Assembly (NCBI RefSeq): GCF_030317205.1
Contig: NZ_JASZYB010000001.1
Location: 930,001 to 994,000, forward strand
Origin: Variovorax sp. J2L1-78
GTDB taxonomy: Bacteria > Pseudomonadota > Gammaproteobacteria > Burkholderiales > Burkholderiaceae_C
Direction: 5' to 3'
Length of the DNA stretch: 64,000 nucleotides
Below the pieces are notes generated by a model, which made no database searches, was not told where the DNA came from, and saw nothing but the letters and a program-made list of their open reading frames with translations. The position numbers and the translations under genes were made by a program. Position 1 is the stretch's first letter. Every line of letters begins with the position of its first letter. Below, in pieces: positions 1 to 64,000 of this stretch.

Positions 1-248
1 AGCTCGTAGTCGTAGGTCAGCAGCCCCTCGACGATCTTCGGGCCGATCTCGGCGTTGCCACCGGCCGTGGTCGTGAGCGGCACGATCGACGAGGGCACGG
101 GGTTGATCAGCCAGGTCAGCGTGCCGCCCGGCCGCGGCTGGGCCGTGGCGGTCAGCGCCGCGAAGGCAAAAGAAGCGGCGGCGGCGGCGACCACGGCCGA
201 TGCCGCGCGCTGCGGCATCGGCCGCGTGGAAGTCCAAGGTGTCGTCAT
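1..248 (-). CDS. ABC transporter substrate-binding protein, family 5 (5' part only)
   Basis: This gene runs off the left edge of the window; only the first 82 codons are present. The visible protein has an Ala-rich hydrophobic signal segment (about residues 15-38, ending near Ala-Gln-Pro) followed by the segment RPGGTLTWLINPVPSSIVPL, which is the usual start of mature DppA/OppA-type periplasmic receptors, and then a stretch reading KIVEGLLTYDYE. By family it would bind a peptide, opine or small organic solute for an inner-membrane Dpp-type permease. It is transcribed away from the amidohydrolase operon. AGAGAAAAG lies a few bases before the ATG. The substrate cannot be told. Confidence 0.8.
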   Translation of the reverse strand, partial: MTTPWTSTRPMPQRAASAVVAAAAASFAFAALTATAQPRPGGTLTWLINPVPSSIVPLTTTAGGNAEIGPKIVEGLLTYDYE

Positions 249-297
249 GTCTTTTCTCTGAAGGCCGGAGGGACCGCTTCACATGCAGCGGCGTCGC

Positions 298-326
298 AGG
301 TTAGCCGCGCGCTCCGGCAGGCCAAA
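298..326 (-). promoter_or_regulatory. Candidate promoter for the receptor gene ending at 248
   Basis: Read on the minus strand there is TTTGGC (326-321), a 17-nt spacer and TAACCT (303-298), about 50 nt ahead of the ATG. The same layout (TTGG-like -35, 17 nt, TA-N-C/T-CT) recurs in front of several other sulfur-related genes in this window. Not experimentally supported. Confidence 0.4.
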
Positions 327-432
327 CAATGGATGCGCGCTTCGATATCTGTTTTTCCTGCATGCGTGGCGTGCCCTCTCCGCGTGGCCGTGCCTTATGC
401 ACGCACCGGCTAAGCAATCCCAAAAGCCTTCT

Positions 433-461
433 TTGGCGAGTGCACGGCCCGCGCGTAGCCT
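433..461 (+). promoter_or_regulatory. Candidate promoter of the amidohydrolase-ABC operon
   Basis: TTGGCG (433-438), 17-nt spacer, TAGCCT (456-461), 34 nt before the ATG at 495. It fits the TTGG-N19-TAGCCT pattern seen at other loci here. A good ribosome site (GAGGAAT) follows just before the start codon. Confidence 0.45.
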
Positions 462-494
462 GAACGGCTCCTGTCTCCACCGAGGAATCCACAG

Positions 495-2012
495 ATGAAC
501 GATCGTTTGAAACCCGTGCACGCTTCGCGCTCCGCCGCCGTCAAGGCCGGCCTCGACCATCCCGTGATCGACACGGATGTCCACGTCAACGACTTCGCCC
601 CGGTGCTGGAGGACTACGTGGCGCAGTACGGCGGCGTCAAGCTGGTCGATGCGCTTCGCAAGGCGCTGGGCGGGCGCTTCGTCACGCGCAACGGCGGCGG
701 CAAGGACTGGTACCAGCAGAGCGCCGAGGAGCGCCAGTTCCACCGCACGCTGCGCGCGCCCTGGTGGGCCCGCGTGACGCGCAACACCTACGACCTGGCC
801 ACCTACACGCTGCCCGCCTTGCTGCACGAGCGCCTGGGCGAACAGGGCTCGGACTACTCGATCCTGTTCCCCAACGATGTGCTGTCGCCAGCCGCTGCCG
901 GCAGCGAATACCGCCAGCCGCTGCACCGCGCGATCAACCACTTCCATGCCGACCAGTACCGGCCGTATGCCGACCGCCTGACGCCGGTCGCGGGCATCCC
1001 GCTGCACACGCCGCAGGAAGGCATCGAGGAGCTCGAGTTCGCGGTCAAGACGCTCGGCCTGAAGGTGATCAACATCGCCGGCGGCGTGCGCCGGCCGATC
1101 CGCGCCATCGCCGAGAAGTACCCGGCGAAGGAACACCCCGAGATCGCCAAGCAGGTCGGCTACATCGATTTCTACGGCATCGACAGCGAGCACGACTACG
1201 ACCCGTTCTGGGCCAAGGTGGTCGAGCTCGGCGTGCCGGTCACCACGCATTACGGCAGCCAGGGGTGGACGGGGCGCCAGTCGATCAGCAACTACATGAA
1301 CAACCACATCGGCCACTTCGCCGACGGCTCGCAGGCCTTCGCCAAGGCGCTGTTCTTCGGCGGCGTCACGCGGCGCTTTCCGGGTCTGCGCGTGGGCCTG
1401 CTCGAAGGTGGTGCCGACTGGGGCTCGCACGTCTACACCCATCTCGTGGACCGCTGGGAGAAGCGCAACAGGCATGCCGTGCGCAACTACGATCCGGCCG
1501 AGGCCGACGTCGAACTGCTCGCCTCGCTGTTCAAGCAATACGGCGGCGACTTCGTCAAGGGCCGCACGCTGGACAAGGCCACGCTGCTGCGCGACAGCCT
1601 GGGCATTTCCGCGTTGCCCCACAGCCGCGAACCGAACGAGTCGGAGATCGACGACTTCGCGCTGGCCGGCATCGAGAAGGTGGAGGACATCCGCGACCGC
1701 TGGGTGAACAACTTCTACTTCGGCTCGGAGGCCGATGACCGCACGGTGGCCGCTGCCTTCAACGACAAGGTGAATCCGCTGGGCACGAAGATCAACGCGA
1801 TCTGGTCGTCCGACGTGGGCCACTGGGACGTGCCCGAGTTCACCGAGCCGCTGGCCGAGACCTGGGACCTGGTGCAGCAGGGCGTGATCTCCGCTGCCGA
1901 CTTCAAGGCCTTCGTCTTCGACAACCCGCACCGCTTCTACACCGAGGCGAATCCGCGCTTCTTCGAAGGCACCGAGGTCGGCCGTAAGCTCGGCCTGAAG
2001 GGTACGGCATGA
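495..2012 (+). CDS. Amidohydrolase family protein (amidohydrolase 2 type)
   Basis: A 505-residue TIM-barrel metal-dependent hydrolase. The N-terminal Asp-Val-His motif (residues 28-30, in VIDTDVHVND), a mid-protein His in TTHYGSQGW and a late Asp in WSSDVGHWD are the expected metal ligands of the amidohydrolase-2 family, whose members hydrolyse or decarboxylate small organic acids. No signal peptide is seen, so it is probably cytoplasmic. GAGGAAT precedes the ATG. It is the first gene of an operon with an SsuABC-like importer (next gene overlaps by 4 nt), so it probably processes the imported compound or its oxidation product. The exact substrate is unknown; the family is clear. Confidence 0.8.
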   Translation: MNDRLKPVHASRSAAVKAGLDHPVIDTDVHVNDFAPVLEDYVAQYGGVKLVDALRKALGGRFVTRNGGGKDWYQQSAEERQFHRTLRAPWWARVTRNTYDLATYTLPALLHERLGEQGSDYSILFPNDVLSPAAAGSEYRQPLHRAINHFHADQYRPYADRLTPVAGIPLHTPQEGIEELEFAVKTLGLKVINIAGGVRRPIRAIAEKYPAKEHPEIAKQVGYIDFYGIDSEHDYDPFWAKVVELGVPVTTHYGSQGWTGRQSISNYMNNHIGHFADGSQAFAKALFFGGVTRRFPGLRVGLLEGGADWGSHVYTHLVDRWEKRNRHAVRNYDPAEADVELLASLFKQYGGDFVKGRTLDKATLLRDSLGISALPHSREPNESEIDDFALAGIEKVEDIRDRWVNNFYFGSEADDRTVAAAFNDKVNPLGTKINAIWSSDVGHWDVPEFTEPLAETWDLVQQGVISAADFKAFVFDNPHRFYTEANPRFFEGTEVGRKLGLKGTA

Positions 2013-3094
2013 ACGGCATCCCACGGTGGCTGCGCTGGAGCGCGGCGCTGGCCATCGCCATCGCCACCTCGGCGCATGCGGCACCCGACACCATCCGCAT
2101 CGGGGTCGCCACCGCGGGCGGCGGCGACCCGGTCACCTGGGGCGGCTCGCCCGGCGGCGTGGCGCGCGTCAACAACTGGCTCGAAGAGGAATTCAAGGCC
2201 TCGGGCGTGAAGGTCGAATGGCTCTTCTTCAAGGGGGCCGGCCCGGCGGTGAACGAGGCGCTGTCGAACAAGCAGATCGACTTCGCCTACCAGGGCGACC
2301 TGCCGCAGATCGTCGGCCGCTCCAACGGGCTGAAGACCAAGCTGCTGCTGGTCAGCGGCGCGCGCAACAACCTCTATCTGGTGACGCCAACCCCGTCCGA
2401 CATCCGGTCGATCAAGGACCTGAGGGACCGCAACGTCTCGATCTTCCGCGGCACCAACGGGCACCTCGTTGCCATCAACGTGCTGGCCGCCAACGGGCTG
2501 GCCGAGCGCGACGTCAAGGGGGTGAATCTCGACGTCGGCAGCGCACAGGCGGCACTCGTTTCCAACGGCGTGGATGCGGCCTTCGGCGGCTACGAATGGT
2601 TCAAGGTGCGTGACCAGGGCCTGGCCAAGGTGGTGTACTCGACCCAGGGACAGGATCCGGCCTTCACGCGCCAGGCATCGCTGCTGGTGCGCAGCGACTT
2701 CGAGCAGGCCAACCCGGCCGAGGTGCAGCGCGTGGTCGACGTGTTCGTGCGCGCCGCGCGCTGGTCGTCGGACGAGAAGAACCGCGACGAGCTCTTTCGC
2801 ATCTGGGCACGCAGCGGCACGCCGGTCGCGTCCTGGGCGGCGGAGTTCGACCAGCAGCAGCTCGCGGTGCGCAACTCGCCGCTGGTCGACGACTTCATCG
2901 TCGCGCGCTACAAGGCCGTCGTGGCCGACGCGCTCAAGCTCAAGCTGATCCGCCGCGAGGTGTCGATCGACGACTGGTTCGACACGCGCTACCTGAAGGC
3001 GTCGCTGAAGAAGCAGGGCCTGGAGGACTATTGGACGGCCTTCGATGCAAAGGGCCAGCCCAAGAAGACGGGCTCGTCGATCGCCTCGCGATGA
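2009..3094 (+). CDS. ABC transporter substrate-binding protein, SsuA/TauA-like
   Basis: A 361-residue periplasmic receptor with a cleavable signal peptide (RWLRWSAALAIAIATSAHA). The mature part begins PDTIRIGVAT and contains the NMT1/SsuA-type fold seen in sulfonate, nitrate and taurine receptors (KGAGPAVNEALSNKQIDFAYQGD is the typical region). Its start overlaps the amidohydrolase stop (ATGA) and its stop overlaps the next permease start, so the genes are translationally coupled. The partners are two permeases and one ATPase directly downstream. Ligand inferred to be a sulfonate or similar anion from family and context, not from binding residues. Confidence 0.85.
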   Translation: MNGIPRWLRWSAALAIAIATSAHAAPDTIRIGVATAGGGDPVTWGGSPGGVARVNNWLEEEFKASGVKVEWLFFKGAGPAVNEALSNKQIDFAYQGDLPQIVGRSNGLKTKLLLVSGARNNLYLVTPTPSDIRSIKDLRDRNVSIFRGTNGHLVAINVLAANGLAERDVKGVNLDVGSAQAALVSNGVDAAFGGYEWFKVRDQGLAKVVYSTQGQDPAFTRQASLLVRSDFEQANPAEVQRVVDVFVRAARWSSDEKNRDELFRIWARSGTPVASWAAEFDQQQLAVRNSPLVDDFIVARYKAVVADALKLKLIRREVSIDDWFDTRYLKASLKKQGLEDYWTAFDAKGQPKKTGSSIASR

Positions 3095-3945
3095 GCGCGG
3101 AAGCCGAGCTGTCCGCAGTACTGCAGGGCGACGGCCAGCGCGAACCTGCGCGCGCATCGCGGGTCTGGCGGCGCCTCGCCGCGAGAGCGGCCGACACTGC
3201 CCTCCCCTGGCTGCTGCCCGTCGCGCTGGTGGCGCTGTGGGTCGCCGGCGCCGCGCAGGGCTGGATCTCGCCGCAGGTGCTGCCGCCGCCGCTCTTCGTC
3301 TGGGAAACCTTGCGCGACCTGGCGCTCGACGGCGACCTGTGGCGGCACGTGAGCACGAGTTTCATGCGCGTGGGCGTGGGCTTCGCCGTCGGCACCTCGC
3401 TCGGACTGGCGCTGGGTTCGGCCATGGGCCTGTCGCGCCGCTTCGAGGCTTACGTGCTGCCGACCTTCAATGCGCTGGTGCAGATCCCGGTGCTGGCGTG
3501 GCTGCCCTTCGTGCTGCTGATCGTGGGTATCGGCGAGCCGCTGAAGTACATCCTCATCGCCAAGGCGGCGCTGGTCCCGGTGGCGCTCAACACGCTGCAG
3601 GGCTTCCGGCAGACGCCCGTGGCGCTGCGCGAGGTCGGGCAGGTGTACGGCTACAGCCGGCGCCAGCAGGTGCTGGAGATCGTGCTGCCGCATGCCGTGC
3701 CCACGCTCTTCACCGGCATCCGCCTGGGGTTCACCAAGGCCTGGCTGTCGCTGGTGGTGGTGGAGCTGGTAGCCTCCAGCGAAGGCCTGGGCTACCTCAT
3801 CGTGTACGGCCGGCAGCTGTTCCAGCTCGACCTGGTGATGGCGGCCGTCATTGTGGTGGGCGCCATCGGCTATGCCATCGACCGGCTGCTCGACCGGCTC
3901 GAGACCACGGTGCATCGGCGCCGACCCGGCGGGGCTGCGCCATGA
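3091..3945 (+). CDS. ABC transporter permease, SsuC/TauC-like
   Basis: A 284-residue inner-membrane permease of the BPD_transp_1 family with about six membrane segments. The cytoplasmic coupling loop that contacts the ATPase is visible as EVGQVYGYSRRQQVLEIVLP, close to the EAA consensus. The start was set at ATG 3091, which overlaps the receptor stop; an in-frame ATG lies 60 nt upstream but would run into the receptor gene without a ribosome site. It is followed by a second, different permease, so the channel is likely a heterodimer, unlike the SsuC homodimer of E. coli. Confidence 0.88.
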   Translation: MSAEAELSAVLQGDGQREPARASRVWRRLAARAADTALPWLLPVALVALWVAGAAQGWISPQVLPPPLFVWETLRDLALDGDLWRHVSTSFMRVGVGFAVGTSLGLALGSAMGLSRRFEAYVLPTFNALVQIPVLAWLPFVLLIVGIGEPLKYILIAKAALVPVALNTLQGFRQTPVALREVGQVYGYSRRQQVLEIVLPHAVPTLFTGIRLGFTKAWLSLVVVELVASSEGLGYLIVYGRQLFQLDLVMAAVIVVGAIGYAIDRLLDRLETTVHRRRPGGAAP

Positions 3946-4757
3946 CCGGCGCCGCGCGAGACGCAGCCGAACTGGCGGTGGTGCAACCGCTGCGGCCCGA
4001 GCAGCGCGGCCGCTGGCGCGGCTTCGTGCTCCCGGTGGCGGCGGTGGCGCTGTGGTGGCTGCTGTCGTCGCTGGACATCGTCAACTCGGCCCTGCTGGTG
4101 TCACCGGCCAAGGTGTTCGACACCGCCGTCGAGCAGGTCGTGACCGGCCGGCTCTGGCGCGCCCTGAGCGCCAGCCTCGCGCGCGAGGCGACCGGCTTCA
4201 CGATCGGCACCGTGGCAGGCCTGCTGCTCGGCGCGCTGCTCGGCCTGTCGCCGCTGTTCAACCGTATCGTCGGCCCGAGCTTCAACACCTTCAAGCAGAT
4301 CTCGCTGTTCGCGTGGATTCCGCTCATCTCGGTCTGGTTCGGCCTGGGCGACGTCGCCAAGGTGGTGTTCCTCTCGCTGGCCGCCCTGGTGCCGGTGGTG
4401 GTGAACACCTGCGACGGCATCCGCACCGTGCCGCCCGGCCTGCTGGAGGTGGCGCGGGTGTTTGGCTTCACGCGCTGGCAGACGGTCACGCAGGTGGTGC
4501 TACCGGCGGCCCTGCCCTCGATCTTCACGGGCGTGTACCTCGCGCTCATCTATTCCTGGCTCGCGACCATCGGCGCCGAGTACCTGCTGGTGGCCGGCAA
4601 GGGCATCGGCAACACGCTGATCGAAGGCAGCGAGCATTTCCAGATGGACCTGGTCATGTTCGGCATGGTCGTGATCGGCACGGTCGGCTGGCTGATGAAT
4701 GCCTCGGCCCGCGCGCTGGAGCGCCGGCTGGCGCGCTGGACCGGACGCACAACCTGA
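3942..4757 (+). CDS. Second ABC transporter permease, SsuC/TauC-like
   Basis: A 271-residue permease of the same family as its upstream neighbour but clearly diverged in sequence. Membrane segments start around residue 25. The coupling-loop motif EVARVFGFTRWQTVTQVVLP is intact. The ATG overlaps the previous stop by 4 nt. Two permease genes with one ATPase gene imply that both subunits share an ATPase homodimer. The ATPase gene follows after 8 nt. Confidence 0.88.
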   Translation: MTGAARDAAELAVVQPLRPEQRGRWRGFVLPVAAVALWWLLSSLDIVNSALLVSPAKVFDTAVEQVVTGRLWRALSASLAREATGFTIGTVAGLLLGALLGLSPLFNRIVGPSFNTFKQISLFAWIPLISVWFGLGDVAKVVFLSLAALVPVVVNTCDGIRTVPPGLLEVARVFGFTRWQTVTQVVLPAALPSIFTGVYLALIYSWLATIGAEYLLVAGKGIGNTLIEGSEHFQMDLVMFGMVVIGTVGWLMNASARALERRLARWTGRTT

Positions 4758-4765
4758 GACCCCCG

Positions 4766-5629
4766 ATGAGCACCCTTTCGACATCCTCTGCCTCCCACGA
4801 ACTCGACATCCGCGGCCTCGGCAAGCGCTACACCCACGCGCAAGCCAGAAGCGGCGAGCTCCAGGTGCTCGAAGGCATCGACCTCAACGTGCCCGCGGGC
4901 CGCTTCGTGAGCATCGTGGGCGCCAGCGGCTGCGGCAAGTCGACGCTGTTGCGCCTCATCCTCGGGCTCGACAGCCAGTACGAGGGCCAGATCCTGCTCG
5001 GCGGCCAGCCCATCGCCGGCACCGGGCGCGAGCGAGGCATCGTCTTCCAGGACCACCGGCTCTTTCCCTGGCTCACGGTCGCGCAGAACATCGCCGTCGG
5101 CCTGCGCAATGCGCCCTTCACCGCCAAGGAGAAGGCCGAGCTGGTGGCCGAGCACGTGGCGCTGGTGGGTCTGAGTGGCTTCGAGCGCTCGTGGCCGCAC
5201 GAGATTTCAGGCGGCATGGCGCAGCGCGTGGCCATTGCACGCGGGTTGGTCAACCGCCCGCGCGTGCTGCTGCTCGACGAACCCTTCGGCGCACTCGACG
5301 CGCTCACCCGCTCGCGCCTGCAGAACGAGCTGCAGCGCATCTGGCAGAAGGAACGGATCACGATGCTGCTGGTCACCCACGACGTGGAAGAGGCGGTGTT
5401 CCTCGGCGACCGCGTGGTGGTGATGCAGCCATCGCCGGGGCGCATCCGGCGCATCGTCGACGTCGACCTTCCCCATCCGCGCAACCGCAGCGATCCGGCC
5501 TTCATCGCCCTGCGCGACGACGTGTTGAGCGACTTCCTCGACGTCGACCACGATCGCGTGCCGCTCGCCGTGCAGCCGGCCGGCGCGGCCGACGCCGCCC
5601 CGCCGTGGCGGCTGCAGCTGGCGTGGTGA
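4766..5629 (+). CDS. ABC transporter ATP-binding protein, SsuB/TauB-like
   Basis: A 287-residue ATPase that powers the importer encoded by the three preceding genes. Walker A is GASGCGKST (about residues 52-60), the signature is ISGGMAQRVAIARG, Walker B is VLLLDEPFGALDAL and the switch His lies in LLVTHDVEEAV. These are hallmark SsuB/TauB/NrtD-type sequences. Start chosen at ATG 4766 because the upstream permease ends at 4757. The last 25 residues are Ala/Asp-rich and variable in the family. Confidence 0.9.
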   Translation: MSTLSTSSASHELDIRGLGKRYTHAQARSGELQVLEGIDLNVPAGRFVSIVGASGCGKSTLLRLILGLDSQYEGQILLGGQPIAGTGRERGIVFQDHRLFPWLTVAQNIAVGLRNAPFTAKEKAELVAEHVALVGLSGFERSWPHEISGGMAQRVAIARGLVNRPRVLLLDEPFGALDALTRSRLQNELQRIWQKERITMLLVTHDVEEAVFLGDRVVVMQPSPGRIRRIVDVDLPHPRNRSDPAFIALRDDVLSDFLDVDHDRVPLAVQPAGAADAAPPWRLQLAW

Positions 5630-5691
5630 TCGCCGCGATCCGTTCTCCTGCCTTCTTCCCTTCTCCCCCTTTTTCTCGAGGCATTCGACCC

Positions 5692-7062
5692 ATGGCTTCA
5701 TCCCCCCGGCAGTTCAAGCTCGGCGCCTTCCTCATGCAGACCGGCCATCACATCGCGGCCTGGCGCCACCCGGGGGCCCAGGCCGACGCCGGGGTCAACT
5801 TCCGCCACTACGTCGCGCTCGCGCAGAAGGCGGAGGCGGCCAAGTTCGACGCCATCTTCCTGGCCGATTCCGTCGGCGTACGCAACAGCGACTTGGCGTC
5901 TCTTTCGCGCACCGCACGCAGCGACCATTTCGAGCCGCTCACCTTGCTCGCCGCCATCGCGGCGCTCACCGAGCGCATCGGACTCATCGCCACGGTGTCG
6001 ACGAGCTTCAACGAGCCTTTCAACGTGGCGCGCAAATTCGCCTCGCTCGACCAGATCAGCGGCGGGCGCTCGGGCTGGAACCTGGTGACCTCCAGCGGGA
6101 CCGGCGAGGCGCAGAACTTCAACCGCGACACGCATTTCGAGCACGCGCTGCGCTACGAGCGTGCCGCGGAATTCCACGACGTGGTCACCGGCCTGTGGGA
6201 CAGCTGGGAGGACGACAGCTTCGTGCGCGACAAGGAGAGCGGGCGCTATTTCGACGAGCACAAGCTGCACGTGCTCGGCCACAAGGGCAAACACTTCTCG
6301 GTGCGCGGTCCGCTGAACGTCGCCCGGTCGCCGCAGGGACGGCCGGTGGTGGTGCAGGCCGGCGCTTCCGAAGCCGGCCGCGACCTCGCCGCACGTACGG
6401 CCGAGGTCATCTTCGTCGCACACCAGACCTTCGACGAGGCGAAGTCCTTCTATGCCGACATCAAGGAACGGCTGCCGCGCCATGGCCGCCACCCCGACGA
6501 CGTGAAGATCATGCCCGGCATCTTCCCGGTGGTCGGCCGCACGCAGGCGGAAGCCGAGGAGAAGTTCGAGCAGCTGCAGGCACTGGTGCATCCGGTGGTC
6601 GGCATCTCGCTGTTGTCGAACGTGATCGGGGGCTTCGACCTCTCCGGCCTGCCGGTCGACGGGCCGCTGCCCGTCCTGCCGGAGACGAACGGGCCCAAGA
6701 GCCGCCAACGCCTGCTGCTCGACCTGGCACGCCGCGAGAACCTCAGCATCCGCGAGCTCTACCTGCGCATCGCCGGCGCGCGCGGCCACCAGCAGGTGGT
6801 GGGCACGCCCGCCAGCATTGCCGACCAGTTGCAGCAATGGTTCGAGGAAGGCGGCGCCGACGGCTTCAACATCATGGCCCCGTGGTTCCCGGGCGGCCTG
6901 GACGACTTCATCGCGCTCGTGCTGCCGGAACTGCGACGGCGCGGCCTGTTCCGCACCGAGTACGAAGGTCGCACGCTGCGCGATCACCTGGGGCTGCGGC
7001 GGCCGGTGCATCCCGCGCGTGCGGCGCACGTGGAGCGCGAGGCACAGCCTGCCGCTGCCTGA
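5692..7062 (+). CDS. FMN-dependent monooxygenase, NtaA/SnaA/DmoA type
   Basis: A 456-residue luciferase-like oxidoreductase. The opening FKLGAFLMQTGHHIAAWRHP, the segment ISGGRSGWNLVTSSG and the C-terminal LFRTEYEGRTLRDHLGL are typical of the nitrilotriacetate / dimethylsulfide / dibenzothiophene-sulfone monooxygenase A-component family. Such enzymes use FMNH2 and O2 to cleave C-N or C-S bonds and need a separate flavin reductase, which is not in this window. It lies 62 nt after the ATPase gene, probably in the same transcript. Two more homologues are at 23990 and 47108. The substrate is unknown; an organosulfur compound is likely from context. Confidence 0.87.
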   Translation: MASSPRQFKLGAFLMQTGHHIAAWRHPGAQADAGVNFRHYVALAQKAEAAKFDAIFLADSVGVRNSDLASLSRTARSDHFEPLTLLAAIAALTERIGLIATVSTSFNEPFNVARKFASLDQISGGRSGWNLVTSSGTGEAQNFNRDTHFEHALRYERAAEFHDVVTGLWDSWEDDSFVRDKESGRYFDEHKLHVLGHKGKHFSVRGPLNVARSPQGRPVVVQAGASEAGRDLAARTAEVIFVAHQTFDEAKSFYADIKERLPRHGRHPDDVKIMPGIFPVVGRTQAEAEEKFEQLQALVHPVVGISLLSNVIGGFDLSGLPVDGPLPVLPETNGPKSRQRLLLDLARRENLSIRELYLRIAGARGHQQVVGTPASIADQLQQWFEEGGADGFNIMAPWFPGGLDDFIALVLPELRRRGLFRTEYEGRTLRDHLGLRRPVHPARAAHVEREAQPAAA

Positions 7063-7123
7063 GTGCGCACGAGCACGCGCTTCCAACACCACCACTTGCC
7101 CTTCCACACACCGCACACACGCC

Positions 7124-8731
7124 ATGCTTTCTTCCCTGCTCGAGAAATTCAAGTTCGACCACCGGCTGCTCCACCTGGCGCTGGCCGCCCTGCCCTTCAC
7201 GGCCATGGCGCAGACGAAGGCGCCCGCGCCGCTGGACGGCGGCACGCTGACCTATGCGGTGGTGCAGGAACCCACGTCGCTGGTCTCCTTCCTCGACACC
7301 AAGACCGACAACCGCAACGTGAGCGCCAAGGTCACCGAAGGCCTGCTGCGCTACGACGCGAAGTTCAACCCGCAGCCGCTGCTGGCGACCGCGTGGGAGG
7401 TGAGCGCGGATGGCCTGAAGTACAGCTTCAAGCTGCGCCCCGGCGTGAAATTCCACGACGGGCGCGACTTCACCGCCGAAGACGTGCGCTACGCGGTGCT
7501 GACGCAGAAGAAGCAGGGCCCGCGTGGGCGCATCACGCTGGCCAATGTGGAGCGTGTGGACGCACCCGACCCGCTCACCGCCGTGATCGTGCTGAGCAAG
7601 CCCGCGCCCTTCCTGCTGAAGGCACTGTCGTCGGCCGAGCTGCCGATCGTGCCGGCGCACCGCTACGCCGACGGCGAGCCGCTCGGCAGCCCCAACATCA
7701 CGGCGCCCGTGGGCACCGGCCCCTTCGTGTTCGAGGAATGGGTGCGTGGCAGCCACCTGGTGCTGCGCAAGAACCCGAACTACTGGCGCAAGGGCTTTCC
7801 GCACCTGGACCGCGTGATCGTGAAGTTCATTCGCGATCCGGCCGCCCTCTCCACCGCGGTGGAGACTGGCGAAGTCGACGTGGCCCAGGGGGTCGCGCTG
7901 GCCGACCTGGAGCGTCTGGCCGCGAACCCGAAGCTCAAGGTGGACGACAGCTACGACGGCTTCCTGAACAACGCGTCCTTCCTGGAGTTCAACGTCGAGA
8001 ACCCGGTGCTGGCGAAGCCCCAGGTACGCCACGCCATCGCGCAGGCCATCGACCGAAACTTCATCCGCAACACCATCTACTACAAGCGCACGGAGGTGGT
8101 GAATTCGCCCGTGCCGCGCGTGCTCGCCGACTACTACGACGACAGCACCTTCCACTACCCCTTCGACGTGGCGGCGGCCAACCGCCTGCTCGACGAAGCG
8201 GGCCAGCCCCGGCAGGCCAACGGCCAGCGCTTTTCGCTGCGGCTGAGCTACATCCCCGGCGCGGAGTTCAAGCGCACCACCGACTACCTGCGCTCGGCCC
8301 TGGCGCGCGTGGGCATCAAGGTCGAGGTGGTGGACGGCGACCTGCCCACCTTCTTAAAGCGCGTCTACACCACGCGCGACTTCGACATCAACATCAACGG
8401 CCTGGGCCGCCTGTTCGATCCGACGGTGGGCGTGCAGCGCTTCTACTGGGGCGACGGCGTGCGCAACCCGCTGATCTGGATCAACGGCGCGCGTTACGAC
8501 AACCCGCAGGTCGACGCGCTGTTCCGCCAGGCGGCCGTGGAGGTCGATGCCGGCCGGCGCGCCGTGCAGTTCAAGCAGATCCAGCAGATCGTCGGGCGCG
8601 AGCTTCCGGTGCTGCCGCTGGTCACCGTGCCCTCCATCCACGTGCTCAACAAGCGCGTGCACGATTTCTACAACAGCATCGACCTGGCGGCCGGCGACCT
8701 GGCCGACGCATGGGTCGAACCGAAGAAGTGA
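7124..8731 (+). CDS. ABC transporter substrate-binding protein, family 5 (DppA/OppA-like)
   Basis: A 535-residue periplasmic receptor. After a signal segment (residues about 12-29, ending AMAQ), the mature protein starts with GGTLTYAVVQEPTSLVSF and contains the family-5 block YSFKLRPGVKFHDGRDFTAE. Members bind peptides, glutathione, nickel chelates or opines. No Dpp-type permease is adjacent. The nearest permease set without its own receptor is the minus-strand cluster at 12873-16628, so this may be its receptor. Start chosen at the ATG giving the signal peptide. Amidase follows after 5 nt. Confidence 0.85.
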   Translation: MLSSLLEKFKFDHRLLHLALAALPFTAMAQTKAPAPLDGGTLTYAVVQEPTSLVSFLDTKTDNRNVSAKVTEGLLRYDAKFNPQPLLATAWEVSADGLKYSFKLRPGVKFHDGRDFTAEDVRYAVLTQKKQGPRGRITLANVERVDAPDPLTAVIVLSKPAPFLLKALSSAELPIVPAHRYADGEPLGSPNITAPVGTGPFVFEEWVRGSHLVLRKNPNYWRKGFPHLDRVIVKFIRDPAALSTAVETGEVDVAQGVALADLERLAANPKLKVDDSYDGFLNNASFLEFNVENPVLAKPQVRHAIAQAIDRNFIRNTIYYKRTEVVNSPVPRVLADYYDDSTFHYPFDVAAANRLLDEAGQPRQANGQRFSLRLSYIPGAEFKRTTDYLRSALARVGIKVEVVDGDLPTFLKRVYTTRDFDININGLGRLFDPTVGVQRFYWGDGVRNPLIWINGARYDNPQVDALFRQAAVEVDAGRRAVQFKQIQQIVGRELPVLPLVTVPSIHVLNKRVHDFYNSIDLAAGDLADAWVEPKK

Positions 8732-8736
8732 CCGCC

Positions 8737-10269
8737 ATGACAACGCACGCCCTGCAACCCACCCTGTTGGATTCGCTGACCTTCGCGAGCGCACGCGCAC
8801 AGGCCGAGGCGCTGGCCGCCGGCCGCGTGACGGCAGTCGAGCTGCTCGAGCACGTGCTGGCGCGCATCGACCGCTTCGACCGCGCCATCAACGCCGTGGT
8901 GGTGCGCAACGACGAGGCCGCCCGTGCGGCGGCCCGCGAAGCCGATGCCGCACTCGCGCGCGGCGAACGCCGGCCACTGCTGGGTGTGCCGATCACCGTG
9001 AAGGAATCCTTCGACGTGGCCGGCTTCGTCACCAGCAGCGGCAACCCGGACTATGCGGACAACGTGGCGGCGCAGGACGCCCTGGCCGTGGCTGCGCTGC
9101 GCAAAGCCGGCGCGGTGATCGTCGGCAAGAGCAACGTGCCGCTCGCCCTGGCCGACCTGCAGAGCTACAACGCGATCTACGGCGTGAGCAACAACCCATG
9201 GGACACCACGCGCACGCCGGGCGGCTCCTCGGGTGGCTCGACCGCGGCGCTGGCGGCGGGTTATGTGGCGCTGGAGCTGGGCACCGACATCGGCGGCTCG
9301 ATCCGCATTCCGGCGCACTTCACCGGCGTGTATGGCCACAAGCCGACCGCGGGGCTGGTCGCGCTGGGTGGCACCGGTGTGCCGTCGGGCCGCCGGGCCG
9401 ACCGCGACCTGACCGTCGCCGGCCCGCTGGCGCGCACTGCGGCCGACCTGGAACTCGCACTGGACCTGCTGCTCAACCTCGAGCCGCTGGCGGCGAAGGC
9501 CTGGAAGGCGAGCCTGCCGCCGGCACGCCACACGCAGCTCAAGGACTTCCGGGTGCTGGTGATCGACCAGTGGCCCGGCAACCCGCGCAGCCTGCACGAG
9601 GCGCTGGTGGTCGAGCGCGTGGTGGAGCGCCTGCGCACCCAGGGCGTGCAGGTGAGCCGTACAGCCGACGTGCCGGTGGGCCTGCTGCCCGACCTGGTGC
9701 TGCAGCACCGCGTGTACCGCAGCCTGCTGGGCTCGTCGCTGGCGGCGCCGCCGGCACTGAGCGAAGCGGCGCAGAAGCGGCTGGAAGCGCTGGCGCCCGA
9801 CGACGACAGTGCCGACGCCGCCTTGCTGCGCGCGCCCACGCTGCGGCACAGCGAATGGCTCAAGGACAACGAGCGCCGCGTGGCGCTACGCCACCAGTGG
9901 GAACGCTTCTTCGACGCCTTCGACGTGGTCGTGACGCCGGTCGCGCCGTTGCCGGCTTTTGCCCACAACCACAGCGAGCCCAAGGACGCGCGCACCTACC
10001 CGGTCGCGTTCGAGGACGGCACGCGCGAGGTGCGCTTTCTTGATCTGTTCCATTGGGCCGGCCTGCCGGTGCTGCCTGGTCTGCCGGCCACGAGCTTTCC
10101 GGTCGGGCTCGACGCAGAAGGCCTGCCGGTGAGCGCGCAGGCGGTCGGGCCCTATCTCGAAGACCGGACGACCATCGCCTTCGCAGGCCTGCTCGAAGCG
10201 CTGTACGGCGGCTTCGTCGCGCCGCCAGGGTACGACACCGACCCCGCGTACGAAGCGTCACGGCCATGA
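8737..10269 (+). CDS. Amidase (amidase signature family)
   Basis: A 510-residue amidase-signature hydrolase that cleaves carboxamides through a Ser-cisSer-Lys triad. The triad is intact: Lys89 in GVPITVKESFD, cis-Ser164/165 in PGGSSGGS and nucleophile Ser188 in GTDIGGSIRIP. No signal peptide, so cytoplasmic. It starts 5 nt after the receptor gene and is probably co-transcribed, suggesting that the imported solute or a product carries an amide bond. Exact substrate not inferable. Confidence 0.9.
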   Translation: MTTHALQPTLLDSLTFASARAQAEALAAGRVTAVELLEHVLARIDRFDRAINAVVVRNDEAARAAAREADAALARGERRPLLGVPITVKESFDVAGFVTSSGNPDYADNVAAQDALAVAALRKAGAVIVGKSNVPLALADLQSYNAIYGVSNNPWDTTRTPGGSSGGSTAALAAGYVALELGTDIGGSIRIPAHFTGVYGHKPTAGLVALGGTGVPSGRRADRDLTVAGPLARTAADLELALDLLLNLEPLAAKAWKASLPPARHTQLKDFRVLVIDQWPGNPRSLHEALVVERVVERLRTQGVQVSRTADVPVGLLPDLVLQHRVYRSLLGSSLAAPPALSEAAQKRLEALAPDDDSADAALLRAPTLRHSEWLKDNERRVALRHQWERFFDAFDVVVTPVAPLPAFAHNHSEPKDARTYPVAFEDGTREVRFLDLFHWAGLPVLPGLPATSFPVGLDAEGLPVSAQAVGPYLEDRTTIAFAGLLEALYGGFVAPPGYDTDPAYEASRP

Positions 10270-10369
10270 GACCCGGCGCGCCGACGATTCACGCATTTGC
10301 TTATCCTGATTCCTGCTAAGCGGCGCAACGCCGGCGGCCTAAGATTTCGGGCTTGCCTCCAGGAACCCC

Positions 10370-11665
10370 ATGTCTCTTCACACCGAAGCCGAGCGCGTGA
10401 GCCGTAGCGCCGCGCCCAGCGCCGCCGCCACGACCGCAGCCCCCTCCCCCGTCCCTTCGAATCCACACCCTGCACCGCGCCGCAACGCCGTGTCGGCTGC
10501 CGCCGATGCGGCTGAACTGTTCGCCCGCGCAGCCGTGCTGCTACCCGAGGTCGGCGCCGGCGCGGCCGCGCGCGAACAGGCGCGCGAGCTGCCCTATGCG
10601 CTGGTGCGACGCATCGCCGAAGCCGGCCTGCTGACCTTCCGCATCCCCAAGGCCTACGGTGGGCCGGGCGGGTCGGTGCACGACGTCATTCGCTTCGTGA
10701 TCGACCTGTCGGCCGTCGACTCCAACATCGCGCAGGCGCTGCGGCCCAACTTCGGCACCGTCGAAAGCCTGCTGTTCTCCGGCAGCGAGGCGGAGCGCCG
10801 GCGCGGCTTCACGCGCCTGCTGGCTGGCGACATCTTCGGCAACGGCGGTCTCGAACGCGGTGGCGCCCACGGCGCCCTCAGCGCCCGCATCCGCCGCGAC
10901 GGTGCGCAGTTCCGCGTGACCGGCACCAAGTACTACAGCACCGGCGCCCTGTACGCCGACTGGATCAGTTCCATCGCGCTCGACGACGAGGGCAAGGAGA
11001 CCGCCTTCACCGTGCCGCGCGAGCGCGCGGGCGTGGAACTGATCGACGACTTCGACACCATCGGCCAGCGCCTGACGGCCAGCGGCACCACGCACTTTCA
11101 CGACACGGTCGTCGAGGCCGACGAGATCCGGCCGAACTACATCCCGCGCGACCGGCGCAACCCTGTCTATCCCCTGTTCCAGCTGTTCCTGGCGGCGGTG
11201 GAAGCCGGCATCGCGCGCAACGCGCTGCACGACGCCGTGCAGTTTGCGCAGCAGCATGCACGGCCGATCCGGCACAGCAGCGCCAGCCGGTCGGTCGACG
11301 ACCCGTACGTGCAGGAAACCGTGGGCCAGATCGCCTCGCAGGCCTACGCCGCCGAAGCCACCGTGCTGCGCGCCGCCGCCGCGATCGACGCTGCCTGGGC
11401 GGATGACCTGAGCAACGCCGCGCTAACCGAAGCCTCGGTGGCGGTGGCGCAGGCACAGTACTTCGCCGTGGAAGCAGCGCTGCGCGCCAGCGAGCTGGCC
11501 TTCGACGTCGGCGGCGCCTCGGCCACCGACCGCCGCCACAACATCGACCGCCACTGGCGCAATGCGCGCACGGTGGCCAACCACAACCCGCGGCAGTGGA
11601 AGGCGGCGGCTTCGGGGGCCTGGCATCTCAAGGGCGAAGGCCCACCGACGACCGGGTCGTTTTAA
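10370..11665 (+). CDS. Acyl-CoA dehydrogenase-fold oxygenase, DszC/SfnB-like
   Basis: A 431-residue flavoprotein with the acyl-CoA dehydrogenase fold. FRIPKAYGGPGG, the segment ending TGTKYYSTGALYADW and the C-terminal RHWRNARTVANHNP block match the SfnB / DszC group, which are FMNH2-dependent monooxygenases or sulfur-acquisition oxidoreductases rather than fatty-acid enzymes. The first 40 residues are Ala/Pro-rich and look unstructured. It stands alone 100 nt after the amidase, with TAAGAT near 10340 as a possible -10 box. A paralogue with the same motifs is at 25393. Confidence 0.85.
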   Translation: MSLHTEAERVSRSAAPSAAATTAAPSPVPSNPHPAPRRNAVSAAADAAELFARAAVLLPEVGAGAAAREQARELPYALVRRIAEAGLLTFRIPKAYGGPGGSVHDVIRFVIDLSAVDSNIAQALRPNFGTVESLLFSGSEAERRRGFTRLLAGDIFGNGGLERGGAHGALSARIRRDGAQFRVTGTKYYSTGALYADWISSIALDDEGKETAFTVPRERAGVELIDDFDTIGQRLTASGTTHFHDTVVEADEIRPNYIPRDRRNPVYPLFQLFLAAVEAGIARNALHDAVQFAQQHARPIRHSSASRSVDDPYVQETVGQIASQAYAAEATVLRAAAAIDAAWADDLSNAALTEASVAVAQAQYFAVEAALRASELAFDVGGASATDRRHNIDRHWRNARTVANHNPRQWKAAASGAWHLKGEGPPTTGSF

Positions 11666-11717
11666 CGGGCGCTGCCGCAGACGCGGCGACGATGAACGCG
11701 AACCCACGGAGAAACAG

Positions 11718-12497
11718 ATGCAAGCACTGTCTGCGGCACGGCCGGAGACGTTTCGCTCGGTGCGCTTCGTCCTGACGGACATGGACGAGACGCTGACCCA
11801 CCAAGGCAGGCTGTCCGCTGCAGCCTACGCTGCACTTGAGCGATTGCAGGCCAGCGGCATCACCGTCATTCCCGTCACCGCCGCGCCCGCCGGCTGGTGC
11901 GACCAGATGGCGCGAATGTGGCCTGTGGACGGCGTGATCGGCGAAAACGGGGGCTTGTTCTTTCGGCGTACGCCGGACGGGCATGGCGTGATGCGCACGT
12001 TCTGGCACGAGCCTGAACAAATGACGGCCATCCGTTCCCGGCTGGAGGCCATCAGCCTTGGCGTCCGCGAACGGGTGCACGAAGCCGTTCATGCCGACGA
12101 TCAACCGTTCCGCCAGACCAGCCTGGCTTTCGCGCACCCCCAGCGCAAGGTGACCGCACAGCGCATGGTCGATGCACTGCGCGCAGAAGGAGCTGATGCC
12201 ACCATCAACAACCTGTGGGTGCTCGGCTGGTTGGGCGGCTATGACAAGCTGGCGATGACGCGGCGTGTGATGGCGGAGATCTACGGTGTGGACATCGATG
12301 CGCAGCGCGATGCCGTGCTCTACGCCGGCGATTCGACCAATGACGCGCCGATGTTCGGCTTCTTCCGCCATACCGTGGGCATGAGCACCGTACGGGAGTA
12401 CCTGAGCGAGATTCCCACGTGGCCCAACTGGATCGCTGCAGGTCCCGGCGGTGCTGGATTCGTCCAGACGGCCGAAGCGGTACTGGCCGGTCGGTAG
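11718..12497 (+). CDS. HAD superfamily hydrolase, subfamily IIB
   Basis: A 259-residue phosphatase-like protein. Motif I is FVLTDMDETLT (nucleophile Asp21, acid/base Asp23) and motif IV is LYAGDSTNDAPMF. The size and the C2-type cap between them fit HAD-IIB enzymes such as sucrose-phosphate or mannosyl-3-phosphoglycerate phosphatases. Cytoplasmic. It lies 52 nt after the DszC-like gene on the same strand but has no obvious link to sulfur. A ribosome site (GGAGAAAC) precedes the ATG. Substrate unknown. Confidence 0.85.
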   Translation: MQALSAARPETFRSVRFVLTDMDETLTHQGRLSAAAYAALERLQASGITVIPVTAAPAGWCDQMARMWPVDGVIGENGGLFFRRTPDGHGVMRTFWHEPEQMTAIRSRLEAISLGVRERVHEAVHADDQPFRQTSLAFAHPQRKVTAQRMVDALRAEGADATINNLWVLGWLGGYDKLAMTRRVMAEIYGVDIDAQRDAVLYAGDSTNDAPMFGFFRHTVGMSTVREYLSEIPTWPNWIAAGPGGAGFVQTAEAVLAGR

Positions 12498-12551
12498 GTC
12501 ACCCGGCCCCCTTGCGCGACGTGGCCCGCCGGGCAGCGTGGAGGACTCTGA

Positions 12552-12566
12552 GCGAGAGATCCTCGC
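12552..12566. terminator. Small hairpin between convergent genes
   Basis: GCGAG (12552-12556), 5-nt loop, CTCGC (12562-12566), located between the ends of the HAD gene (12497) and the cupin gene (12569). The stem is short and has no T-run, so a terminator role is only a guess from position. Confidence 0.2.
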
Positions 12567-12568
12567 GA

Positions 12569-12868
12569 CTACCTGTCGATGATGACCAGCGTCCCTTTGC
12601 TGCCCGGCGCCACTGCATGCGGTATGCCTGAGGGCACGATAAAGACCTCCCCGGCGTACACCTCGACGATGCGGCCGTGGATCTCGAGATGCATCTGCCC
12701 GTCGAGAACGAGCAACGCCTCGTCGAAGTCGTGGCACTCGGATGGATAGGCGGCGCCGTCCATGCGCAGCACCTTGACGTTGGCGCCGGCGGCACTTCCC
12801 ACGATGGTCGACCGCCAGGCTTGCGGCAACGCCGTGGCGGTGCTCACCAAGTCGATCTTTCGGGGCAT
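12569..12868 (-). CDS. Cupin domain protein
   Basis: A 99-residue single-domain cupin. The beta-barrel motifs can be seen: ECHDFDEALLVLDG (metal-binding His and Glu region), then VYAGEVFIVPSGIPHAV, which is the second cupin motif with its His. Such proteins may bind a metal and act as small dioxygenases or isomerases, or only as sensors. ATG 12868 was chosen because it lies 4 nt after the stop of the Dpp-type ATPase, making it the last gene of that operon. Its role with a transporter is not known. Confidence 0.75.
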   Translation of the reverse strand: MPRKIDLVSTATALPQAWRSTIVGSAAGANVKVLRMDGAAYPSECHDFDEALLVLDGQMHLEIHGRIVEVYAGEVFIVPSGIPHAVAPGSKGTLVIIDR

Positions 12869-12872
12869 GTGC

Positions 12873-14603
12873 TCAGGCGGCCTTGCGCTGCTCCGCCCCG
12901 GGCACCGCTGCAATGAGGCTGCGCGTGTACGGGTGCTGCGGCCGCTCCCAGATGTCGCGATGGCTGCCGGTCTCGACGATCTGTCCCTTGTTCATCACCA
13001 TCACCCGGTCGGCGATGTAGCGCACCACCGAGAGGTCGTGCGAGATGAAGAGGTACGACAGGCCGAAGTCCTCCTTCAGCTCCACCAGCAGGTTCAGGAT
13101 CTGCGCCTGCACCGACACGTCGAGCGCCGACACCGGCTCGTCGAGCACGATCAGCGAAGGCCGCAGCACCAGTGCGCGTGCAATGCCGATGCGCTGGCGC
13201 TGCCCGCCCGAGAACTCGTTGGGGAAGCGTCGCCCCGCATCGGCCGGCAGGCCCACGCGCTCGAGCATGGCCGCGATGCGGTTGCGCCGCTCCACGCGGT
13301 CGGCCACACCGTGCACCTTGAGCACCGACTCGAGGATGTCGAACACGCTGCGCCGCGGGTTCAGCGACGCGTACGGGTCCTGGAACACCATCTGCACGCG
13401 GCGCCGCCACGGCTTGAGCGCCTTCTCGGACAGCGGCGCGATGTCGGTGCCGTCGAACACGATGCGGCCCGACGCCGGATTCACCAGGCGCAGCAGCGTG
13501 CGCGACAGCGTCGACTTGCCGCAGCCCGACTCGCCCACCAGCCCCACCGTCTCGCCCGCACGGATGTCGAAGGACACACCGTCCACCGCGTGCAGTACGC
13601 CACCACCGCGTTTCGGGTAGTCGGTGCGCAGGTCCTGCACCGACAGCAACGGCTCGCCAGCAGCGGCGCGCACGGGCAAGGCACGCACGGTCGAACTGGG
13701 CGCAGGCACATGCAGGGCAAAGTCGCGCACACCGGTCACCGGGTCGAGGCGCGTCTGGATCTCCGGCAGGCGCGCGTCGGCGTAGTGCAGCGCGCTGCCG
13801 GCGTGCAGCGACGCGCCCAGCAGGCCCCGGGTATAGGCATGCGACGGTGCGGCGAAGAGCTTCGACGTCGGCGCCTCCTCGACCTTCTCGCCGCCATACA
13901 TCACGGCCACACGGTCGGCCCATTGGGACACGAGGCCCAGGTCGTGCGTGATGAGCAACAGCGCCATGTCCAACTCGCGGCGCAGGCCGTCGAGTAGTTC
14001 GAGAATCTGCGCCTGGATGGTCACATCGAGCGCGGTGGTCGGCTCGTCGGCCACCAGCAGGCGAGGCTTGCACGCCACGGCCATGGCGATCATCACCCGT
14101 TGGCGCTGGCCGCCCGAGAGGTTGTGCGGATGGTCGTCGATGCGCTGGTGCGGCTCGGGGATGCGCACGAGGTCGAGCAGTTCGATGGCGCGCTTGCGGG
14201 CGGCGAGGGCCGACAGCTTTTCGTGCCGGCGCAGGATCTCCTCGATCTGCGCGCCGATGGTGTGCACCGGGTTCAGCGAGGTCATCGGCTCCTGGAAGAT
14301 CATCGCGATCTCACGGCCGCGCACGTCGCGTAGCTCGGCAGGCGACAGCGCGAGGATGTCGTGTCCGTCGAAGTGGATATTGCCGCGCAACACGGCACCG
14401 GGTGCAAGCAGCCGGAGCAACGCGAGTGCGGTGGTCGACTTGCCGCAGCCCGACTCGCCCACCAGCGCAAGCGTCTCGCCGCGCTGCAGCGTCAGGTCGA
14501 GACCGCGCACGGCCTGAATCGGGCCGCTCGATCCATGGAAGAAGACATCAAGGCCGCGCACCTCGAGCAGCGGTGCTGCGGGTTCGACTCGTTCGATCGT
14601 CAT
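12873..14603 (-). CDS. Dipeptide-type ABC transporter, fused double ATPase (DppD-DppF)
   Basis: A 576-residue protein with two complete nucleotide-binding domains in tandem. Walker A motifs are at about 49-57 and 358-366 (both GESGCGKST), signatures are NLSGGQRQR (162-170) and FSGGQRQR, and Walker B motifs are LLVADEPTTALD and LIVLDEPVSALD. This is the fused form of DppD and DppF, as in GsiA. It energises the permeases encoded just upstream (DppC stop 2 nt from this start). An ATG at 14603 was preferred to one 33 nt upstream, which overlaps the permease gene. No receptor gene is in this operon. Confidence 0.9.
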   Translation of the reverse strand: MTIERVEPAAPLLEVRGLDVFFHGSSGPIQAVRGLDLTLQRGETLALVGESGCGKSTTALALLRLLAPGAVLRGNIHFDGHDILALSPAELRDVRGREIAMIFQEPMTSLNPVHTIGAQIEEILRRHEKLSALAARKRAIELLDLVRIPEPHQRIDDHPHNLSGGQRQRVMIAMAVACKPRLLVADEPTTALDVTIQAQILELLDGLRRELDMALLLITHDLGLVSQWADRVAVMYGGEKVEEAPTSKLFAAPSHAYTRGLLGASLHAGSALHYADARLPEIQTRLDPVTGVRDFALHVPAPSSTVRALPVRAAAGEPLLSVQDLRTDYPKRGGGVLHAVDGVSFDIRAGETVGLVGESGCGKSTLSRTLLRLVNPASGRIVFDGTDIAPLSEKALKPWRRRVQMVFQDPYASLNPRRSVFDILESVLKVHGVADRVERRNRIAAMLERVGLPADAGRRFPNEFSGGQRQRIGIARALVLRPSLIVLDEPVSALDVSVQAQILNLLVELKEDFGLSYLFISHDLSVVRYIADRVMVMNKGQIVETGSHRDIWERPQHPYTRSLIAAVPGAEQRKAA

Positions 14604-14604
14604 C

Positions 14605-15594
14605 TCAACGCCCCCTGAGCCGCGGGTTGAACGCATCGTTCAGTCCATCGCCCACGAGATTGAGCGCCAGCACTGTGAACACGATCGCCGCACCAGGCAA
14701 CGCCGTGAGGTACCACGCCGTGCGCAGCAGCTCGCGCCCCTGCCCGATCATGCTGCCCCACGACACCGCATTCGGGTCGCCCATGCCGAGGAAGGACAGC
14801 GCCGACTCGATGAGGATGGCGCTCGCCACCAGCACCGAGGTAGTCACGATGACCGGCGGCAAGGCGTTGGGCAGCATCTCCTGGAAGATGATGCGTGCAT
14901 GGCTAAAGCCCTGGCTTCGGGCCGCCAGCACGAACTCGGTTTCGCGCAGCGCCCTGAACTCGGCGCGCACCAGCCGCGCGATCACCGGCCACGACGCCAG
15001 ACCAATGGCGAACACGATCACCGGCACCGAGGGTTGGCCGATGGCCACCACCACGATCACGAACAGGAACGACGGCATGGTCTGGAACAACTCGGTGATG
15101 CGCACCAGCACATCGTCGATGCGGCCGCCGAAGTAGCCGGCGGTGGCGCCCACGAGCACACCGATCACCAGGCTCAGCACGGCCGCCACCACGCCCACGG
15201 AGAGCGAGATGCGCGCGCCGTGCGCGATACCGGCAATCACGTCGCGGCCCAGCGAATCGCTGCCCAGCGGATAGGCAGCATCCTGGCCCGGCCACAGCAG
15301 CGGCGGCGCCACCATGTCGAGCGGGTCACCGGGATAAAGCCACGGCGCCAGCAACGCCAGCACGAGCATGAAAACGAGCAGCACGACGCCGGCCACGGCG
15401 GCCGGGTTGCGCAGAAAGGCGCGCAGCGCGGCATGTCGGCTGGAGACGGGCTTGGCGTCCACCGCGGCCTTCGCGGCAGGGACAGCCGGTGCAAGAGGTC
15501 CGGCCGGTGGTTCGGGGCGACGCGCCGCAGGCGGCGTCGGTGGATGTGCCGGCGGGTTCGCGAGCGCGGCATCGAGTGTGAAAGGTGTGGACAT
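14605..15594 (-). CDS. ABC transporter permease, DppC-like
   Basis: A 329-residue inner-membrane permease. The first 60 residues are Pro/Ala-rich and poorly conserved. After that comes the DppC N-terminal motif (FLRNPAAVAGVVLLVFMLV), PLGSDSLGRDV, and the coupling loop RSQGFSHARIIFQEMLPN. The C-terminus ends GDGLNDAFNPRLRGR, as in DppC/OppC. It pairs with DppB upstream and the fused ATPase downstream. Confidence 0.9.
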   Translation of the reverse strand: MSTPFTLDAALANPPAHPPTPPAARRPEPPAGPLAPAVPAAKAAVDAKPVSSRHAALRAFLRNPAAVAGVVLLVFMLVLALLAPWLYPGDPLDMVAPPLLWPGQDAAYPLGSDSLGRDVIAGIAHGARISLSVGVVAAVLSLVIGVLVGATAGYFGGRIDDVLVRITELFQTMPSFLFVIVVVAIGQPSVPVIVFAIGLASWPVIARLVRAEFRALRETEFVLAARSQGFSHARIIFQEMLPNALPPVIVTTSVLVASAILIESALSFLGMGDPNAVSWGSMIGQGRELLRTAWYLTALPGAAIVFTVLALNLVGDGLNDAFNPRLRGR

Positions 15595-15644
15595 CGAAAG
15601 CTTTGAAAGCCCGGAATTTCGGAAAGAGGGAAGCGAAGGCGCGC

Positions 15645-16628
15645 TCAGCGCACCTGGATCCGCGGATCGAGCCACGCATGCAGCAGGTCTACCAGCATGT
15701 TGGCCACGATGACCAGCAGCGACGACATCAGCAGCACGCCCAGCAGCACCGTGTAGTCGCGCCCGGCCACCGAGTCGAAGGCCAGCCGGCCGAGACCGGG
15801 CCAGCTGAACACCGTCTCGACCACCACCGCGCCGCCCAGCAGCGTGCCGAAGTGCATGCCCGCCACGGTCGTCACCGGGATCAGCGCATTGCGCAGGATG
15901 TGGCGCAGGTTGATGCGCCACGGGTGCAGACCCTTGGCTTCGGCCGTGCGCACGAAATCCTGTCGCGCCACCTCGAGCATCGCGGCCCGCGTGAGGCGCG
16001 AGAAGATGGCGATGTAGAAGCCCGCCATGGCCATCGCCGGCAGCACCAGGTGCCGCGCCACGTCGATGGCATGCGTCCAGCCCGTGTAACCCGCGCCGAT
16101 GCTTTCACTCCCGCCGGTGGGCAGCCAGCCCAGGTGTACCGAGAACAGCACGATCGCCATCAAGCCCAGCCAGAAGCCCGGCGTGGAATACAAGAGCAGC
16201 GCCGCCACCGAGAGCGTGCGGTCCTGCCAACGGCCGACGCGCGTGGCCATGAAGGTGCCCGCCGCGATGCCGATGGCCAGCGCGAAGGCCAGCGCCGTGA
16301 GCATCAGCAGCAGCGTGTTGCCCAGCCGCGCGCCGATCAGGGCAGTCACCGGCATGTTGTAGCGCGGCGAGACCCCGAGGCTCAAATGCGCCAGGTTGTT
16401 CAGGTAGGCGCCCAGTTGATGCAGCACCGGCAGGTCGAGCCCGAAGTGCGTGCGCAACTGCGCCATGCTTTCCGCGGTGGCCGAGCCCGATTCGGCCGCG
16501 ACCACGTCGGCGGCGTCGCCCGGGATCCACTGCATCAGCAGGAAATTGAGCAGGATCACGCCGATGACGGTCGGCACTGCCTGCCACGCGGTGCGCACCA
16601 GCGTGCGGCTTGCGCTGCGCAGGTTCAC
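15645..16628 (-). CDS. ABC transporter permease, DppB-like
   Basis: A 327-residue DppB/GsiC-type permease: the first membrane segment AVPTVIGVILLNFLLMQWIPGD, the EAA-like loop RTAEAKGLHPWRINLRHILR and the terminal LLHAWLDPRIQ are all typical. A GTG start at 16628 is chosen because it overlaps the stop of the upstream dioxygenase-rhodanese gene (GTGA), showing translational coupling between the importer and that enzyme. Confidence 0.88.
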   Translation of the reverse strand: MNLRSASRTLVRTAWQAVPTVIGVILLNFLLMQWIPGDAADVVAAESGSATAESMAQLRTHFGLDLPVLHQLGAYLNNLAHLSLGVSPRYNMPVTALIGARLGNTLLLMLTALAFALAIGIAAGTFMATRVGRWQDRTLSVAALLLYSTPGFWLGLMAIVLFSVHLGWLPTGGSESIGAGYTGWTHAIDVARHLVLPAMAMAGFYIAIFSRLTRAAMLEVARQDFVRTAEAKGLHPWRINLRHILRNALIPVTTVAGMHFGTLLGGAVVVETVFSWPGLGRLAFDSVAGRDYTVLLGVLLMSSLLVIVANMLVDLLHAWLDPRIQVR

Positions 16629-18847
16629 GACGCCGCCGTCTCGCGCGGCGCGACCAGGCGGATGCCCACGTCGCCTTCGCGCGCCAACTGCGCCACCAGG
16701 CCGATCTCCCAGTCGAGGTACTGCTGGAAGCCGGCGTCGCGCTGGGCCACGTCGGCATGCGCGTAGGGGCTGTACCAGTGGTCGTCGTCGCCGGTCAGCA
16801 CGCCCTCCGCACCGGTCGCGGTGGGCAGCCGGGCGGCGATCCAGGCCTGGGTGCCGCCCGCGAGGGCGCGCACCGTGCGGCCAGTACGGGCTGCGAGCTC
16901 GGCCGCCGCCGTGCGCGCGAGCACGCCGTCGGACGAGGTGAGCACGATGAGCTGCGACGCAGGCAGGTCGGCCGTGAATTCCTGGAGCCGGTCGGGCACC
17001 GCGAAGCGTGCGCCTGCGACATGCCGTCGCTCGAAAGCCGCGCGGCGCTCCACGTCGAACACCACCGCCGTGCCGGCTTCCAGCGCCGCGGCCGCCTCGC
17101 GCAGCGCGATGTCCGGGGTGAAGGCACGCAGCGACAGCACGCGCACGGGTTCGGGCCCGAGCACCAGCAACGGCAAGGCGGGCGGCGACAGCACGAACAC
17201 CTCGTGCCCGCCCAGTTGCGCGAGCCATGCACCGGTGGTCAGCGCACGCACGCCGTCCCAGTCGGCCAGCACGATGCGCGCACGCCGCGTGCCCACGTAT
17301 TCGTCGGTGGCCTGCACCAGCTGGCCGCCGGGCGCCCAGCGCCAGCCTTCCAGGTGGCCGGCCTCATATTCCTGGCGGGTGCGCACGTCGAAGCGGTAGA
17401 GCGAGCGCTCGTCGGACTCGGCCTCGAAGCGCGCGAGCGTGGCCGCGTCGATGCGGCGCACGCCGGCGCGTGCGGCCACGTCCTCGGCCCGTGCGCGCGC
17501 GCTCTTGCGCGTCGCCTCGCCCGGCTCGGGCAGCGGCGCGGCGCGGCCATGGGCCAGCTCGCGCCCCGCCAGCAGCCAAGCCATGGTGCCGTCCTTCAAC
17601 GACACCACCGGGTTCGGAATGCCCGCGTCGATGAGCGTCTGGGCGCCCACGATGCTGCGCGTGCGACCGGCACAGTTCACCACCACGAGCGTCTCGGGCC
17701 GCGGCGCGAGTTCCTGGATGCGGTAGACCAGTTCGGCGCCCGGCAGGCTGTGGGCGAACGGCAGGCTGAAGTCGGCGAATTCCTCCGGCGTGCGGCTGTC
17801 GACCACCACGATGTCGTCGCCGCGCTCCACGCGTTCGTGCAGCTCGTCGACCGAGATCCACGGCGTGTGCTTCTCGTGCTCGATGACCTCGCCGAAGGCC
17901 TTGCTCGGCACGTTGCTGCCGCTGAAGAGTTCGTAGCCCGCGGCGGCCCAGCCTTCGGTACCGCCCGCCAGCACCGACACGTTGCGCCAGCCCAGGCGCA
18001 CCAGCTTGGCGGCGGCTTCATGGGCCAGCGATTCGTCGGCGTCGGCCAGCACGATGCGGGTGCTGCGGCGCGGCACCAGGCGGTCGATCTGCACCTCCAG
18101 CCGCCACAGCGGCGCCGAGGCGGCCAGTAGGATGTGGCGGCGCACGAAGACGCCGGTCTCGCGCACGTCGAGCAGCGCGATCTCCTCGCCGTCGGCCAGC
18201 GCCGCCTTCAGCGCCTGTGGCGTGATGGCCGGGTGGCGAATGGTCTTCGGTGGCGCGAAGTGGCGGAAACTGCCACCCGCTGTGCCTTCGAAGACCACGC
18301 GCTTGTCGAGGCGTTCGAGCGCGCGGCCGTAGAAGTGCAGATGGCGGCCGTCCTGGCCGCCGATGAGTTCGATGGTGTGCACGTCGTCCGGCAGCAGCAC
18401 CACGGCGCTGCCCGAGGCCACGTCGACGGTGCCGGTGGGCACCAGCGCGTCGCGCGACGCGTCGGCGGTCTTTTCGCGGCGGTAGAGCACGTTGCGCTCG
18501 TTGCCTTCCACCCCGGCGATCACCGCCCAGGTCGTGTGGTCGTGCGGCGGCTGGGCCTTGCCCGCGAGGCCGGCCGACAGGTACAGCGCCAAGCCGCCGT
18601 CGGCGTCCTCCGCCAGACGGTAGACCTGTGCGGGGCGGGTCGCATCGACGGGGAAATGGGCGGCCGGGAACAGCGCCCTTTGCTGGCCGAGTGCGATCAG
18701 CGCGTCGGCCACGGTCTGCAGGGCGCGCTTGTCCGCAGCGCCAGCGAGCAGACCGCGCGCCTGCGCCAGGAAGGCGTCGATGGCGCGCGCACGGGCGCTG
18801 GCAATGTCGTTGCCCGCGGTGTCCACGGGGAGGTCGGTGAGGCTCAT
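16625..18847 (-). CDS. Cysteine-dioxygenase-like domain fused to four rhodanese domains
   Basis: A 740-residue cytoplasmic protein. Residues about 40-195 look like a type I thiol dioxygenase: His102 and His104 in PHDHTTWAVIAG, His157 in DDVHTIELIG and a His171-x-Tyr173 pair match the three iron-binding His and the His/Tyr active-site pair of cysteine dioxygenase. Four rhodanese domains follow (about 205-308, 328-432, 465-560, 572-675). Only the second has the catalytic cysteine (Cys392 in NCAGRTRS); the equivalent positions are Asp269, Asp529 and Ser638 in the others. It probably oxidises an imported thiol to a sulfinate and transfers sulfur. It is the first gene of an operon with a Dpp-type importer. 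Confidence 0.82.
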   Translation of the reverse strand: MSLTDLPVDTAGNDIASARARAIDAFLAQARGLLAGAADKRALQTVADALIALGQQRALFPAAHFPVDATRPAQVYRLAEDADGGLALYLSAGLAGKAQPPHDHTTWAVIAGVEGNERNVLYRREKTADASRDALVPTGTVDVASGSAVVLLPDDVHTIELIGGQDGRHLHFYGRALERLDKRVVFEGTAGGSFRHFAPPKTIRHPAITPQALKAALADGEEIALLDVRETGVFVRRHILLAASAPLWRLEVQIDRLVPRRSTRIVLADADESLAHEAAAKLVRLGWRNVSVLAGGTEGWAAAGYELFSGSNVPSKAFGEVIEHEKHTPWISVDELHERVERGDDIVVVDSRTPEEFADFSLPFAHSLPGAELVYRIQELAPRPETLVVVNCAGRTRSIVGAQTLIDAGIPNPVVSLKDGTMAWLLAGRELAHGRAAPLPEPGEATRKSARARAEDVAARAGVRRIDAATLARFEAESDERSLYRFDVRTRQEYEAGHLEGWRWAPGGQLVQATDEYVGTRRARIVLADWDGVRALTTGAWLAQLGGHEVFVLSPPALPLLVLGPEPVRVLSLRAFTPDIALREAAAALEAGTAVVFDVERRAAFERRHVAGARFAVPDRLQEFTADLPASQLIVLTSSDGVLARTAAAELAARTGRTVRALAGGTQAWIAARLPTATGAEGVLTGDDDHWYSPYAHADVAQRDAGFQQYLDWEIGLVAQLAREGDVGIRLVAPRETAAS

Positions 18848-18888
18848 GGGGAGGAACTTTCTGGGGGCAGGAAGGCGATTCGATGGTC

Positions 18889-18917
18889 AGGCTAAGCCGG
18901 GGGGCGCGCGCACCCAA
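18889..18917 (-). promoter_or_regulatory. Candidate promoter of the dioxygenase-rhodanese/Dpp operon
   Basis: On the minus strand, TTGGGT (18917-18912), 17-nt spacer, TAGCCT (18894-18889), 41 nt before the ATG at 18847. TTCG directly precedes the -35 box, and one arm of the 18915-18932 palindrome overlaps it, so a regulator bound there could control RNA polymerase access. Confidence 0.5.
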
Positions 18918-18932
18918 CGAAGTTTTTCGTTG
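18915..18932. promoter_or_regulatory. Palindromic operator-like site CAACGAA-GTTT-TTCGTTG
   Basis: A perfect inverted repeat with 7-nt arms and a 4-nt spacer in the 144-nt region between two divergent genes. It overlaps the -35 box of the minus-strand promoter; another TTCGTTGG copy is the -35 region of the plus-strand promoter (18950). The half-site recurs at other promoters in this window. The protein that binds it is not known; the CysB-like regulator at 35197 is one candidate. Confidence 0.45.
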
Positions 18933-18953
18933 ACGCATATCCGAATTGCTTCG

Positions 18954-18982
18954 TTGGAGGCCGGCGGTACCGCTCCTAGATT
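18954..18982 (+). promoter_or_regulatory. Candidate promoter of the Bug receptor gene at 18992
   Basis: TTGGAG (18954-18959), 17-nt spacer, TAGATT (18977-18982). The -10 box ends only 9 nt before the ATG, so the transcript would start almost at the start codon. The -35 region and the 16 nt around the -10 box closely match the encapsulin operon promoter at 46939-46911. Confidence 0.5.
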
Positions 18983-18991
18983 GGCGTCCAC

Positions 18992-20005
18992 ATGACGACA
19001 CACTTCCCCCTCCTTGCCCCGCGCCGCGCCATGTTGGGCGCGCTGACCCTCGCTTTCACCGGTTTCGGTGCCCTCCTGCCTCTGGCGCACGCCGACGACG
19101 ACGCGGCCGGCTTTCCGTCGAAGCCGGTGCACATCGTGGTGCCCGTGGCGACAGGCGGCAGCGCCGACAAGCTCACCCGGCTGATCGCGCAGGGCCTGAC
19201 CGAACGCTGGGGCCAGTCGGTGGTGGTCGAGAACCTGGCCGGCGCCAGCGGCACCATCGGCGCGGCCCGGGTGGCCAAGGCGCCCGCCGATGGCTACACG
19301 CTGCTGCAGCAGGGCGAAGGCCTGACGCTCAACGGCATTCTTTTCGACCGCCTGCCCTACGACGGCCAGAAGGCCTTCACGCCGGTCATCCAGGCGGTGG
19401 TGAACCCGCAGATCCTGGTGGTCAATCCCAAGACCGGCATCGCCGATTTCCGCAGCTACCTGGCACGTGCCAAGGCGCAGCCACAGTCGATCAGCCTGGG
19501 CCTGCCCGGCAACGGCGGCATCGCCCATGTCGCGCACGAGATGATCGCGCAGGACACCGGGGCGCAGGTCAACTACATCCCCTACTCCGGCGGTGGTCCG
19601 GCCACGGTGGACGTGCTGGCCGGCCATGTGGACGCCACGCTGATCACGCTCGCGGCCGTGACCGACCATGTGCGCGCCGGCAAGCTGCGTGCGCTGGCCG
19701 TGACCACCGCCTACCGATCAAGCGCGCTGCCCAACGTGCCGACCATGGCCGAGGCCGGCCTGCCCGGCTTCTCGGTGGAAAGCTGGCAAGGCTACTTCGC
19801 GCCCGCCGGCACACCCGCCGCGGTGGTGGCAAAGATCAACCGCGACATCCAGGCCGTGATCTCCACGCCCGAGACCCGCGCCAAGCTCGAGGACATGGGC
19901 TTCAAGGTGACCGGCGGCACGCCCGCGGACCTGGCCCGCACGCTGGCCGGCGAGCGCCTGCGCTACGCCAAGGCCATCCAGACGGCGGGCATCGCCCTGC
20001 GCTGA
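18992..20005 (+). CDS. Bug family tripartite tricarboxylate-type receptor
   Basis: A 337-residue periplasmic binding protein of the Bug/TctC family. An RR-containing signal sequence (APRRAMLGALTLAFTGFGA) is followed by FPSKPVHIVVPVATGGSADK, the standard Bug N-terminus, and the central NYIPYSGGGPATVDVLAGHVD. No TctA/TctB membrane genes are nearby, which is normal for this greatly expanded family in Burkholderiales. It is divergent from the dioxygenase-rhodanese gene and shares a regulatory region with it. No clear ribosome site precedes the ATG; an alternative ATG at 19031 lacks one too. Confidence 0.85.
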   Translation: MTTHFPLLAPRRAMLGALTLAFTGFGALLPLAHADDDAAGFPSKPVHIVVPVATGGSADKLTRLIAQGLTERWGQSVVVENLAGASGTIGAARVAKAPADGYTLLQQGEGLTLNGILFDRLPYDGQKAFTPVIQAVVNPQILVVNPKTGIADFRSYLARAKAQPQSISLGLPGNGGIAHVAHEMIAQDTGAQVNYIPYSGGGPATVDVLAGHVDATLITLAAVTDHVRAGKLRALAVTTAYRSSALPNVPTMAEAGLPGFSVESWQGYFAPAGTPAAVVAKINRDIQAVISTPETRAKLEDMGFKVTGGTPADLARTLAGERLRYAKAIQTAGIALR

Positions 20006-20027
20006 TGCCCGCCCTGCAGCGGCCGGC

Positions 20028-21488
20028 TCAGGCTGCGAGCCGCTGCGTGCCCGGCCGCCAGACGGCACCGGCATAGAGTTCCTCGCCGAAATCCGCCGGC
20101 ACGTCGGCGCGCGTGCGTGCCTCGTGCAGCGCGAGGTCGGCCAGCAGCAGGTCTTCGCTGATGCGCCGCACCACCGCGGGCACATACCCACGGATGCTCG
20201 GCACGTCGCCCAGCGGCAGGCCGGTGCTGGCGAAGCCACCGGGGTTGTAGGTGTGGATGTCGCGCAGCCAGGGCGCGGTGCCCGGGATCTTCTCGATGTA
20301 TTCAAGGCCGGCGCCGAGATAAGGCGCCGCGCCCAGTTCATCGTCGCGTTCGTCCGCAGGCGGCTGGAAGCGGTCGCGCCAGCGCAGCACCAGGTCGGCG
20401 ATGCCGGCCAGTTCGGGCCGTTGCGACAGCTCGTGTGTGTAGCCGGTGCCGGCGATCACGAAGTCGAAGTGGAAGCGCTGGTCATGCACCGAGGCCACCA
20501 CCTGCCCGGCCTGCACCTGCGCGCCTTGCCACGGCGCGCCCAGGTGCAGGTGGAAGTTGGGAAAGCGCAGCACGCGCTGCACCGAGTCCGGCGGCGGGGT
20601 GGTGCCCAGGCGGCGGTAGCGCGCCGCATGGTGCCAGCGCGTGGCATCGGGCAGCGACAGGTAGTTGTCGTAGAAGCCGGGGTAGCCGCGCACGCGCGCC
20701 ACCGGCGTGGCGGGTATCTTGTCGCGGCGTACGAACAGGTGCACGGCGGCGGCCCCGCTCTCGAGCGCCACCGCAGCGGCGTCGAAGGCCGATGCCGCGC
20801 CGCCGACGACGGCCACGGTCTTGCCCGCCAGCGCCGTGAAGTCGATCGCATGGCCGGTATGGGCCGCCAGGCCCTGGCTCAGGGCCGCCGACAGCGGTTC
20901 GGGAACGAAAGGCGCGCCGCTGCCGGCCACGCCATTGGCGAAGATCAGCTTGCGCGCCGTCTCCACGCGCTCGACGCCGTCCACGTCCAGATGCAGCCGG
21001 AAGTGCGGCACCGCACCACCGGTGACTGGCGCGAAGCGCACGAGCCGCGTGCCGTAGCGCACCGCGGTGCCGGTGATGCCGCGGAACCAGTCGAGGTACT
21101 CGGCCCAGTCGGTGCGCGCGATGCGGTCGATGGCCGCATAGGCCGCCTGTCCGTGGCGCGATTCGTACCAGGCCTGGAAGCCCAGCGCCGACACCGGACC
21201 TTCGGGGCCGACCAGGTGCTTGAGCGTGCGCAGCTTGTGCATGCGGGCACGCGTGCGCCATACGCCCGCCTGCGAAGCGCCCCCGGCCGCGTCGATCACG
21301 GCGACACCGCCGATGCCCGCGCGCTGCAGCGCGAAGGCGAAGGCGCTGCCGGTCTGGCCGGCACCGACGACGAGCACGTTGTGGTCGACGCCTTCGTGCG
21401 CAGGCACCCAGTTGGCGGGTGCGGGCCCCAGCAGGCGCAGCGCTTCGTGCGCGAAATGGTCAGGGGTCGAAGGGGACGGGGAAGTCAT
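20028..21488 (-). CDS. FAD/NAD(P)-binding oxidoreductase, flavin monooxygenase-like
   Basis: A 486-residue flavoprotein. The FAD-binding GxGxxG motif is VVGAGQTGSAFAFAL near residue 40 and a second Rossmann motif, VAVVGGAASAFDAAAVAL, lies near residue 220, as in FMO-type and lysine/ornithine-type N-oxygenases. A block reading FVIAGTGYTHEL matches the family's ATG/GTGY motif. It probably uses NADPH and O2 to oxygenate a heteroatom. It is the last gene of a minus-strand group with an SsuD-like monooxygenase and a Bug receptor. Substrate unknown. Confidence 0.8.
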   Translation of the reverse strand: MTSPSPSTPDHFAHEALRLLGPAPANWVPAHEGVDHNVLVVGAGQTGSAFAFALQRAGIGGVAVIDAAGGASQAGVWRTRARMHKLRTLKHLVGPEGPVSALGFQAWYESRHGQAAYAAIDRIARTDWAEYLDWFRGITGTAVRYGTRLVRFAPVTGGAVPHFRLHLDVDGVERVETARKLIFANGVAGSGAPFVPEPLSAALSQGLAAHTGHAIDFTALAGKTVAVVGGAASAFDAAAVALESGAAAVHLFVRRDKIPATPVARVRGYPGFYDNYLSLPDATRWHHAARYRRLGTTPPPDSVQRVLRFPNFHLHLGAPWQGAQVQAGQVVASVHDQRFHFDFVIAGTGYTHELSQRPELAGIADLVLRWRDRFQPPADERDDELGAAPYLGAGLEYIEKIPGTAPWLRDIHTYNPGGFASTGLPLGDVPSIRGYVPAVVRRISEDLLLADLALHEARTRADVPADFGEELYAGAVWRPGTQRLAA

Positions 21489-21533
21489 GGGATGGCTCGA
21501 GGAAGAGAGACGACAGGGATCGGCCGCTGGCGC

Positions 21534-22646
21534 TCAGGCCAGCTTGCGCAGCGCACCGTCGCGGCGTGCCGCGCCTTCGCGCAGCAGCGGCACCAGTGCC
21601 CGGCCATAGTCCTGCGCGTCGGTACGCGGGTCGAAGCCGCGGAACAGGAAGTTGCTCACGCCCACGTCGTAGTAGGCGAGCAAGGCCTCGGCCACCTGTT
21701 CGGGCGTGCCGACGATGGCCGTAGTGTTGCCGGGCGCGTTGGTGGCCGCGGCCACGCCCATGAAGAGGCGCTGGTCGAGCACCTCGCCCTGCTTGACCAG
21801 CGCAAGCAGGCGGCGCGAGCCTTCGTTCTCCGCGGCCTCCGCGGGAAGGCTCACGCCACCGAACACCTTCGACTTGCCGCTCCACAGGCCCACCTCGCGC
21901 GTGGTCTCGGCGATCTCGCGGGCCTTCTTCCAGGCGGCTTCCTCGGTATCGGCCACGATGGCGCGAATCGAGATGCTGAAGCGCGGCGTCCGCCCGTGGC
22001 GCGCCGCCGCCGTGCGCACGCGCGACACCAGCTCACGCGTGCCGTCCAGCGTCTCGCCCCACAGCGCATACAGGTCGGCGTGTTTCGCGGCCACTTCGAT
22101 GGCCGGGTCCGAGGCGCCGCCGAAGGACACGGGAATGTGCGGCTTCTGCAGGGGCTTGAGTTCGGAGAAGGCGGCGGCGAAGCGGTAGTGCGCGCCCGCG
22201 TGGTCGATAGGCGTGTCGCTGGTCCAGATGCGGCGCAGGATCTCGAGGTACTCGTCGGTGCGTGCATAGCGCGCGTCGTGCGTGAGGTAGTCGCCGTCAC
22301 GCTGCTGCTCGGCATCGCGCCCGCCGGTGATGATGTGCACGCGCAGCCGCCCGCCCGTGAAGTGGTCGAGCGTGGCAAGCTTGCGCGCCGCCAGCGTGGG
22401 CGACACGAAGCCCGGCCGGTGCGCCAGCAGGAAGATCAGCCGCTGCGTGGCGCCGGCAGCGCGCGCCGCCGTCAGGAAATTGTCGGCCCAGCCCGCGTTG
22501 TGCGGCAGCAGCACGCCGTCGAAGCCCGCCGCTTCATGGGCGCGGGCCGTGCCTTCGATATGCGGGATGTCGAAGGCCGGGCCCTCGGCCGGAATGGTCT
22601 CCGAGAACAGGCGTGGGTACAGGGTGCCGTAGAGCTCGATGGTCAT
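21534..22646 (-). CDS. SsuD-like FMN-dependent alkanesulfonate-type monooxygenase
   Basis: A 370-residue luciferase-like enzyme. HIITGGRDAEQQRDGDYLTH, RYARTDEYLEILRRIW and the C-terminal GVSNFLFRGFDP are very close to SsuD/MsuD alkanesulfonate monooxygenases, which use FMNH2 and O2 to release sulfite from a sulfonate. No signal peptide; cytoplasmic. ATG 22646 follows a weak AAAAAGGAAA-like site. Its neighbours are a flavin monooxygenase-like enzyme downstream and a Bug receptor upstream, likely one transcript. A flavin reductase partner (SsuE) is missing here. Confidence 0.83.
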   Translation of the reverse strand: MTIELYGTLYPRLFSETIPAEGPAFDIPHIEGTARAHEAAGFDGVLLPHNAGWADNFLTAARAAGATQRLIFLLAHRPGFVSPTLAARKLATLDHFTGGRLRVHIITGGRDAEQQRDGDYLTHDARYARTDEYLEILRRIWTSDTPIDHAGAHYRFAAAFSELKPLQKPHIPVSFGGASDPAIEVAAKHADLYALWGETLDGTRELVSRVRTAAARHGRTPRFSISIRAIVADTEEAAWKKAREIAETTREVGLWSGKSKVFGGVSLPAEAAENEGSRRLLALVKQGEVLDQRLFMGVAAATNAPGNTTAIVGTPEQVAEALLAYYDVGVSNFLFRGFDPRTDAQDYGRALVPLLREGAARRDGALRKLA

Positions 22647-22673
22647 GGATTTCCTTTTTGCGGCGAAGCGTGC

Positions 22674-23654
22674 TCAGGCCGTGATGCCGGCGGCCCGGAT
22701 CACGCGGTTGTTGACATCGATCTCGGCCTTGAGCAGGGCGGCGATCTGCGGCAGGGACAGCGGCTGGATCTCCACGCCCAGCGCCTTGAGTTCGGCCACC
22801 GTGTCCGCGTCGCGCGCGAGCTCGACGAACTGCCGGTGCAGTTGCTCGACCACGCCCGCCGACGTCTTGGCGGGCACCGCCGCCAGGAAGAAGTTGGTCG
22901 CCTCCCAGCCAGGCACGCCAGCGGCCTCGATGGACGGGACGCCCGGCAGGTCGGGCGACACGGTGGCGCCCGAGTAGGCCAGCGCGCGCAGCTTGCCGGC
23001 GCGCACATGCTGCGCGGCCAGCGGGTCGAGCACCAGTTGCACATGGCCCGCGACCGCGTCGTTCAACGCAGGCGCCGAGCCGCGGTACGGCACATGCACG
23101 ATGTCGATGCCGGTGCGAAGCCGCAGGTACTCGCCCGCGATGTGGCCACCGGTGCCGTTGCCTGCGGTGCCGTAGTTGATCTTGCGCGGGTTCTTCTTCG
23201 CGTACGCGATCAACTCGGCCAGCGTGGTCGCAGGCACCGAGGGATGCACGGCGAACACGAAGCGGGTGTGGCCGAGAAAGCCCACAGGTACCAGGTCGGC
23301 CAGCGGGTCGTAGGGCGCGCCGAGCACCTGCGGCGCCGAACTGAGGTTACCGCTCGATGCATTGAGCACCGTGTAGCCGTCGGCGGCCGCCTGCACCACG
23401 AACTGCGTGCCGATGGTGCCCCCCGCACCGCTGCGGTTGTCGACGACCACTGGCTGCGAGAAGTTCGCGGCCAGCTTGCGGCTCACGATGCGCGCCACCA
23501 GATCGTTGGTGCCACCGGGCGGGTAAGGCGAGACGTAGTGCAGCTGTCGGGCCGGGAAGGCCTCCGCCCACGCGCGTGCGGGAACCAGCCCGGTCACGGC
23601 GGCCGCGCCAGCAAGCGTTGCACCGGCAAAGTGCCGGCGGGAGAAGGTGGTCAT
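22674..23654 (-). CDS. Bug family tripartite tricarboxylate-type receptor
   Basis: A 326-residue periplasmic receptor with a twin-arginine-type signal (FSRRHFAGATLAGAAAVTG). The mature part has the Bug landmarks HYVSPYPPGGTNDLVAR and HVPYRGSAPALNDAVAGHVQ. Start chosen at ATG 23654, which places the RR pair near the N-terminus; an in-frame ATG 30 nt upstream only adds an unlikely leader. It is the first gene of the group with the SsuD-like and FAD monooxygenases, so its ligand may be their substrate. Confidence 0.83.
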   Translation of the reverse strand: MTTFSRRHFAGATLAGAAAVTGLVPARAWAEAFPARQLHYVSPYPPGGTNDLVARIVSRKLAANFSQPVVVDNRSGAGGTIGTQFVVQAAADGYTVLNASSGNLSSAPQVLGAPYDPLADLVPVGFLGHTRFVFAVHPSVPATTLAELIAYAKKNPRKINYGTAGNGTGGHIAGEYLRLRTGIDIVHVPYRGSAPALNDAVAGHVQLVLDPLAAQHVRAGKLRALAYSGATVSPDLPGVPSIEAAGVPGWEATNFFLAAVPAKTSAGVVEQLHRQFVELARDADTVAELKALGVEIQPLSLPQIAALLKAEIDVNNRVIRAAGITA

Positions 23655-23989
23655 TGGCGGAGATCCAGTTCGGAAAGCTTTCACGCAGCATCAGCAGCGG
23701 CACGAGGCTTTTCCTATGTCCGAAGCCGCCAAGCCGCTGAATAAAAGAGGCGGACCCTGAAGGGCCCGCCGAACGTCGCTTCGACACGACGAGGAGACAC
23801 TCACCATCTGAGCGAGAGGTGCCAGTGTTCAGCCGATCACATCCAATACGAAGCACGAAATTCGCATACGTTGATCTGGTTTTGTTCTTTGCGCTCTGCA
23901 GTGGTGTGCGTTTAGCCTGTGCGTTCACCCTCGCATGCAGCGCAGGGCCCGATCCGCTTAGACCCGGACAGAAAACATCTCGACACCCG
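23655..23989. other. Divergent intergenic region (335 nt), no gene seen
   Basis: It separates the Bug receptor (minus) from the monooxygenase at 23990 (plus). It holds an imperfect GC hairpin (GGCGGACCCT / AGGGCCCGCC, 23749-23770) within the minus-strand leader region, an AT-richer stretch near 23870-23890 and a possible plus promoter with TTGCGC near 23887 and TAGCCT near 23911. The leader of the plus gene is long (about 70 nt). No RNA family could be recognised. Confidence 0.4.
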
Positions 23990-25393
23990 ATGAGCCGCCT
24001 TCCCGACAACCCACCGCGCCGCCAACTCCACCTCAACGTCAACATCCTCCATTCCGGTTTCGTGCCGTCGGCCTGGCGGTTGCCCGAGAGCGACCCGCAC
24101 GCGTTCGTCGATGTCGCGCACTATGTGCGCGTGGCGCAGATCGCCGAAGCCGGCAAGCTCGACGCGGTCTTCCTGGCCGACAACGCGGCCATCGTCGACC
24201 AGATCCACTTCCGTCCCATCACCGCGCTCGAGCCGACGGTGCTGCTGGCCAGCATCGCCGCGGCGACCACGCACATCGGCCTGATCGGCACGGCCTCGAC
24301 CAGCTACAACGAGCCTTTCAACATCGCACGCCGCTTCGCCACGCTCGACCATGTGAGCGGCGGCCGCGCCGGCTGGAACGTCGTGACCACGGCAGACGTG
24401 CCGTCCGCACGCAACTTCGGCCGCGACGCCGCGCCCGACCACGCCCAGCGCTACGGCCGCGCCAGCGAGTTCACCGACGTCGTGAAGGCGCTGTGGGCCA
24501 GTTGGGCCGACGACGCCTTTGTCGGCGACAAGGCCGACGGCCGATTCATCGACCCGACCAAGGTGCAGCCCATCGCGCACCGTGGCGAACACTTCGCGGT
24601 GCAGGGCCCCGGCACGCTGCCGCGCACACCGCAGGGCCATCCGGTGCTGGTGCAGGCCGGCGGTTCGGCCGACGGGCGCGAGCTGGCAGCGCGCCATGCC
24701 GAGGCGGTGTTTTCCGCCTCGCAGTCCTTCGAGGAATCGCTGGAGTACGCGCGTGGCCTGAAGCAGCGCGCCGCCGAACTGGGCCGCGGCCCCGACGCCG
24801 TGAAGGTGCTCGCCGGGCTCACGACCATCATCGGCGCCACCGAGGCGCAGGCGCGTGCGCGCCGCGATGCGCTGGTCGACCTGATCCCCTGGGACTACAG
24901 CGTCGGGCGGCTGGCGGGCATCCTGGGCGTCACGCCCGATCGCCTGTCGCTCGACAAGACGCTGCCGGACGACCTCGCGCTGCCCGCGGGCGGCAACGGC
25001 AACCACACCTTCTTCAACGCCACGATCGCCGCGGCGCGCCGCGGAGGCCTGACCGTGCGCCAGTTGGTGCGCGAGCTGGCCGGCGGTGGCGGCCACCGCG
25101 TGATCGTCGGCACGCCTGAGCAGATCGCGGACGACATCGAACACTGGTTCCGCGCCGGCGCGGCCGACGGCTTCAACCTCATGCCCGACCAGCTGCCGGA
25201 TGGCCTGCAGGACTTCGTCGACGGCGTGGTGCCGATCCTGCAGAAGCGCGGCCTGTTTCGCACCGAGTACAGCGGTCGCACGCTGCGCGAGCACCTGGGC
25301 ATCGCCTTGCCGGGCTACCCGGGCCATCGCCCCGTCCTCACCGAAACTGCCCTTCCCCACGCCGGCGCAGCGCGCCGCCTCGTTGCCATCTGA
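23990..25393 (+). CDS. FMN-dependent monooxygenase, NtaA/SnaA/DmoA type
   Basis: A 467-residue luciferase-like enzyme, paralogous to those at 5692 and 47108. Landmarks are VAQIAEAGKLDAVFLADN, HVSGGRAGWNVVTTAD and the C-terminal LFRTEYSGRTLREHLGI. It is the A component of a two-component FMNH2-dependent system that oxygenates an organosulfur or C-N substrate. ATG 23990 is preferred over an upstream in-frame start that lacks conserved sequence. Its stop shares one base with the start of the next gene, a DszC-like oxygenase, so both are probably made together. Confidence 0.86.
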   Translation: MSRLPDNPPRRQLHLNVNILHSGFVPSAWRLPESDPHAFVDVAHYVRVAQIAEAGKLDAVFLADNAAIVDQIHFRPITALEPTVLLASIAAATTHIGLIGTASTSYNEPFNIARRFATLDHVSGGRAGWNVVTTADVPSARNFGRDAAPDHAQRYGRASEFTDVVKALWASWADDAFVGDKADGRFIDPTKVQPIAHRGEHFAVQGPGTLPRTPQGHPVLVQAGGSADGRELAARHAEAVFSASQSFEESLEYARGLKQRAAELGRGPDAVKVLAGLTTIIGATEAQARARRDALVDLIPWDYSVGRLAGILGVTPDRLSLDKTLPDDLALPAGGNGNHTFFNATIAAARRGGLTVRQLVRELAGGGGHRVIVGTPEQIADDIEHWFRAGAADGFNLMPDQLPDGLQDFVDGVVPILQKRGLFRTEYSGRTLREHLGIALPGYPGHRPVLTETALPHAGAARRLVAI

Positions 25394-26634
25394 TGCTTCA
25401 CCCTTCCATGGCCTACACACCACCCACCGACGCGGAACTCGCCACGCGCTTTCGCCCCGTCTTTGCCCGCATCGCCGAAGGTGCAGCCCAGCGTGAGCAC
25501 GCGCGCGCCCTCGCCCACGACGCCATCGGCTGGCTGCGCGAAGCCGGTTTCGGCGCGCTGCGCGTGCCGCGCGAACACGGCGGGCTGGGCGCGACGCCCG
25601 AGCAGCTGTATGAGCTGATCATCGAATTGGCCGAGGCCGACTCGAACCTGCCGCAGGCCCTGCGCGCGCACTTCGGCTTCGTCGAGCGCGTGCTGGTGGA
25701 GTTCACGGCCAACCAGCGCGCCCCGTGGCTGCGCCGCGTGGCCGACGGTGCGATCTTCGGCAACGCCACCACCGAGGCCGGCGAAGGCGCGCTCGGCCAG
25801 TTGCAGACCCGCGTGTTCCGCGAGAACGGCGCCTGGCTGCTGAGCGGCGAGAAGTTCTACAGCACCGGCACGCTCTACGCCGACTGGGTCGGCGTCACGG
25901 TGCAGCGCGACGACACCGACCCCGCGCAGTGGCGCACGCTGGCCCTGGTGCGCACCGACGCGCCGGGCGTCACGCGCATCGACGACTGGAACGGTTTCGG
26001 CCAGCGGCTGACCGCCTCGGGCACCACGCGCTTCGACCGCGTGCCGGTCGAGGCCGCGCACATCATCGATTTCTCGCGCACCGGCGCGACACCGATGACT
26101 GCGGTGTTCCAGCTCTTCCACATCGCCACGCTGGCCGGCATCGCGCGGGCCATCGAACGCGATGCGGTGGCCTTCGTGCAGCCGCGCAAGCGCGTGTTCA
26201 GCCACGGCAGCGGCGCGGTGCCGCGCGAGGACCCGCTGGTGCAGCAGGTGATCGGCCAGCTGTCGAGCACGGCCTTCGTCGCCGCGCTCGCGGCGCGCGA
26301 GGTGGCCCGCGGGCTCGGCGAGATCGACCGGCTGCGCCTGCAGGGCGAGCCCCTGTCCGAAGAACTGCTCATCGACGTGGAGCTGCGCGCCGGCAAGGCT
26401 CAGATCGTCGTCACCGATGCCGTGCTCGGCGCGGCCACGCGCCTGTTCGACGTCGGTGGCGCCACCGCGCTGCAGGAGAGCCGCCGGCTCGATCGCCACT
26501 GGCGCAACGCGCGCACGCTGGCCTCCCACAACCCGGTGATCTACAAGGCGCGGGTGATCGGCGACAACGCGCTGAACGGCACGCGGCCGACCTTCTACTG
26601 GGGCGTGGGCACGCGCGCGCCGGCGTCGAACTGA
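25393..26634 (+). CDS. Acyl-CoA dehydrogenase-fold oxygenase, DszC/SfnB-like
   Basis: A 413-residue flavoprotein, paralogue of 10370-11665. It shows RVPREHGGLGATPEQLYEL, SGEKFYSTGTLYADWVGV, GFGQRLTASGTTRFD and RHWRNARTLASHNPV. The group contains dibenzothiophene S-oxygenase DszC and SfnB. The start at 25393 overlaps the upstream stop by one base; ATG 25408 (MAYTPP) is an alternative that would shorten it by five residues. Pairing with an NtaA/SnaA-type enzyme resembles the DszA/DszC pair that oxidises thioethers and then sulfones. It is convergent with the permease gene ending at 26666. Confidence 0.85.
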   Translation: MLHPSMAYTPPTDAELATRFRPVFARIAEGAAQREHARALAHDAIGWLREAGFGALRVPREHGGLGATPEQLYELIIELAEADSNLPQALRAHFGFVERVLVEFTANQRAPWLRRVADGAIFGNATTEAGEGALGQLQTRVFRENGAWLLSGEKFYSTGTLYADWVGVTVQRDDTDPAQWRTLALVRTDAPGVTRIDDWNGFGQRLTASGTTRFDRVPVEAAHIIDFSRTGATPMTAVFQLFHIATLAGIARAIERDAVAFVQPRKRVFSHGSGAVPREDPLVQQVIGQLSSTAFVAALAAREVARGLGEIDRLRLQGEPLSEELLIDVELRAGKAQIVVTDAVLGAATRLFDVGGATALQESRRLDRHWRNARTLASHNPVIYKARVIGDNALNGTRPTFYWGVGTRAPASN

Positions 26635-26641
26635 GCGGAGA

Positions 26642-26660
26642 GAGCGGCGCCTGGCCGCTC
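26642..26660. terminator. Hairpin between convergent genes
   Basis: GAGCGGC (26642-26648), 5-nt loop, GCCGCTC (26654-26660): a perfect 7-bp GC stem filling the 31-nt gap between convergent stops. No T-run. A bidirectional terminator is likely from position. Confidence 0.4.
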
Positions 26661-26665
26661 CGGGG

Positions 26666-27534
26666 CTAGCGCTGCTGGCCCCACCTGCGGATCGTGAGCC
26701 GTTCCAGCGTCGCGAAACCGAAGCTCTCGACCGCCAGGCCGATCAGCACCACGAGCGCGAGCCCGGCGAACACGCGGTCGGTGTAGAGCTCGTTGCGGTT
26801 CTGGAAGATGTACCAGCCCAGGCCGCCCTTGCCCGACGAGGCGCCGAACACCAGCTCGGCCGCGATCAGCGTGCGCCAGGCAAAGGCCCAGCCGATCTTC
26901 AGCCCCGACAGGATGGCCGGCAGCGCCGCGGGCACGAGGATCTGCAGCACGTAGCGCAAGCCGCGCAGGCCGTAGTTGCGGCCCGCCATGCGCAGCGTCT
27001 CGGGCACGCCCTGAAAGCCCGCGTAGGTGTTGAGCGCCAGCGGCCACAGCACCGAATGGATCAGCACGAAGACCAGGCTGCCGCGCCCGAGGCCGAACCA
27101 CAGCAAGGCCAGCGGCAGCAGCGCAATGGCCGGCAGCGGGTTGAACATCGAGGTCAGCGTGTCCAGCAGGTCGCGCCCGATCTGCGTCGACACCGCCAGC
27201 GTGGTGAGGCCGAACGCCAGCAGCACGCCTGCGAAGTAGCCCTGCAACAGCACGGCCAGCGAGATGCGCACCTTCTCGACCAGCTCGCCGCTGGCCAGCC
27301 CGTCGAACAGCGCGCGCGCGGTGGCGGTGAAGGTCGGCAGCAGCAGGTCGTTGTCCTGCCAGCGCGCGGCCAGTTCCCACAGAACCGCCAGCACGGCGAG
27401 GATCACGCCCTTGCGCAGCCAGCCCTGCGACCACAGGCGCGTCCCGAACGGCAGCACACGTTCGACGGGCAGCTCGGTGAAGGGCTCGAGCCGGTTCTCG
27501 TATTCGGGCCGGATCGGCGGGGTCAGCGATGAAC

Positions 27535-27538
<4 letters not shown>
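26666..27538 (-). CDS. ABC transporter permease, SsuC/TauC-like
   Basis: A 290-residue inner-membrane permease with the motifs [20 protein letters not shown] (ATPase-coupling loop) and [17 protein letters not shown], as in TauC/SsuC and nitrate permeases. About six membrane segments are predicted by eye. Its ATG overlaps the stop of the ATPase gene (4 nt). It is the last gene of a five-gene minus-strand operon headed by a TauD-like dioxygenase. Confidence 0.88.
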
Positions 27539-28445
<907 letters not shown>

Positions 28446-28446
<1 letters not shown>

Positions 28447-29453
28447 CACGACCCCGGCTGGGCGTAGGCCTCGTCGAAGAAGTAGTCCTTCCACGACACC
28501 GCCTTGTTCTTCAGCACGCCCAGCTTGTGCAGCTCGTCGGCGTACACGTAGCTGCGGTGCGGCGACACCGTGAAGTCGTTCTCCGGATCCTCGATGATGC
28601 GGCGCACCAGCTCGGGCGAGAGCTTGGACTTTTGCACGCGGATGAAGATGTCGGCCGCCTTGGCCTTGTCCGCCTTCACGATCTGCGCCGCCTCGACCAG
28701 CGCCGCATAGAAGGCCTTGTAGGTCTTCGGGTTCTCGTCGTGGAACTTCTGCGTCGTGTAGAGCACGTTGAAGGTCGCCGGCCCGCCGAGGATGTCGTAG
28801 CTGCTGATGACCTTGTGGATCGCCTTGTTCGCGTCCAGCGCCTGGTAATAAAAGGGGGCGCTCGAGAAGTGCGTGTTGATCTCGGAGCCGCCCGCGATCA
28901 GCGCGGCGGTGGCTTCCGGGTGCGGCAGGCTGACCGAGATCGTGTCGAAGCGCTTGAAGTCGTCCTTGCCGAAGAGCTTCGCGGTCTCGATCTGCAGCGT
29001 GCGCGACTGGAAGCCCACGCCCGCCGCCGGCACCGCGATGCGGTCCTTCTCGCCCAGGTCCCTGAGCGTCTTCACGCGTGGGCTGTTGCTGATGAGGTAG
29101 TTGGGCAGCGAGCCGAGCGCAGCCACCGCCTTCACGTTCTGCTTGCCCTTGGTGCGGTCCCACATCGTGAGCATCGGCGGCACGCCGGCCGACACCACGT
29201 CGAGCGCACCGGCCAGCAGCGCCTCGTTCATCGCGGTGGCACCCGAGATGCTGGCCCATTCGACCTGCACATCGACGCCCTGCTGCTTGCCGTGCTTCTC
29301 GATGAGCTGCTGGTCGCGCACCACGTCGAGCAGCAGATAGCCGATGCCGAACTGCTGCGCGATGCTGATCTTGCCTTCGGCATGCGCGATGCCTTGCAGC
29401 GCCACGGCGGCGACGAGGGCCGCCACGGCGCCCTTCAGAAAACGGACCGCCAT
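28446..29453 (-). CDS. ABC transporter substrate-binding protein, TauA/SsuA-like (copy 1)
   Basis: A 335-residue periplasmic receptor with signal peptide (about residues 5-25, ending AHAEG). The mature start KISIAQQFGIGYLLLDVVRD is nearly the same as in the next gene upstream, with which it shares long blocks, for example PPMLTMWDRTKGKQNVKAV here and GPLLTLWDRTKGRQNVKGV there. The two genes are tandem paralogues serving one permease and ATPase, so two related ligands can probably be delivered to the same channel. Confidence 0.87.
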
Positions 29454-29454
29454 G

Positions 29455-30465
29455 TCAGTTGCCTTGCGCGTTCTGCGCGTCGTCGAAGAAGTAGTCCTTC
29501 ACCGATGCCGGCTTGTTCTTGATCGCGCCCACGCGGTGCATGAACTCGGCCAGCGGGTAGGTGTTCTGCGGCGTGGTCTTGAACTGCACTTCGGGGTTCT
29601 TGATGATCTTCAGCAGCAGCTCGCGGTCGATCTTCGCGTTGCTCACCTTGATGTAGATGTCGGCCGCCTTCTCGGGGTGGGCCGTGACGAACTGCGCCGC
29701 TTCGTTCAGCGCCTCGACGAAGGCCTGGTAGGTCTTCGGGTTCTCGGCACGGAATTTCTCGGTGGCATAGAGCACGGTGGCCGACGCCGGACCGCCCAGC
29801 ACCTGGTAAGAGTTCAGCACGATGTGCGCCTGCGGGTTGCCGGCCAGTTCCTGCTCCTGGAACGGCGGGTTGCCGAAGTGGCCGGTGATTTCGGTGCCGC
29901 CCTTGATGATGGCCGCGGCCGCATCGGGGTGCGGCACCGCCACGCTGATCTTGTCGAGCTTGGCGAATTCCTTGTCGCCCCACAGCTTGGCCGAGGCCAG
30001 CTGCAGCACGCGCGACTGCACCGACACGCCGACGGCCGGCACCGCGATGCGGTCCTTCTCGGTGAAGTCGGCGATGGTCTTCACGGCCGGGTTGTTGCTG
30101 ACCAGGTAGTACGGGAAGTTGCCGAGCGAGGCCACGCCCTTCACGTTCTGGCGGCCCTTGGTGCGGTCCCACAGCGTGAGCAGCGGGCCGACGCCGGCAC
30201 CGGCGATCTCGATGTTGCCGGACAGCAGCGCGTCGTTGACCGCCGAGCCACCGGAGAGCTTGACCCATTCGACCTTGGCGTCGACGCCCGCCGCCTTGGC
30301 GTGCTTCTCGATGAGCTTCTGGTCCTGCGCGACGTTGAGCAGCAGGTAGACGATGCCGAACTGCTCGGCGATGCGGATCTGTCCTTCTGCATGCGCCGCG
30401 AGGCTGGAAATGGCGAGGCCGAGGCCGGCGAGGGTCGCGGCCGTTTTGCGGAGGATGTGCTTCAT
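29455..30465 (-). CDS. ABC transporter substrate-binding protein, TauA/SsuA-like (copy 2)
   Basis: A 336-residue paralogue of the downstream receptor gene. Signal peptide at about residues 5-27 (ending AAHA), then GQIRIAEQFGIVYLLLNVAQ. It has NPEVQFKTTPQNTYPLAEF near the C-terminus. It starts 1 nt after the TauD-like gene and ends 1 nt before the next receptor gene, so it is in the middle of the operon. Ligand specificity cannot be read from the sequence. Confidence 0.87.
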   Translation of the reverse strand: MKHILRKTAATLAGLGLAISSLAAHAEGQIRIAEQFGIVYLLLNVAQDQKLIEKHAKAAGVDAKVEWVKLSGGSAVNDALLSGNIEIAGAGVGPLLTLWDRTKGRQNVKGVASLGNFPYYLVSNNPAVKTIADFTEKDRIAVPAVGVSVQSRVLQLASAKLWGDKEFAKLDKISVAVPHPDAAAAIIKGGTEITGHFGNPPFQEQELAGNPQAHIVLNSYQVLGGPASATVLYATEKFRAENPKTYQAFVEALNEAAQFVTAHPEKAADIYIKVSNAKIDRELLLKIIKNPEVQFKTTPQNTYPLAEFMHRVGAIKNKPASVKDYFFDDAQNAQGN

Positions 30466-30466
30466 G

Positions 30467-31378
30467 TCAGAAAGGCTTGTCGCCTTCGATGGTGGTTCGG
30501 AACAGTTTTCGGCGAAGGTGGTCGGGCGTGCCGGCCGCCAGGTGCATGAGCGAGCGGTTGTCCCAGAACACCAGGTCGTGCGGCTTCCACTGGTGGCGAT
30601 AGACGAACTCGGGCTTGACGCTGTGCGCGAACAGTTCGGCCAGCAGCGCGTCGCCCTCGGCCTGCGGCAGGCCGACGATGCGGGTGGTGAAATGCTCGCT
30701 GACGAAAAGCGCCTTGCGGCCGGTCTCGGGGTGCGTGCGCACCACCGGCTGCACCGCAGGCGCGACCTGGTCGACCTGCGCCTGCGAGAGCTTGGGCCGC
30801 CACGGGTTCTTGGCGCGCAACTCTTCGTACTTCGCCAGATAGCTGTGCTCGGCCTTGAGCGGCAGGAGGCGCTGCTGCAGTTCGGGCGACAGCGTTTCCC
30901 AGGCCAGATGCTGGTCGGCGAACAGCGTGTCGCCACCTTCGCTCGGCAGCTCCTGCGCATGCAGCAGCGAGCCGAGGCTGGGGACCGCCTTGTACGAGAG
31001 GTCCGAGTGCCAGTACACGCCGGCATCGCCCAGGCCGATGGGCTCGCCGTTCTCCTTGATGTTCGAGACGATCAGCACCTCCGGATGGCCCTTGAGCTGG
31101 AACTGGTGCAGCACATGGATCTGCAGCGGACCGAAGCGGCGGCTGAAGGCCACGTGGTCGTCGGGCGACACGCGCTGGTCGCGGAACACCACGACGTGGT
31201 GGTCGAGGTGCGCACGGTGCAGGCGCGCGAAGTCGGCGTCGTTGATGGGCTTGGAGATGTCGAGTCCGACGACTTCCGCACCCACGGGTGCATCGAAAGG
31301 TCGAACTTCGAAGGCCTGGCTCGGTGCATCGCGCCATGCGCTCGGCTCGGCGTTGCGGGAAAGGGTGGCTTCGGTCAT
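30467..31378 (-). CDS. TauD-like Fe(II)/2-oxoglutarate-dependent dioxygenase
   Basis: A 303-residue cytoplasmic enzyme. The iron ligands are His124-x-Asp126 in VYWHSDLSYK and His279 in DNRSLMHLA; Arg290/Arg294 lie where 2-oxoglutarate is held. TauD, AtsK and similar enzymes hydroxylate the carbon next to sulfur so that sulfite or sulfate is released. ATG 31378 was chosen; an in-frame ATG at 31483 would add a low-complexity leader. It is first in an operon with two receptors, an ATPase and a permease, and so probably acts on their ligand. Taurine itself is possible but not proved. Confidence 0.88.
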   Translation of the reverse strand: MTEATLSRNAEPSAWRDAPSQAFEVRPFDAPVGAEVVGLDISKPINDADFARLHRAHLDHHVVVFRDQRVSPDDHVAFSRRFGPLQIHVLHQFQLKGHPEVLIVSNIKENGEPIGLGDAGVYWHSDLSYKAVPSLGSLLHAQELPSEGGDTLFADQHLAWETLSPELQQRLLPLKAEHSYLAKYEELRAKNPWRPKLSQAQVDQVAPAVQPVVRTHPETGRKALFVSEHFTTRIVGLPQAEGDALLAELFAHSVKPEFVYRHQWKPHDLVFWDNRSLMHLAAGTPDHLRRKLFRTTIEGDKPF

Positions 31379-31452
31379 GGGAATGAAAAGGAGACGCCGC
31401 GCACACGCGGCGCGACAGTGCAGCGACTCTAGGGAAGACGCACCCAACAAGG

Positions 31453-31463
31453 AACGACGGATT
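31453..31463 (+). promoter_or_regulatory. Shared upstream element AACGACGGATT (copy 1)
   Basis: The same 11-mer occurs at 34098-34108 and, inverted, at 47042-47052. In all three cases it lies 52-75 nt upstream of the nearer of two divergent genes and in the same orientation relative to it. Here it is 75 nt from the TauD-like ATG. A 15-mer next to it (31467-31481) is repeated exactly, inverted, at 56872-56886. Confidence 0.4.
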
Positions 31464-31519
31464 CGTTGCTTGCTTATGCGCAAAACGTCTGTGCGGGCGT
31501 GCCGACCGCAAGCGCTTGT

Positions 31520-31541
31520 TTTCGCATGAGCACATGCGAAA
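31520..31541. promoter_or_regulatory. Palindromic operator-like site TTTCGCATG-AGCA-CATGCGAAA
   Basis: A perfect inverted repeat with 9-nt arms and 4-nt spacer, just upstream of a weak promoter for the receptor gene at 31610 (TAGCCT at 31572-31577). The length and symmetry fit a dimeric regulator site. It could also form an RNA hairpin, but it lies upstream of the expected start site. Confidence 0.45.
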
Positions 31542-31609
31542 GGCGTTGTGGTGCAGGTGCGCGCCGCGCCCTAGCCTCTGGGCGCCTTTCAATCCCGAGG
31601 ACGCTCTCC

Positions 31610-32581
31610 ATGCATTCGATTCCCTCGCAGCGCCGTCGTGCCCTGCTCCAGGCCGGCACTGCGGCCACCGCTGCCTTCATCGCCGGCCCGCTGTTCGCGC
31701 AGGCCGCACCGAAGGTCATTCGCATCGGCTACCAGAAGTTCAACACCCTCAACATCCTCAAGGGCACGGGCCAGCTCGAGAAAGCGCTGGCACCGGCCGG
31801 CGTGACGGTCGAGTGGAAGGAGTTCCTCGGCGGCAGCCAGCTGTCCGAAGCCCTGGCGGCCAACGCCATCGACTTCGGCCATGCGTCGGACGGCATCGGC
31901 ATCTTCCAGCAGGCCAGTGGCAAGGGCCTGGTCTACCTGGCCGCGGAAAGCCCGTACCCGGGCGGGGTCGGCTTCCTGGTGCCGAAGGATTCACCGATCC
32001 GCACGGTGCGCGACCTCCAGGGCAAGAAGGTGGTGACCGGCCGCGGCTACAACACGCAGTACGTGCTGATCAAGGCGCTGCAGGCGGCCGGCCTGCGCTA
32101 CGAAGACATCGAGCCGGTCTACATCGTGACCGCGTCCGACACCGTCGCGGCCTACCAGTCGGGCAGCGTGGCCGCCATCGGCCTGTGGGACCCGTTCCTG
32201 GCCGGTGCGCAGGTCGCGACCGATTCACGCCTGTTGTTCGACGGCACCGGGCTCAGCGGCAACCGCACCTACCACTTTGCGCAGCCGGGCTATGCGAAGG
32301 CCAACCAGGACACGCTGCGCACCGTCTTCGCCGAGCTGCGTAAGGCCAACCAGTGGGCGCAGGGCCACCCCAAAGAAGTGGTGGACACGCTCGCACCGCA
32401 GCTCAAGGTCGACCCCCAGGTGCTGGCACTGGCCACCGAGCGCCGCCAGTACGGCGTGGTGGCACTGACGCCGGAGATCGCGAAGGAACAGCAAGGCCTG
32501 GCCGATGTCTTCGCGCAGCTCAAACTGATCCCGAAACCCATCGAGGTGAAGGACGCGTTCCTCGCGCTGCCGATTGTCTGA
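31610..32581 (+). CDS. ABC transporter substrate-binding protein, SsuA-like
   Basis: A 323-residue sulfonate-type receptor with an RR-containing signal (SQRRRALLQAGTAATAAF, ending LFAQAA). Mature start KVIRIGYQKFNTLNILKGTG, then VTVEWKEFLGGSQLSEALAA and DFGHASDGIGIFQQASGKG, which are typical of SsuA. No permease or ATPase is adjacent on this strand, so it probably works with the importer encoded divergently (26666-28446) or at 3091-5629. The next gene, an amine oxidase, starts 18 nt later. Confidence 0.87.
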   Translation: MHSIPSQRRRALLQAGTAATAAFIAGPLFAQAAPKVIRIGYQKFNTLNILKGTGQLEKALAPAGVTVEWKEFLGGSQLSEALAANAIDFGHASDGIGIFQQASGKGLVYLAAESPYPGGVGFLVPKDSPIRTVRDLQGKKVVTGRGYNTQYVLIKALQAAGLRYEDIEPVYIVTASDTVAAYQSGSVAAIGLWDPFLAGAQVATDSRLLFDGTGLSGNRTYHFAQPGYAKANQDTLRTVFAELRKANQWAQGHPKEVVDTLAPQLKVDPQVLALATERRQYGVVALTPEIAKEQQGLADVFAQLKLIPKPIEVKDAFLALPIV

Positions 32582-32599
32582 TCGCGCAAACTACCCCTT

Positions 32600-33811
32600 G
32601 TGACCCATACAGACTCTCACTACGACGCGATCGTCGTCGGCCTCGGCGCGCTCGGTGCCGCGACGCTCTACCAACTGGCGCAGCGCGGTGCGCGGGTGCT
32701 CGGCATCGACCAGCACACGCCGCCGCACGACCTGGGCTCGTCGCACGGCGAGTCGCGCATCACGCGGCTGGCGGTGGGCGAAGGCGACGCCTTCGTGCCG
32801 CTGGTACAGCGCTCGCACCGCATCTGGCGCGAGCTGGAAGCCCGCACCGGCCGCCAGCTGTTCAGCCAGACGGGTGGCCTCATCCTCGCGCCGCGCGACC
32901 GCATCGCCGCGCACCACGGCAAGCCCGACTTCCTGCGCCGCACCATCGAATGCGCCGAGCGCTTCGGCATCGCGCACGCGTTGCTCGACGCCCCCGCCAT
33001 CCGCGCGCGCTTCCCGCAGTTCGCGCTGCAGGGCGACGAGCTCGGCTACTTCGAACCCGAGGCCGGCTTCGTGCGGCCGGAGGAAGCGATCGCCGCCCAG
33101 CTCGAGGCCGCGGTGGCGTCCGGTGCCGTGGTGCGCAACGGCGAACGCGTGCTCGCGGTCGAACCGCTGGGCAACGGCGACACGGTGGCGGTGCAGACCG
33201 AGGCCGGCCGCTTCACCGCCGACCAGGTGGTGGTGGCTGCAGGACCGTGGCTGCCTGCATTCCTGGGCCGGCAGGCACGGGCCGACTGGCAGGCCGACTT
33301 TGGCGTGTACCGCCAGGTGATGTACTGGTTCGACACCGGCGCCGCCGCGGCCGACTTCGCCCCGGGGCGCTTTCCCATCTTCATCTGGATGTTCGGCGAC
33401 GCGCAGGAAGACTACATGTACGGCTTTCCGGGGGCGGACGCCGCACGGCCCGTGCTCAAGGTCGCGACCGAGCAGTACGCGCAGACGACCACGCCCGAGA
33501 CCCTGGAACGCGCGGTGAGCACGGCGGAGATCGAGGCGATGTACCGCAGCCGCGTCGAAGGCCGCTTCCCGCAGATCGGCGGCCATGCGGTGAAGGCGCG
33601 CGCCTGCATGTACACCGTGACGCCCGATCGCAACTTCGTCGTCGACGCGCTCGACGGCGCCCCCAACGTGCTGATCGCCTCGGCCTGCTCGGGCCACGGC
33701 TTCAAGCACTCGGCCGGCCTGGGCGAGGCCATCGCCGAGCGGGTGCTGGGCCGCGGCACGCGCTACGACCTCGGCGCCTTCGCGCGGCAGCGCCCGGCAC
33801 CGGCCGCGTAG
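32600..33811 (+). CDS. FAD-dependent amine oxidase, SolA / monomeric sarcosine oxidase type
   Basis: A 403-residue flavoenzyme. The dinucleotide-binding GxGxxG motif is VVGLGALGAATLYQLAQRG at the N-terminus. Cys336 in ARACMYTVTPDRNF is the expected covalent FAD attachment site, and Lys369 in SGHGFKHS is the oxygen-activating Lys of the family. Members oxidise N-methyl amino acids and make H2O2. The start is GTG 32600, 18 nt after the receptor gene. Linked to a sulfonate receptor, it may act on an aminated or N-methylated organosulfur acid, which is inference. Confidence 0.86.
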   Translation: MTHTDSHYDAIVVGLGALGAATLYQLAQRGARVLGIDQHTPPHDLGSSHGESRITRLAVGEGDAFVPLVQRSHRIWRELEARTGRQLFSQTGGLILAPRDRIAAHHGKPDFLRRTIECAERFGIAHALLDAPAIRARFPQFALQGDELGYFEPEAGFVRPEEAIAAQLEAAVASGAVVRNGERVLAVEPLGNGDTVAVQTEAGRFTADQVVVAAGPWLPAFLGRQARADWQADFGVYRQVMYWFDTGAAAADFAPGRFPIFIWMFGDAQEDYMYGFPGADAARPVLKVATEQYAQTTTPETLERAVSTAEIEAMYRSRVEGRFPQIGGHAVKARACMYTVTPDRNFVVDALDGAPNVLIASACSGHGFKHSAGLGEAIAERVLGRGTRYDLGAFARQRPAPAA

Positions 33812-33836
33812 GCACTTGCGCGCGGTGTATGCCGCG

Positions 33837-34046
33837 CTACCAGGAATGCGCCAGCGCGTAGGCCCCTGGCAGGCTGCGTGCCGCGGCCGCCTGCAACCGG
33901 CGCTGCGCGCGCAGCGGCACGTAGCCATGCGGCGCACGGCGGGCCTGCGCACGCGCCTTGTATGGCGACACCTGCCAGGTGCTCGCGGTCAGGCCGATCA
34001 CCTGCTGCGCCCGTTCAGCCGGGGAACCCTGTCGATTGGAGGTCAT
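33837..34046 (-). CDS. Small basic protein of unknown function
   Basis: A 69-residue Arg/Ala-rich protein (central segment YKARAQARRAPHGYVPLRAQ). AAGGAAAG stands 5 nt before the ATG, a strong ribosome site, and the gene has its own upstream region with the AACGACGGATT element. No membrane segment, no known domain. It is divergent from the NlpA-type receptor gene. The good ribosome site and element suggest it is real and sulfur-regulated. I do not recognise it. Confidence 0.55.
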   Translation of the reverse strand: MTSNRQGSPAERAQQVIGLTASTWQVSPYKARAQARRAPHGYVPLRAQRRLQAAAARSLPGAYALAHSW

Positions 34047-34097
34047 GCTTTCCTTTGTCAGTTCGGCGGAATTTTGCGAGTCGCTGGAGAAGAAAGG

Positions 34098-34108
34098 AAC
34101 GACGGATT
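34098..34108 (+). promoter_or_regulatory. Shared upstream element AACGACGGATT (copy 2)
   Basis: Identical to the element at 31453-31463 and followed at the same distance (9 nt) by CTTAT, as in that copy. It lies 52 nt upstream of the small protein gene ending at 34046 and about 130 nt before the receptor gene at 34239. Confidence 0.4.
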
Positions 34109-34238
34109 GCCGATGTGCTTATCAGCATTGCGCATAGCCGCTGCCCGCGTGCGCCACATATCGACATGAGGATTGCGTCGTTGGCAGCCCGCAGGGGCAA
34201 TGGCACAGTCGCGCTCCTTTTTGCTTCTCAGGTATTCC

Positions 34239-35072
34239 ATGTCCCTCGCCTCCCTTCCGCGCCGCCGCGCCCTCTTCTCTGCGTTTGCCTTGTCGGCCAT
34301 CGTCGCCACGGCATTCGCCTTCACAGCCCCGGTCCATGCACAGGAGAAGGCGCGCATCAAGGTCGGCATCTCGGTCGGCAATGCCGAACAGATCTTCGAG
34401 GTGGTCAAGAAGGTGGCGGCCCGCGACGGACTTACCATCGACGTGGTCGTCTTCAACGACTACCAGCTGCCCAACGCGGCGCTGGCCGCCGGCGACCTGG
34501 ACGCCAACGCCTTCCAGCATCAGCCCTTCCTCGACAACCAGATCAAGTCGCGCGGCTTCGACATCGTGCCGGTCGGCCTGACCATCACCGCGCCGCTGGG
34601 CTTCTATTCGCGCAAGCTCAAGAGCATCGACGCCCTGCCCGAAGGCGCCGCCGTCGGCATCCAGAACGACCCGTCGAACGGCAACCGCTCGCTGCTGCTG
34701 TTGCAGTCGGCCGGTCTGCTCACGCTCAAGCCCGAAGCGGTCAAGAACAACACCGCGACGCCGCTCGACGTGGTGAGCAATCCGAAGAAGATCAAGCTGG
34801 TGGCGCTCGACGCCGCGCAACTGCCGCGCTCGCTGGACGACCTGACCATCGCCTCCATCAACAACGACTACGCCGAGAAATCGGGCCTGTCGTTCAACAA
34901 GGACGCGATCCTCAAGGAATCGCCCAAGGGCCCGTACGCCAACCTGATCGCGGTGCGCCGCGTCGACAAGGACCAACCGTGGGCCAGGAAGCTGGTGGCG
35001 GCCTACCAGTCGGCCGAGGTCAAGCAGTTCATCGAGACGAAGTTCAACGGCGCATTGGTCCCGGCCTTCTGA
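34239..35072 (+). CDS. NlpA/MetQ-type substrate-binding protein
   Basis: A 277-residue periplasmic receptor of the NlpA/MetQ family. The signal region (SLPRRRALFSAFALSAIVATA) has no clear lipobox Cys, unlike typical MetQ. Family blocks are KVGISVGNAEQIFEVVKKVA, VFNDYQLPNAALAAGDLDAN and QHQPFLDNQ. MetQ proteins bind methionine or its sulfoxides for MetNI, but no metN or metI gene is in this window. A CysB-like regulator gene follows. Ligand may be another organosulfur compound. Confidence 0.85.
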   Translation: MSLASLPRRRALFSAFALSAIVATAFAFTAPVHAQEKARIKVGISVGNAEQIFEVVKKVAARDGLTIDVVVFNDYQLPNAALAAGDLDANAFQHQPFLDNQIKSRGFDIVPVGLTITAPLGFYSRKLKSIDALPEGAAVGIQNDPSNGNRSLLLLQSAGLLTLKPEAVKNNTATPLDVVSNPKKIKLVALDAAQLPRSLDDLTIASINNDYAEKSGLSFNKDAILKESPKGPYANLIAVRRVDKDQPWARKLVAAYQSAEVKQFIETKFNGALVPAF

Positions 35073-35196
35073 CCGGATGCGGTGGGCCGCTGCCATCCAT
35101 AGACGATTGCTTCATTAAGAAGGAAGAAATCGGTTGTTCGCGTCATACGGACTGCGCCAGAGAATGGCCGGCCTTGCTACCACGCCCCAGAACAAC

Positions 35197-36177
35197 ATGA
35201 ACTTCCAACAACTGCGCTCGGTGCGCGAGGCGGTCCGCTGCGGCTTCAACCTCACCGAAGCCGCGCACGCGCTTCATACGTCCCAGCCGGGCGTCAGCCG
35301 ACAGATCCGCGAGCTGGAAGAGGAACTCGGTGTTTCGCTTTTCGCGCGGGCCGGCAAGCGCCTGACCGGCCTCACCTCGCCGGGCAGCCACCTGCTGCCG
35401 ATCATCGAACGCGTCCTTCTGGAAAGCCACAACCTGCGCCAGGCCGGCCAGGAGTTCGCGGGCCAGCAGGACGGGCAACTCTCGGTGGCCGCGACGCACT
35501 CGCAGGCGCGCTATGCCATGCCGCTGGCGGTGCAGGAATTCCGCGCCCTGTTCCCGGGCGTCAAGCTGCATCTGCACCAAGGCTCGCCCAAACAGATCGC
35601 GCAGATGCTGCTCGACGGCGAAGCCGAGGTCGGCATCGCCACCGAGGCGCTGGGCGACTACCCGCAACTCGTCGCCCTGCCCTGCTACCGCTGGACCCAT
35701 TCGGTGATCGTGCCCCCCGGCCATCCGCTGCTCGACGCGCCACTGACCCTGGAGACGCTGGCGCAGTACCCGCTCATCACCTACGACACCGGCTTCACCG
35801 GCCGCACGCGCATCGACGCCGCCTTCGACGATTCGGGCATCGCACCCCAGATCGTGCTGACGGCCATGGACGCCGACGTCATCAAGACCTACGTGCAGCT
35901 GGGCATGGGGGTGGGCATCGTCGCGGGCGTGGCCTACGAGACCGAGCGCGACACGCAGCTGCGCGCGGTGGACGCGGGCCCGCTGTTCGGCATCAACACG
36001 ACCAAGCTGGCGGTGCGTCGCGGCAGCTACCTGCGCGGCTACGTCTATGCCTTCATCGAAGCCTTTGCGCCGACGCTCACCCGCAGCGTGGTGGATGCCG
36101 CGCTCGACGTCGATCCTGCGCCCGGCGCGGTCCGCGCGGCGCCCCAGCGCGGCACCGGGGCGCCGGCGGTGCACTGA
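35197..36177 (+). CDS. CysB-like LysR family transcriptional regulator
   Basis: A 326-residue DNA-binding protein. The first residues MNFQQLRSVREAVRCGFNLT and the helix-turn-helix TSQPGVSRQIRELEEELGV are very similar to CysB/Cbl/SsuR, which sense sulfur status (acetylserine or adenosine phosphosulfate) and activate sulfonate genes. The C-terminal effector domain contains ITYDTGFTGRTRIDAAFD. ATG 35197 was chosen since the CysB family begins at this Met. It is the best local candidate to control the promoters described here. A Bug gene follows after 16 nt. Confidence 0.88.
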   Translation: MNFQQLRSVREAVRCGFNLTEAAHALHTSQPGVSRQIRELEEELGVSLFARAGKRLTGLTSPGSHLLPIIERVLLESHNLRQAGQEFAGQQDGQLSVAATHSQARYAMPLAVQEFRALFPGVKLHLHQGSPKQIAQMLLDGEAEVGIATEALGDYPQLVALPCYRWTHSVIVPPGHPLLDAPLTLETLAQYPLITYDTGFTGRTRIDAAFDDSGIAPQIVLTAMDADVIKTYVQLGMGVGIVAGVAYETERDTQLRAVDAGPLFGINTTKLAVRRGSYLRGYVYAFIEAFAPTLTRSVVDAALDVDPAPGAVRAAPQRGTGAPAVH

Positions 36178-36193
36178 TCGACGGACGGCGCCC

Positions 36194-37180
36194 ATGCAAC
36201 GATCCACCGTCCTTCGACTGACCTTCGCCCTTCTGTGCGGGGGTGTGCTGCATGCGGCATCGGCACAGACGCCGGGCTCGAATTGGCCCGCCCGCCCCAT
36301 CCACATCACCGTGGCCAACACCGCCGGCAGCTCGCCCGATGTGCTGGCGCGCTATCTCGGGCCGCGCCTGGCCGAGGTCTGGAAGCAGCCGGTGGTGGTC
36401 GACAACCGTGCGGGCGCCGGCGGCATCGTGGCGGCGGAGGCGCTGGCCAAGGCGCCCCCGGACGGCTACAGCCTGTTGGTGGGGGCCGACGGGCCGGTCA
36501 CGATCCTGCCCAACCTCCTGTCCAGCCTGCCCTACGACGCGCGTGCCGACCTGGTCCCGGTCGTGTCGCTCGGAAAGATCGATTTCGTCCTGGTAGCGAA
36601 CCCGCGGACCGGATTCAGGACGCTGCGCGACTTCATCAGCGCCGCGAAGCTCAAGCCTGGACAGTACAACTACGCATCGGCCGGCAACGGCAGCCCGCAG
36701 CAGTTCGGCATGGAGCTGCTCAAGCAGCGGGCGGGGATCCATGTCACCCACATCCCCTACCGCGGCGGTCCGCTGGGCATGCAGGACGTGATCGCGGGCC
36801 AGGTCGACCTGATGTTCATCGCCGTCGGCCCCGCGCTGCCGCACATCCGCAGCGGCCGATTGGTCGCGCTGGCGGTCGGCGGTGACACGCGGCATCCGCT
36901 GCTGCCCGAGGTGCCCACCGTGGCCGACAGCTACGCCGGGTTCAGGTCGGGCACCTGGTTCGGCCTCTTCGCACCGGCGCGGACACCGCAGGCGGTGGTC
37001 GACGCGATCGGCGCGGCGGTGACGCCGATCGTGCGCAACCCGGCCGTGCGCGCCGATCTCGCCGCGCAGGGCATCGAGAGCACGGGCGATACGCAGCGCG
37101 AGTTTTCCGTGCAGGTGGCGGCCGAGTACGAGCGCTATGCGCAGATCGTCAAGGTGAGCGGCATCAAGGCGGAACCATGA
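36194..37180 (+). CDS. Bug family tripartite tricarboxylate-type receptor
   Basis: A 328-residue periplasmic receptor with a signal peptide (VLRLTFALLCGGVLHAASA). Mature start NWPARPIHITVANTAGSSPD, then VVVDNRAGAGGIVAAEALAK and THIPYRGGPLGMQDVIAGQV as in all Bug proteins. It is 16 nt downstream of the CysB-like gene on the same strand, probably co-transcribed. No TctAB membrane partner is in the window. Ligand unknown. Confidence 0.83.
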   Translation: MQRSTVLRLTFALLCGGVLHAASAQTPGSNWPARPIHITVANTAGSSPDVLARYLGPRLAEVWKQPVVVDNRAGAGGIVAAEALAKAPPDGYSLLVGADGPVTILPNLLSSLPYDARADLVPVVSLGKIDFVLVANPRTGFRTLRDFISAAKLKPGQYNYASAGNGSPQQFGMELLKQRAGIHVTHIPYRGGPLGMQDVIAGQVDLMFIAVGPALPHIRSGRLVALAVGGDTRHPLLPEVPTVADSYAGFRSGTWFGLFAPARTPQAVVDAIGAAVTPIVRNPAVRADLAAQGIESTGDTQREFSVQVAAEYERYAQIVKVSGIKAEP

Positions 37181-37246
37181 TGCACGGGGCTGCCGCGCGT
37201 GCGAACCGTCGGACCCGCGCTCGGAGGCGGCCAGCACGCGGCGAGA

Positions 37247-38560
37247 ATGACGACGATGCGTACCTCTTCCTCCTTGTCGTCGGTCGTCCGTGCATCCGTC
37301 TTCACGCTCGCCACCGTTTCACTGATGGCGGGCTGCGCCTCACCACCGCTCTCTCCCGCATCACCTGACCGGATCGCAGCCGACACGCCCGCCCCACCGA
37401 ACCGCGCGGATCCAGCCCCCTCAGCGGATGTTGCGCATCAGCAGGCCTTCGTCGCATGGCTGGGCGAATTCCGTGCGAGCGCCCGCGCGTCCGGCATCAG
37501 CGACGCGACGCTCGGCCAGGCCCTGGACCACGCACGGTTCCTGCCCCGCGTGATCGAGCTCGATCGCGTTCAACCCGAATTCACGCGCACCGTCTGGGAC
37601 TACCTCGACCGCACCGTGACGCCCCAGCGCGTGACCACGGGCCGCGACATGCTCCAGCGCGTGCGCAGCGAGGCCGCGGCCGTGTTCCAGGCGCAGCGGG
37701 TGCCGCCCGAGGTGGTGGTCGCCATCTGGGGCATGGAAAGCAACTACGGCAGCAACGTCGGCGACATGTCGACCATCGATGCCCTGGCCACGCTGGGCTT
37801 CGAGGGGCGGCGTGCGGCCTGGGCGAGAGGCGAACTGCTCTCGGCATTGAAGATCATCGACCGCGGCGACATCACGCCGGAGCGAATGATCGGCTCCTGG
37901 GCGGGCGCCATGGGACAGACCCAGTTTCTGCCGTCGAGCTTTCTGGCTTACGCGGTGGACGCCGACGGCGACGGACGTCGAGACATCTGGGGCAGCCTCC
38001 CGGACGTCGTCGCATCGACGGCGAACTATCTGGCGAGATCGGGCTGGCTGGCCGAGCAGCCCTGGGGTGTCGAGGTGCGCCTGCCGACGGGCTTCGACCA
38101 CGGCCGCGCCGACGACGCGGTCCGGCAGTCGGCCACGCAATGGTCCGACGAGGGCGTGGCGGCGATCGACGGTGCGCCGCTGCCGGCGATGTCCGAGGCA
38201 TCGATCCTGCTGCCCGCCGGCGCGCGCGGGCCGGCCTTTCTCGTGGGCGCGAACTTCCGCGCGATCCTGCGCTACAACAACTCGACCAGCTATGCACTGG
38301 CTGTCGGGCTGCTGGCCCAGCAGCTGGCGGGTGGCCCACCGGTCCGGGCCCCCTGGCCGCGCGAACTCGCCGCGCTCAGCCGTAGCGAGACGATGGAACT
38401 GCAACAGGCGCTCACCCAACGCGGCTTTGCGAGCGGCAATCCCGACGGCGTTGCGGGCCCCGCAACCCGTGCGGCCGTGCGCGCCTACCAACGCAGTGCC
38501 GGGCTGCCCGCGGATGGTTTCCCGAGCGCCGACCTGCTGCAACGTCTGCGTCAGCCCTGA
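37247..38560 (+). CDS. Lytic murein transglycosylase, MltB family, lipoprotein
   Basis: A 437-residue peptidoglycan-cleaving enzyme. A lipobox (SLMAGC, Cys30) ends the signal peptide, so it is likely anchored in the outer membrane. The catalytic Glu164 sits in AIWGMESNYGS and the block GSWAGAMGQTQFLPSSFL is the MltB hallmark. A C-terminal peptidoglycan-binding domain (about 375-435) contains GNPDGVAGPATRAAVRAYQ. ATG 37247 follows GCGAGA; an ATG nine bases later is equally possible. Housekeeping cell-wall role; not related to the sulfur genes. Confidence 0.9.
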   Translation: MTTMRTSSSLSSVVRASVFTLATVSLMAGCASPPLSPASPDRIAADTPAPPNRADPAPSADVAHQQAFVAWLGEFRASARASGISDATLGQALDHARFLPRVIELDRVQPEFTRTVWDYLDRTVTPQRVTTGRDMLQRVRSEAAAVFQAQRVPPEVVVAIWGMESNYGSNVGDMSTIDALATLGFEGRRAAWARGELLSALKIIDRGDITPERMIGSWAGAMGQTQFLPSSFLAYAVDADGDGRRDIWGSLPDVVASTANYLARSGWLAEQPWGVEVRLPTGFDHGRADDAVRQSATQWSDEGVAAIDGAPLPAMSEASILLPAGARGPAFLVGANFRAILRYNNSTSYALAVGLLAQQLAGGPPVRAPWPRELAALSRSETMELQQALTQRGFASGNPDGVAGPATRAAVRAYQRSAGLPADGFPSADLLQRLRQP

Positions 38561-38760
38561 GAGGGGCGGGATTCGCGGACGGCGCCCTGCTGCTCGCGCG
38601 GCCTCGTCAGCACCAGGCCGGCGATCCAGCCGAAGAAGAACACGAACTGGCCGGCGCTCTTGGCCAGGGCCTGCCGCATGCTTTCGGTCGTTTCCTGCCC
38701 GGTCCAGCCCAGTTCAAAGCCGAAGAGCCATCCGAGCGACTTGGCCCAGGTGGCGAACAT
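38551..38760 (-). CDS. Small hypothetical membrane protein
   Basis: A 69-residue protein with one clear membrane segment (AGQFVFFFGWIAGLVL) and a possible second near the N-terminus (SLGWLFGFELGW). ATG 38760 has GGAGGG 8 nt upstream, a strong ribosome site. It overlaps the 3' end of the transglycosylase gene by 10 nt on the other strand. Function unknown. Confidence 0.5.
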   Translation of the reverse strand: MFATWAKSLGWLFGFELGWTGQETTESMRQALAKSAGQFVFFFGWIAGLVLTRPREQQGAVRESRPSQG

Positions 38761-38815
38761 CGACTGGCCCTCCACGCGATGGCCTGGCCCAGGGCGACGG
38801 CCTGCGAGATGGTTC

Positions 38816-38843
38816 GAAGCCGAAGCCGAAGCCGAAGCCGAAG
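38816..38843. repeat. GAAGCC hexamer repeat, about 4.7 copies
   Basis: Four perfect tandem GAAGCC units followed by GAAG, upstream of the small membrane protein gene. Six-base units would not shift a reading frame. Such short repeats are prone to copy-number change; no role can be assigned. Confidence 0.8.
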
Positions 38844-39035
38844 TTGGCGGTGCGCGGAAGCAGCCATTCAGCCGTTTGGTTCCGCGCCGTCAAGGTCTAT
38901 CCGACCACGGCCTCTATCGATACATCCTAGGTCATGGATGAAACAGGTGGTTTGAACAAGCGCTTGCGAAGTACGGCGCATGACCGCCTCTGGCCGCATT
39001 CTGTCTGCCAAGGTCGATACCTCCGCACCGCGCGG

Positions 39036-39425
39036 TCAACGGCGCGAGCGCTCCATAGCAGTCGATGAGGCGCTGAAGCCCAGCTTCGCGAAGAATTCTG
39101 CAGCGCCTGTTCTTCCGGCCCGGAGCACCCAGGTGATGTTCGGTTCAGACCCCATAAGGCGTTCAACAAGTGCCTGTCCAATGCCCCGTCGTCGATGCTG
39201 CTCGGCGACGATGACCATGGACACGTACCCGTTGGAAATTCCGTCGGTAATCGCCCGCGCGAAGCCAATGATTTCGTCGTCTGCCACCGCAACCATCACG
39301 CGCTGCGACGCCGAAATCAGTCGGCCGAGGTCCTGTACGTCACCGACTCGATGGGCCCACCCGCCGGTCACAAGCAGGCGATGGACTGCGTCGACATCGG
39401 AAGCGGCAATACAGCGAACCTGCAT
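39036..39425 (-). CDS. GNAT family N-acetyltransferase
   Basis: A 129-residue GNAT-fold enzyme that would transfer an acetyl group from acetyl-CoA to an amine. The acetyl-CoA binding motif A is seen as VIVAEQHRRRGIGQALVERLM (R/Q-x-x-G-I-G). The C-terminal EFFAKLGFSAS is the usual last strand. ATG 39425 has AGGAGA upstream; a longer in-frame start covers this ribosome site and is less likely. Substrate unknown. Part of a small group of unlinked genes with lower GC than the flanks. Confidence 0.8.
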   Translation of the reverse strand: MQVRCIAASDVDAVHRLLVTGGWAHRVGDVQDLGRLISASQRVMVAVADDEIIGFARAITDGISNGYVSMVIVAEQHRRRGIGQALVERLMGSEPNITWVLRAGRTGAAEFFAKLGFSASSTAMERSRR

Positions 39426-39491
39426 GCGTGTTCTCCTGAAATTCACGCAATTGTGCAGATGATAGGAAGGTCCGGTTCTGGCCGACGTCAG

Positions 39492-39932
39492 TCACCTGGG
39501 GGAATTCCGGGGCTGCTGGTTGACGTTAGGCCAGCCTCCCCGGAGCGCGACAAAGTGTGCAACCAGGAAAGGAATAGGCAACAAGTAAAACGTCCACGCG
39601 CTGCGGACAAGCGTCTGGAAGAAGCTGAGCTGGGTCATACCCGCGTTGACTACACCCCAATCCATGGGAACGGTGAAGAAGAGGTAGCTGGCCAGAACGC
39701 GGGCTGCGGCAAGCACTCCATTCACTCCCACGATGTACGTCATAGGCAGAATGCGGTCGCCGGCGATGAGGCCAAACACAACGCTATAGCCCGCATACAG
39801 GAGCAGAGCGACAGAGAGGCCAAGGGGCCACCACCCACGGGCATCTACGCTATGACCGTAGCCAATAGCCGTCTCAGCGACTGCGCTTACCAAAAGGATT
39901 CCCAATGGCAGGGTGATGTTCGCGATTCTCAT
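39492..39932 (-). CDS. Hypothetical inner-membrane protein
   Basis: A 146-residue protein with about four membrane segments (ITLPLGILLVSAVAETA, LGLSVALLLYAGYSVVFGL, the region after MTYIVGVNGVLAA and LLPIPFLVAHFVAL). ATG 39932 begins the conserved-looking part (MRIANITLPLG); the longer frame upstream has no membrane or domain signal. Function unknown. Confidence 0.6.
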   Translation of the reverse strand: MRIANITLPLGILLVSAVAETAIGYGHSVDARGWWPLGLSVALLLYAGYSVVFGLIAGDRILPMTYIVGVNGVLAAARVLASYLFFTVPMDWGVVNAGMTQLSFFQTLVRSAWTFYLLPIPFLVAHFVALRGGWPNVNQQPRNSPR

Positions 39933-40062
39933 GGCGCATTCGTTGGACGATGTTCTGTGCGTATCAGTTGACAAGCGGCCGGTGCTGGCGAGGGGCCGCC
40001 TATGGTCGGATCTGCCCACGTGCAACGGCGTCAGCCGCCCATTGCCATCATGCTGGGTCAAC

Positions 40063-40773
40063 TCAGGTGAAGCGCTCATAGAACTTGGCGACATCACTTG
40101 TGGCAGTCAGCGCCTGGAGCGGAAAAGTTTCCCAAGGTGCTTCCGCTTTCATCGTGTCCAGGCGGGCCAGGAGCGCGTCACGCATGTCTGGCTTTACTTC
40201 CTGACGCCAGTTCAAAACCTGTCCCCAGGTGGAGCTGCCGTTCAGGTGCAGAGAGGCCGCTACGGGTCGAATCGACATCGCATAGGAGGGCGGGAAAAGC
40301 CTCCTGTACGCGTCGCGGTGGTAGAGCCAGGAGACACCACGAACCGATAGCACGTTGCGCTCGGTGCGACGGACATGCGAGAACAGTGCGCACAGCTCTT
40401 GCACTCTGGCACCGATGTTGGCGGAGGCCAGAGGGCTTGTGCTCGTGTTCTCCGGAGGGACGAAGTGAATGCGGAGCACGCCGCTGGTGTCGGGCGGATC
40501 GAAGGAAAAGCACCCGAATGACCGCTCTGTGGCGAGGCGCGGCCGATCCTCGTACCACGCCATGCACAGGGAAAGCGCATCGGACCTGCCATCGACCGAG
40601 TCGCCGATCCGAGCAAGCAAGTCGTTCCAGCGACTTGCGCCTGCAGGTCCCCAGAGATTGAGACGACGCCGCAAGTTCGTGCAGTGCGCGATCGACACGC
40701 TGAAAGGCAGACCTGCGGCAGCCGCATAGCGCTCCGCGAATCTCAGCTGCAGGGAAAAATAGGCTTCAAGCAT
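40063..40773 (-). CDS. Hypothetical protein
   Basis: A 236-residue soluble protein with no recognised domain. It is rich in aromatic and charged residues, with segments such as AGLPFSVSIAHCTNLRRRLN, WYEDRPRLATERSFGCFSF and NWRQEVKPDMRDALLARL that look like real protein and not antisense translation. ATG 40773 (MLEAYFSL) was chosen; a TTG at 40860 would add 29 residues. Lower GC than neighbouring genes suggests it may have been acquired. Confidence 0.55.
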   Translation of the reverse strand: MLEAYFSLQLRFAERYAAAAGLPFSVSIAHCTNLRRRLNLWGPAGASRWNDLLARIGDSVDGRSDALSLCMAWYEDRPRLATERSFGCFSFDPPDTSGVLRIHFVPPENTSTSPLASANIGARVQELCALFSHVRRTERNVLSVRGVSWLYHRDAYRRLFPPSYAMSIRPVAASLHLNGSSTWGQVLNWRQEVKPDMRDALLARLDTMKAEAPWETFPLQALTATSDVAKFYERFT

Positions 40774-40939
40774 CACGACGCGACCGCGTGGAACGTCTGC
40801 ATCTGCCGGTCGCGGCCTGGCGAAGACGCACGGCGCCAGACCGAAAAAAGTGATTTGCAAGCACGAGCCAAGTATCCGAGTGGCGTCGCGGTCAGCTCAA
40901 CCGAGTGGTGCCCTTGGCGCGCGCCTTACTCGGCGCGGT

Positions 40940-41230
40940 TCAGACCCCTTCAACGATCCGCAGATCCCGTTCAGCACCGTCGCCCAACGCAGCAAGTGCG
41001 GCTTGATAAGCTGCGCTGTCATGAACGGATTTCGCGTGCTCGACACTGTCGAATTCGATCAGTACGGTGCGCTCGGACAGGCCGAACTCGTACACCTCGA
41101 CCGGCAGTCCCCGCGCCAGAAAGCGCCCACCTCCAGCCGTGATGGCGGGGCCGGCCAACTTCGCATAGGCGGCCAGTTTGTCTGCGTCCTTGACGGCTCG
41201 GTAAGCACTGACCCAGTAGGCTTTTGTCAT
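40940..41230 (-). CDS. DUF1330 domain protein
   Basis: A 96-residue ferredoxin-like-fold protein of the DUF1330 family. Family features: MTKAYWVSAYRAVKD at the start, GGGRFLARG in the middle, ERTVLIEFDSVEHAKSVHDS and YQAALAAL near the end. Members are small dimeric cytoplasmic proteins of unknown function, often in stress or degradation loci. ATG 41230 follows GAAAGAG. Stands alone. Confidence 0.85.
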   Translation of the reverse strand: MTKAYWVSAYRAVKDADKLAAYAKLAGPAITAGGGRFLARGLPVEVYEFGLSERTVLIEFDSVEHAKSVHDSAAYQAALAALGDGAERDLRIVEGV

Positions 41231-41367
41231 GGTGAACTCTTTCAAGTGAGGGAAAACAGGCGCTCGCGTCGCCTGGATCACAGGCAGCAAGCGACCCGAG
41301 GGTGGCGTTGAGCCAGATAGTGCCAGACCTGCCGAACGACCGGTTCGATCCGTCGCCAAAAGCCGCC

Positions 41368-41985
41368 TCACGAATCGCGGCGGGCAAGGCCCAGAAATAC
41401 GCCGAGCCCGACCATGGTTCCGCCGGAGAAACGCGTCAGCCATCGGGCCCGTGCATCTCTCGCAACACCCGACTTGAGTAGCCTGTGAGCGGCCAACACG
41501 GCGACGACGTCCACCGCGGTGTTCAGGGCCACACAGACGCTGCCGAGCATCACCAGCTGCGGAATCAGTGGTTCTGCCGGCGAGGCGAACTGCGGGAGGA
41601 ACGCAAGAAAGAACAACGCCGTCTTCACGTTCAAGATCTCGACGACGATGCCTTCCAGCAGCGCCCGGTGCACGCCCTTGGCAGCGCTGACCTCGACGGG
41701 CGCTGCGGCCTTGCTGCGCATCAGGATGCGAATGCCGAGGAAGATCAGGTAGGCCGCGCCGATGTACTTAATGACGTTGAAAGCCATCGCTGACTGCGCG
41801 ACCAGCACGGACAGGCCGAGCGCCGCAGCCATCACGTGGGCCATGCCGCCAATGCCCGTGCCCAAACACGACGCCAGTCCCTCGGGCCGGCCGCTGGAGA
41901 CCGTTCGAGCGACCACATAGGCGATGCCCGGGCCGGGCGTGATCGCGAGAACGAACGCAGCGATAGAGAATGCAACGAGGGACAT
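41368..41985 (-). CDS. LysE/RhtB family amino-acid exporter
   Basis: A 205-residue inner-membrane exporter with about five or six membrane segments. The N-terminal AFVLAITPGPGIAYVVAR carries the family motif TPGP near residue 17, and GTGIGGMAHVMAAALGLSVL follows. Such proteins export homoserine, threonine, cysteine-related or other small amino acids. It lies just downstream of the encapsulin/cysteine desulfurase operon on the same strand but 173 nt away with hairpins between, so co-transcription is doubtful. Confidence 0.88.
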   Translation of the reverse strand: MSLVAFSIAAFVLAITPGPGIAYVVARTVSSGRPEGLASCLGTGIGGMAHVMAAALGLSVLVAQSAMAFNVIKYIGAAYLIFLGIRILMRSKAAAPVEVSAAKGVHRALLEGIVVEILNVKTALFFLAFLPQFASPAEPLIPQLVMLGSVCVALNTAVDVVAVLAAHRLLKSGVARDARARWLTRFSGGTMVGLGVFLGLARRDS

Positions 41986-42132
41986 GGCGTGTTTGGGTTT
42001 CGATGAGGTTTTTCAGTGGCAGACCGTCTGGTTCCAGCGGAACGCCGTCGCCCACGAGAATGCCACAGGGTTGTCTTCGTGGGGAAGGCCCAGCAACGGG
42101 GACTCCCCACAAGCACCCCGTGCACCGTGTGC

Positions 42133-42148
42133 GGCCGGCCATCCGGCC
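42133..42148 (-). terminator. Candidate terminator downstream of the encapsulin operon
   Basis: GGCCGG (42133-42138), 4-nt loop, CCGGCC (42143-42148), 11 nt beyond the stop of the cysteine desulfurase gene. A second stem (GTGGGGA 42079-42085 with TCCCCAC 42104-42110) lies further on. Neither has a T-run, so this is a weak call. Confidence 0.35.
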
Positions 42149-42158
42149 ACCACGACGC

Positions 42159-44117
42159 TCAGCCTGCGTGCCGCTGCCCCGCGAGCCGGCGCACCACCGC
42201 CACCAATCGATCGATCTCGTCGAAGGTGTTGTAGAAGGCCAGTGAGGGACGCACCGTCGTCTCGACGCCGAAGCGGCGCAGAATCGGCTGCGCACAGTGG
42301 TGCCCCGTGCGCACCGCGATGCCCTCGTCGTTGAGCGCCTGGCCCACCTCTTCGGTGCTGTAGCCGGCCAGCACGAAAGACATCACGCTGGCCTTCTCGT
42401 CGGCCGTGCCGATCAACCGCACGCCCGGCACCGTGCGCAGTTGCGCCATGCCGTAGACCAGCAGTTCATGCTCGTAGCGCGCGATGTTCTCGATGCCGAC
42501 CTTGTTCACGTAGTCGATCGCAGCGCCCAGGCCCACGGCGTCGGCGATGTTGCCGGTGCCGGCCTCGAACTTGTTCGGGATCGGCTGGAACACGGTCTTC
42601 TCGAAGGTCACGTCGGCGATCATGTTGCCGCCGCCTTGCCACGGCGGCATGTCCTCGAGCACCGCGCGCTTGCCCCAGACCACGCCGATGCCGGTCGGCC
42701 CGAAGACCTTGTGGCCGGAGAACACGAAGAAGTCCGCGCCGATGTCCTGCACGTCGACACGCATGTGCGAGACCGACTGCGCGCCGTCGACCAGCGCCTT
42801 CGCGCCGGCGCGGTGCGCCAGTTCGACGATCTCCTTGACCGGCACCACGGTGCCCAGCGCGTTCGACACCTGCGTGACCGCGACGATCTTCGTGCGGTCG
42901 TTCAAGAGCTTGCGGTATTCGTCCAGCAGCACCTGGCCCGAGTCGTCCACCGGGATCACGCGCAGCTTCGCGCCCTTGGCGGCGGCGAGCTGCTGCCACG
43001 GCACGATGTTGGCGTGGTGCTCGAGGTGGCTGACGATGATCTCGTCGCCCTCCCCCACGTGCTGCCCGCCCCAGCTCTTGGCTACCAGGTTGATGGCTTC
43101 GGTGGTGCCACGCACGAAGATAACTTCCTCGACCTCGGGCGCGTTGATGAATTTGCGGACGCGTTCGCGTGCGCCTTCGTACGCATCGGTGGCCCGCGCC
43201 GCCAGCGCATGCGCGGCGCGGTGGATGTTGGAGTTCTCGTGTTCGTAGAAGTATGCGACGCGGTCGATCACCGATTGCGGCTTGTGCGTGGTGGCCGCGT
43301 TGTCGAACCACACCAGCTGCTTGCCGTTGACCCGCTCCTGCAGGATCGGGAAATCGCGACGCACAGCGTGCACGTCGAAGGGCTGGCGCTGGCCTTCGGT
43401 GGCTTTCGGTACATCGCCGTGAGGCGACGGCTTGGCCGGCGTGACGTAGCCGCTCGGCAGGCGCACCGCATCGACGAAGTAGTACTGCGGCGCGGCCGAG
43501 GGCTCGGGCGGTCGCGCGGGCGCCAACGACGGTGCCTGCAGCAGCGACTGCACGTCGCGACCGGCCGGTTGTGCGTACGGCAGGTCGGTGAACCCATCGT
43601 GGACGCCACCGCCCTGCACGCGCGGGGCGGCATCCGTGCCGGCACCGCCAGGCGACGGCTGGCCGTAGCGCTCGCCGACGAAGTAGAACGGCGACGCGCT
43701 GGCCACCGGATGCGACGGCACCGCCGCCTGTGCTTCCGGCACGCCGATCGCGCCACCGGCCAGTCGCGGCTCGTAGGCCGGCAAGGCGGTCAATACCGTC
43801 TCGGGCACGCCGTTGCCGCCCTGCGCGTGCGGCAGCAAGGCGGGCGCACGGTGGGCCAGCGAGGGCAGTTGCGTCGGCGAGGCCGGCAGCAGGTTGGCAC
43901 CGGGCACCGTGCCCTGCGGGATCGGCGTGCCGGGCACGCTGGGGCCGAAGCCGGCCGGGCTCACCAGCGGCGAGCCGGGCGGCGCGAGCTGCGATGGCGC
44001 CTGTACGCCGGGCACGGCCTGGCCCGGCAGCGCGGCGAACAGCTGCGACGCCATCTGCGCCAGCAGAGCCGGGTCGAACGGCGCCTCGCCCTGGGATGGA
44101 AGGAGTGAGCTCACCAC
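42159..44117 (-). CDS. Family 2A encapsulin cargo: cysteine desulfurase with long N-terminal targeting domain
   Basis: A 652-residue SufS-type cysteine desulfurase. The PLP enzyme starts near Phe247; Lys470 in FVFSGHKVFGPTG binds PLP and Cys608 in RTGHHCAQPILRRFG is the persulfide-forming Cys. Residues 1-246 are Pro/Ala/Gly-rich and look disordered, with aromatic islands FYFVGERYG (144-152) and YYFVDAVRLPSG (212-223). Such N-terminal domains are known to direct this enzyme into family 2A encapsulin shells. It takes sulfur from cysteine inside the shell. GTG start 44117 (or GTG 44114), 6 nt after the shell gene. Confidence 0.93.
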   Translation of the reverse strand: MVSSLLPSQGEAPFDPALLAQMASQLFAALPGQAVPGVQAPSQLAPPGSPLVSPAGFGPSVPGTPIPQGTVPGANLLPASPTQLPSLAHRAPALLPHAQGGNGVPETVLTALPAYEPRLAGGAIGVPEAQAAVPSHPVASASPFYFVGERYGQPSPGGAGTDAAPRVQGGGVHDGFTDLPYAQPAGRDVQSLLQAPSLAPARPPEPSAAPQYYFVDAVRLPSGYVTPAKPSPHGDVPKATEGQRQPFDVHAVRRDFPILQERVNGKQLVWFDNAATTHKPQSVIDRVAYFYEHENSNIHRAAHALAARATDAYEGARERVRKFINAPEVEEVIFVRGTTEAINLVAKSWGGQHVGEGDEIIVSHLEHHANIVPWQQLAAAKGAKLRVIPVDDSGQVLLDEYRKLLNDRTKIVAVTQVSNALGTVVPVKEIVELAHRAGAKALVDGAQSVSHMRVDVQDIGADFFVFSGHKVFGPTGIGVVWGKRAVLEDMPPWQGGGNMIADVTFEKTVFQPIPNKFEAGTGNIADAVGLGAAIDYVNKVGIENIARYEHELLVYGMAQLRTVPGVRLIGTADEKASVMSFVLAGYSTEEVGQALNDEGIAVRTGHHCAQPILRRFGVETTVRPSLAFYNTFDEIDRLVAVVRRLAGQRHAG

Positions 44118-44123
44118 AGCGCT

Positions 44124-45062
44124 TTACTTGTAGGTGTCCAGCGCGGAGTAGTCGTGGTAGCGGTTGATCTCCACGTCGTCCAGCACGGCCAGCGCATCGG
44201 TGGTCAGCACCGCGACCGAGCAGTACAGGGAGATCAGGTACGACGCGATCGCATGGTTGTTGATACCCATGAAGCGCACCGACAGCCCCGGGCTCTGTTC
44301 GCCGGTGAGGCCCGGCTGGAACAGGCCGACCACGCCCTGGCGCTTGTCGCCCACGCGCAGCAGCAGGATCTTGCTCTTGCCGTCGGCCACCGGCACCTTG
44401 TTCGACGGGATCAGCGGGACGCCGCGCCAAGTGATGAACTGCGAGCCGAACAGGCTCACGGTCGGCGGCGGCGTGCCGCGGCGAGTGGCTTCGCGGCCGA
44501 AGGCGGCGATGGCCAGCGGGTGGGTCAGGAAGAAGGCGGGCTCCTTCCATACCTTGGTCAGCAGCTCGTCCAGGTCGTCGGGCGTGGGCGCGCCGGTCAG
44601 CGGGAAGATGCGCTGCTCTTCCGTCACCTGCGACAGCAGTCCGTAATCCGGGTTGTTGATGAGCTCGCTTTCCTGGTTCTCCTTGATCGTCTCGATCGTC
44701 AGGCGCAGCTGTTCCTTGATCTGGTCGTGCGGGCTGCTGTAGAGGTCGGAGATCCGGGTGTGCACGTCGAGCACGGTGCTCACGGCGTTCAGGTTGTATT
44801 CGCGCGGATGCTCTTCGTAGTCGACCCAGGTGCGCGGCAGCTGGTTTTCGCTTTCCTTGGCGGTACACACCACCTGGATCGATTCGGGGTTCTTGACCTT
44901 GTTCAGCCGGTAGATGCCGGCTTCGACTGGAACCCATTGCAGCAGGTGCGTGAGCCAGCGCGGGCTGATCGTTTCGAGCTGGGGGACGCTCTTGGTGGCA
45001 TTGGCGAGCTGGCGTGCGGCGTTGTCGCCCAGAGCGGTCGTTCCGCCCACTGTTGCTGTCAT
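44124..45062 (-). CDS. srpI: Family 2A encapsulin nanocompartment shell protein
   Basis: A 312-residue HK97-fold shell protein that assembles into a hollow icosahedral protein compartment. Recognised by family 2A (SrpI-type) sequences: VPQLETISPRWLTHLLQWVP, the segment around SENQLPRTWVDYEEHPREYN, FPLTGAPTPDDLDELLTKVW and the C-terminal YHDYSALDTYK. In other bacteria this shell encloses a cysteine desulfurase and has been linked to sulfur starvation and elemental sulfur storage. GGAG precedes the ATG. The cargo gene follows after 6 nt; the XRE regulator and serine acetyltransferase genes are upstream. Confidence 0.95.
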   Translation of the reverse strand: MTATVGGTTALGDNAARQLANATKSVPQLETISPRWLTHLLQWVPVEAGIYRLNKVKNPESIQVVCTAKESENQLPRTWVDYEEHPREYNLNAVSTVLDVHTRISDLYSSPHDQIKEQLRLTIETIKENQESELINNPDYGLLSQVTEEQRIFPLTGAPTPDDLDELLTKVWKEPAFFLTHPLAIAAFGREATRRGTPPPTVSLFGSQFITWRGVPLIPSNKVPVADGKSKILLLRVGDKRQGVVGLFQPGLTGEQSPGLSVRFMGINNHAIASYLISLYCSVAVLTTDALAVLDDVEINRYHDYSALDTYK

Positions 45063-45129
45063 GAAGACTCCGTTGATCGATGAAGGAAGAGAGATCGACG
45101 GGCAGTGTCGGCGCGCCGTGGCGGTTCGC

Positions 45130-45432
45130 TCAACAGGCTATAGCCGCCAAGTTGATGCGGCGCACCGTGCGCTGCCGCTCGATCTGATCGCACCGGGTGA
45201 GCAGCGACGCGATGTCGATGTCCAGCGCGCGTGCGAGCTTCTGTGCCGTCAGGATCGACGCGATGACGCGGCCGCGCTCCACCTCGCCGACATAGGAGCG
45301 GTTGAGGTTCGAGCGCTCGGCCAGCTGCTCCTGCGACCAGCCACGCACTTCGCGCAGCTGACGCACGGCGATGCCGAAAATCTGGATCAGGTCTTCGACG
45401 GGCGGCGCCGTCTCGCTCCGCACGGCACTCAT
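45130..45432 (-). CDS. XRE-type helix-turn-helix regulator
   Basis: A 100-residue DNA-binding protein made almost only of an HTH_3 domain (about residues 20-80): RQLREVRGWSQEQLAERSNL, RSYVGEVERGRVIASI and KLARALDIDIASLLTRCDQ. ATG 45432 overlaps the stop of the serine acetyltransferase gene (ATGA), so the two are coupled. It lies 67 nt upstream of the encapsulin gene, and could regulate this operon or others; that is inference. No effector domain is present. Confidence 0.87.
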   Translation of the reverse strand: MSAVRSETAPPVEDLIQIFGIAVRQLREVRGWSQEQLAERSNLNRSYVGEVERGRVIASILTAQKLARALDIDIASLLTRCDQIERQRTVRRINLAAIAC

Positions 45433-46337
45433 GCAATCGGCCTGGCGTTCTGCAGGCTGGCCTGGGTCACGCTGGCGCCCGCCGGCACGTGGTCGGTGAT
45501 CCACACGTTGCCGCCGATGGTCGCGCCCTGCCCGATCGTCACGCGCCCGAGGATGGTCGCGCCGGCATAGATGACCACGTCGTCTTCCACCAGCGGATGG
45601 CGCGGCAGGCCCTTCTGCAAGTGGCCTTCGGTGTCCAGCGGAAAGCGCTTGGCACCGAGCGTGACCGCCTGGTAGATGCGCACCCGGCGCCCGATGACGG
45701 CCGTTTCGCCGATCACCACGCCCGTGCCGTGGTCGATGAAGAAGCCCGGCCCGATCTGCGCGCCCGGGTGGATGTCGATGCCGGTCTGCCCGTGCGCCAG
45801 CTCGGCGACGATGCGCGCCAGCAGGGGCAGGTCCAGCGTGTAGAGCGTGTGGGCGAGGCGGTGGTGGATCATCGCCAGCACACCGGGGTAGCACAGCAGC
45901 ACCTCATCCACGCTGTGCGCCGCCGGGTCGCCCTGGTAGGCGGCCAGCACGTCGCTGTCGAGCAGGCGACGCACGTCGGGCAAGGCGGCACCGAAGGCCC
46001 GCACCGCCGCGAGGGCGAGCGCGTCGACATCCACTTCCGGCCGCGGATCGCGCCGCGCGTAGTAGTTCAGCTCCAGCAGCGCCTGCCCATGCAGCGCATG
46101 CAGCGCGGCATCGAGCGTGTAGGCGACGTAGACGTCCTCGCTTTCCTGGCGCAGCTCGAGGGGCCCGAGCCGCATCGGGAACAGCACGCCCTGCAGCGCG
46201 ACGACGAGCTGCGCCATCGCATCACGGGACGGAAACTCGCGCCCGCGCGGTTCGCGCGAGCGTCCCTGTGCATCACGCCACTCGTTGCGGGCGGTGTGCA
46301 GCGCACCCGTGATCTCCGCGATGTCGAATCTGGCCAT
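45429..46337 (-). CDS. epsC: Serine O-acetyltransferase (EpsC/SrpH-type)
   Basis: A 302-residue enzyme that acetylates L-serine with acetyl-CoA to make O-acetylserine, the cysteine precursor and a CysB-type inducer. The left-handed beta-helix with hexapeptide repeats occupies about 185-295 (GIDIHPGAQIGPGFFIDHGT, then IGETAVIG, VIYAGATILGRVTIG). The His of DIHPGA and the His/Asp region DHGTGVVIGE are active-site residues. N-terminal part is helical. ATG 46337 follows the rhodanese gene by 41 nt. SAT genes commonly accompany family 2A encapsulins. No cysteine synthase gene is nearby. Confidence 0.9.
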   Translation of the reverse strand: MARFDIAEITGALHTARNEWRDAQGRSREPRGREFPSRDAMAQLVVALQGVLFPMRLGPLELRQESEDVYVAYTLDAALHALHGQALLELNYYARRDPRPEVDVDALALAAVRAFGAALPDVRRLLDSDVLAAYQGDPAAHSVDEVLLCYPGVLAMIHHRLAHTLYTLDLPLLARIVAELAHGQTGIDIHPGAQIGPGFFIDHGTGVVIGETAVIGRRVRIYQAVTLGAKRFPLDTEGHLQKGLPRHPLVEDDVVIYAGATILGRVTIGQGATIGGNVWITDHVPAGASVTQASLQNARPIA

Positions 46338-46378
46338 CGGTCCGCCTTGTTCTTGTGTTGGCGCCTTTTGCTGCGCGA

Positions 46379-46858
46379 TCAGTCCTGCACCCACGGCAGG
46401 CCATGAAAGCGCCAGCCGTCCGCGACGCCACGGTGCTGGTGTGCATCGATCTCGCCCTCGAAGCCCTCGCGTACGTTGAACACGCGCGTGAATCCGGCCT
46501 TGGCCGCCGCTTCGGCCGCGAGGGCGGAGCGCTTGCCGCTGCGGCACAGCAGCAGCACGACGGCCTCCTTGCCACCCGCCTTCGCCACCTTGGCCTCGAG
46601 TTCGCGGACGAAACGCGGGTTGCGCGTGAGCGCCGTACCCGTGGCCCATGGCACATGCAGGCTGTCGGGCACGTGGCCAACGAACTTCCGCTCTTCGGCC
46701 GAGCGCACGTCGACCAGCACGGCAGCGCCCTGCTGCACCAGCTGCCACGCCTCGGGCGGGCTGACGCCGCCGGCATAGGACAGGTTCTGCGCCACGGCGT
46801 CCGCATGGGCGCGTTCGAGGGCTTCGGGCAAGGCGATCTCTTCGACTTCGATGGACAT
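46379..46858 (-). CDS. Rhodanese-like sulfurtransferase
   Basis: A 159-residue single-domain rhodanese with an intact active-site loop (CRSGKRS) that can carry a persulfide. VLVDVRSAEERKFVGHVPDS and VFNVREGFEGEID are the flanking family motifs. The first 25 residues are a short extension. It is the first gene of the encapsulin operon and probably moves sulfur to or from the shell's cysteine desulfurase. A promoter lies at 46939-46911. Confidence 0.9.
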   Translation of the reverse strand: MSIEVEEIALPEALERAHADAVAQNLSYAGGVSPPEAWQLVQQGAAVLVDVRSAEERKFVGHVPDSLHVPWATGTALTRNPRFVRELEAKVAKAGGKEAVVLLLCRSGKRSALAAEAAAKAGFTRVFNVREGFEGEIDAHQHRGVADGWRFHGLPWVQD

Positions 46859-46910
46859 GGGGAACAGACTCCTGGATGCGTGGGCGGCCTTCTGGATGGC
46901 CATAGACACC

Positions 46911-46939
46911 AATCTAGGGGCAAGCGCCCGGCGTCCCAA
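46911..46939 (-). promoter_or_regulatory. Candidate promoter of the encapsulin operon
   Basis: On the minus strand TTGGGA (46939-46934), 17-nt spacer, TAGATT (46916-46911), 53 nt before the rhodanese ATG. TTC directly precedes the GTTGG, giving TTCGTTGG, and an AT-rich tract (TTTTTA) sits upstream. The -35 and -10 regions match those of the Bug promoter at 18954-18982. Confidence 0.55.
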
Positions 46940-47041
46940 CGAATAAAAAGTGGAATCCAAACAACCGGCACATCTGTGCAAGGGGCATGCGTCGGTCCGC
47001 AGGCCCGGCACTTAGACCTCGCACGCCATAAAGAACGAGGA

Positions 47042-47052
47042 AATCCGTCGTT
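47042..47052 (-). promoter_or_regulatory. Shared upstream element AACGACGGATT (copy 3)
   Basis: Inverted relative to copies at 31453 and 34098, but in the same orientation relative to the nearer divergent gene. Here it is 56 nt from the monooxygenase ATG at 47108 and overlaps its candidate -35 region (47051-47056). Confidence 0.4.
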
Positions 47053-47080
47053 GCCGACCCGCCCGCGTCGGGCGTATGGT
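47051..47080 (+). promoter_or_regulatory. Candidate promoter of the monooxygenase gene at 47108
   Basis: TTGCCG (47051-47056), 18-nt spacer, TATGGT (47075-47080), 27 nt before the ATG. The match is fair. It overlaps the AACGACGGATT element, so regulation at this point is plausible. Confidence 0.35.
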
Positions 47081-47107
47081 CGGCAGCTCGCTCACCCGTC
47101 CGTCCCC

Positions 47108-48442
47108 ATGACATCCTCCAGCCAACTCAAACTCGGCGCCTTCATGCGCCCGGTCAGCATCCACACGGGCGCCTGGCGCTACCCCGGTGCCTTCGCCGAC
47201 GCCAACTTCAACTTCGCGCACCTCAAGCGCTTCGCGCAGACCCTGGAACGCGCCCGCTTCGACGCCTTCTTCATGGCCGACCACCTGGCCGTGCTCAACA
47301 TGCCGATGGCTGCCCTGCAGCGCAGCCACACCGTCAGTTCCTTCGAGCCCTTCACGCTGCTGTCGGCGCTGTCTCAGCACACCACGCACCTGGGGCTGGT
47401 CGCCACGGCATCGACCACTTTCGACGAGCCCTTCCACATCGCGCGCCGATTCGCCTCGCTCGACCACCTGAGCGAGGGCCGCGCCGGGTGGAACATCGTC
47501 ACGACGAGCAACCCCGACGCGGCAAAGAACTTCGGGCGCGACGACCACATGGACCACGACGAGCGCTACGCCCGGGCGCGCGAGTTCTACGACGTCGTGA
47601 CCGGCCTGTGGGACAGCTGGGCCGACGATGCCTTCATCCGCGACGCCGAGAGCGGCCGCTTCTTCGACCCGGCGCGCCTGCACACGCTCGACCACAAGGG
47701 GAAGTACCTCTCGGTCAAGGGCCCGCTGCACATCGCCCGCCCGGTGCAAGGCTGGCCGGTGATCGTGCAGGCCGGCGCCTCGGAGCCGGGCCGGCAGCTG
47801 GCGGCCGAGACGGCCGAGGTGATCTTCGCCGCGCACGGCACGCTGGCCGAAGGGCGCAGCTTCTATGCCGACGTGAAGGGCCGGCTCGCGGCGCTGGGCC
47901 GCGAACGCGACCACCTGAAGATCCTGCCGGCCGCCTTCGTCGTGGTGGGGGACACGGTCGAGGAGGCGCGCGCCATCCGTGCCCGGCTCGACAGCTTGGT
48001 GCATTACGAAAGCGCCATCGCCTCGCTGTCGATCTCGCTCGGCGTCGATGCCTCGACGTTCGATCCCGATGCGCCCCTGCCGCCGGTGCCGGAGACCAAC
48101 GCCAGCAAGAGCAGCCAGCAGCGCGTGATCGCCCTGGCCGAGCGCGAAGGCTTCACCGTGCGTCAGCTCGCGCAGCGCCTGGGCGGCTATGGCGGACTCG
48201 CTTTCGTCGGTACCGCCCAGACCATCGCCGACGAGATGCAGGAATGGCTCGAGACCGAAGGCTCGGACGGTTTCAACATCATGTTCCCGTGGCTGCCGGG
48301 CGGGCTCGATGCCTTCGTCGAGAAGGTCGTGCCGGAACTGCAGCGCCGCGGCATCTTCCGGCGCGACTACGAGGGCACGACCTTGCGCGAAAACCTCGGC
48401 CTGCCACGCCCGGCCAACCGGTTCTTTCCGCCGTCGGCCTGA
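47108..48442 (+). CDS. FMN-dependent monooxygenase, NtaA/SnaA/DmoA type
   Basis: A 444-residue luciferase-like enzyme, third paralogue in this window. Landmarks are LKLGAFMRPVSIHTGAWRYP, HLSEGRAGWNIVTTSNPD, GPLHIARPVQGWPVIVQAGA and GIFRRDYEGTTLRENLGL. It would oxygenate an organosulfur or nitrogen compound with FMNH2 supplied by an unlinked reductase. It is divergent from the encapsulin operon with only 249 nt between them, so both may respond to the same signal. Confidence 0.87.
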   Translation: MTSSSQLKLGAFMRPVSIHTGAWRYPGAFADANFNFAHLKRFAQTLERARFDAFFMADHLAVLNMPMAALQRSHTVSSFEPFTLLSALSQHTTHLGLVATASTTFDEPFHIARRFASLDHLSEGRAGWNIVTTSNPDAAKNFGRDDHMDHDERYARAREFYDVVTGLWDSWADDAFIRDAESGRFFDPARLHTLDHKGKYLSVKGPLHIARPVQGWPVIVQAGASEPGRQLAAETAEVIFAAHGTLAEGRSFYADVKGRLAALGRERDHLKILPAAFVVVGDTVEEARAIRARLDSLVHYESAIASLSISLGVDASTFDPDAPLPPVPETNASKSSQQRVIALAEREGFTVRQLAQRLGGYGGLAFVGTAQTIADEMQEWLETEGSDGFNIMFPWLPGGLDAFVEKVVPELQRRGIFRRDYEGTTLRENLGLPRPANRFFPPSA

Positions 48443-48606
48443 AGCAGGCGCGAGGCCAGGCCGGCTCCGAATCTCCGTTCGTTCAGAACGTGTGAAGGAA
48501 CCGTCGCGAGCGCGTCGAGCTTGCATCGAGGACCGGAACCGCACTGGCGTGCGGTGAGGACCGCAGATGCGAGATCGGCGTGCGCAGCAGGTTCATTCAT
48601 ACGTTC

Positions 48607-49500
48607 TCAGCCGCCCACTGAACTGTCGACCGAGCCTTGGCCTGCCTGCGGCGCGCCGGTTGGCGCCTGCGGCAGCGCGTCCACCAGTTCGAATTCGATC
48701 AACGCACCGTGGGCGCGCGACGGCGCGAGTGCGCCGCCGGTCTGTGCAGGATCCTCGGTGTACAGCACCAGGGCGTAGGGCCCTTCGCCGCGCGCCGCCA
48801 GCCGCTGCGCCAGCGGGCTCGACGGCCCGCCGATGGGATCGCGCGGCGCCGACAGCACCAGCGCACTGCTTCCGATGGCGATGACCGCCTGGCGCAGGCC
48901 GCTCCCCGGCAGCGCCACGGACGGGCCGACATGGACCGCACCGTCCTCCACGCCCTCGCCGAGCAGCGCGCGGTAGCGCTCGACCGTCGTGTCGAGATCG
49001 TGCACCGCGATGGCGAGGCTGGCCACGCCCAGGGCACCGTTGGGATGCACGCGCACGTTCCCCTCCGGCACCCGCAGGGCGCGTGGCGTGATGTCCCCGC
49101 AGAGAAAGGGTAGATCAGGCGATGGCGGCCGGGCGGTTTGCCACTGCAGCCGCTGGCCGTCGGGCCGCAGGCGCCCGCCATCGAGCGGCCCGTCGAGCAT
49201 CAGGCCGCGTTCGCCCGCGGCGGCCACCGTGGTGGCGGTGCTGCGCGGCAACAGGGCGAAGTCGACGATGCCCTCGCCGTGGCGCTGCAGCAGTTGCCAC
49301 CAGTGCTCCTCGGGCGCCGGCGCCTTCCAGGCGATCAGCTCGAAGTAGCTGCCATCGGCAAAGACGATGAGCGCGTTGTGGGTCGTGCGGCCGGGATGGT
49401 CGCCGCCGCGCAGCACGTGGAAGCCGAGCGCGCCGTAGTCGGCGATGGCCAGGTCGAGGTCGTGCACGGCGATGACGATGTGATCGAGCGGGAGGGTCAT
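48607..49500 (-). CDS. VOC / glyoxalase-like domain protein
   Basis: A 297-residue protein with two vicinal-oxygen-chelate-like halves. It opens with LPLDHIVIAVHDLDLAIADY, the usual first VOC strand with a metal-ligand His, and the second half contains LGVASLAIAVHDLDTTVERY. Members are metal-dependent dioxygenases, lyases or binding proteins. It is last in the minus-strand Dpp-type operon, 45 nt after the DppF-like gene, so it may process the imported ligand. Confidence 0.78.
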   Translation of the reverse strand: MTLPLDHIVIAVHDLDLAIADYGALGFHVLRGGDHPGRTTHNALIVFADGSYFELIAWKAPAPEEHWWQLLQRHGEGIVDFALLPRSTATTVAAAGERGLMLDGPLDGGRLRPDGQRLQWQTARPPSPDLPFLCGDITPRALRVPEGNVRVHPNGALGVASLAIAVHDLDTTVERYRALLGEGVEDGAVHVGPSVALPGSGLRQAVIAIGSSALVLSAPRDPIGGPSSPLAQRLAARGEGPYALVLYTEDPAQTGGALAPSRAHGALIEFELVDALPQAPTGAPQAGQGSVDSSVGG

Positions 49501-49545
49501 GGTGTGGCTTTCGGTTTGCTGGCGGGCTCGCAGGGTTCGCAGCGC

Positions 49546-50486
49546 TCAGGCGAAGTGGCAGGCCACCCACTGGGCGGCGACGGGGCGCAGCGCCGGCGCC
49601 TCCTGCCGGCACCGGTCCACGGCCTGCGGGCAGCGTGGGTGGAAGCGGCAGCCCACGGGTGGCTGCAACGGATCGGGCAGGTCGCCCTGGAGCACCGTGC
49701 GCGCGCGGTGCGCCGCACCGGGCTGCGTGCGTGGAATGGCGGACATCAACGCACGCGTGTAGGGGTGCAGCGGTGCGCGCCACACCGCGTCGCTCGGCCC
49801 CTGCTCGACCACCAGGCCGGCGTACATCACGGCGATGCGGTCGGATATGTGCCGCACCACCGACAGGTCGTGCGAGATGAAGAGGTACGACACGCCGAAC
49901 TCCTCGCGCAGCCCGAGCAGCAGGTTCAGCACCTGCGCGCGCACCGACACGTCGAGCGCGGACACCGCCTCGTCGCAGACGATCAGCGCCGGCCGCAGCA
50001 TGAGGGCGCGCGCGATGCCGATGCGTTGTCGCTGCCCGCCCGAGAACTCGTGCGGGTAGCGCGTGGCCATCTCGGGCCGCAGGCCGACCCGCGCCAGGGC
50101 CCAGGCGACGTGCTCGCGCCGCTCGACCGCCGTGCCGCGCTGCTGCACGACCAGCGGCTCCTCCAGCGCACGCCCGACGTTGACGCGCGGGTTGAGCGAG
50201 GCATACGGGTCCTGGAAGACCATCTGCAGCCGGCTGCGCACCGACTGCAAGGCCTTGCCTTCACGCTTCGTCACATCCTCGCCGTCGAAGTCGATCCGGC
50301 CCGCGGTCAGCGGTGTCAGGCGCAGCGCGACGCGCGCCACGGTCGACTTGCCGCAACCGCTCTCGCCGACCAGGCCCAGCGTCTCGCCACGGCCGACCTC
50401 GAGGTCCACGCCGTCGAGCGCATGCACCGTGCCGGCCTGGGTCGGGTAGTGCTTGACGGCCTTCTTGAGGCTCAGCAGCGGCGTGC

Positions 50487-50490
<4 letters not shown>
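49546..50490 (-). CDS. Dipeptide-type ABC transporter ATPase, DppF-like
   Basis: A 314-residue ATPase. Walker A GESGCGKST, signature EFSGGQRQRIGIARAL, Walker B LIVCDEAVSALD, where the usual DEP is DEA. The C-terminal Cys-rich oligopeptide-transporter motif is present (CRFHPRCPQAVDRC, then CHFA). It works with DppD encoded upstream (start/stop overlap of 4 nt) as an ATPase pair. Confidence 0.9.
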
Positions 50491-51512
<1,022 letters not shown>

Positions 51513-51516
51513 GCGC

Positions 51517-52425
51517 CTACCTCCGCCGCAGGTGCGGGTTCATGGCGTCGTTCAGCCCTTCGCCCAGCAGATTGAAGGCCAGCACCGTGACGACGATCGC
51601 CAGGCCCGGCAGGCCGCAGATGTACCAGGCATCGGTGACCTGCTCGCGGCCGCTGCCGATGATGGTGCCCCAGCTCATCACGTTGGGGTCGCCCAGGCCG
51701 AGGAAGGCCAGTGCCGCTTCGGTCTGGATCGCATGCGCCACGGCCAGGGTCGACACCACGATCACCGGCGGCAGTGCGTTCGGCAGGATCTGCGTGAGGA
51801 TCAGCCGCGCATGGCTCATGCCCGCGGTGCGCCCGGCCAACACGAACTCGCGCTCGCGCAGCTGCAGGAACTGCGAGCGCACCAGCCGCGCGGTGGGCGG
51901 CCACGACACGATGCCGATGGCGAACACCACGGTCGCCACCGACGGCTTGAAGAGCGCGACCAGCACAACGGCCAGCACGAAGCTCGGCACGGTCTGGAAC
52001 ACCTCGATCACGCGCAGCAGCACCGCGTCGACCCGGCCCCGGTAGTAGCCGGCCAGCGCGCCGATGGTGATGCCGACGAAGGCCGAGATGAAGGTGCCGA
52101 CCAGCCCGATCAGCAGCGAGACGCCGGCGCCCGACACCAGCCCGGTCGCCAGGTCGCGGCCCATGAAGTCGGTGCCCAGCGGATGCTCGGCGTCCTCGCC
52201 GGGCCACAGCATCGGCGCACCGGCCATGTCCCACGGGTCGCCGGGAAAGAACCAGCGGCCGACCGTCGCGGTCGCGACCACGAGCAGCATGAGCACCAGC
52301 CCGACCAGCGCCGGACGGTTGCGTGCGACCTCGCGGGCGAAGCCTGCCGCGCGCGCGAGGCGACCGCCGTCGTAGCGGACGGGCGTCACGGCGCCGTGCG
52401 TGCCATTCACCAGGACCGGCTTCAT
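51517..52425 (-). CDS. ABC transporter permease, DppC-like
   Basis: A 302-residue inner-membrane permease with EVARNRPALVGLVLMLLVVA at the N-terminus, PLGTDFMGRDL, GYYRGRVDAVLLRVIEVFQT and a C-terminal GEGLNDAMNPHLRRR. These match DppC/OppC/GsiD. Start overlaps the DppB-like stop (4 nt). Related to but distinct from the DppC-like gene at 14605-15594. Confidence 0.9.
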   Translation of the reverse strand: MKPVLVNGTHGAVTPVRYDGGRLARAAGFAREVARNRPALVGLVLMLLVVATATVGRWFFPGDPWDMAGAPMLWPGEDAEHPLGTDFMGRDLATGLVSGAGVSLLIGLVGTFISAFVGITIGALAGYYRGRVDAVLLRVIEVFQTVPSFVLAVVLVALFKPSVATVVFAIGIVSWPPTARLVRSQFLQLREREFVLAGRTAGMSHARLILTQILPNALPPVIVVSTLAVAHAIQTEAALAFLGLGDPNVMSWGTIIGSGREQVTDAWYICGLPGLAIVVTVLAFNLLGEGLNDAMNPHLRRR

Positions 52426-53432
52426 GCGTGTGCTCCGGCGGATGCGAGCTGCACGCGCGGGTCGAGCCAGGCGTAGAGCACGTCCACGAGGATGTTGATG
52501 AGCGTCACGAGGATCGAACTCAGCAGCAGGATCCCCAGCAGCAGGTTGAAGTCGCGCGCCAGGATCGCCTCGAAGGCCAGGCGGCCGAGCCCCGGCCAGC
52601 TGAAGACCGACTCGACCAGCACCGCGCCGCTCAGCAGCGACGCGATCTGGAAGCCCAGCATGGTCACCAGCGGCAGCAAGGCGTTGCGCAGCGTGTGCAC
52701 GAGCGTGATGCGCGTCTCGCCAGCGCCCTTGGCGCGGGCGGTTCGGATGAAGTCGGCGCCGTACAACTCCAGCATCGCGCTGCGCACCAGCTTGGCGTAG
52801 ACCGCCAGGTAGAAGGTCGCGAGCGTCACCGCCGGCAGCACCGCATGGCGTGCGACGTCGACCACCCAGGCGAAGCCGGTGTGGTTCGCGCTGATGTCCA
52901 CCATGCCGCCAGAAGGCAGCCAGCCCAGCCGCGCCGAGAACAGCACGATCGCCATCAGCCCGAGCCAGAAAGTCGGCATCGCATACGCGGCCAGCACGAA
53001 GAGCGAGGCGAGGTTGTCGACCCAGGTGTGCACCTTCAAGGCCGACAGCACGCCCAGCGTGACGCCGAGCACCAGCGCGATGACGATGGCCGCGACCATC
53101 AGCAGCAGCGTGGCCGGCAGCCGGTCGACCACCAGGTCAAACACCGGCATGTTCTGGCGGAACGAGAAGCCGAGGTCGAGCGTGGCGATGTTCCAGAGGT
53201 AGTGGCCCAACTGCAGGTACAGCGGCTGATCGAGCCCGAAGCTCGCGCGCAGCTGCGCCATGTACTCGGGCGTGGCGGCGCCGGCCTCCCCGGCCATCAC
53301 GTCGACCACGTCGCCCGGCGCGACCTGCAGGATCAGGAAGTTGAGCAGCGCGATGCCGAACACCACCGGCAGCACCTGCAGCAGCCGCTTCTTGAGGAAG
53401 CCCCAGAGCGGGGACGCCGTGCGCCGGCTCAT
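52422..53432 (-). CDS. ABC transporter permease, DppB-like
   Basis: A 336-residue permease. KRLLQVLPVVFGIALLNFLI, RTARAKGAGETRITLVHTLR (coupling loop) and the terminal LVDVLYAWLDPRVQ fit DppB/GsiC. ATG 53432 overlaps the stop of the receptor gene (4 nt), chosen over an upstream in-frame start inside that gene. Confidence 0.9.
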   Translation of the reverse strand: MSRRTASPLWGFLKKRLLQVLPVVFGIALLNFLILQVAPGDVVDVMAGEAGAATPEYMAQLRASFGLDQPLYLQLGHYLWNIATLDLGFSFRQNMPVFDLVVDRLPATLLLMVAAIVIALVLGVTLGVLSALKVHTWVDNLASLFVLAAYAMPTFWLGLMAIVLFSARLGWLPSGGMVDISANHTGFAWVVDVARHAVLPAVTLATFYLAVYAKLVRSAMLELYGADFIRTARAKGAGETRITLVHTLRNALLPLVTMLGFQIASLLSGAVLVESVFSWPGLGRLAFEAILARDFNLLLGILLLSSILVTLINILVDVLYAWLDPRVQLASAGAHA

Positions 53433-55072
53433 TTCTTCGCGTCGAGCCAGGCGTCGCCGTACGACGCGAAGAGGCCGTCGCCCTGCAGCACCTGCTTGTG
53501 CAGGCGCGCGGTCGACACCGTGACCCAAGTCTGCTCAACCAGGTCGAGCACCGGCAGGTCTTCCTGCACGATCTGCTGCCATTCCTTGATGAGCGCCTTG
53601 CGCTTGGCCACGTCGGCCTCGCCGCCGGCGGCTTCCATGATGCGGTCGAGCGCGGGGTTGGAATAGCCCGAGCCGTTGGTCCACGGCGCGCCCTTGACGA
53701 TGTTTTGGGTCCAGAACAGCCGCTGTACGCCCAGCGTCGGGTCGGGCAGGCGGTGCAGGCTGGAGATCATCAGGTCGTAGTCCTGGTCGTTGAAGATGCG
53801 GCGCAGGTAGGTGGCAGTGTCGCCCCCGCGCAGTTCCACGTCGACGCCCACGCGCGCCAGCGACTGCTTGATGAATTCCGCCGGGCGCGTCGCCGTGACG
53901 CCGCCGCCGGCGTCGAAGTCCAGCGTGATCTTCAGCCGCTTGCCATCCTTGCCCGGCTTCAATCCCGCCTCGTCCAGCAGCGCCGCCGCCTTCTTGAGGT
54001 CGTAGGGGTACTGGCGCGTTTCGGGCGAGTAGTAGTTGACGACCGACGACGGCACCGGGCCGGTCGCCGGCTTGCCGTAGCCGAGGAACACCACCTTGAG
54101 CAGCGCATTGCGGTCGACGGCATGCGCGAAGGCCTGGCGCACGCGCTTGTCCGACAGGGCCGGCCGGCGCACGTTGAACTGGGTGAGGAAGATGGTCGCG
54201 AGGTAGCGGCCGTCGTCCAGGTTGATCGTGTACTTCGCCTTGTCGCTGAACTTGTTGAGGTTCGACAACGGGATGCTCGAGCCGAGCGCCACGTCGAGCT
54301 CGCCGGCCTCCAGCGCCACAGTGCGCGCGGCCGCGTCGGGAATGAACTTGAACACCACGCCGTCGAGGTAGGGCTGCTGCTCGCCGCCCGGCCCACGGCC
54401 CCAGTAGTTCGGGTTGCGCTCCAGCCGCACGTGGCTGCCCTTGACCCATTCCTTGAAGACGAAGGGGCCGGTGCCCACCGGCGCGTTGTTCGCCGGGTTC
54501 TTCAGCACGTCGGTGCCTTCGTAGAGGTGCTTCGGCAGCACCTGCGCACCGTAGGTGTTGATGTAGTTGAGCAGGTACGGCGCGGGCGACGACAGGCGCA
54601 CGATCACCGTGTGCGGGTCGGGCGTGTCGACGGCGGTCACGTTGGCGAAGGCGGCGCGGCCGAAGGGATGCAGCGGTTTCCACACCTCCAGCAGCGTGTA
54701 CTTCACGTCGGCCGCGGAGAAGTCCTTGCCATCGTGCCACTTCACGCCCTTGCGCAGATGGAAGGTCACGGTCAGCCCGTCGGGCGCGACCTCCCACGAG
54801 GTCGCGAGCTCGGGCACCGGCTGCAACTTCAGGTCGTAGCTCACCAGCCCTTCGAGCACCTTGCTCGACACCTGGCCGATGTTCATCGTGGTGATGAAGG
54901 CCGAGGTCAGCAGCGTCGGCTCGGGCGAGACCGCGACGTTGAGGATGCCGCCGCGCACCGGCTTCGTGCCGGTGGTCTGCGCGAAGGCCGAAAGGGCGAA
55001 CAGGCTGTCGGCCAGCGCGATGGCGCCCAGCGTGGCCGTGGAATGGATGAAGTGTCGTCGGTTCGAATGCAT
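53429..55072 (-). CDS. ABC transporter substrate-binding protein, family 5 (copy B)
   Basis: A 547-residue periplasmic receptor. Signal sequence with RR (SNRRHFIHSTATLGAIALAD, ending AFAQ). The mature part has the family-5 block FHLRKGVKWHDGKDFSAADV, GTGPFVFKEWVKGSHVRLER and the ending GLFASYGDAWLDAKK. It is a close paralogue of the next gene upstream. Start/stop overlap links it to DppB. It delivers a peptide-like or organosulfur solute to the Dpp-type permease. Confidence 0.88.
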   Translation of the reverse strand: MHSNRRHFIHSTATLGAIALADSLFALSAFAQTTGTKPVRGGILNVAVSPEPTLLTSAFITTMNIGQVSSKVLEGLVSYDLKLQPVPELATSWEVAPDGLTVTFHLRKGVKWHDGKDFSAADVKYTLLEVWKPLHPFGRAAFANVTAVDTPDPHTVIVRLSSPAPYLLNYINTYGAQVLPKHLYEGTDVLKNPANNAPVGTGPFVFKEWVKGSHVRLERNPNYWGRGPGGEQQPYLDGVVFKFIPDAAARTVALEAGELDVALGSSIPLSNLNKFSDKAKYTINLDDGRYLATIFLTQFNVRRPALSDKRVRQAFAHAVDRNALLKVVFLGYGKPATGPVPSSVVNYYSPETRQYPYDLKKAAALLDEAGLKPGKDGKRLKITLDFDAGGGVTATRPAEFIKQSLARVGVDVELRGGDTATYLRRIFNDQDYDLMISSLHRLPDPTLGVQRLFWTQNIVKGAPWTNGSGYSNPALDRIMEAAGGEADVAKRKALIKEWQQIVQEDLPVLDLVEQTWVTVSTARLHKQVLQGDGLFASYGDAWLDAKK

Positions 55073-55113
55073 CGGAAATTGTTCGCAGAGAGAAAGAGGA
55101 AGGTGCGTGGCGC

Positions 55114-56733
55114 TCAGTCGGCCGACAGGAGATAGGCGTCGGCCAGCGAGGCATAGAGTCCGTCGCCCTGTGCCCGCACCTTGCGGTAGCGGCTGCTGGA
55201 GACGGTGGTCCAGTCGAGCTCGATCAGGTCGAGGATCGGTACCTCTTCCTGCACGATGGCCTGCCATTCGTCGACGAGGCTGCGGCGTTTGGCCGGGTCG
55301 AGCTCGACGGCAGCCGCTTCCATCACCCGGTCGAGTTCGGGGTTGACGTAGCCGGCGCCGTTGGTCCACGGCACGCCCTTGGCGATGTTCTTGCTCCAGT
55401 ACCAGCGCTGCACGCCCAGGCTGGGGTCCGGCAGGTTGTGCAGGCTGGTGAGGAACAAGTCGTAGTCGGCATCGCCGAACACGCGGCGTATGTAGACGCC
55501 GGCGTCGGACGCGCGCAGTTCGAGGTCGACACCCACCCGGCCGTAGTACTGCTTCATGAACTCGGCAGTCCGCGTGGCTTCGAGCGAGCCGCTGCCGTAG
55601 TCGAGCGTCAGCTTCAGCCGCTTGCCGTCCGCCTTGCGCGGGAGGCCGGCGGCGTCGAGCAGCGCCTCGGCCTGCTTCGGGTCGTGCCTGTACTGGCGGC
55701 CCTTGGCGCTGTGGAAGGCCGGCACCGTCGACGGGATCGAACTGCTCGCGACCTTGCCGTAGCCACCGAACACCACGCGCAGCAACGCCTCGCGGTCCAG
55801 CGCATACATGAGCGCCTGCCGCACCCGCTTGTCGGCCAGCGCGGGCTTGCGCACGTTGACCGTGGCCAGCTGGATCGATGCGAGGTAGCTGCCGTCGGTC
55901 GTGTTGATGGCGAACTTCTTCTTGTCCGAGAACTGCTTGAGGTTCGACACCGGGATGTTCGAGGCCAGCGCCACCTGCACCTCGCCGCTGGCCAGCGCGA
56001 CCGAGCGCGCGGCGGCATCGGGGATGAACTTGAACACCACGCCGTCGAGGTACGGCAGCCCGGGGCGCCAGTAGTTCGGGTTGCGCTCCAGTGCGATGTG
56101 ACTGCCGCGCACCCATTCCTTGAAGCGGAACGGGCCGGTGCCGATGGGCGCCGTGTTCGCGGGGTTCTTGAGGAGGTCGGTGCCTTCGTAGAGGTGCTTG
56201 GGCACGACCTGCGCGCCGTACACGTTCAGGAAGCTCAGCAGGTAGGGCGTCGGCCGCGACAGCCGCAGGATGGCGGTGTGCGCGTCGGGCGTATCGACCG
56301 CCTGCACCGACGCGTAGGCCAACCGGCCGCCGGGGTGAATCTTCTGCCACACGTTGAGCAGCGAGAAGGCCACGTCGGCCGAGGTGAAGTCGTGCCCGTC
56401 GTGCCACTTCACGCCGCGGCGCAGGCGCAGCGTGAGCGACAGGCCGTCCGGCGCGAAGGCCCACGACTCGGCCAGCTCGGGTTGCGGCTGCAGCTTGTCG
56501 TCGAACCACACCAGGCCCTCGCTGATCTTGCCCGCGATCATCGTGACCTGCATGGTCGTGAGGAAGGCGGCGGTGATGATCTGCGGCTCCGGCGCCAGCG
56601 AGATCACCAAGGCGCCGCCGCGTTGTGGCGACGCCGACTGCGGCTGCTGCGCGTGGCCCGTGCCGAGCATGGGCAAGGTGGCAGCAGCGAGGCTGCCCTG
56701 CAGCAACAGACGCCGATTCAATGAGGACACCAT
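55114..56733 (-). CDS. ABC transporter substrate-binding protein, family 5 (copy A)
   Basis: A 539-residue receptor, tandem paralogue of the downstream gene: shared blocks include GTGPFRFKEWVRGSHIALER, RNPNYWRPGLPYLDGVVFKF and LEHIP-like SNIPVSNLKQFSDKKKF. Signal region SSLNRRLLLQGSLAAATLP with RR. ATG 56733 is chosen since CGGAGA precedes it; ATG 56757 would add eight residues. First gene of a seven-gene operon (A, B, DppB, C, D, F, VOC protein). Confidence 0.87.
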   Translation of the reverse strand: MVSSLNRRLLLQGSLAAATLPMLGTGHAQQPQSASPQRGGALVISLAPEPQIITAAFLTTMQVTMIAGKISEGLVWFDDKLQPQPELAESWAFAPDGLSLTLRLRRGVKWHDGHDFTSADVAFSLLNVWQKIHPGGRLAYASVQAVDTPDAHTAILRLSRPTPYLLSFLNVYGAQVVPKHLYEGTDLLKNPANTAPIGTGPFRFKEWVRGSHIALERNPNYWRPGLPYLDGVVFKFIPDAAARSVALASGEVQVALASNIPVSNLKQFSDKKKFAINTTDGSYLASIQLATVNVRKPALADKRVRQALMYALDREALLRVVFGGYGKVASSSIPSTVPAFHSAKGRQYRHDPKQAEALLDAAGLPRKADGKRLKLTLDYGSGSLEATRTAEFMKQYYGRVGVDLELRASDAGVYIRRVFGDADYDLFLTSLHNLPDPSLGVQRWYWSKNIAKGVPWTNGAGYVNPELDRVMEAAAVELDPAKRRSLVDEWQAIVQEEVPILDLIELDWTTVSSSRYRKVRAQGDGLYASLADAYLLSAD

Positions 56734-56796
56734 GGCGGTCGAAATCTCCGTGGACATGCTGAGCCCACCGGGACAGCGATCGAATGAAAGCGCCGA

Positions 56797-56825
56797 AGGT
56801 TAGGGGCTGCGCGTGTGCCGCCCAA
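56797..56825 (-). promoter_or_regulatory. Candidate promoter of the second Dpp operon
   Basis: On the minus strand TTGGGC (56825-56820), 17-nt spacer, TAACCT (56802-56797), 64 nt before the ATG at 56733. Same design as at 298-326 and the other sites in this window. Confidence 0.5.
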
Positions 56826-56898
56826 GCAACAAAAACGAGAATCGATATGCGGACGCCATACGCACGCGCCAGCGCATAAGCAAGCACGCAAAGCTTCG

Positions 56899-56927
56899 TT
56901 GGCCGTGCGCCGCCCTGCGCTTAGAGT
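56899..56927 (+). promoter_or_regulatory. Candidate promoter of the NlpA-type receptor at 57007
   Basis: TTGGCC (56899-56904), preceded by TTCG, 17-nt spacer, TAGAGT (56922-56927). A 15-mer, GCGCATAAGCAAGCA, lies just upstream (56872-56886) and recurs exactly in the TauD-like operon promoter region (31481-31467, minus strand). Confidence 0.5.
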
Positions 56928-57006
56928 GCGCTCCCGGCCGGCTCACCCCGGCATCCCTCGCTCGTTCCTCAAACGCTCTCAGGCGCCCCATCTGTCGGAG
57001 TTCTCC

Positions 57007-57837
57007 TTGCGCTTCCTTTCGTCCCGCCCTCCTTCCAGCCGCCGGCCTTCGCGCCTGGCACTCGCCCTCGTCTCGTGGCTGGTCGCCGGCGCGGCGCAGG
57101 CGGCAGACCTCAGCGTCGGCTTCATGCCCGGGCCCTACCGCGATGCGTTTGCGAAGGGCATCGAGCCGCTGCTCAAGCAGCAGGGCTACACGGTCAAGTA
57201 CGTCGAGTTCAGCCAGGGCGTGCAGCCCAACGATGCGGTCGAGCGCGGCCAGATCGACGCCAACATCTTTCAGCACACGCTCTACCTGGAAGCGACCAAC
57301 CAACGACAGGGCTTCAACCTGGTGCCGATCGTGAACGTGCCGACGCCGCCGATGGGCCTCTATTCGCAGCGCTACAAGTCGCTCGCCGCCGTGCCCGACG
57401 GCGCCACCGTCACGCTGCCGTCGGACCCGGTGAACGCGACGCGCGCGCTCAACCTCCTGGCGGCCCTCGGCTGGCTGCAGCTCAAGCCGAACGTGAATCC
57501 GTTGAGCGTGTCGGAGCGCGACGTGACCGCCAACCCGAAGCGCCTGAAGCTGGTCCCGATCGAGGCCGCACAGGCACCGCGCTCGCTGGCCGACGCCGAC
57601 GTGGTCGCGGTGCAGGGCAACTTCGCGGTGGCCTCGGGCCTCAAGCTGACCGATGCGCTCAAGCTGGAAGACATGACGCAGCCCTACGTCAACGTGGTCG
57701 CCGTCAAGCGCGGCAACGAGAACGCGCCCTTCGCCAAGGACATCGTGCGGGCGTACCAGTCGGCCGAGTTCCAGGCCTTCTTCAAGGCCAACCCGGTGTG
57801 GGCCGGCTACCGGCTGCCGGACTACTTCGGCAAGTAG
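57007..57837 (+). CDS. NlpA/MetQ-type substrate-binding protein
   Basis: A 276-residue periplasmic receptor with signal peptide (RLALALVSWLVAGAAQAA). Family blocks are VGFMPGPYRDAFAKGIEPLL, QGVQPNDAVERGQIDANIFQH and SLADADVVAVQGNFAVASGL. No lipobox Cys is seen. It lacks an upstream ATG: TTG 57007, with GGAG 8 nt ahead, is the most likely start. No metN/metI genes are present. It is divergent from the Dpp operon, as the other NlpA-type gene is divergent from a small protein gene. Confidence 0.8.
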   Translation: MRFLSSRPPSSRRPSRLALALVSWLVAGAAQAADLSVGFMPGPYRDAFAKGIEPLLKQQGYTVKYVEFSQGVQPNDAVERGQIDANIFQHTLYLEATNQRQGFNLVPIVNVPTPPMGLYSQRYKSLAAVPDGATVTLPSDPVNATRALNLLAALGWLQLKPNVNPLSVSERDVTANPKRLKLVPIEAAQAPRSLADADVVAVQGNFAVASGLKLTDALKLEDMTQPYVNVVAVKRGNENAPFAKDIVRAYQSAEFQAFFKANPVWAGYRLPDYFGK

Positions 57838-57853
57838 GCGGCGGCCAGCGGCG

Positions 57854-59026
57854 TCATCGCGCGGACGCCGCGGATGGCGCCCCGCGCCCGCAGGCCAGCG
57901 CCGCCAGCGCCAACAGCAACGCGGCCGCGCCGTACACCCACAGCGACGACACCACCGGCAGCACCAGCCCGGCCACCAGTGGGCCGGTGCCGGCGCCGAT
58001 GTCGCGCCACACCGAGCGTGCGGCCAGCGCCTGCACGCGGCCGGAGCCCGGATGGCGATGCGCCACGATGGGGGCGAGCAGCGGCAGTTGCAGGGCGCGC
58101 AGCACGACGATCGCTGCAGCGCAGCTCCAGAGCCACCCGGTACCGAAACCCAGCAGCGCGACCGCGGTGATCAACGACAGCACGACGAGCAGCCGCTCCG
58201 CGCCCCAACGCTGCGCCATGCGGCCGCCCACCGGGCTCAGCACGATCTCTGCGCCATAGCGCATTGCGAGCAGCACGCCGGCCGCGACGACCGCGCTGCC
58301 GGGCAGCAGGTCCTTGCCGAGGAAGGACAGACCGATGATGAACAGGCCGTCGAGCGTGAAGCCCTCGAGAAAGGACCATGTGTCCAGCGCGTTGGGGCGA
58401 CGCGGACGCGGGCGCGACGGCCCGAGCGTCGGGTGCGGCACGCTGGGCAGCCGGCGCGTGGCGAACAGGCCGCCCAGCGCGACGAGGGCCAGCAGGACAA
58501 AGATCGGCCGCGGCCCCGCGGCTTGGGCGAGCACCGCCCCGGCAGGCAAGGCGAGCACGGGCCCGAGGGCGATGAAGGCGCGCGAGCGGCCCGAACGCAG
58601 CGCGGCCCCCACCGGCTCGGCCGTCGCGAGTGCCTGCGTGGCCAGGTTGAGCGCCGCGAAGCACAGGCCCCACACGAGCCGCAGGGGCAACAAGGCCCAG
58701 AAGCCCGAGAGCGTGGCGTAGCCGAGTGCGCAGAAGGCGGCGGCGACCACGGCCAGGGTGCAGGTCGGCCGGTCGCCGTGACGGGCATAGAAACGCGCCA
58801 CCCAGCCATAGCCGGCGATGCGCACCAGCCGATTGGCCGCGAGCAGCAGTCCGACTTCCGCCAGCGTGACGCCGAAAGCCGCGCCGTACATCGGCAGCAG
58901 GAGATAGAGCACCGTGTCGCCGGGGAGCGTGGCGCCCAGGGCGATGGCGGCGTGCCTTGAATCGCGATCGGCGGCCGTGATGGATGCGGGAGAGGCAGGA
59001 GGCCGGGACGATGACATGGCACGCAT
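57854..59026 (-). CDS. Major facilitator superfamily transporter
   Basis: A 390-residue inner-membrane transporter with about eleven or twelve membrane segments in two halves; the central cytoplasmic loop is basic and Pro-rich (TLGPSRPRPRRPNALD). RMAQRWGAERLLVVLSL in the second half resembles the MFS loop motif. The start is uncertain: ATG 59026 or ATG 59017; the ATG at 59104 overlaps the divergent LysR gene start. Substrate unknown. Divergent from a LysR regulator that likely controls it. Confidence 0.83.
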   Translation of the reverse strand: MRAMSSSRPPASPASITAADRDSRHAAIALGATLPGDTVLYLLLPMYGAAFGVTLAEVGLLLAANRLVRIAGYGWVARFYARHGDRPTCTLAVVAAAFCALGYATLSGFWALLPLRLVWGLCFAALNLATQALATAEPVGAALRSGRSRAFIALGPVLALPAGAVLAQAAGPRPIFVLLALVALGGLFATRRLPSVPHPTLGPSRPRPRRPNALDTWSFLEGFTLDGLFIIGLSFLGKDLLPGSAVVAAGVLLAMRYGAEIVLSPVGGRMAQRWGAERLLVVLSLITAVALLGFGTGWLWSCAAAIVVLRALQLPLLAPIVAHRHPGSGRVQALAARSVWRDIGAGTGPLVAGLVLPVVSSLWVYGAAALLLALAALACGRGAPSAASAR

Positions 59027-59094
59027 GGTGCGCCGCACCGGCGCCCGTCGACAAACGACATCGACGGGCGGGTATGCGTGCAAAAATCTCACAC

Positions 59095-59982
59095 ATGCCG
59101 CCACCCCTCCCCCCGCTCCACGCCGTGCGCGCCTTCGTGGTCGCGGCGCGCCACCAGAGCTTCACGCGGGCGGCGGTGGAACTGCACGTGACGCACGGCG
59201 CGGTGAGCCGGCAGGTCAAGGCGCTGGAAACCCACCTGGGCGTGCCGCTGTTCGAACGGCTCACGCGGCAGGTCGTGCTCACGGCGGACGGCCAGGCCTT
59301 CTTCGCCGACGCGGCGGCGGCGCTGGCGCAGATCGGCGCCGCGGCGACCGCGCTCAGGGCGCGCGCGCCGGCACGCGCGGTGCGCATCAATGTGCGGCCC
59401 TCGTTCGCGGTGCGCTGGCTGATTCCGCGCCTTCCGGCCTTCGTTGCCCAGTACCCGGGCATCGAACCGCAGGTCGTGACCAGCACCGCCGTGCCGTCCA
59501 AAGCGGTCGACGGGTTCGACGTGGCCATCCGGCGCGGGCTCCAGGGCTGGCCGCCCTCGATCCAGGTCAAGCCCTTCCTGGACGACGAGGTGCAGGTGGT
59601 CGGCGCACCCGCTCTGTTCAACACGCAGGGTGTGGACGCGCCGACTGCGCTGGCGGCGCACGTGCTGCTGTCGGCCCGCACCCGCAAGAGCGACTGGGAC
59701 GACTGGCAGCGCGCGGCCGGCCTCGTGCGCCTCAAGCCTGCCGGGCGGCTGCAGTTCGATCATCTGCACCTCGTGCTGCAGGCCGCGCTCGACGGCCTGG
59801 GGGTGGCGATGGGGCCGACCTCCCTGGTCGCACAGGATCTGGCCCAGGGTCGCCTGCTGTCGCCGCTGCCGCACCTGCGGATGCCGCTGGAACGCTACTA
59901 CTACGGGCTCGCGCTGGACGCCAGGCCCGAGGCGCAGTTCTTCACCGACTGGCTGGAAGACACGCGGCGTGCCGGCCCCTGA
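59095..59982 (+). CDS. LysR family transcriptional regulator, GcvA-like
   Basis: A 295-residue regulator. N-terminal winged helix: LHAVRAFVVAARHQSFTRAA, then HVTHGAVSRQVKALETHLGV, typical of GcvA/AmpR-type LysR proteins. The C-terminal domain contains VRPSFAVRWLIPRLPAF. ATG 59095 starts the conserved region. It probably controls the divergent MFS transporter gene, which begins 68 nt away. Confidence 0.87.
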   Translation: MPPPLPPLHAVRAFVVAARHQSFTRAAVELHVTHGAVSRQVKALETHLGVPLFERLTRQVVLTADGQAFFADAAAALAQIGAAATALRARAPARAVRINVRPSFAVRWLIPRLPAFVAQYPGIEPQVVTSTAVPSKAVDGFDVAIRRGLQGWPPSIQVKPFLDDEVQVVGAPALFNTQGVDAPTALAAHVLLSARTRKSDWDDWQRAAGLVRLKPAGRLQFDHLHLVLQAALDGLGVAMGPTSLVAQDLAQGRLLSPLPHLRMPLERYYYGLALDARPEAQFFTDWLEDTRRAGP

Positions 59983-60029
59983 ATGGCGCGGCCGGTCGGC
60001 ATAGGAAACGATGCCCGTCGGTCCGATCG

Positions 60030-60977
60030 TCAGCGCGCGTCGCGCCGTCCCAGCACCAGTTCGCCACCGGTCGTGTTGAAGGTGATGGTCGGCGCGCTGA
60101 AGTCGCTCAGCGGTGCCCCCAGGCCGATTTCGCCGCTGCCGTGCAGCACGCACTCGTCACGTCGCAACGCGATTTCGCCGCTGACACCGGCGCTGCCGTG
60201 GAAGCGGACCCAGGTCCCGTAGGTGCTGACGTCGACCAGCACGCAACTGCCCTGCCGCGCCTCGATGCGGGCGTGCAGGCGGGAGACGCGGGGATCGTTC
60301 ACCACGAACTGCGCTTCGTCCACGCGGCCCAGATGAATCGGCAGGTCTGCGGCACTGAACAGCGCGCGCACGTCGAGCCAGGACAATTCGATCTGTCCGA
60401 ACGACGAATCCACGGCCCGGTTCGTCTGAGCCAGGGTGGCCGGCATCGTGAGGAATTCCGACATCTCCTCCTGCCAGTCGATACGGTGCACGATGGGGGT
60501 CTCGTTCTTGCCGCGAATCGTGATCGGACCGAGGTTGCGGTGCCGCACCTCGCCTTCCTTCAATTGCTCGACCACCGATTCGGTGACCCAGATCTGCCCG
60601 GGGCCGGCCAGGTCGCTCAGACGCGACGCGAGGTTGACGGCGTCGCCGTAGCAATCACCGTCCACTTCCAGCACGTCGCCGCTGGCCACGCCGATCTGAA
60701 GATCCATGCGCAAGGCCGCGGGCCAGGCCTGGAGGCGCTTCTGGTGGTTGCGCTGCAATTCGAGAACGGCGGCCGTGGCGATGTCACCCGCCGGAAAAAT
60801 CGCCAGGACGCCGTCGCCCAGCATCTTGACGACCCGGCCACCGTGCGCCTCGCACACGCCGCCGATCCACTGGGTCAGGCGCGTGACGGTGTCCGTCGCG
60901 CGCGCATTGCCCATGGCCTCGAAAACCCGAGTGCTTCCCGTCAAGTCCGCGAAAACGACCGTTGAATTGGCGCCCAT
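60030..60977 (-). CDS. Class III nucleotide cyclase with C-terminal FHA domain
   Basis: A 315-residue protein. Residues 1-160 form a class III adenylate/guanylate cyclase domain: metal ligands Asp11 (FADLTGST) and Asp55 (KMLGDGVLAIF), Lys51, and the Asn115/Arg119 pair in YGDAVNLASRL. An FHA phosphothreonine-binding domain follows (about 215-290): HLGRVDEAQF, SRLHARIE and VSTYGTWVRF. It could make cAMP in answer to a phosphorylated partner; no kinase is nearby. The catalytic residues look complete, so activity is likely. Confidence 0.87.
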   Translation of the reverse strand: MGANSTVVFADLTGSTRVFEAMGNARATDTVTRLTQWIGGVCEAHGGRVVKMLGDGVLAIFPAGDIATAAVLELQRNHQKRLQAWPAALRMDLQIGVASGDVLEVDGDCYGDAVNLASRLSDLAGPGQIWVTESVVEQLKEGEVRHRNLGPITIRGKNETPIVHRIDWQEEMSEFLTMPATLAQTNRAVDSSFGQIELSWLDVRALFSAADLPIHLGRVDEAQFVVNDPRVSRLHARIEARQGSCVLVDVSTYGTWVRFHGSAGVSGEIALRRDECVLHGSGEIGLGAPLSDFSAPTITFNTTGGELVLGRRDAR

Positions 60978-61304
60978 GTTGTGCAGTTTTTCGTAGCAAT
61001 CGCTGATTGATTATGGCAAAGCAATTGCTTTCCATCGTGGTGCGCTGGAACTTTCTCCTGGAGCCGCCGCACTGGCGCGCCGATTTGACAAACCGTCAAC
61101 GGTGTCCGCACAAGCTTGCTGGTGTGCTCCCAAAAGATCGCCACGCAACGATAAGCCAGAGGTATTCATTTCGAGAACCGACTTGAGCAAAAGCGTGAAG
61201 TATGTTGTTTTAAAACATGTTTAATTGTTTCTTTGCTTGTGGGGGGCATGGCCTCCCTATAACGTAGTAGGCATCGATGGCTCCAGGCATCCTGCCTCTG
61301 CTCC
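60978..61304. other. Intergenic region (327 nt), no gene seen
   Basis: It separates the cyclase gene (minus) from the hypothetical gene (plus). Markedly AT-richer than the surrounding DNA near 61190-61240. It holds a perfect 12-nt palindrome (TGTTTTAAAACA, 61206-61217) and an A/T-rich promoter-like segment (61233-61263). I see no coding frame or RNA family. Confidence 0.5.
61233..61263 (+). promoter_or_regulatory. Candidate promoter of the gene at 61305
   Basis: TTGCTT (61233-61238), 19-nt spacer, TATAAC (61258-61263), 42 nt before the ATG. The palindrome TGTTTTAAAACA at 61206-61217 lies just upstream and could be a regulator site. Confidence 0.4.
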
Positions 61305-61631
61305 ATGTCTCCCAGCAGTCTTCTTCGTCTACTGTCGTTTCCAGGTCTCAGCTTTCGCCGGTCGACCGACCGTCAGCTGGTCCAGATCCGTACGTCGATG
61401 CTGTCCTTGCTGGAGGCCCGTCCGGGAAACACCGTGCACCGCGTGGCACAACGCGTGCGTTTCGCCGACGACCTCGAAGCGCTCTGGTACCTGCGCCAGG
61501 ACGTGCTGACGAGCCTCGCCGAGATCGACGGCGAGCCGTCGGCCCGCCGCCAGATGCGCCGCATCAACAGCCTGTTCAAGGGCGGATTGCCGCAAACGAT
61601 GGGCCCGCGCGTCCACCGTTTCACGGCCTGA
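61305..61631 (+). CDS. Hypothetical protein
   Basis: A 108-residue soluble, basic protein with no recognised domain. The middle part (VRFADDLEALWYLRQDVLTS followed by LAEIDGEPSARRQMRRINSL) looks helical. It has its own promoter-like region and a terminator hairpin at 61650, which supports a real, single-gene transcript. No strong ribosome site before the ATG. Function unknown. Confidence 0.65.
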   Translation: MSPSSLLRLLSFPGLSFRRSTDRQLVQIRTSMLSLLEARPGNTVHRVAQRVRFADDLEALWYLRQDVLTSLAEIDGEPSARRQMRRINSLFKGGLPQTMGPRVHRFTA

Positions 61632-61649
61632 GGCGCCACCCTTCCCGCG

Positions 61650-61675
61650 CGGGCACCCTGCCCGGCTTTCTTATT
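61650..61675 (+). terminator. Rho-independent terminator
   Basis: CGGGC (61650-61654), 5-nt loop, GCCCG (61660-61664), then the T-rich GCTTTCTTATT. It is 19 nt beyond the stop of the hypothetical gene and just before the convergent LD-carboxypeptidase gene end. Confidence 0.6.
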
Positions 61676-61683
61676 CGAACGCG

Positions 61684-63932
<2,249 letters not shown>

Positions 63933-64000
63933 TCAGTGGCCCTCCACCGCGCTCGTTGCCATGCCCAGCCGCTCCATCCACGCAGCCAGTGCCCGTTCGT
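63933..64000 (-). CDS. 3' end of an unidentified gene
   Basis: Only 22 codons are present before the stop; the residues read ERALAAWMERLGMATSAVEG and then His. The frame ends 1 nt before the start of the small membrane protein gene, which fits an operon. Too short to identify. Confidence 0.5.
   Translation of the reverse strand, partial: ERALAAWMERLGMATSAVEGH

Follow-up and report, generated by a model that had tools for sequence, protein, structure and literature searches.

In Variovorax sp. J2L1-78 one open reading frame encodes a thiol dioxygenase (DO) followed by four rhodanese modules. The fusion is real, conserved and widespread; it joins two known enzyme types, the genes of which are known to be neighbours where they are not fused. 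Two observations are new. The fused DOs group in a single clade, which has an aliphatic residue at the position where 3-mercaptopropionate dioxygenase (3MDO) has Gln and the mercaptosuccinate dioxygenase (Msdo) type has Arg, and the phylogeny of the rhodanese part follows the DO type.

The frame lies on the reverse strand of the window, by which we mean the whole stretch of 64,000 nucleotides that was analysed, and it runs open from ATG to stop exactly where the initial annotation had drawn it (Table 1). Nine orthologues with 83-93% identity and a dN/dS of 0.11-0.28 for the whole gene, measured against four Variovorax orthologues, demonstrate that the fused frame is real and rule out a frameshift or an artefact as its source. 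Among the Variovorax orthologues every domain of the gene is under purifying selection.

Table 1. Features of the fused gene and its surroundings, in window coordinates; residue counts are taken from 81-87 fused homologues, many of which are close relatives of each other.
Feature	Position	Strand	Remarks
Fused gene, thiol dioxygenase and four rhodanese modules	16625..18847	-	740 aa; ATG at 18847, stop 16625-16627
Thiol dioxygenase cupin domain (predicted), aa ~15-196	18260..18805	-	8VNI E 1.9e-32; Z 27.1, rmsd 1.8 over 190 aa
Codons of putative iron ligands H102 and H104, motif HDHTTW	18536..18544	-	87/87 fused homologues
Codon of putative iron ligand H157	18377..18379	-	87/87 fused homologues
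Codons of H171 and Y173, putative outer-sphere pair	18329..18337	-	H 87/87, Y 86/87 fused homologues
Codon of R183, probable counterpart of Av3MDO carboxylate-binding Arg168	18299..18301	-	One column off in alignment
Codon of V75, position of Av3MDO Gln63 / Msdo Arg66	18623..18625	-	Aliphatic in fused clade
Rhodanese module 1, aa ~208-305, Asp269 at Cys position	17933..18226	-	D269 80/80 fused
Rhodanese module 2, aa ~325-430, catalytic loop C392-A-G-R-T-R	17558..17875	-	C392 and loop 81/81 fused
Codon of catalytic Cys392	17672..17674	-	
Rhodanese module 3, aa ~465-555, Asp529 at Cys position	17183..17455	-	D in 79/81 fused
Rhodanese module 4, aa ~578-678, Ser638 at Cys position	16814..17116	-	S in 80/81 fused
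DppB-type permease gene	15645..16628	-	Start overlaps fused stop (GTGA)
DppC-type permease gene	14605..15594	-	
DppD-DppF fused ATPase gene, GsiA-like	12873..14636	-	
TctC/Bug-type binding protein, divergent	18992..20005	+	Pfam TctC 8.8e-62
CysB-family regulator	35134-36174		In window

The two halves of the protein

The full-length protein was modelled with AlphaFold from an alignment of 42 homologues, all of them fused proteins, and the model reached a pLDDT of 92.4 and a pTM of 0.92. This predicted model superposed on PA2603 (1YT8) with Z 55.8, rmsd 2.1 over 523 residues and a TM score by target of 0.94, and on Msdo 8VNI with Z 27.1 over 190 residues; the Z scores were 21-22 against 3-mercaptopropionate dioxygenases and 18-19 against cysteine dioxygenases (CDOs). 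A Foldseek search of the model also gave matches of the 1YT8 type and to cupin thiol dioxygenases. Residues 16-191 matched 8VNI in a sequence search against solved structures, and residues 212-730 matched 1YT8, the four-rhodanese 'thiosulfate sulfurtransferase' of P. aeruginosa (E 1.9e-120). By predicted fold and by its iron site, the N-terminal half is a cupin thiol dioxygenase of the cysteine dioxygenase type, which bears out the cupin proposed in the initial annotation; by the arrangement of its modules in the model and by the CAGRTR loop, the C-terminal half is a four-rhodanese unit of the PA2603 type. Pfam identified four rhodanese stretches in the fused protein and did not detect the dioxygenase, and NCBIfam likewise returned none. 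In CP063167.1 the fused protein is annotated only as 'sulfurtransferase'.

The three His residues that would bind the iron align with H90, H92 and H142 of Av3MDO, and H171 and Y173 align with its H157 and Y159 (numbering as in PMC8050391). These five residues had been picked out in the initial annotation as a cysteine dioxygenase active site; they stand where it put them, and all fused homologues have kept the His ligands. One detail has to be corrected: where CDO and 3MDO have the Ser of their Ser-His-Tyr triad, both fused and Msdo-type DOs have a His (H169). R183 is retained in 86/86 fused sequences with a residue there and in 37/37 stand-alone DOs, with an alignment offset of one column relative to Arg168. 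The position of V75 is occupied by Val, Ile or Leu in 85 of the 87 fused DOs, by Arg in 33 of the 37 stand-alone Msdo-like DOs and by Gln in the DO partners of the 3MDO type. The fused DO is not Msdo, because it falls in another clade than 8VNI and has V75 instead of Arg66, the Arg being taken as the mark of Msdo by an assumption of this analysis. Its clade, and V75 at the position of Av3MDO Gln63, likewise rule out a 3MDO of the Gln type.

The initial annotation had described four rhodanese modules with a catalytic Cys in module 2 only, and both the Pfam stretches and the residues D269, C392, D529 and S638 confirm this. The Asp and Ser replacements are conserved among the fused proteins (Table 1), with the correction that the Asp529 position is a Cys in 2/81 fused homologues. 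The module 2 Cys is also present in 52/52 unfused relatives. In the same 52 relatives the corresponding position of module 4 is Cys in 31, Ser in 11 and Ala in 8, so the Ser in module 4 goes with the fused lineage. Against the four Variovorax orthologues, modules 2 and 3 were the most constrained (dN/dS 0.03-0.14) and module 4 was mostly the least constrained module (dN/dS up to 0.45). Because module 3 has no catalytic Cys and is nevertheless constrained like module 2, its sequence suggests a binding or structural task.

Distribution, origin and neighbours of the fusion

Fused copies were found in the J2L1-78 genome and in 9/90 other genomes of the genus, in 7/250 sampled genomes of the family and in 4/398 genomes of the phylum, J2L1-78 being counted in the last two sets. 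Thus, the architecture is not peculiar to this genome. When relatives of the DO half were collected from 84,980 species genomes, 79 of the best 80 loci had the fused architecture, some of them cut by contig ends, and the remaining locus (L064) itself ends at a contig end; this set was picked by similarity to the fused DO, and 79/80 should not be read as a natural frequency. What the count does show is that DOs of this clade almost always occur as fusions. The fused genera are Variovorax, Cupriavidus, Ralstonia, Delftia, Acidovorax, Paracidovorax, Comamonas, Curvibacter, Pseudorhodoferax, Achromobacter and Bordetella, and the architecture also occurs in Alphaproteobacteria MAGs. The initial annotation had called it unusual. 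That holds for the literature, as we found neither a description of a fusion of a thiol dioxygenase with four rhodaneses nor activity data for any fused protein in the open-access papers searched, but it does not hold for nature, where the fusion is widespread.

In the DO tree all 32 fused rows, together with one contig-end row, formed one group (SH-aLRT 96), apart from Msdo 8VNI, L019 and the other stand-alone relatives. The rhodanese tree required five changes between fused and unfused, which makes a single ancient fusion, followed by a small number of splits or exchanges, the likely history from these sequences, although this is not proved. Near the fused proteins in the rhodanese tree are two unfused pairs (L020, L023), whose open frames overlap in different frames; at L019 the DO and rhodanese ORFs share their reading frame and are separated by just one TGA. 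When the rhodanese tree was labelled by DO type, four changes were needed for three states (minimum 2), and all 12 Gln-type tips, including 1YT8, whose label we assigned from PA2602, fell in one clade of 18 without any other type. The rhodanese phylogeny, as reconstructed from these sequences, tracks the DO type. Joint inheritance as one operon can be one cause of this, and specificity of the rhodanese for the substrate or product of the DO can be another.

Unfused relatives, which were four- and three-rhodanese genes from the relative and phylum sets, had a DO gene within 1.5 kb in 33/47 cases, and in these 33 loci the DO was nearly always directly upstream on the same strand. The pairing with a rhodanese gene recurs for three DO types. 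There are also many DO and rhodanese genes that are not adjacent, which counts against coupling. The J2L1-78 genome alone contains three DO-rhodanese couples, namely the fused gene, L002 with a DO directly upstream, and L003 with L004. The last couple belongs to a run of genes that also includes an amino-acid ABC transporter and a homologue of cystathionine beta-lyase, at a distance of about 27-36 kb from the fused gene. A cluster of msdo, a rhodanese gene and a cystathionine beta-lyase gene is present in V. paradoxus B4 and Advenella (PMC5373536), and in P. protegens 3mdo and tst apparently form one transcription unit (PMC12947264).

The initial annotation had placed the fused gene at the head of a translationally coupled Dpp operon that would import the thiol. 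The linkage to Dpp stands in J2L1-78, where the stop of the fused gene overlaps the start of the DppB-type gene, but across the 80 loci it is lineage-specific. Genes for DppBCDF adjoin the fused gene only in a Variovorax subset and on two contigs (L050, L064), and at L040 they follow after one intervening gene; four loci from closely related Variovorax, of which two belong to one genome, have an ATGA overlap at this junction. With the neighbours seen in the 80-locus sample, Dpp is ruled out as a general partner, and oxidation of a Dpp-imported thiol does not hold for the fused proteins in general. The commonest neighbour in Comamonadaceae is the divergent TctC/Bug-type binding protein. At loci without Dpp, the gene next to the fusion encodes a binding protein of the TctC type or a regulator of the CysB type, or else a stand-alone DO and cystathionine beta-lyase occur there together with an amino-acid ABC transporter. 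In 14/19 Achromobacter loci a CysB-family regulator is directly upstream of the fused gene, and several loci carry cystathionine beta-lyase and an ABC ATPase of the L-cystine type (TcyN-like). The window itself contains SsuD-like, NtaA/DmoA-like, two SfnB-like and sulfonate-transport genes. These sulfur-related genes and the CysB-family neighbours point to sulfur scavenging as the context of the fused gene.

Possible function and competing explanations

We infer enzyme activities, a substrate, a direction of sulfur transfer and a coupling of the domains as follows. The protein may be a bifunctional enzyme of aerobic thiol-sulfur metabolism, which would oxidize a thiol to its sulfinate and transfer the persulfide sulfur of C392 to sulfinate or sulfite; we give this reading slightly under an even chance. 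Judged from fold and residues, the N-terminal Fe(II) cupin would use O2 to convert the SH group of a small thiol into a sulfinate. The substrate is probably a carboxylate-bearing thiol, with the carboxylate bound by R183. In Av3MDO, Arg168 holds the carboxylate and Gln63 makes no significant contact (PMC8050391). The loss of the Gln/Arg selector in the fused clade together with the retention of R183 suggests a thiol with one carboxylate, an argument in which the equivalence of R183 and Arg168 rests on a shift of one column. The intact loop of module 2 suggests that the PA2603-type unit would carry sulfane sulfur as a persulfide on C392. This sulfur could pass to the organosulfinate, which would give a thiosulfonate, or alternatively to sulfite released from the sulfinate, which would give thiosulfate. 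Reactive sulfite would be kept low and the sulfur returned in an assimilable form. Modules 1, 3 and 4, which lack the Cys, may serve as scaffold or substrate-binding surfaces, and module 3 is the best candidate for binding. Both sulfite and hypotaurine, a sulfinate, are known to accept sulfane sulfur from sulfurtransferases (PMC7545470), and sulfinosuccinate spontaneously breaks down to succinate and sulfite (PMC5373536). The natural fusion and the unfused neighbour pairs suggest that thiol oxidation and sulfur transfer cooperate in sulfur scavenging. A more specific proposal is that the fused DOs represent a third class by specificity, neither Gln- nor Arg-type, and hand their sulfinate directly to the rhodanese of the same chain; this seems to us rather unlikely.

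The order of the two steps could also be reversed. The rhodanese unit would then act before the DO, stripping sulfane sulfur from an organic persulfide, a polysulfide or a thiosulfate-type compound and freeing the thiol for oxidation. Rhodanese chemistry is reversible in direction, and the cystathionine beta-lyase and TcyN-like ATPase at several loci would offer a possible route from disulfide to persulfide; a rhodanese tree that follows DO type is equally compatible with this order. However, a persulfide-generating enzyme is not constant beside the fused gene and none adjoins it in the window, and we consider this order an unlikely one. The rhodanese part may also supply sulfur elsewhere, for example to the synthesis of the molybdenum cofactor for a sulfite-oxidising enzyme, as was proposed for V. 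paradoxus B4 (quoted in PMC5373536). The modules show a weak likeness to the rhodanese part of the MoeB type (NF006444), but the score is far below the cut-off, at about one quarter of it, and the recurrent neighbours for which a type was assigned included no molybdenum genes. We regard this role as very improbable.

Finally, the halves may be functionally separate and fused merely as operon neighbours, with equal dosage as the only gain. The unfused pair is common, and the single in-frame TGA between the L019 frames shows that fusion is an easy event. Deletion of tst, the PA2603 homologue, had no significant effect on the level of 3-MPA in P. protegens (PMC12947264), a result that speaks for separate halves and against the bifunctional reading; in that organism thiol oxidation thus proceeds without the rhodanese part. 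The unchanged level is what would be expected with the rhodanese acting after the DO, but no coupling at all would also explain it. Against separate halves, the fusion persists across Beta- and Alphaproteobacteria, purifying selection acts on every domain in the Variovorax orthologues and the pairing recurs with three DO types. This explanation is quite unlikely in our view, and we retain the bifunctional enzyme as our working reading.

The structure of PA2603 (1YT8) dates from 2005. In the literature searched we found no paper assigning a function to PA2603, and the only genetic test found is the one in which the thiol level was unchanged. The fusion, the pairing with three DO types and the tracking in the tree raise the question of whether the sulfurtransferase acts on the substrate or the product of the DO. 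If the third-class proposal were true, thiol, O2 and sulfane sulfur would be combined by a single dioxygenase-sulfurtransferase into thiosulfate or an organic thiosulfonate, and the orphan PA2603 family would gain a function. Because this DO clade is missed by Pfam and NCBIfam and carries only the label 'sulfurtransferase' in CP063167.1, the thiol-oxidising capacity of Burkholderiales is probably under-counted.

Comparison with known systems

The unfused counterpart is an already known gene pair, the 3mdo-tst pair of Pseudomonas, in which PA2602 is a 3-mercaptopropionate dioxygenase (4TLF) and PA2603 is 1YT8. Its two parts and their order are alike, and PA2603 is 44% identical to the fused rhodanese part over 523 aa. 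In contrast to the fusion, PA2602 and PA2603 are separate proteins, the Gln-type DO is only 18-23% identical to the fused DO, and module 4 of 1YT8 has a Cys where the fused clade has Ser. Msdo of Variovorax paradoxus B4 (8VNI) is the closest solved dioxygenase, with 37% identity. It shares the His ligands and the His-x-His-x-Tyr motif with the fused DO, and its gene is likewise clustered with a rhodanese gene (PMC5373536), but it is a stand-alone enzyme of another clade, and its Arg66 stands at the position that is Val, Ile or Leu in the fused clade.

Two further systems are more distant. EanB of anaerobic ergothioneine biosynthesis, a rhodanese-type protein with a persulfide on Cys412, gave a partial Foldseek match; it has no dioxygenase, and superposition of the whole chains was poor (TM 0.15-0.18, rmsd up to 20). 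The persulfide dioxygenase-rhodanese fusions (PRF) join an iron dioxygenase to a rhodanese as here, and their combination of oxidation with sulfane transfer follows an analogous logic. The dioxygenase of PRF is a persulfide dioxygenase with the metallo-beta-lactamase fold, whereas the fused protein has a predicted cupin of the cysteine dioxygenase type, and the assignment of the DO half to the cupin thiol dioxygenases rules out a fusion of the PRF type.

Variants of the fused protein and related loci

Module 3 carries Cys in place of Asp (position of window residue 529) in 2 of the 81 fused proteins, including that of locus L098 (loop LACDTGTRSI), and this Cys could possibly form a second active site. 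At another locus (L017, genome G069), the rhodanese part clustered with the fused clade, and a search of its flank for a dioxygenase found none. The missing gene reflects either loss or an assembly gap, as this genome is 58% complete.

At L019 (genome G076, same genus as the window), a single TGA parts an ORF resembling mercaptosuccinate dioxygenase (Msdo) from a four-rhodanese ORF, both in one frame. Similar full-span matches with internal stops occurred in genomes G014 (C1) and G085.

Unfused and shorter relatives

In two loci, L090 and L044, the fused gene adjoins an unfused four-rhodanese gene in the opposite orientation; that of L090 is accompanied by its own dioxygenase, with Arg at the Msdo Arg66 position. 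The window's own genome encodes a shorter relative (L002, 467 aa), which aligned to residues 185-557 and then 690-734 of the query and thus lacks module 4. Relatives of ~430 aa were also present (family f87, phylum sample).

Importers and sulfur genes in the window

No binding protein of its own adjoins the Dpp set that follows the fused gene in the window. Other Dpp/Opp-type genes are listed in the table, together with sulfur-scavenging genes, which are densely grouped.

Coordinates of the features discussed
Feature	Location	Strand
Dioxygenase and rhodanese ORFs parted by TGA	L019 1453-3675	
Fused and unfused genes	L090 7314-12136	
Fused and unfused genes	L044 7115-12199	
467 aa relative (L002)	own genome C1:2283655-2284962	
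Second Dpp/Opp-type importer set	window 50490-56757	-
Binding protein of second set	window 55117-56757	-
Further Dpp/Opp-type binding protein	window 6818-8728	+
Transport-related: SsuA-type binding proteins, SsuB/C-like, MetQ-like lipoprotein	window 1-40000	
Monooxygenases: SsuD-like, NtaA/DmoA-like	window 1-40000	
Other sulfur genes: two SfnB-like, CysB-family regulator	window 1-40000
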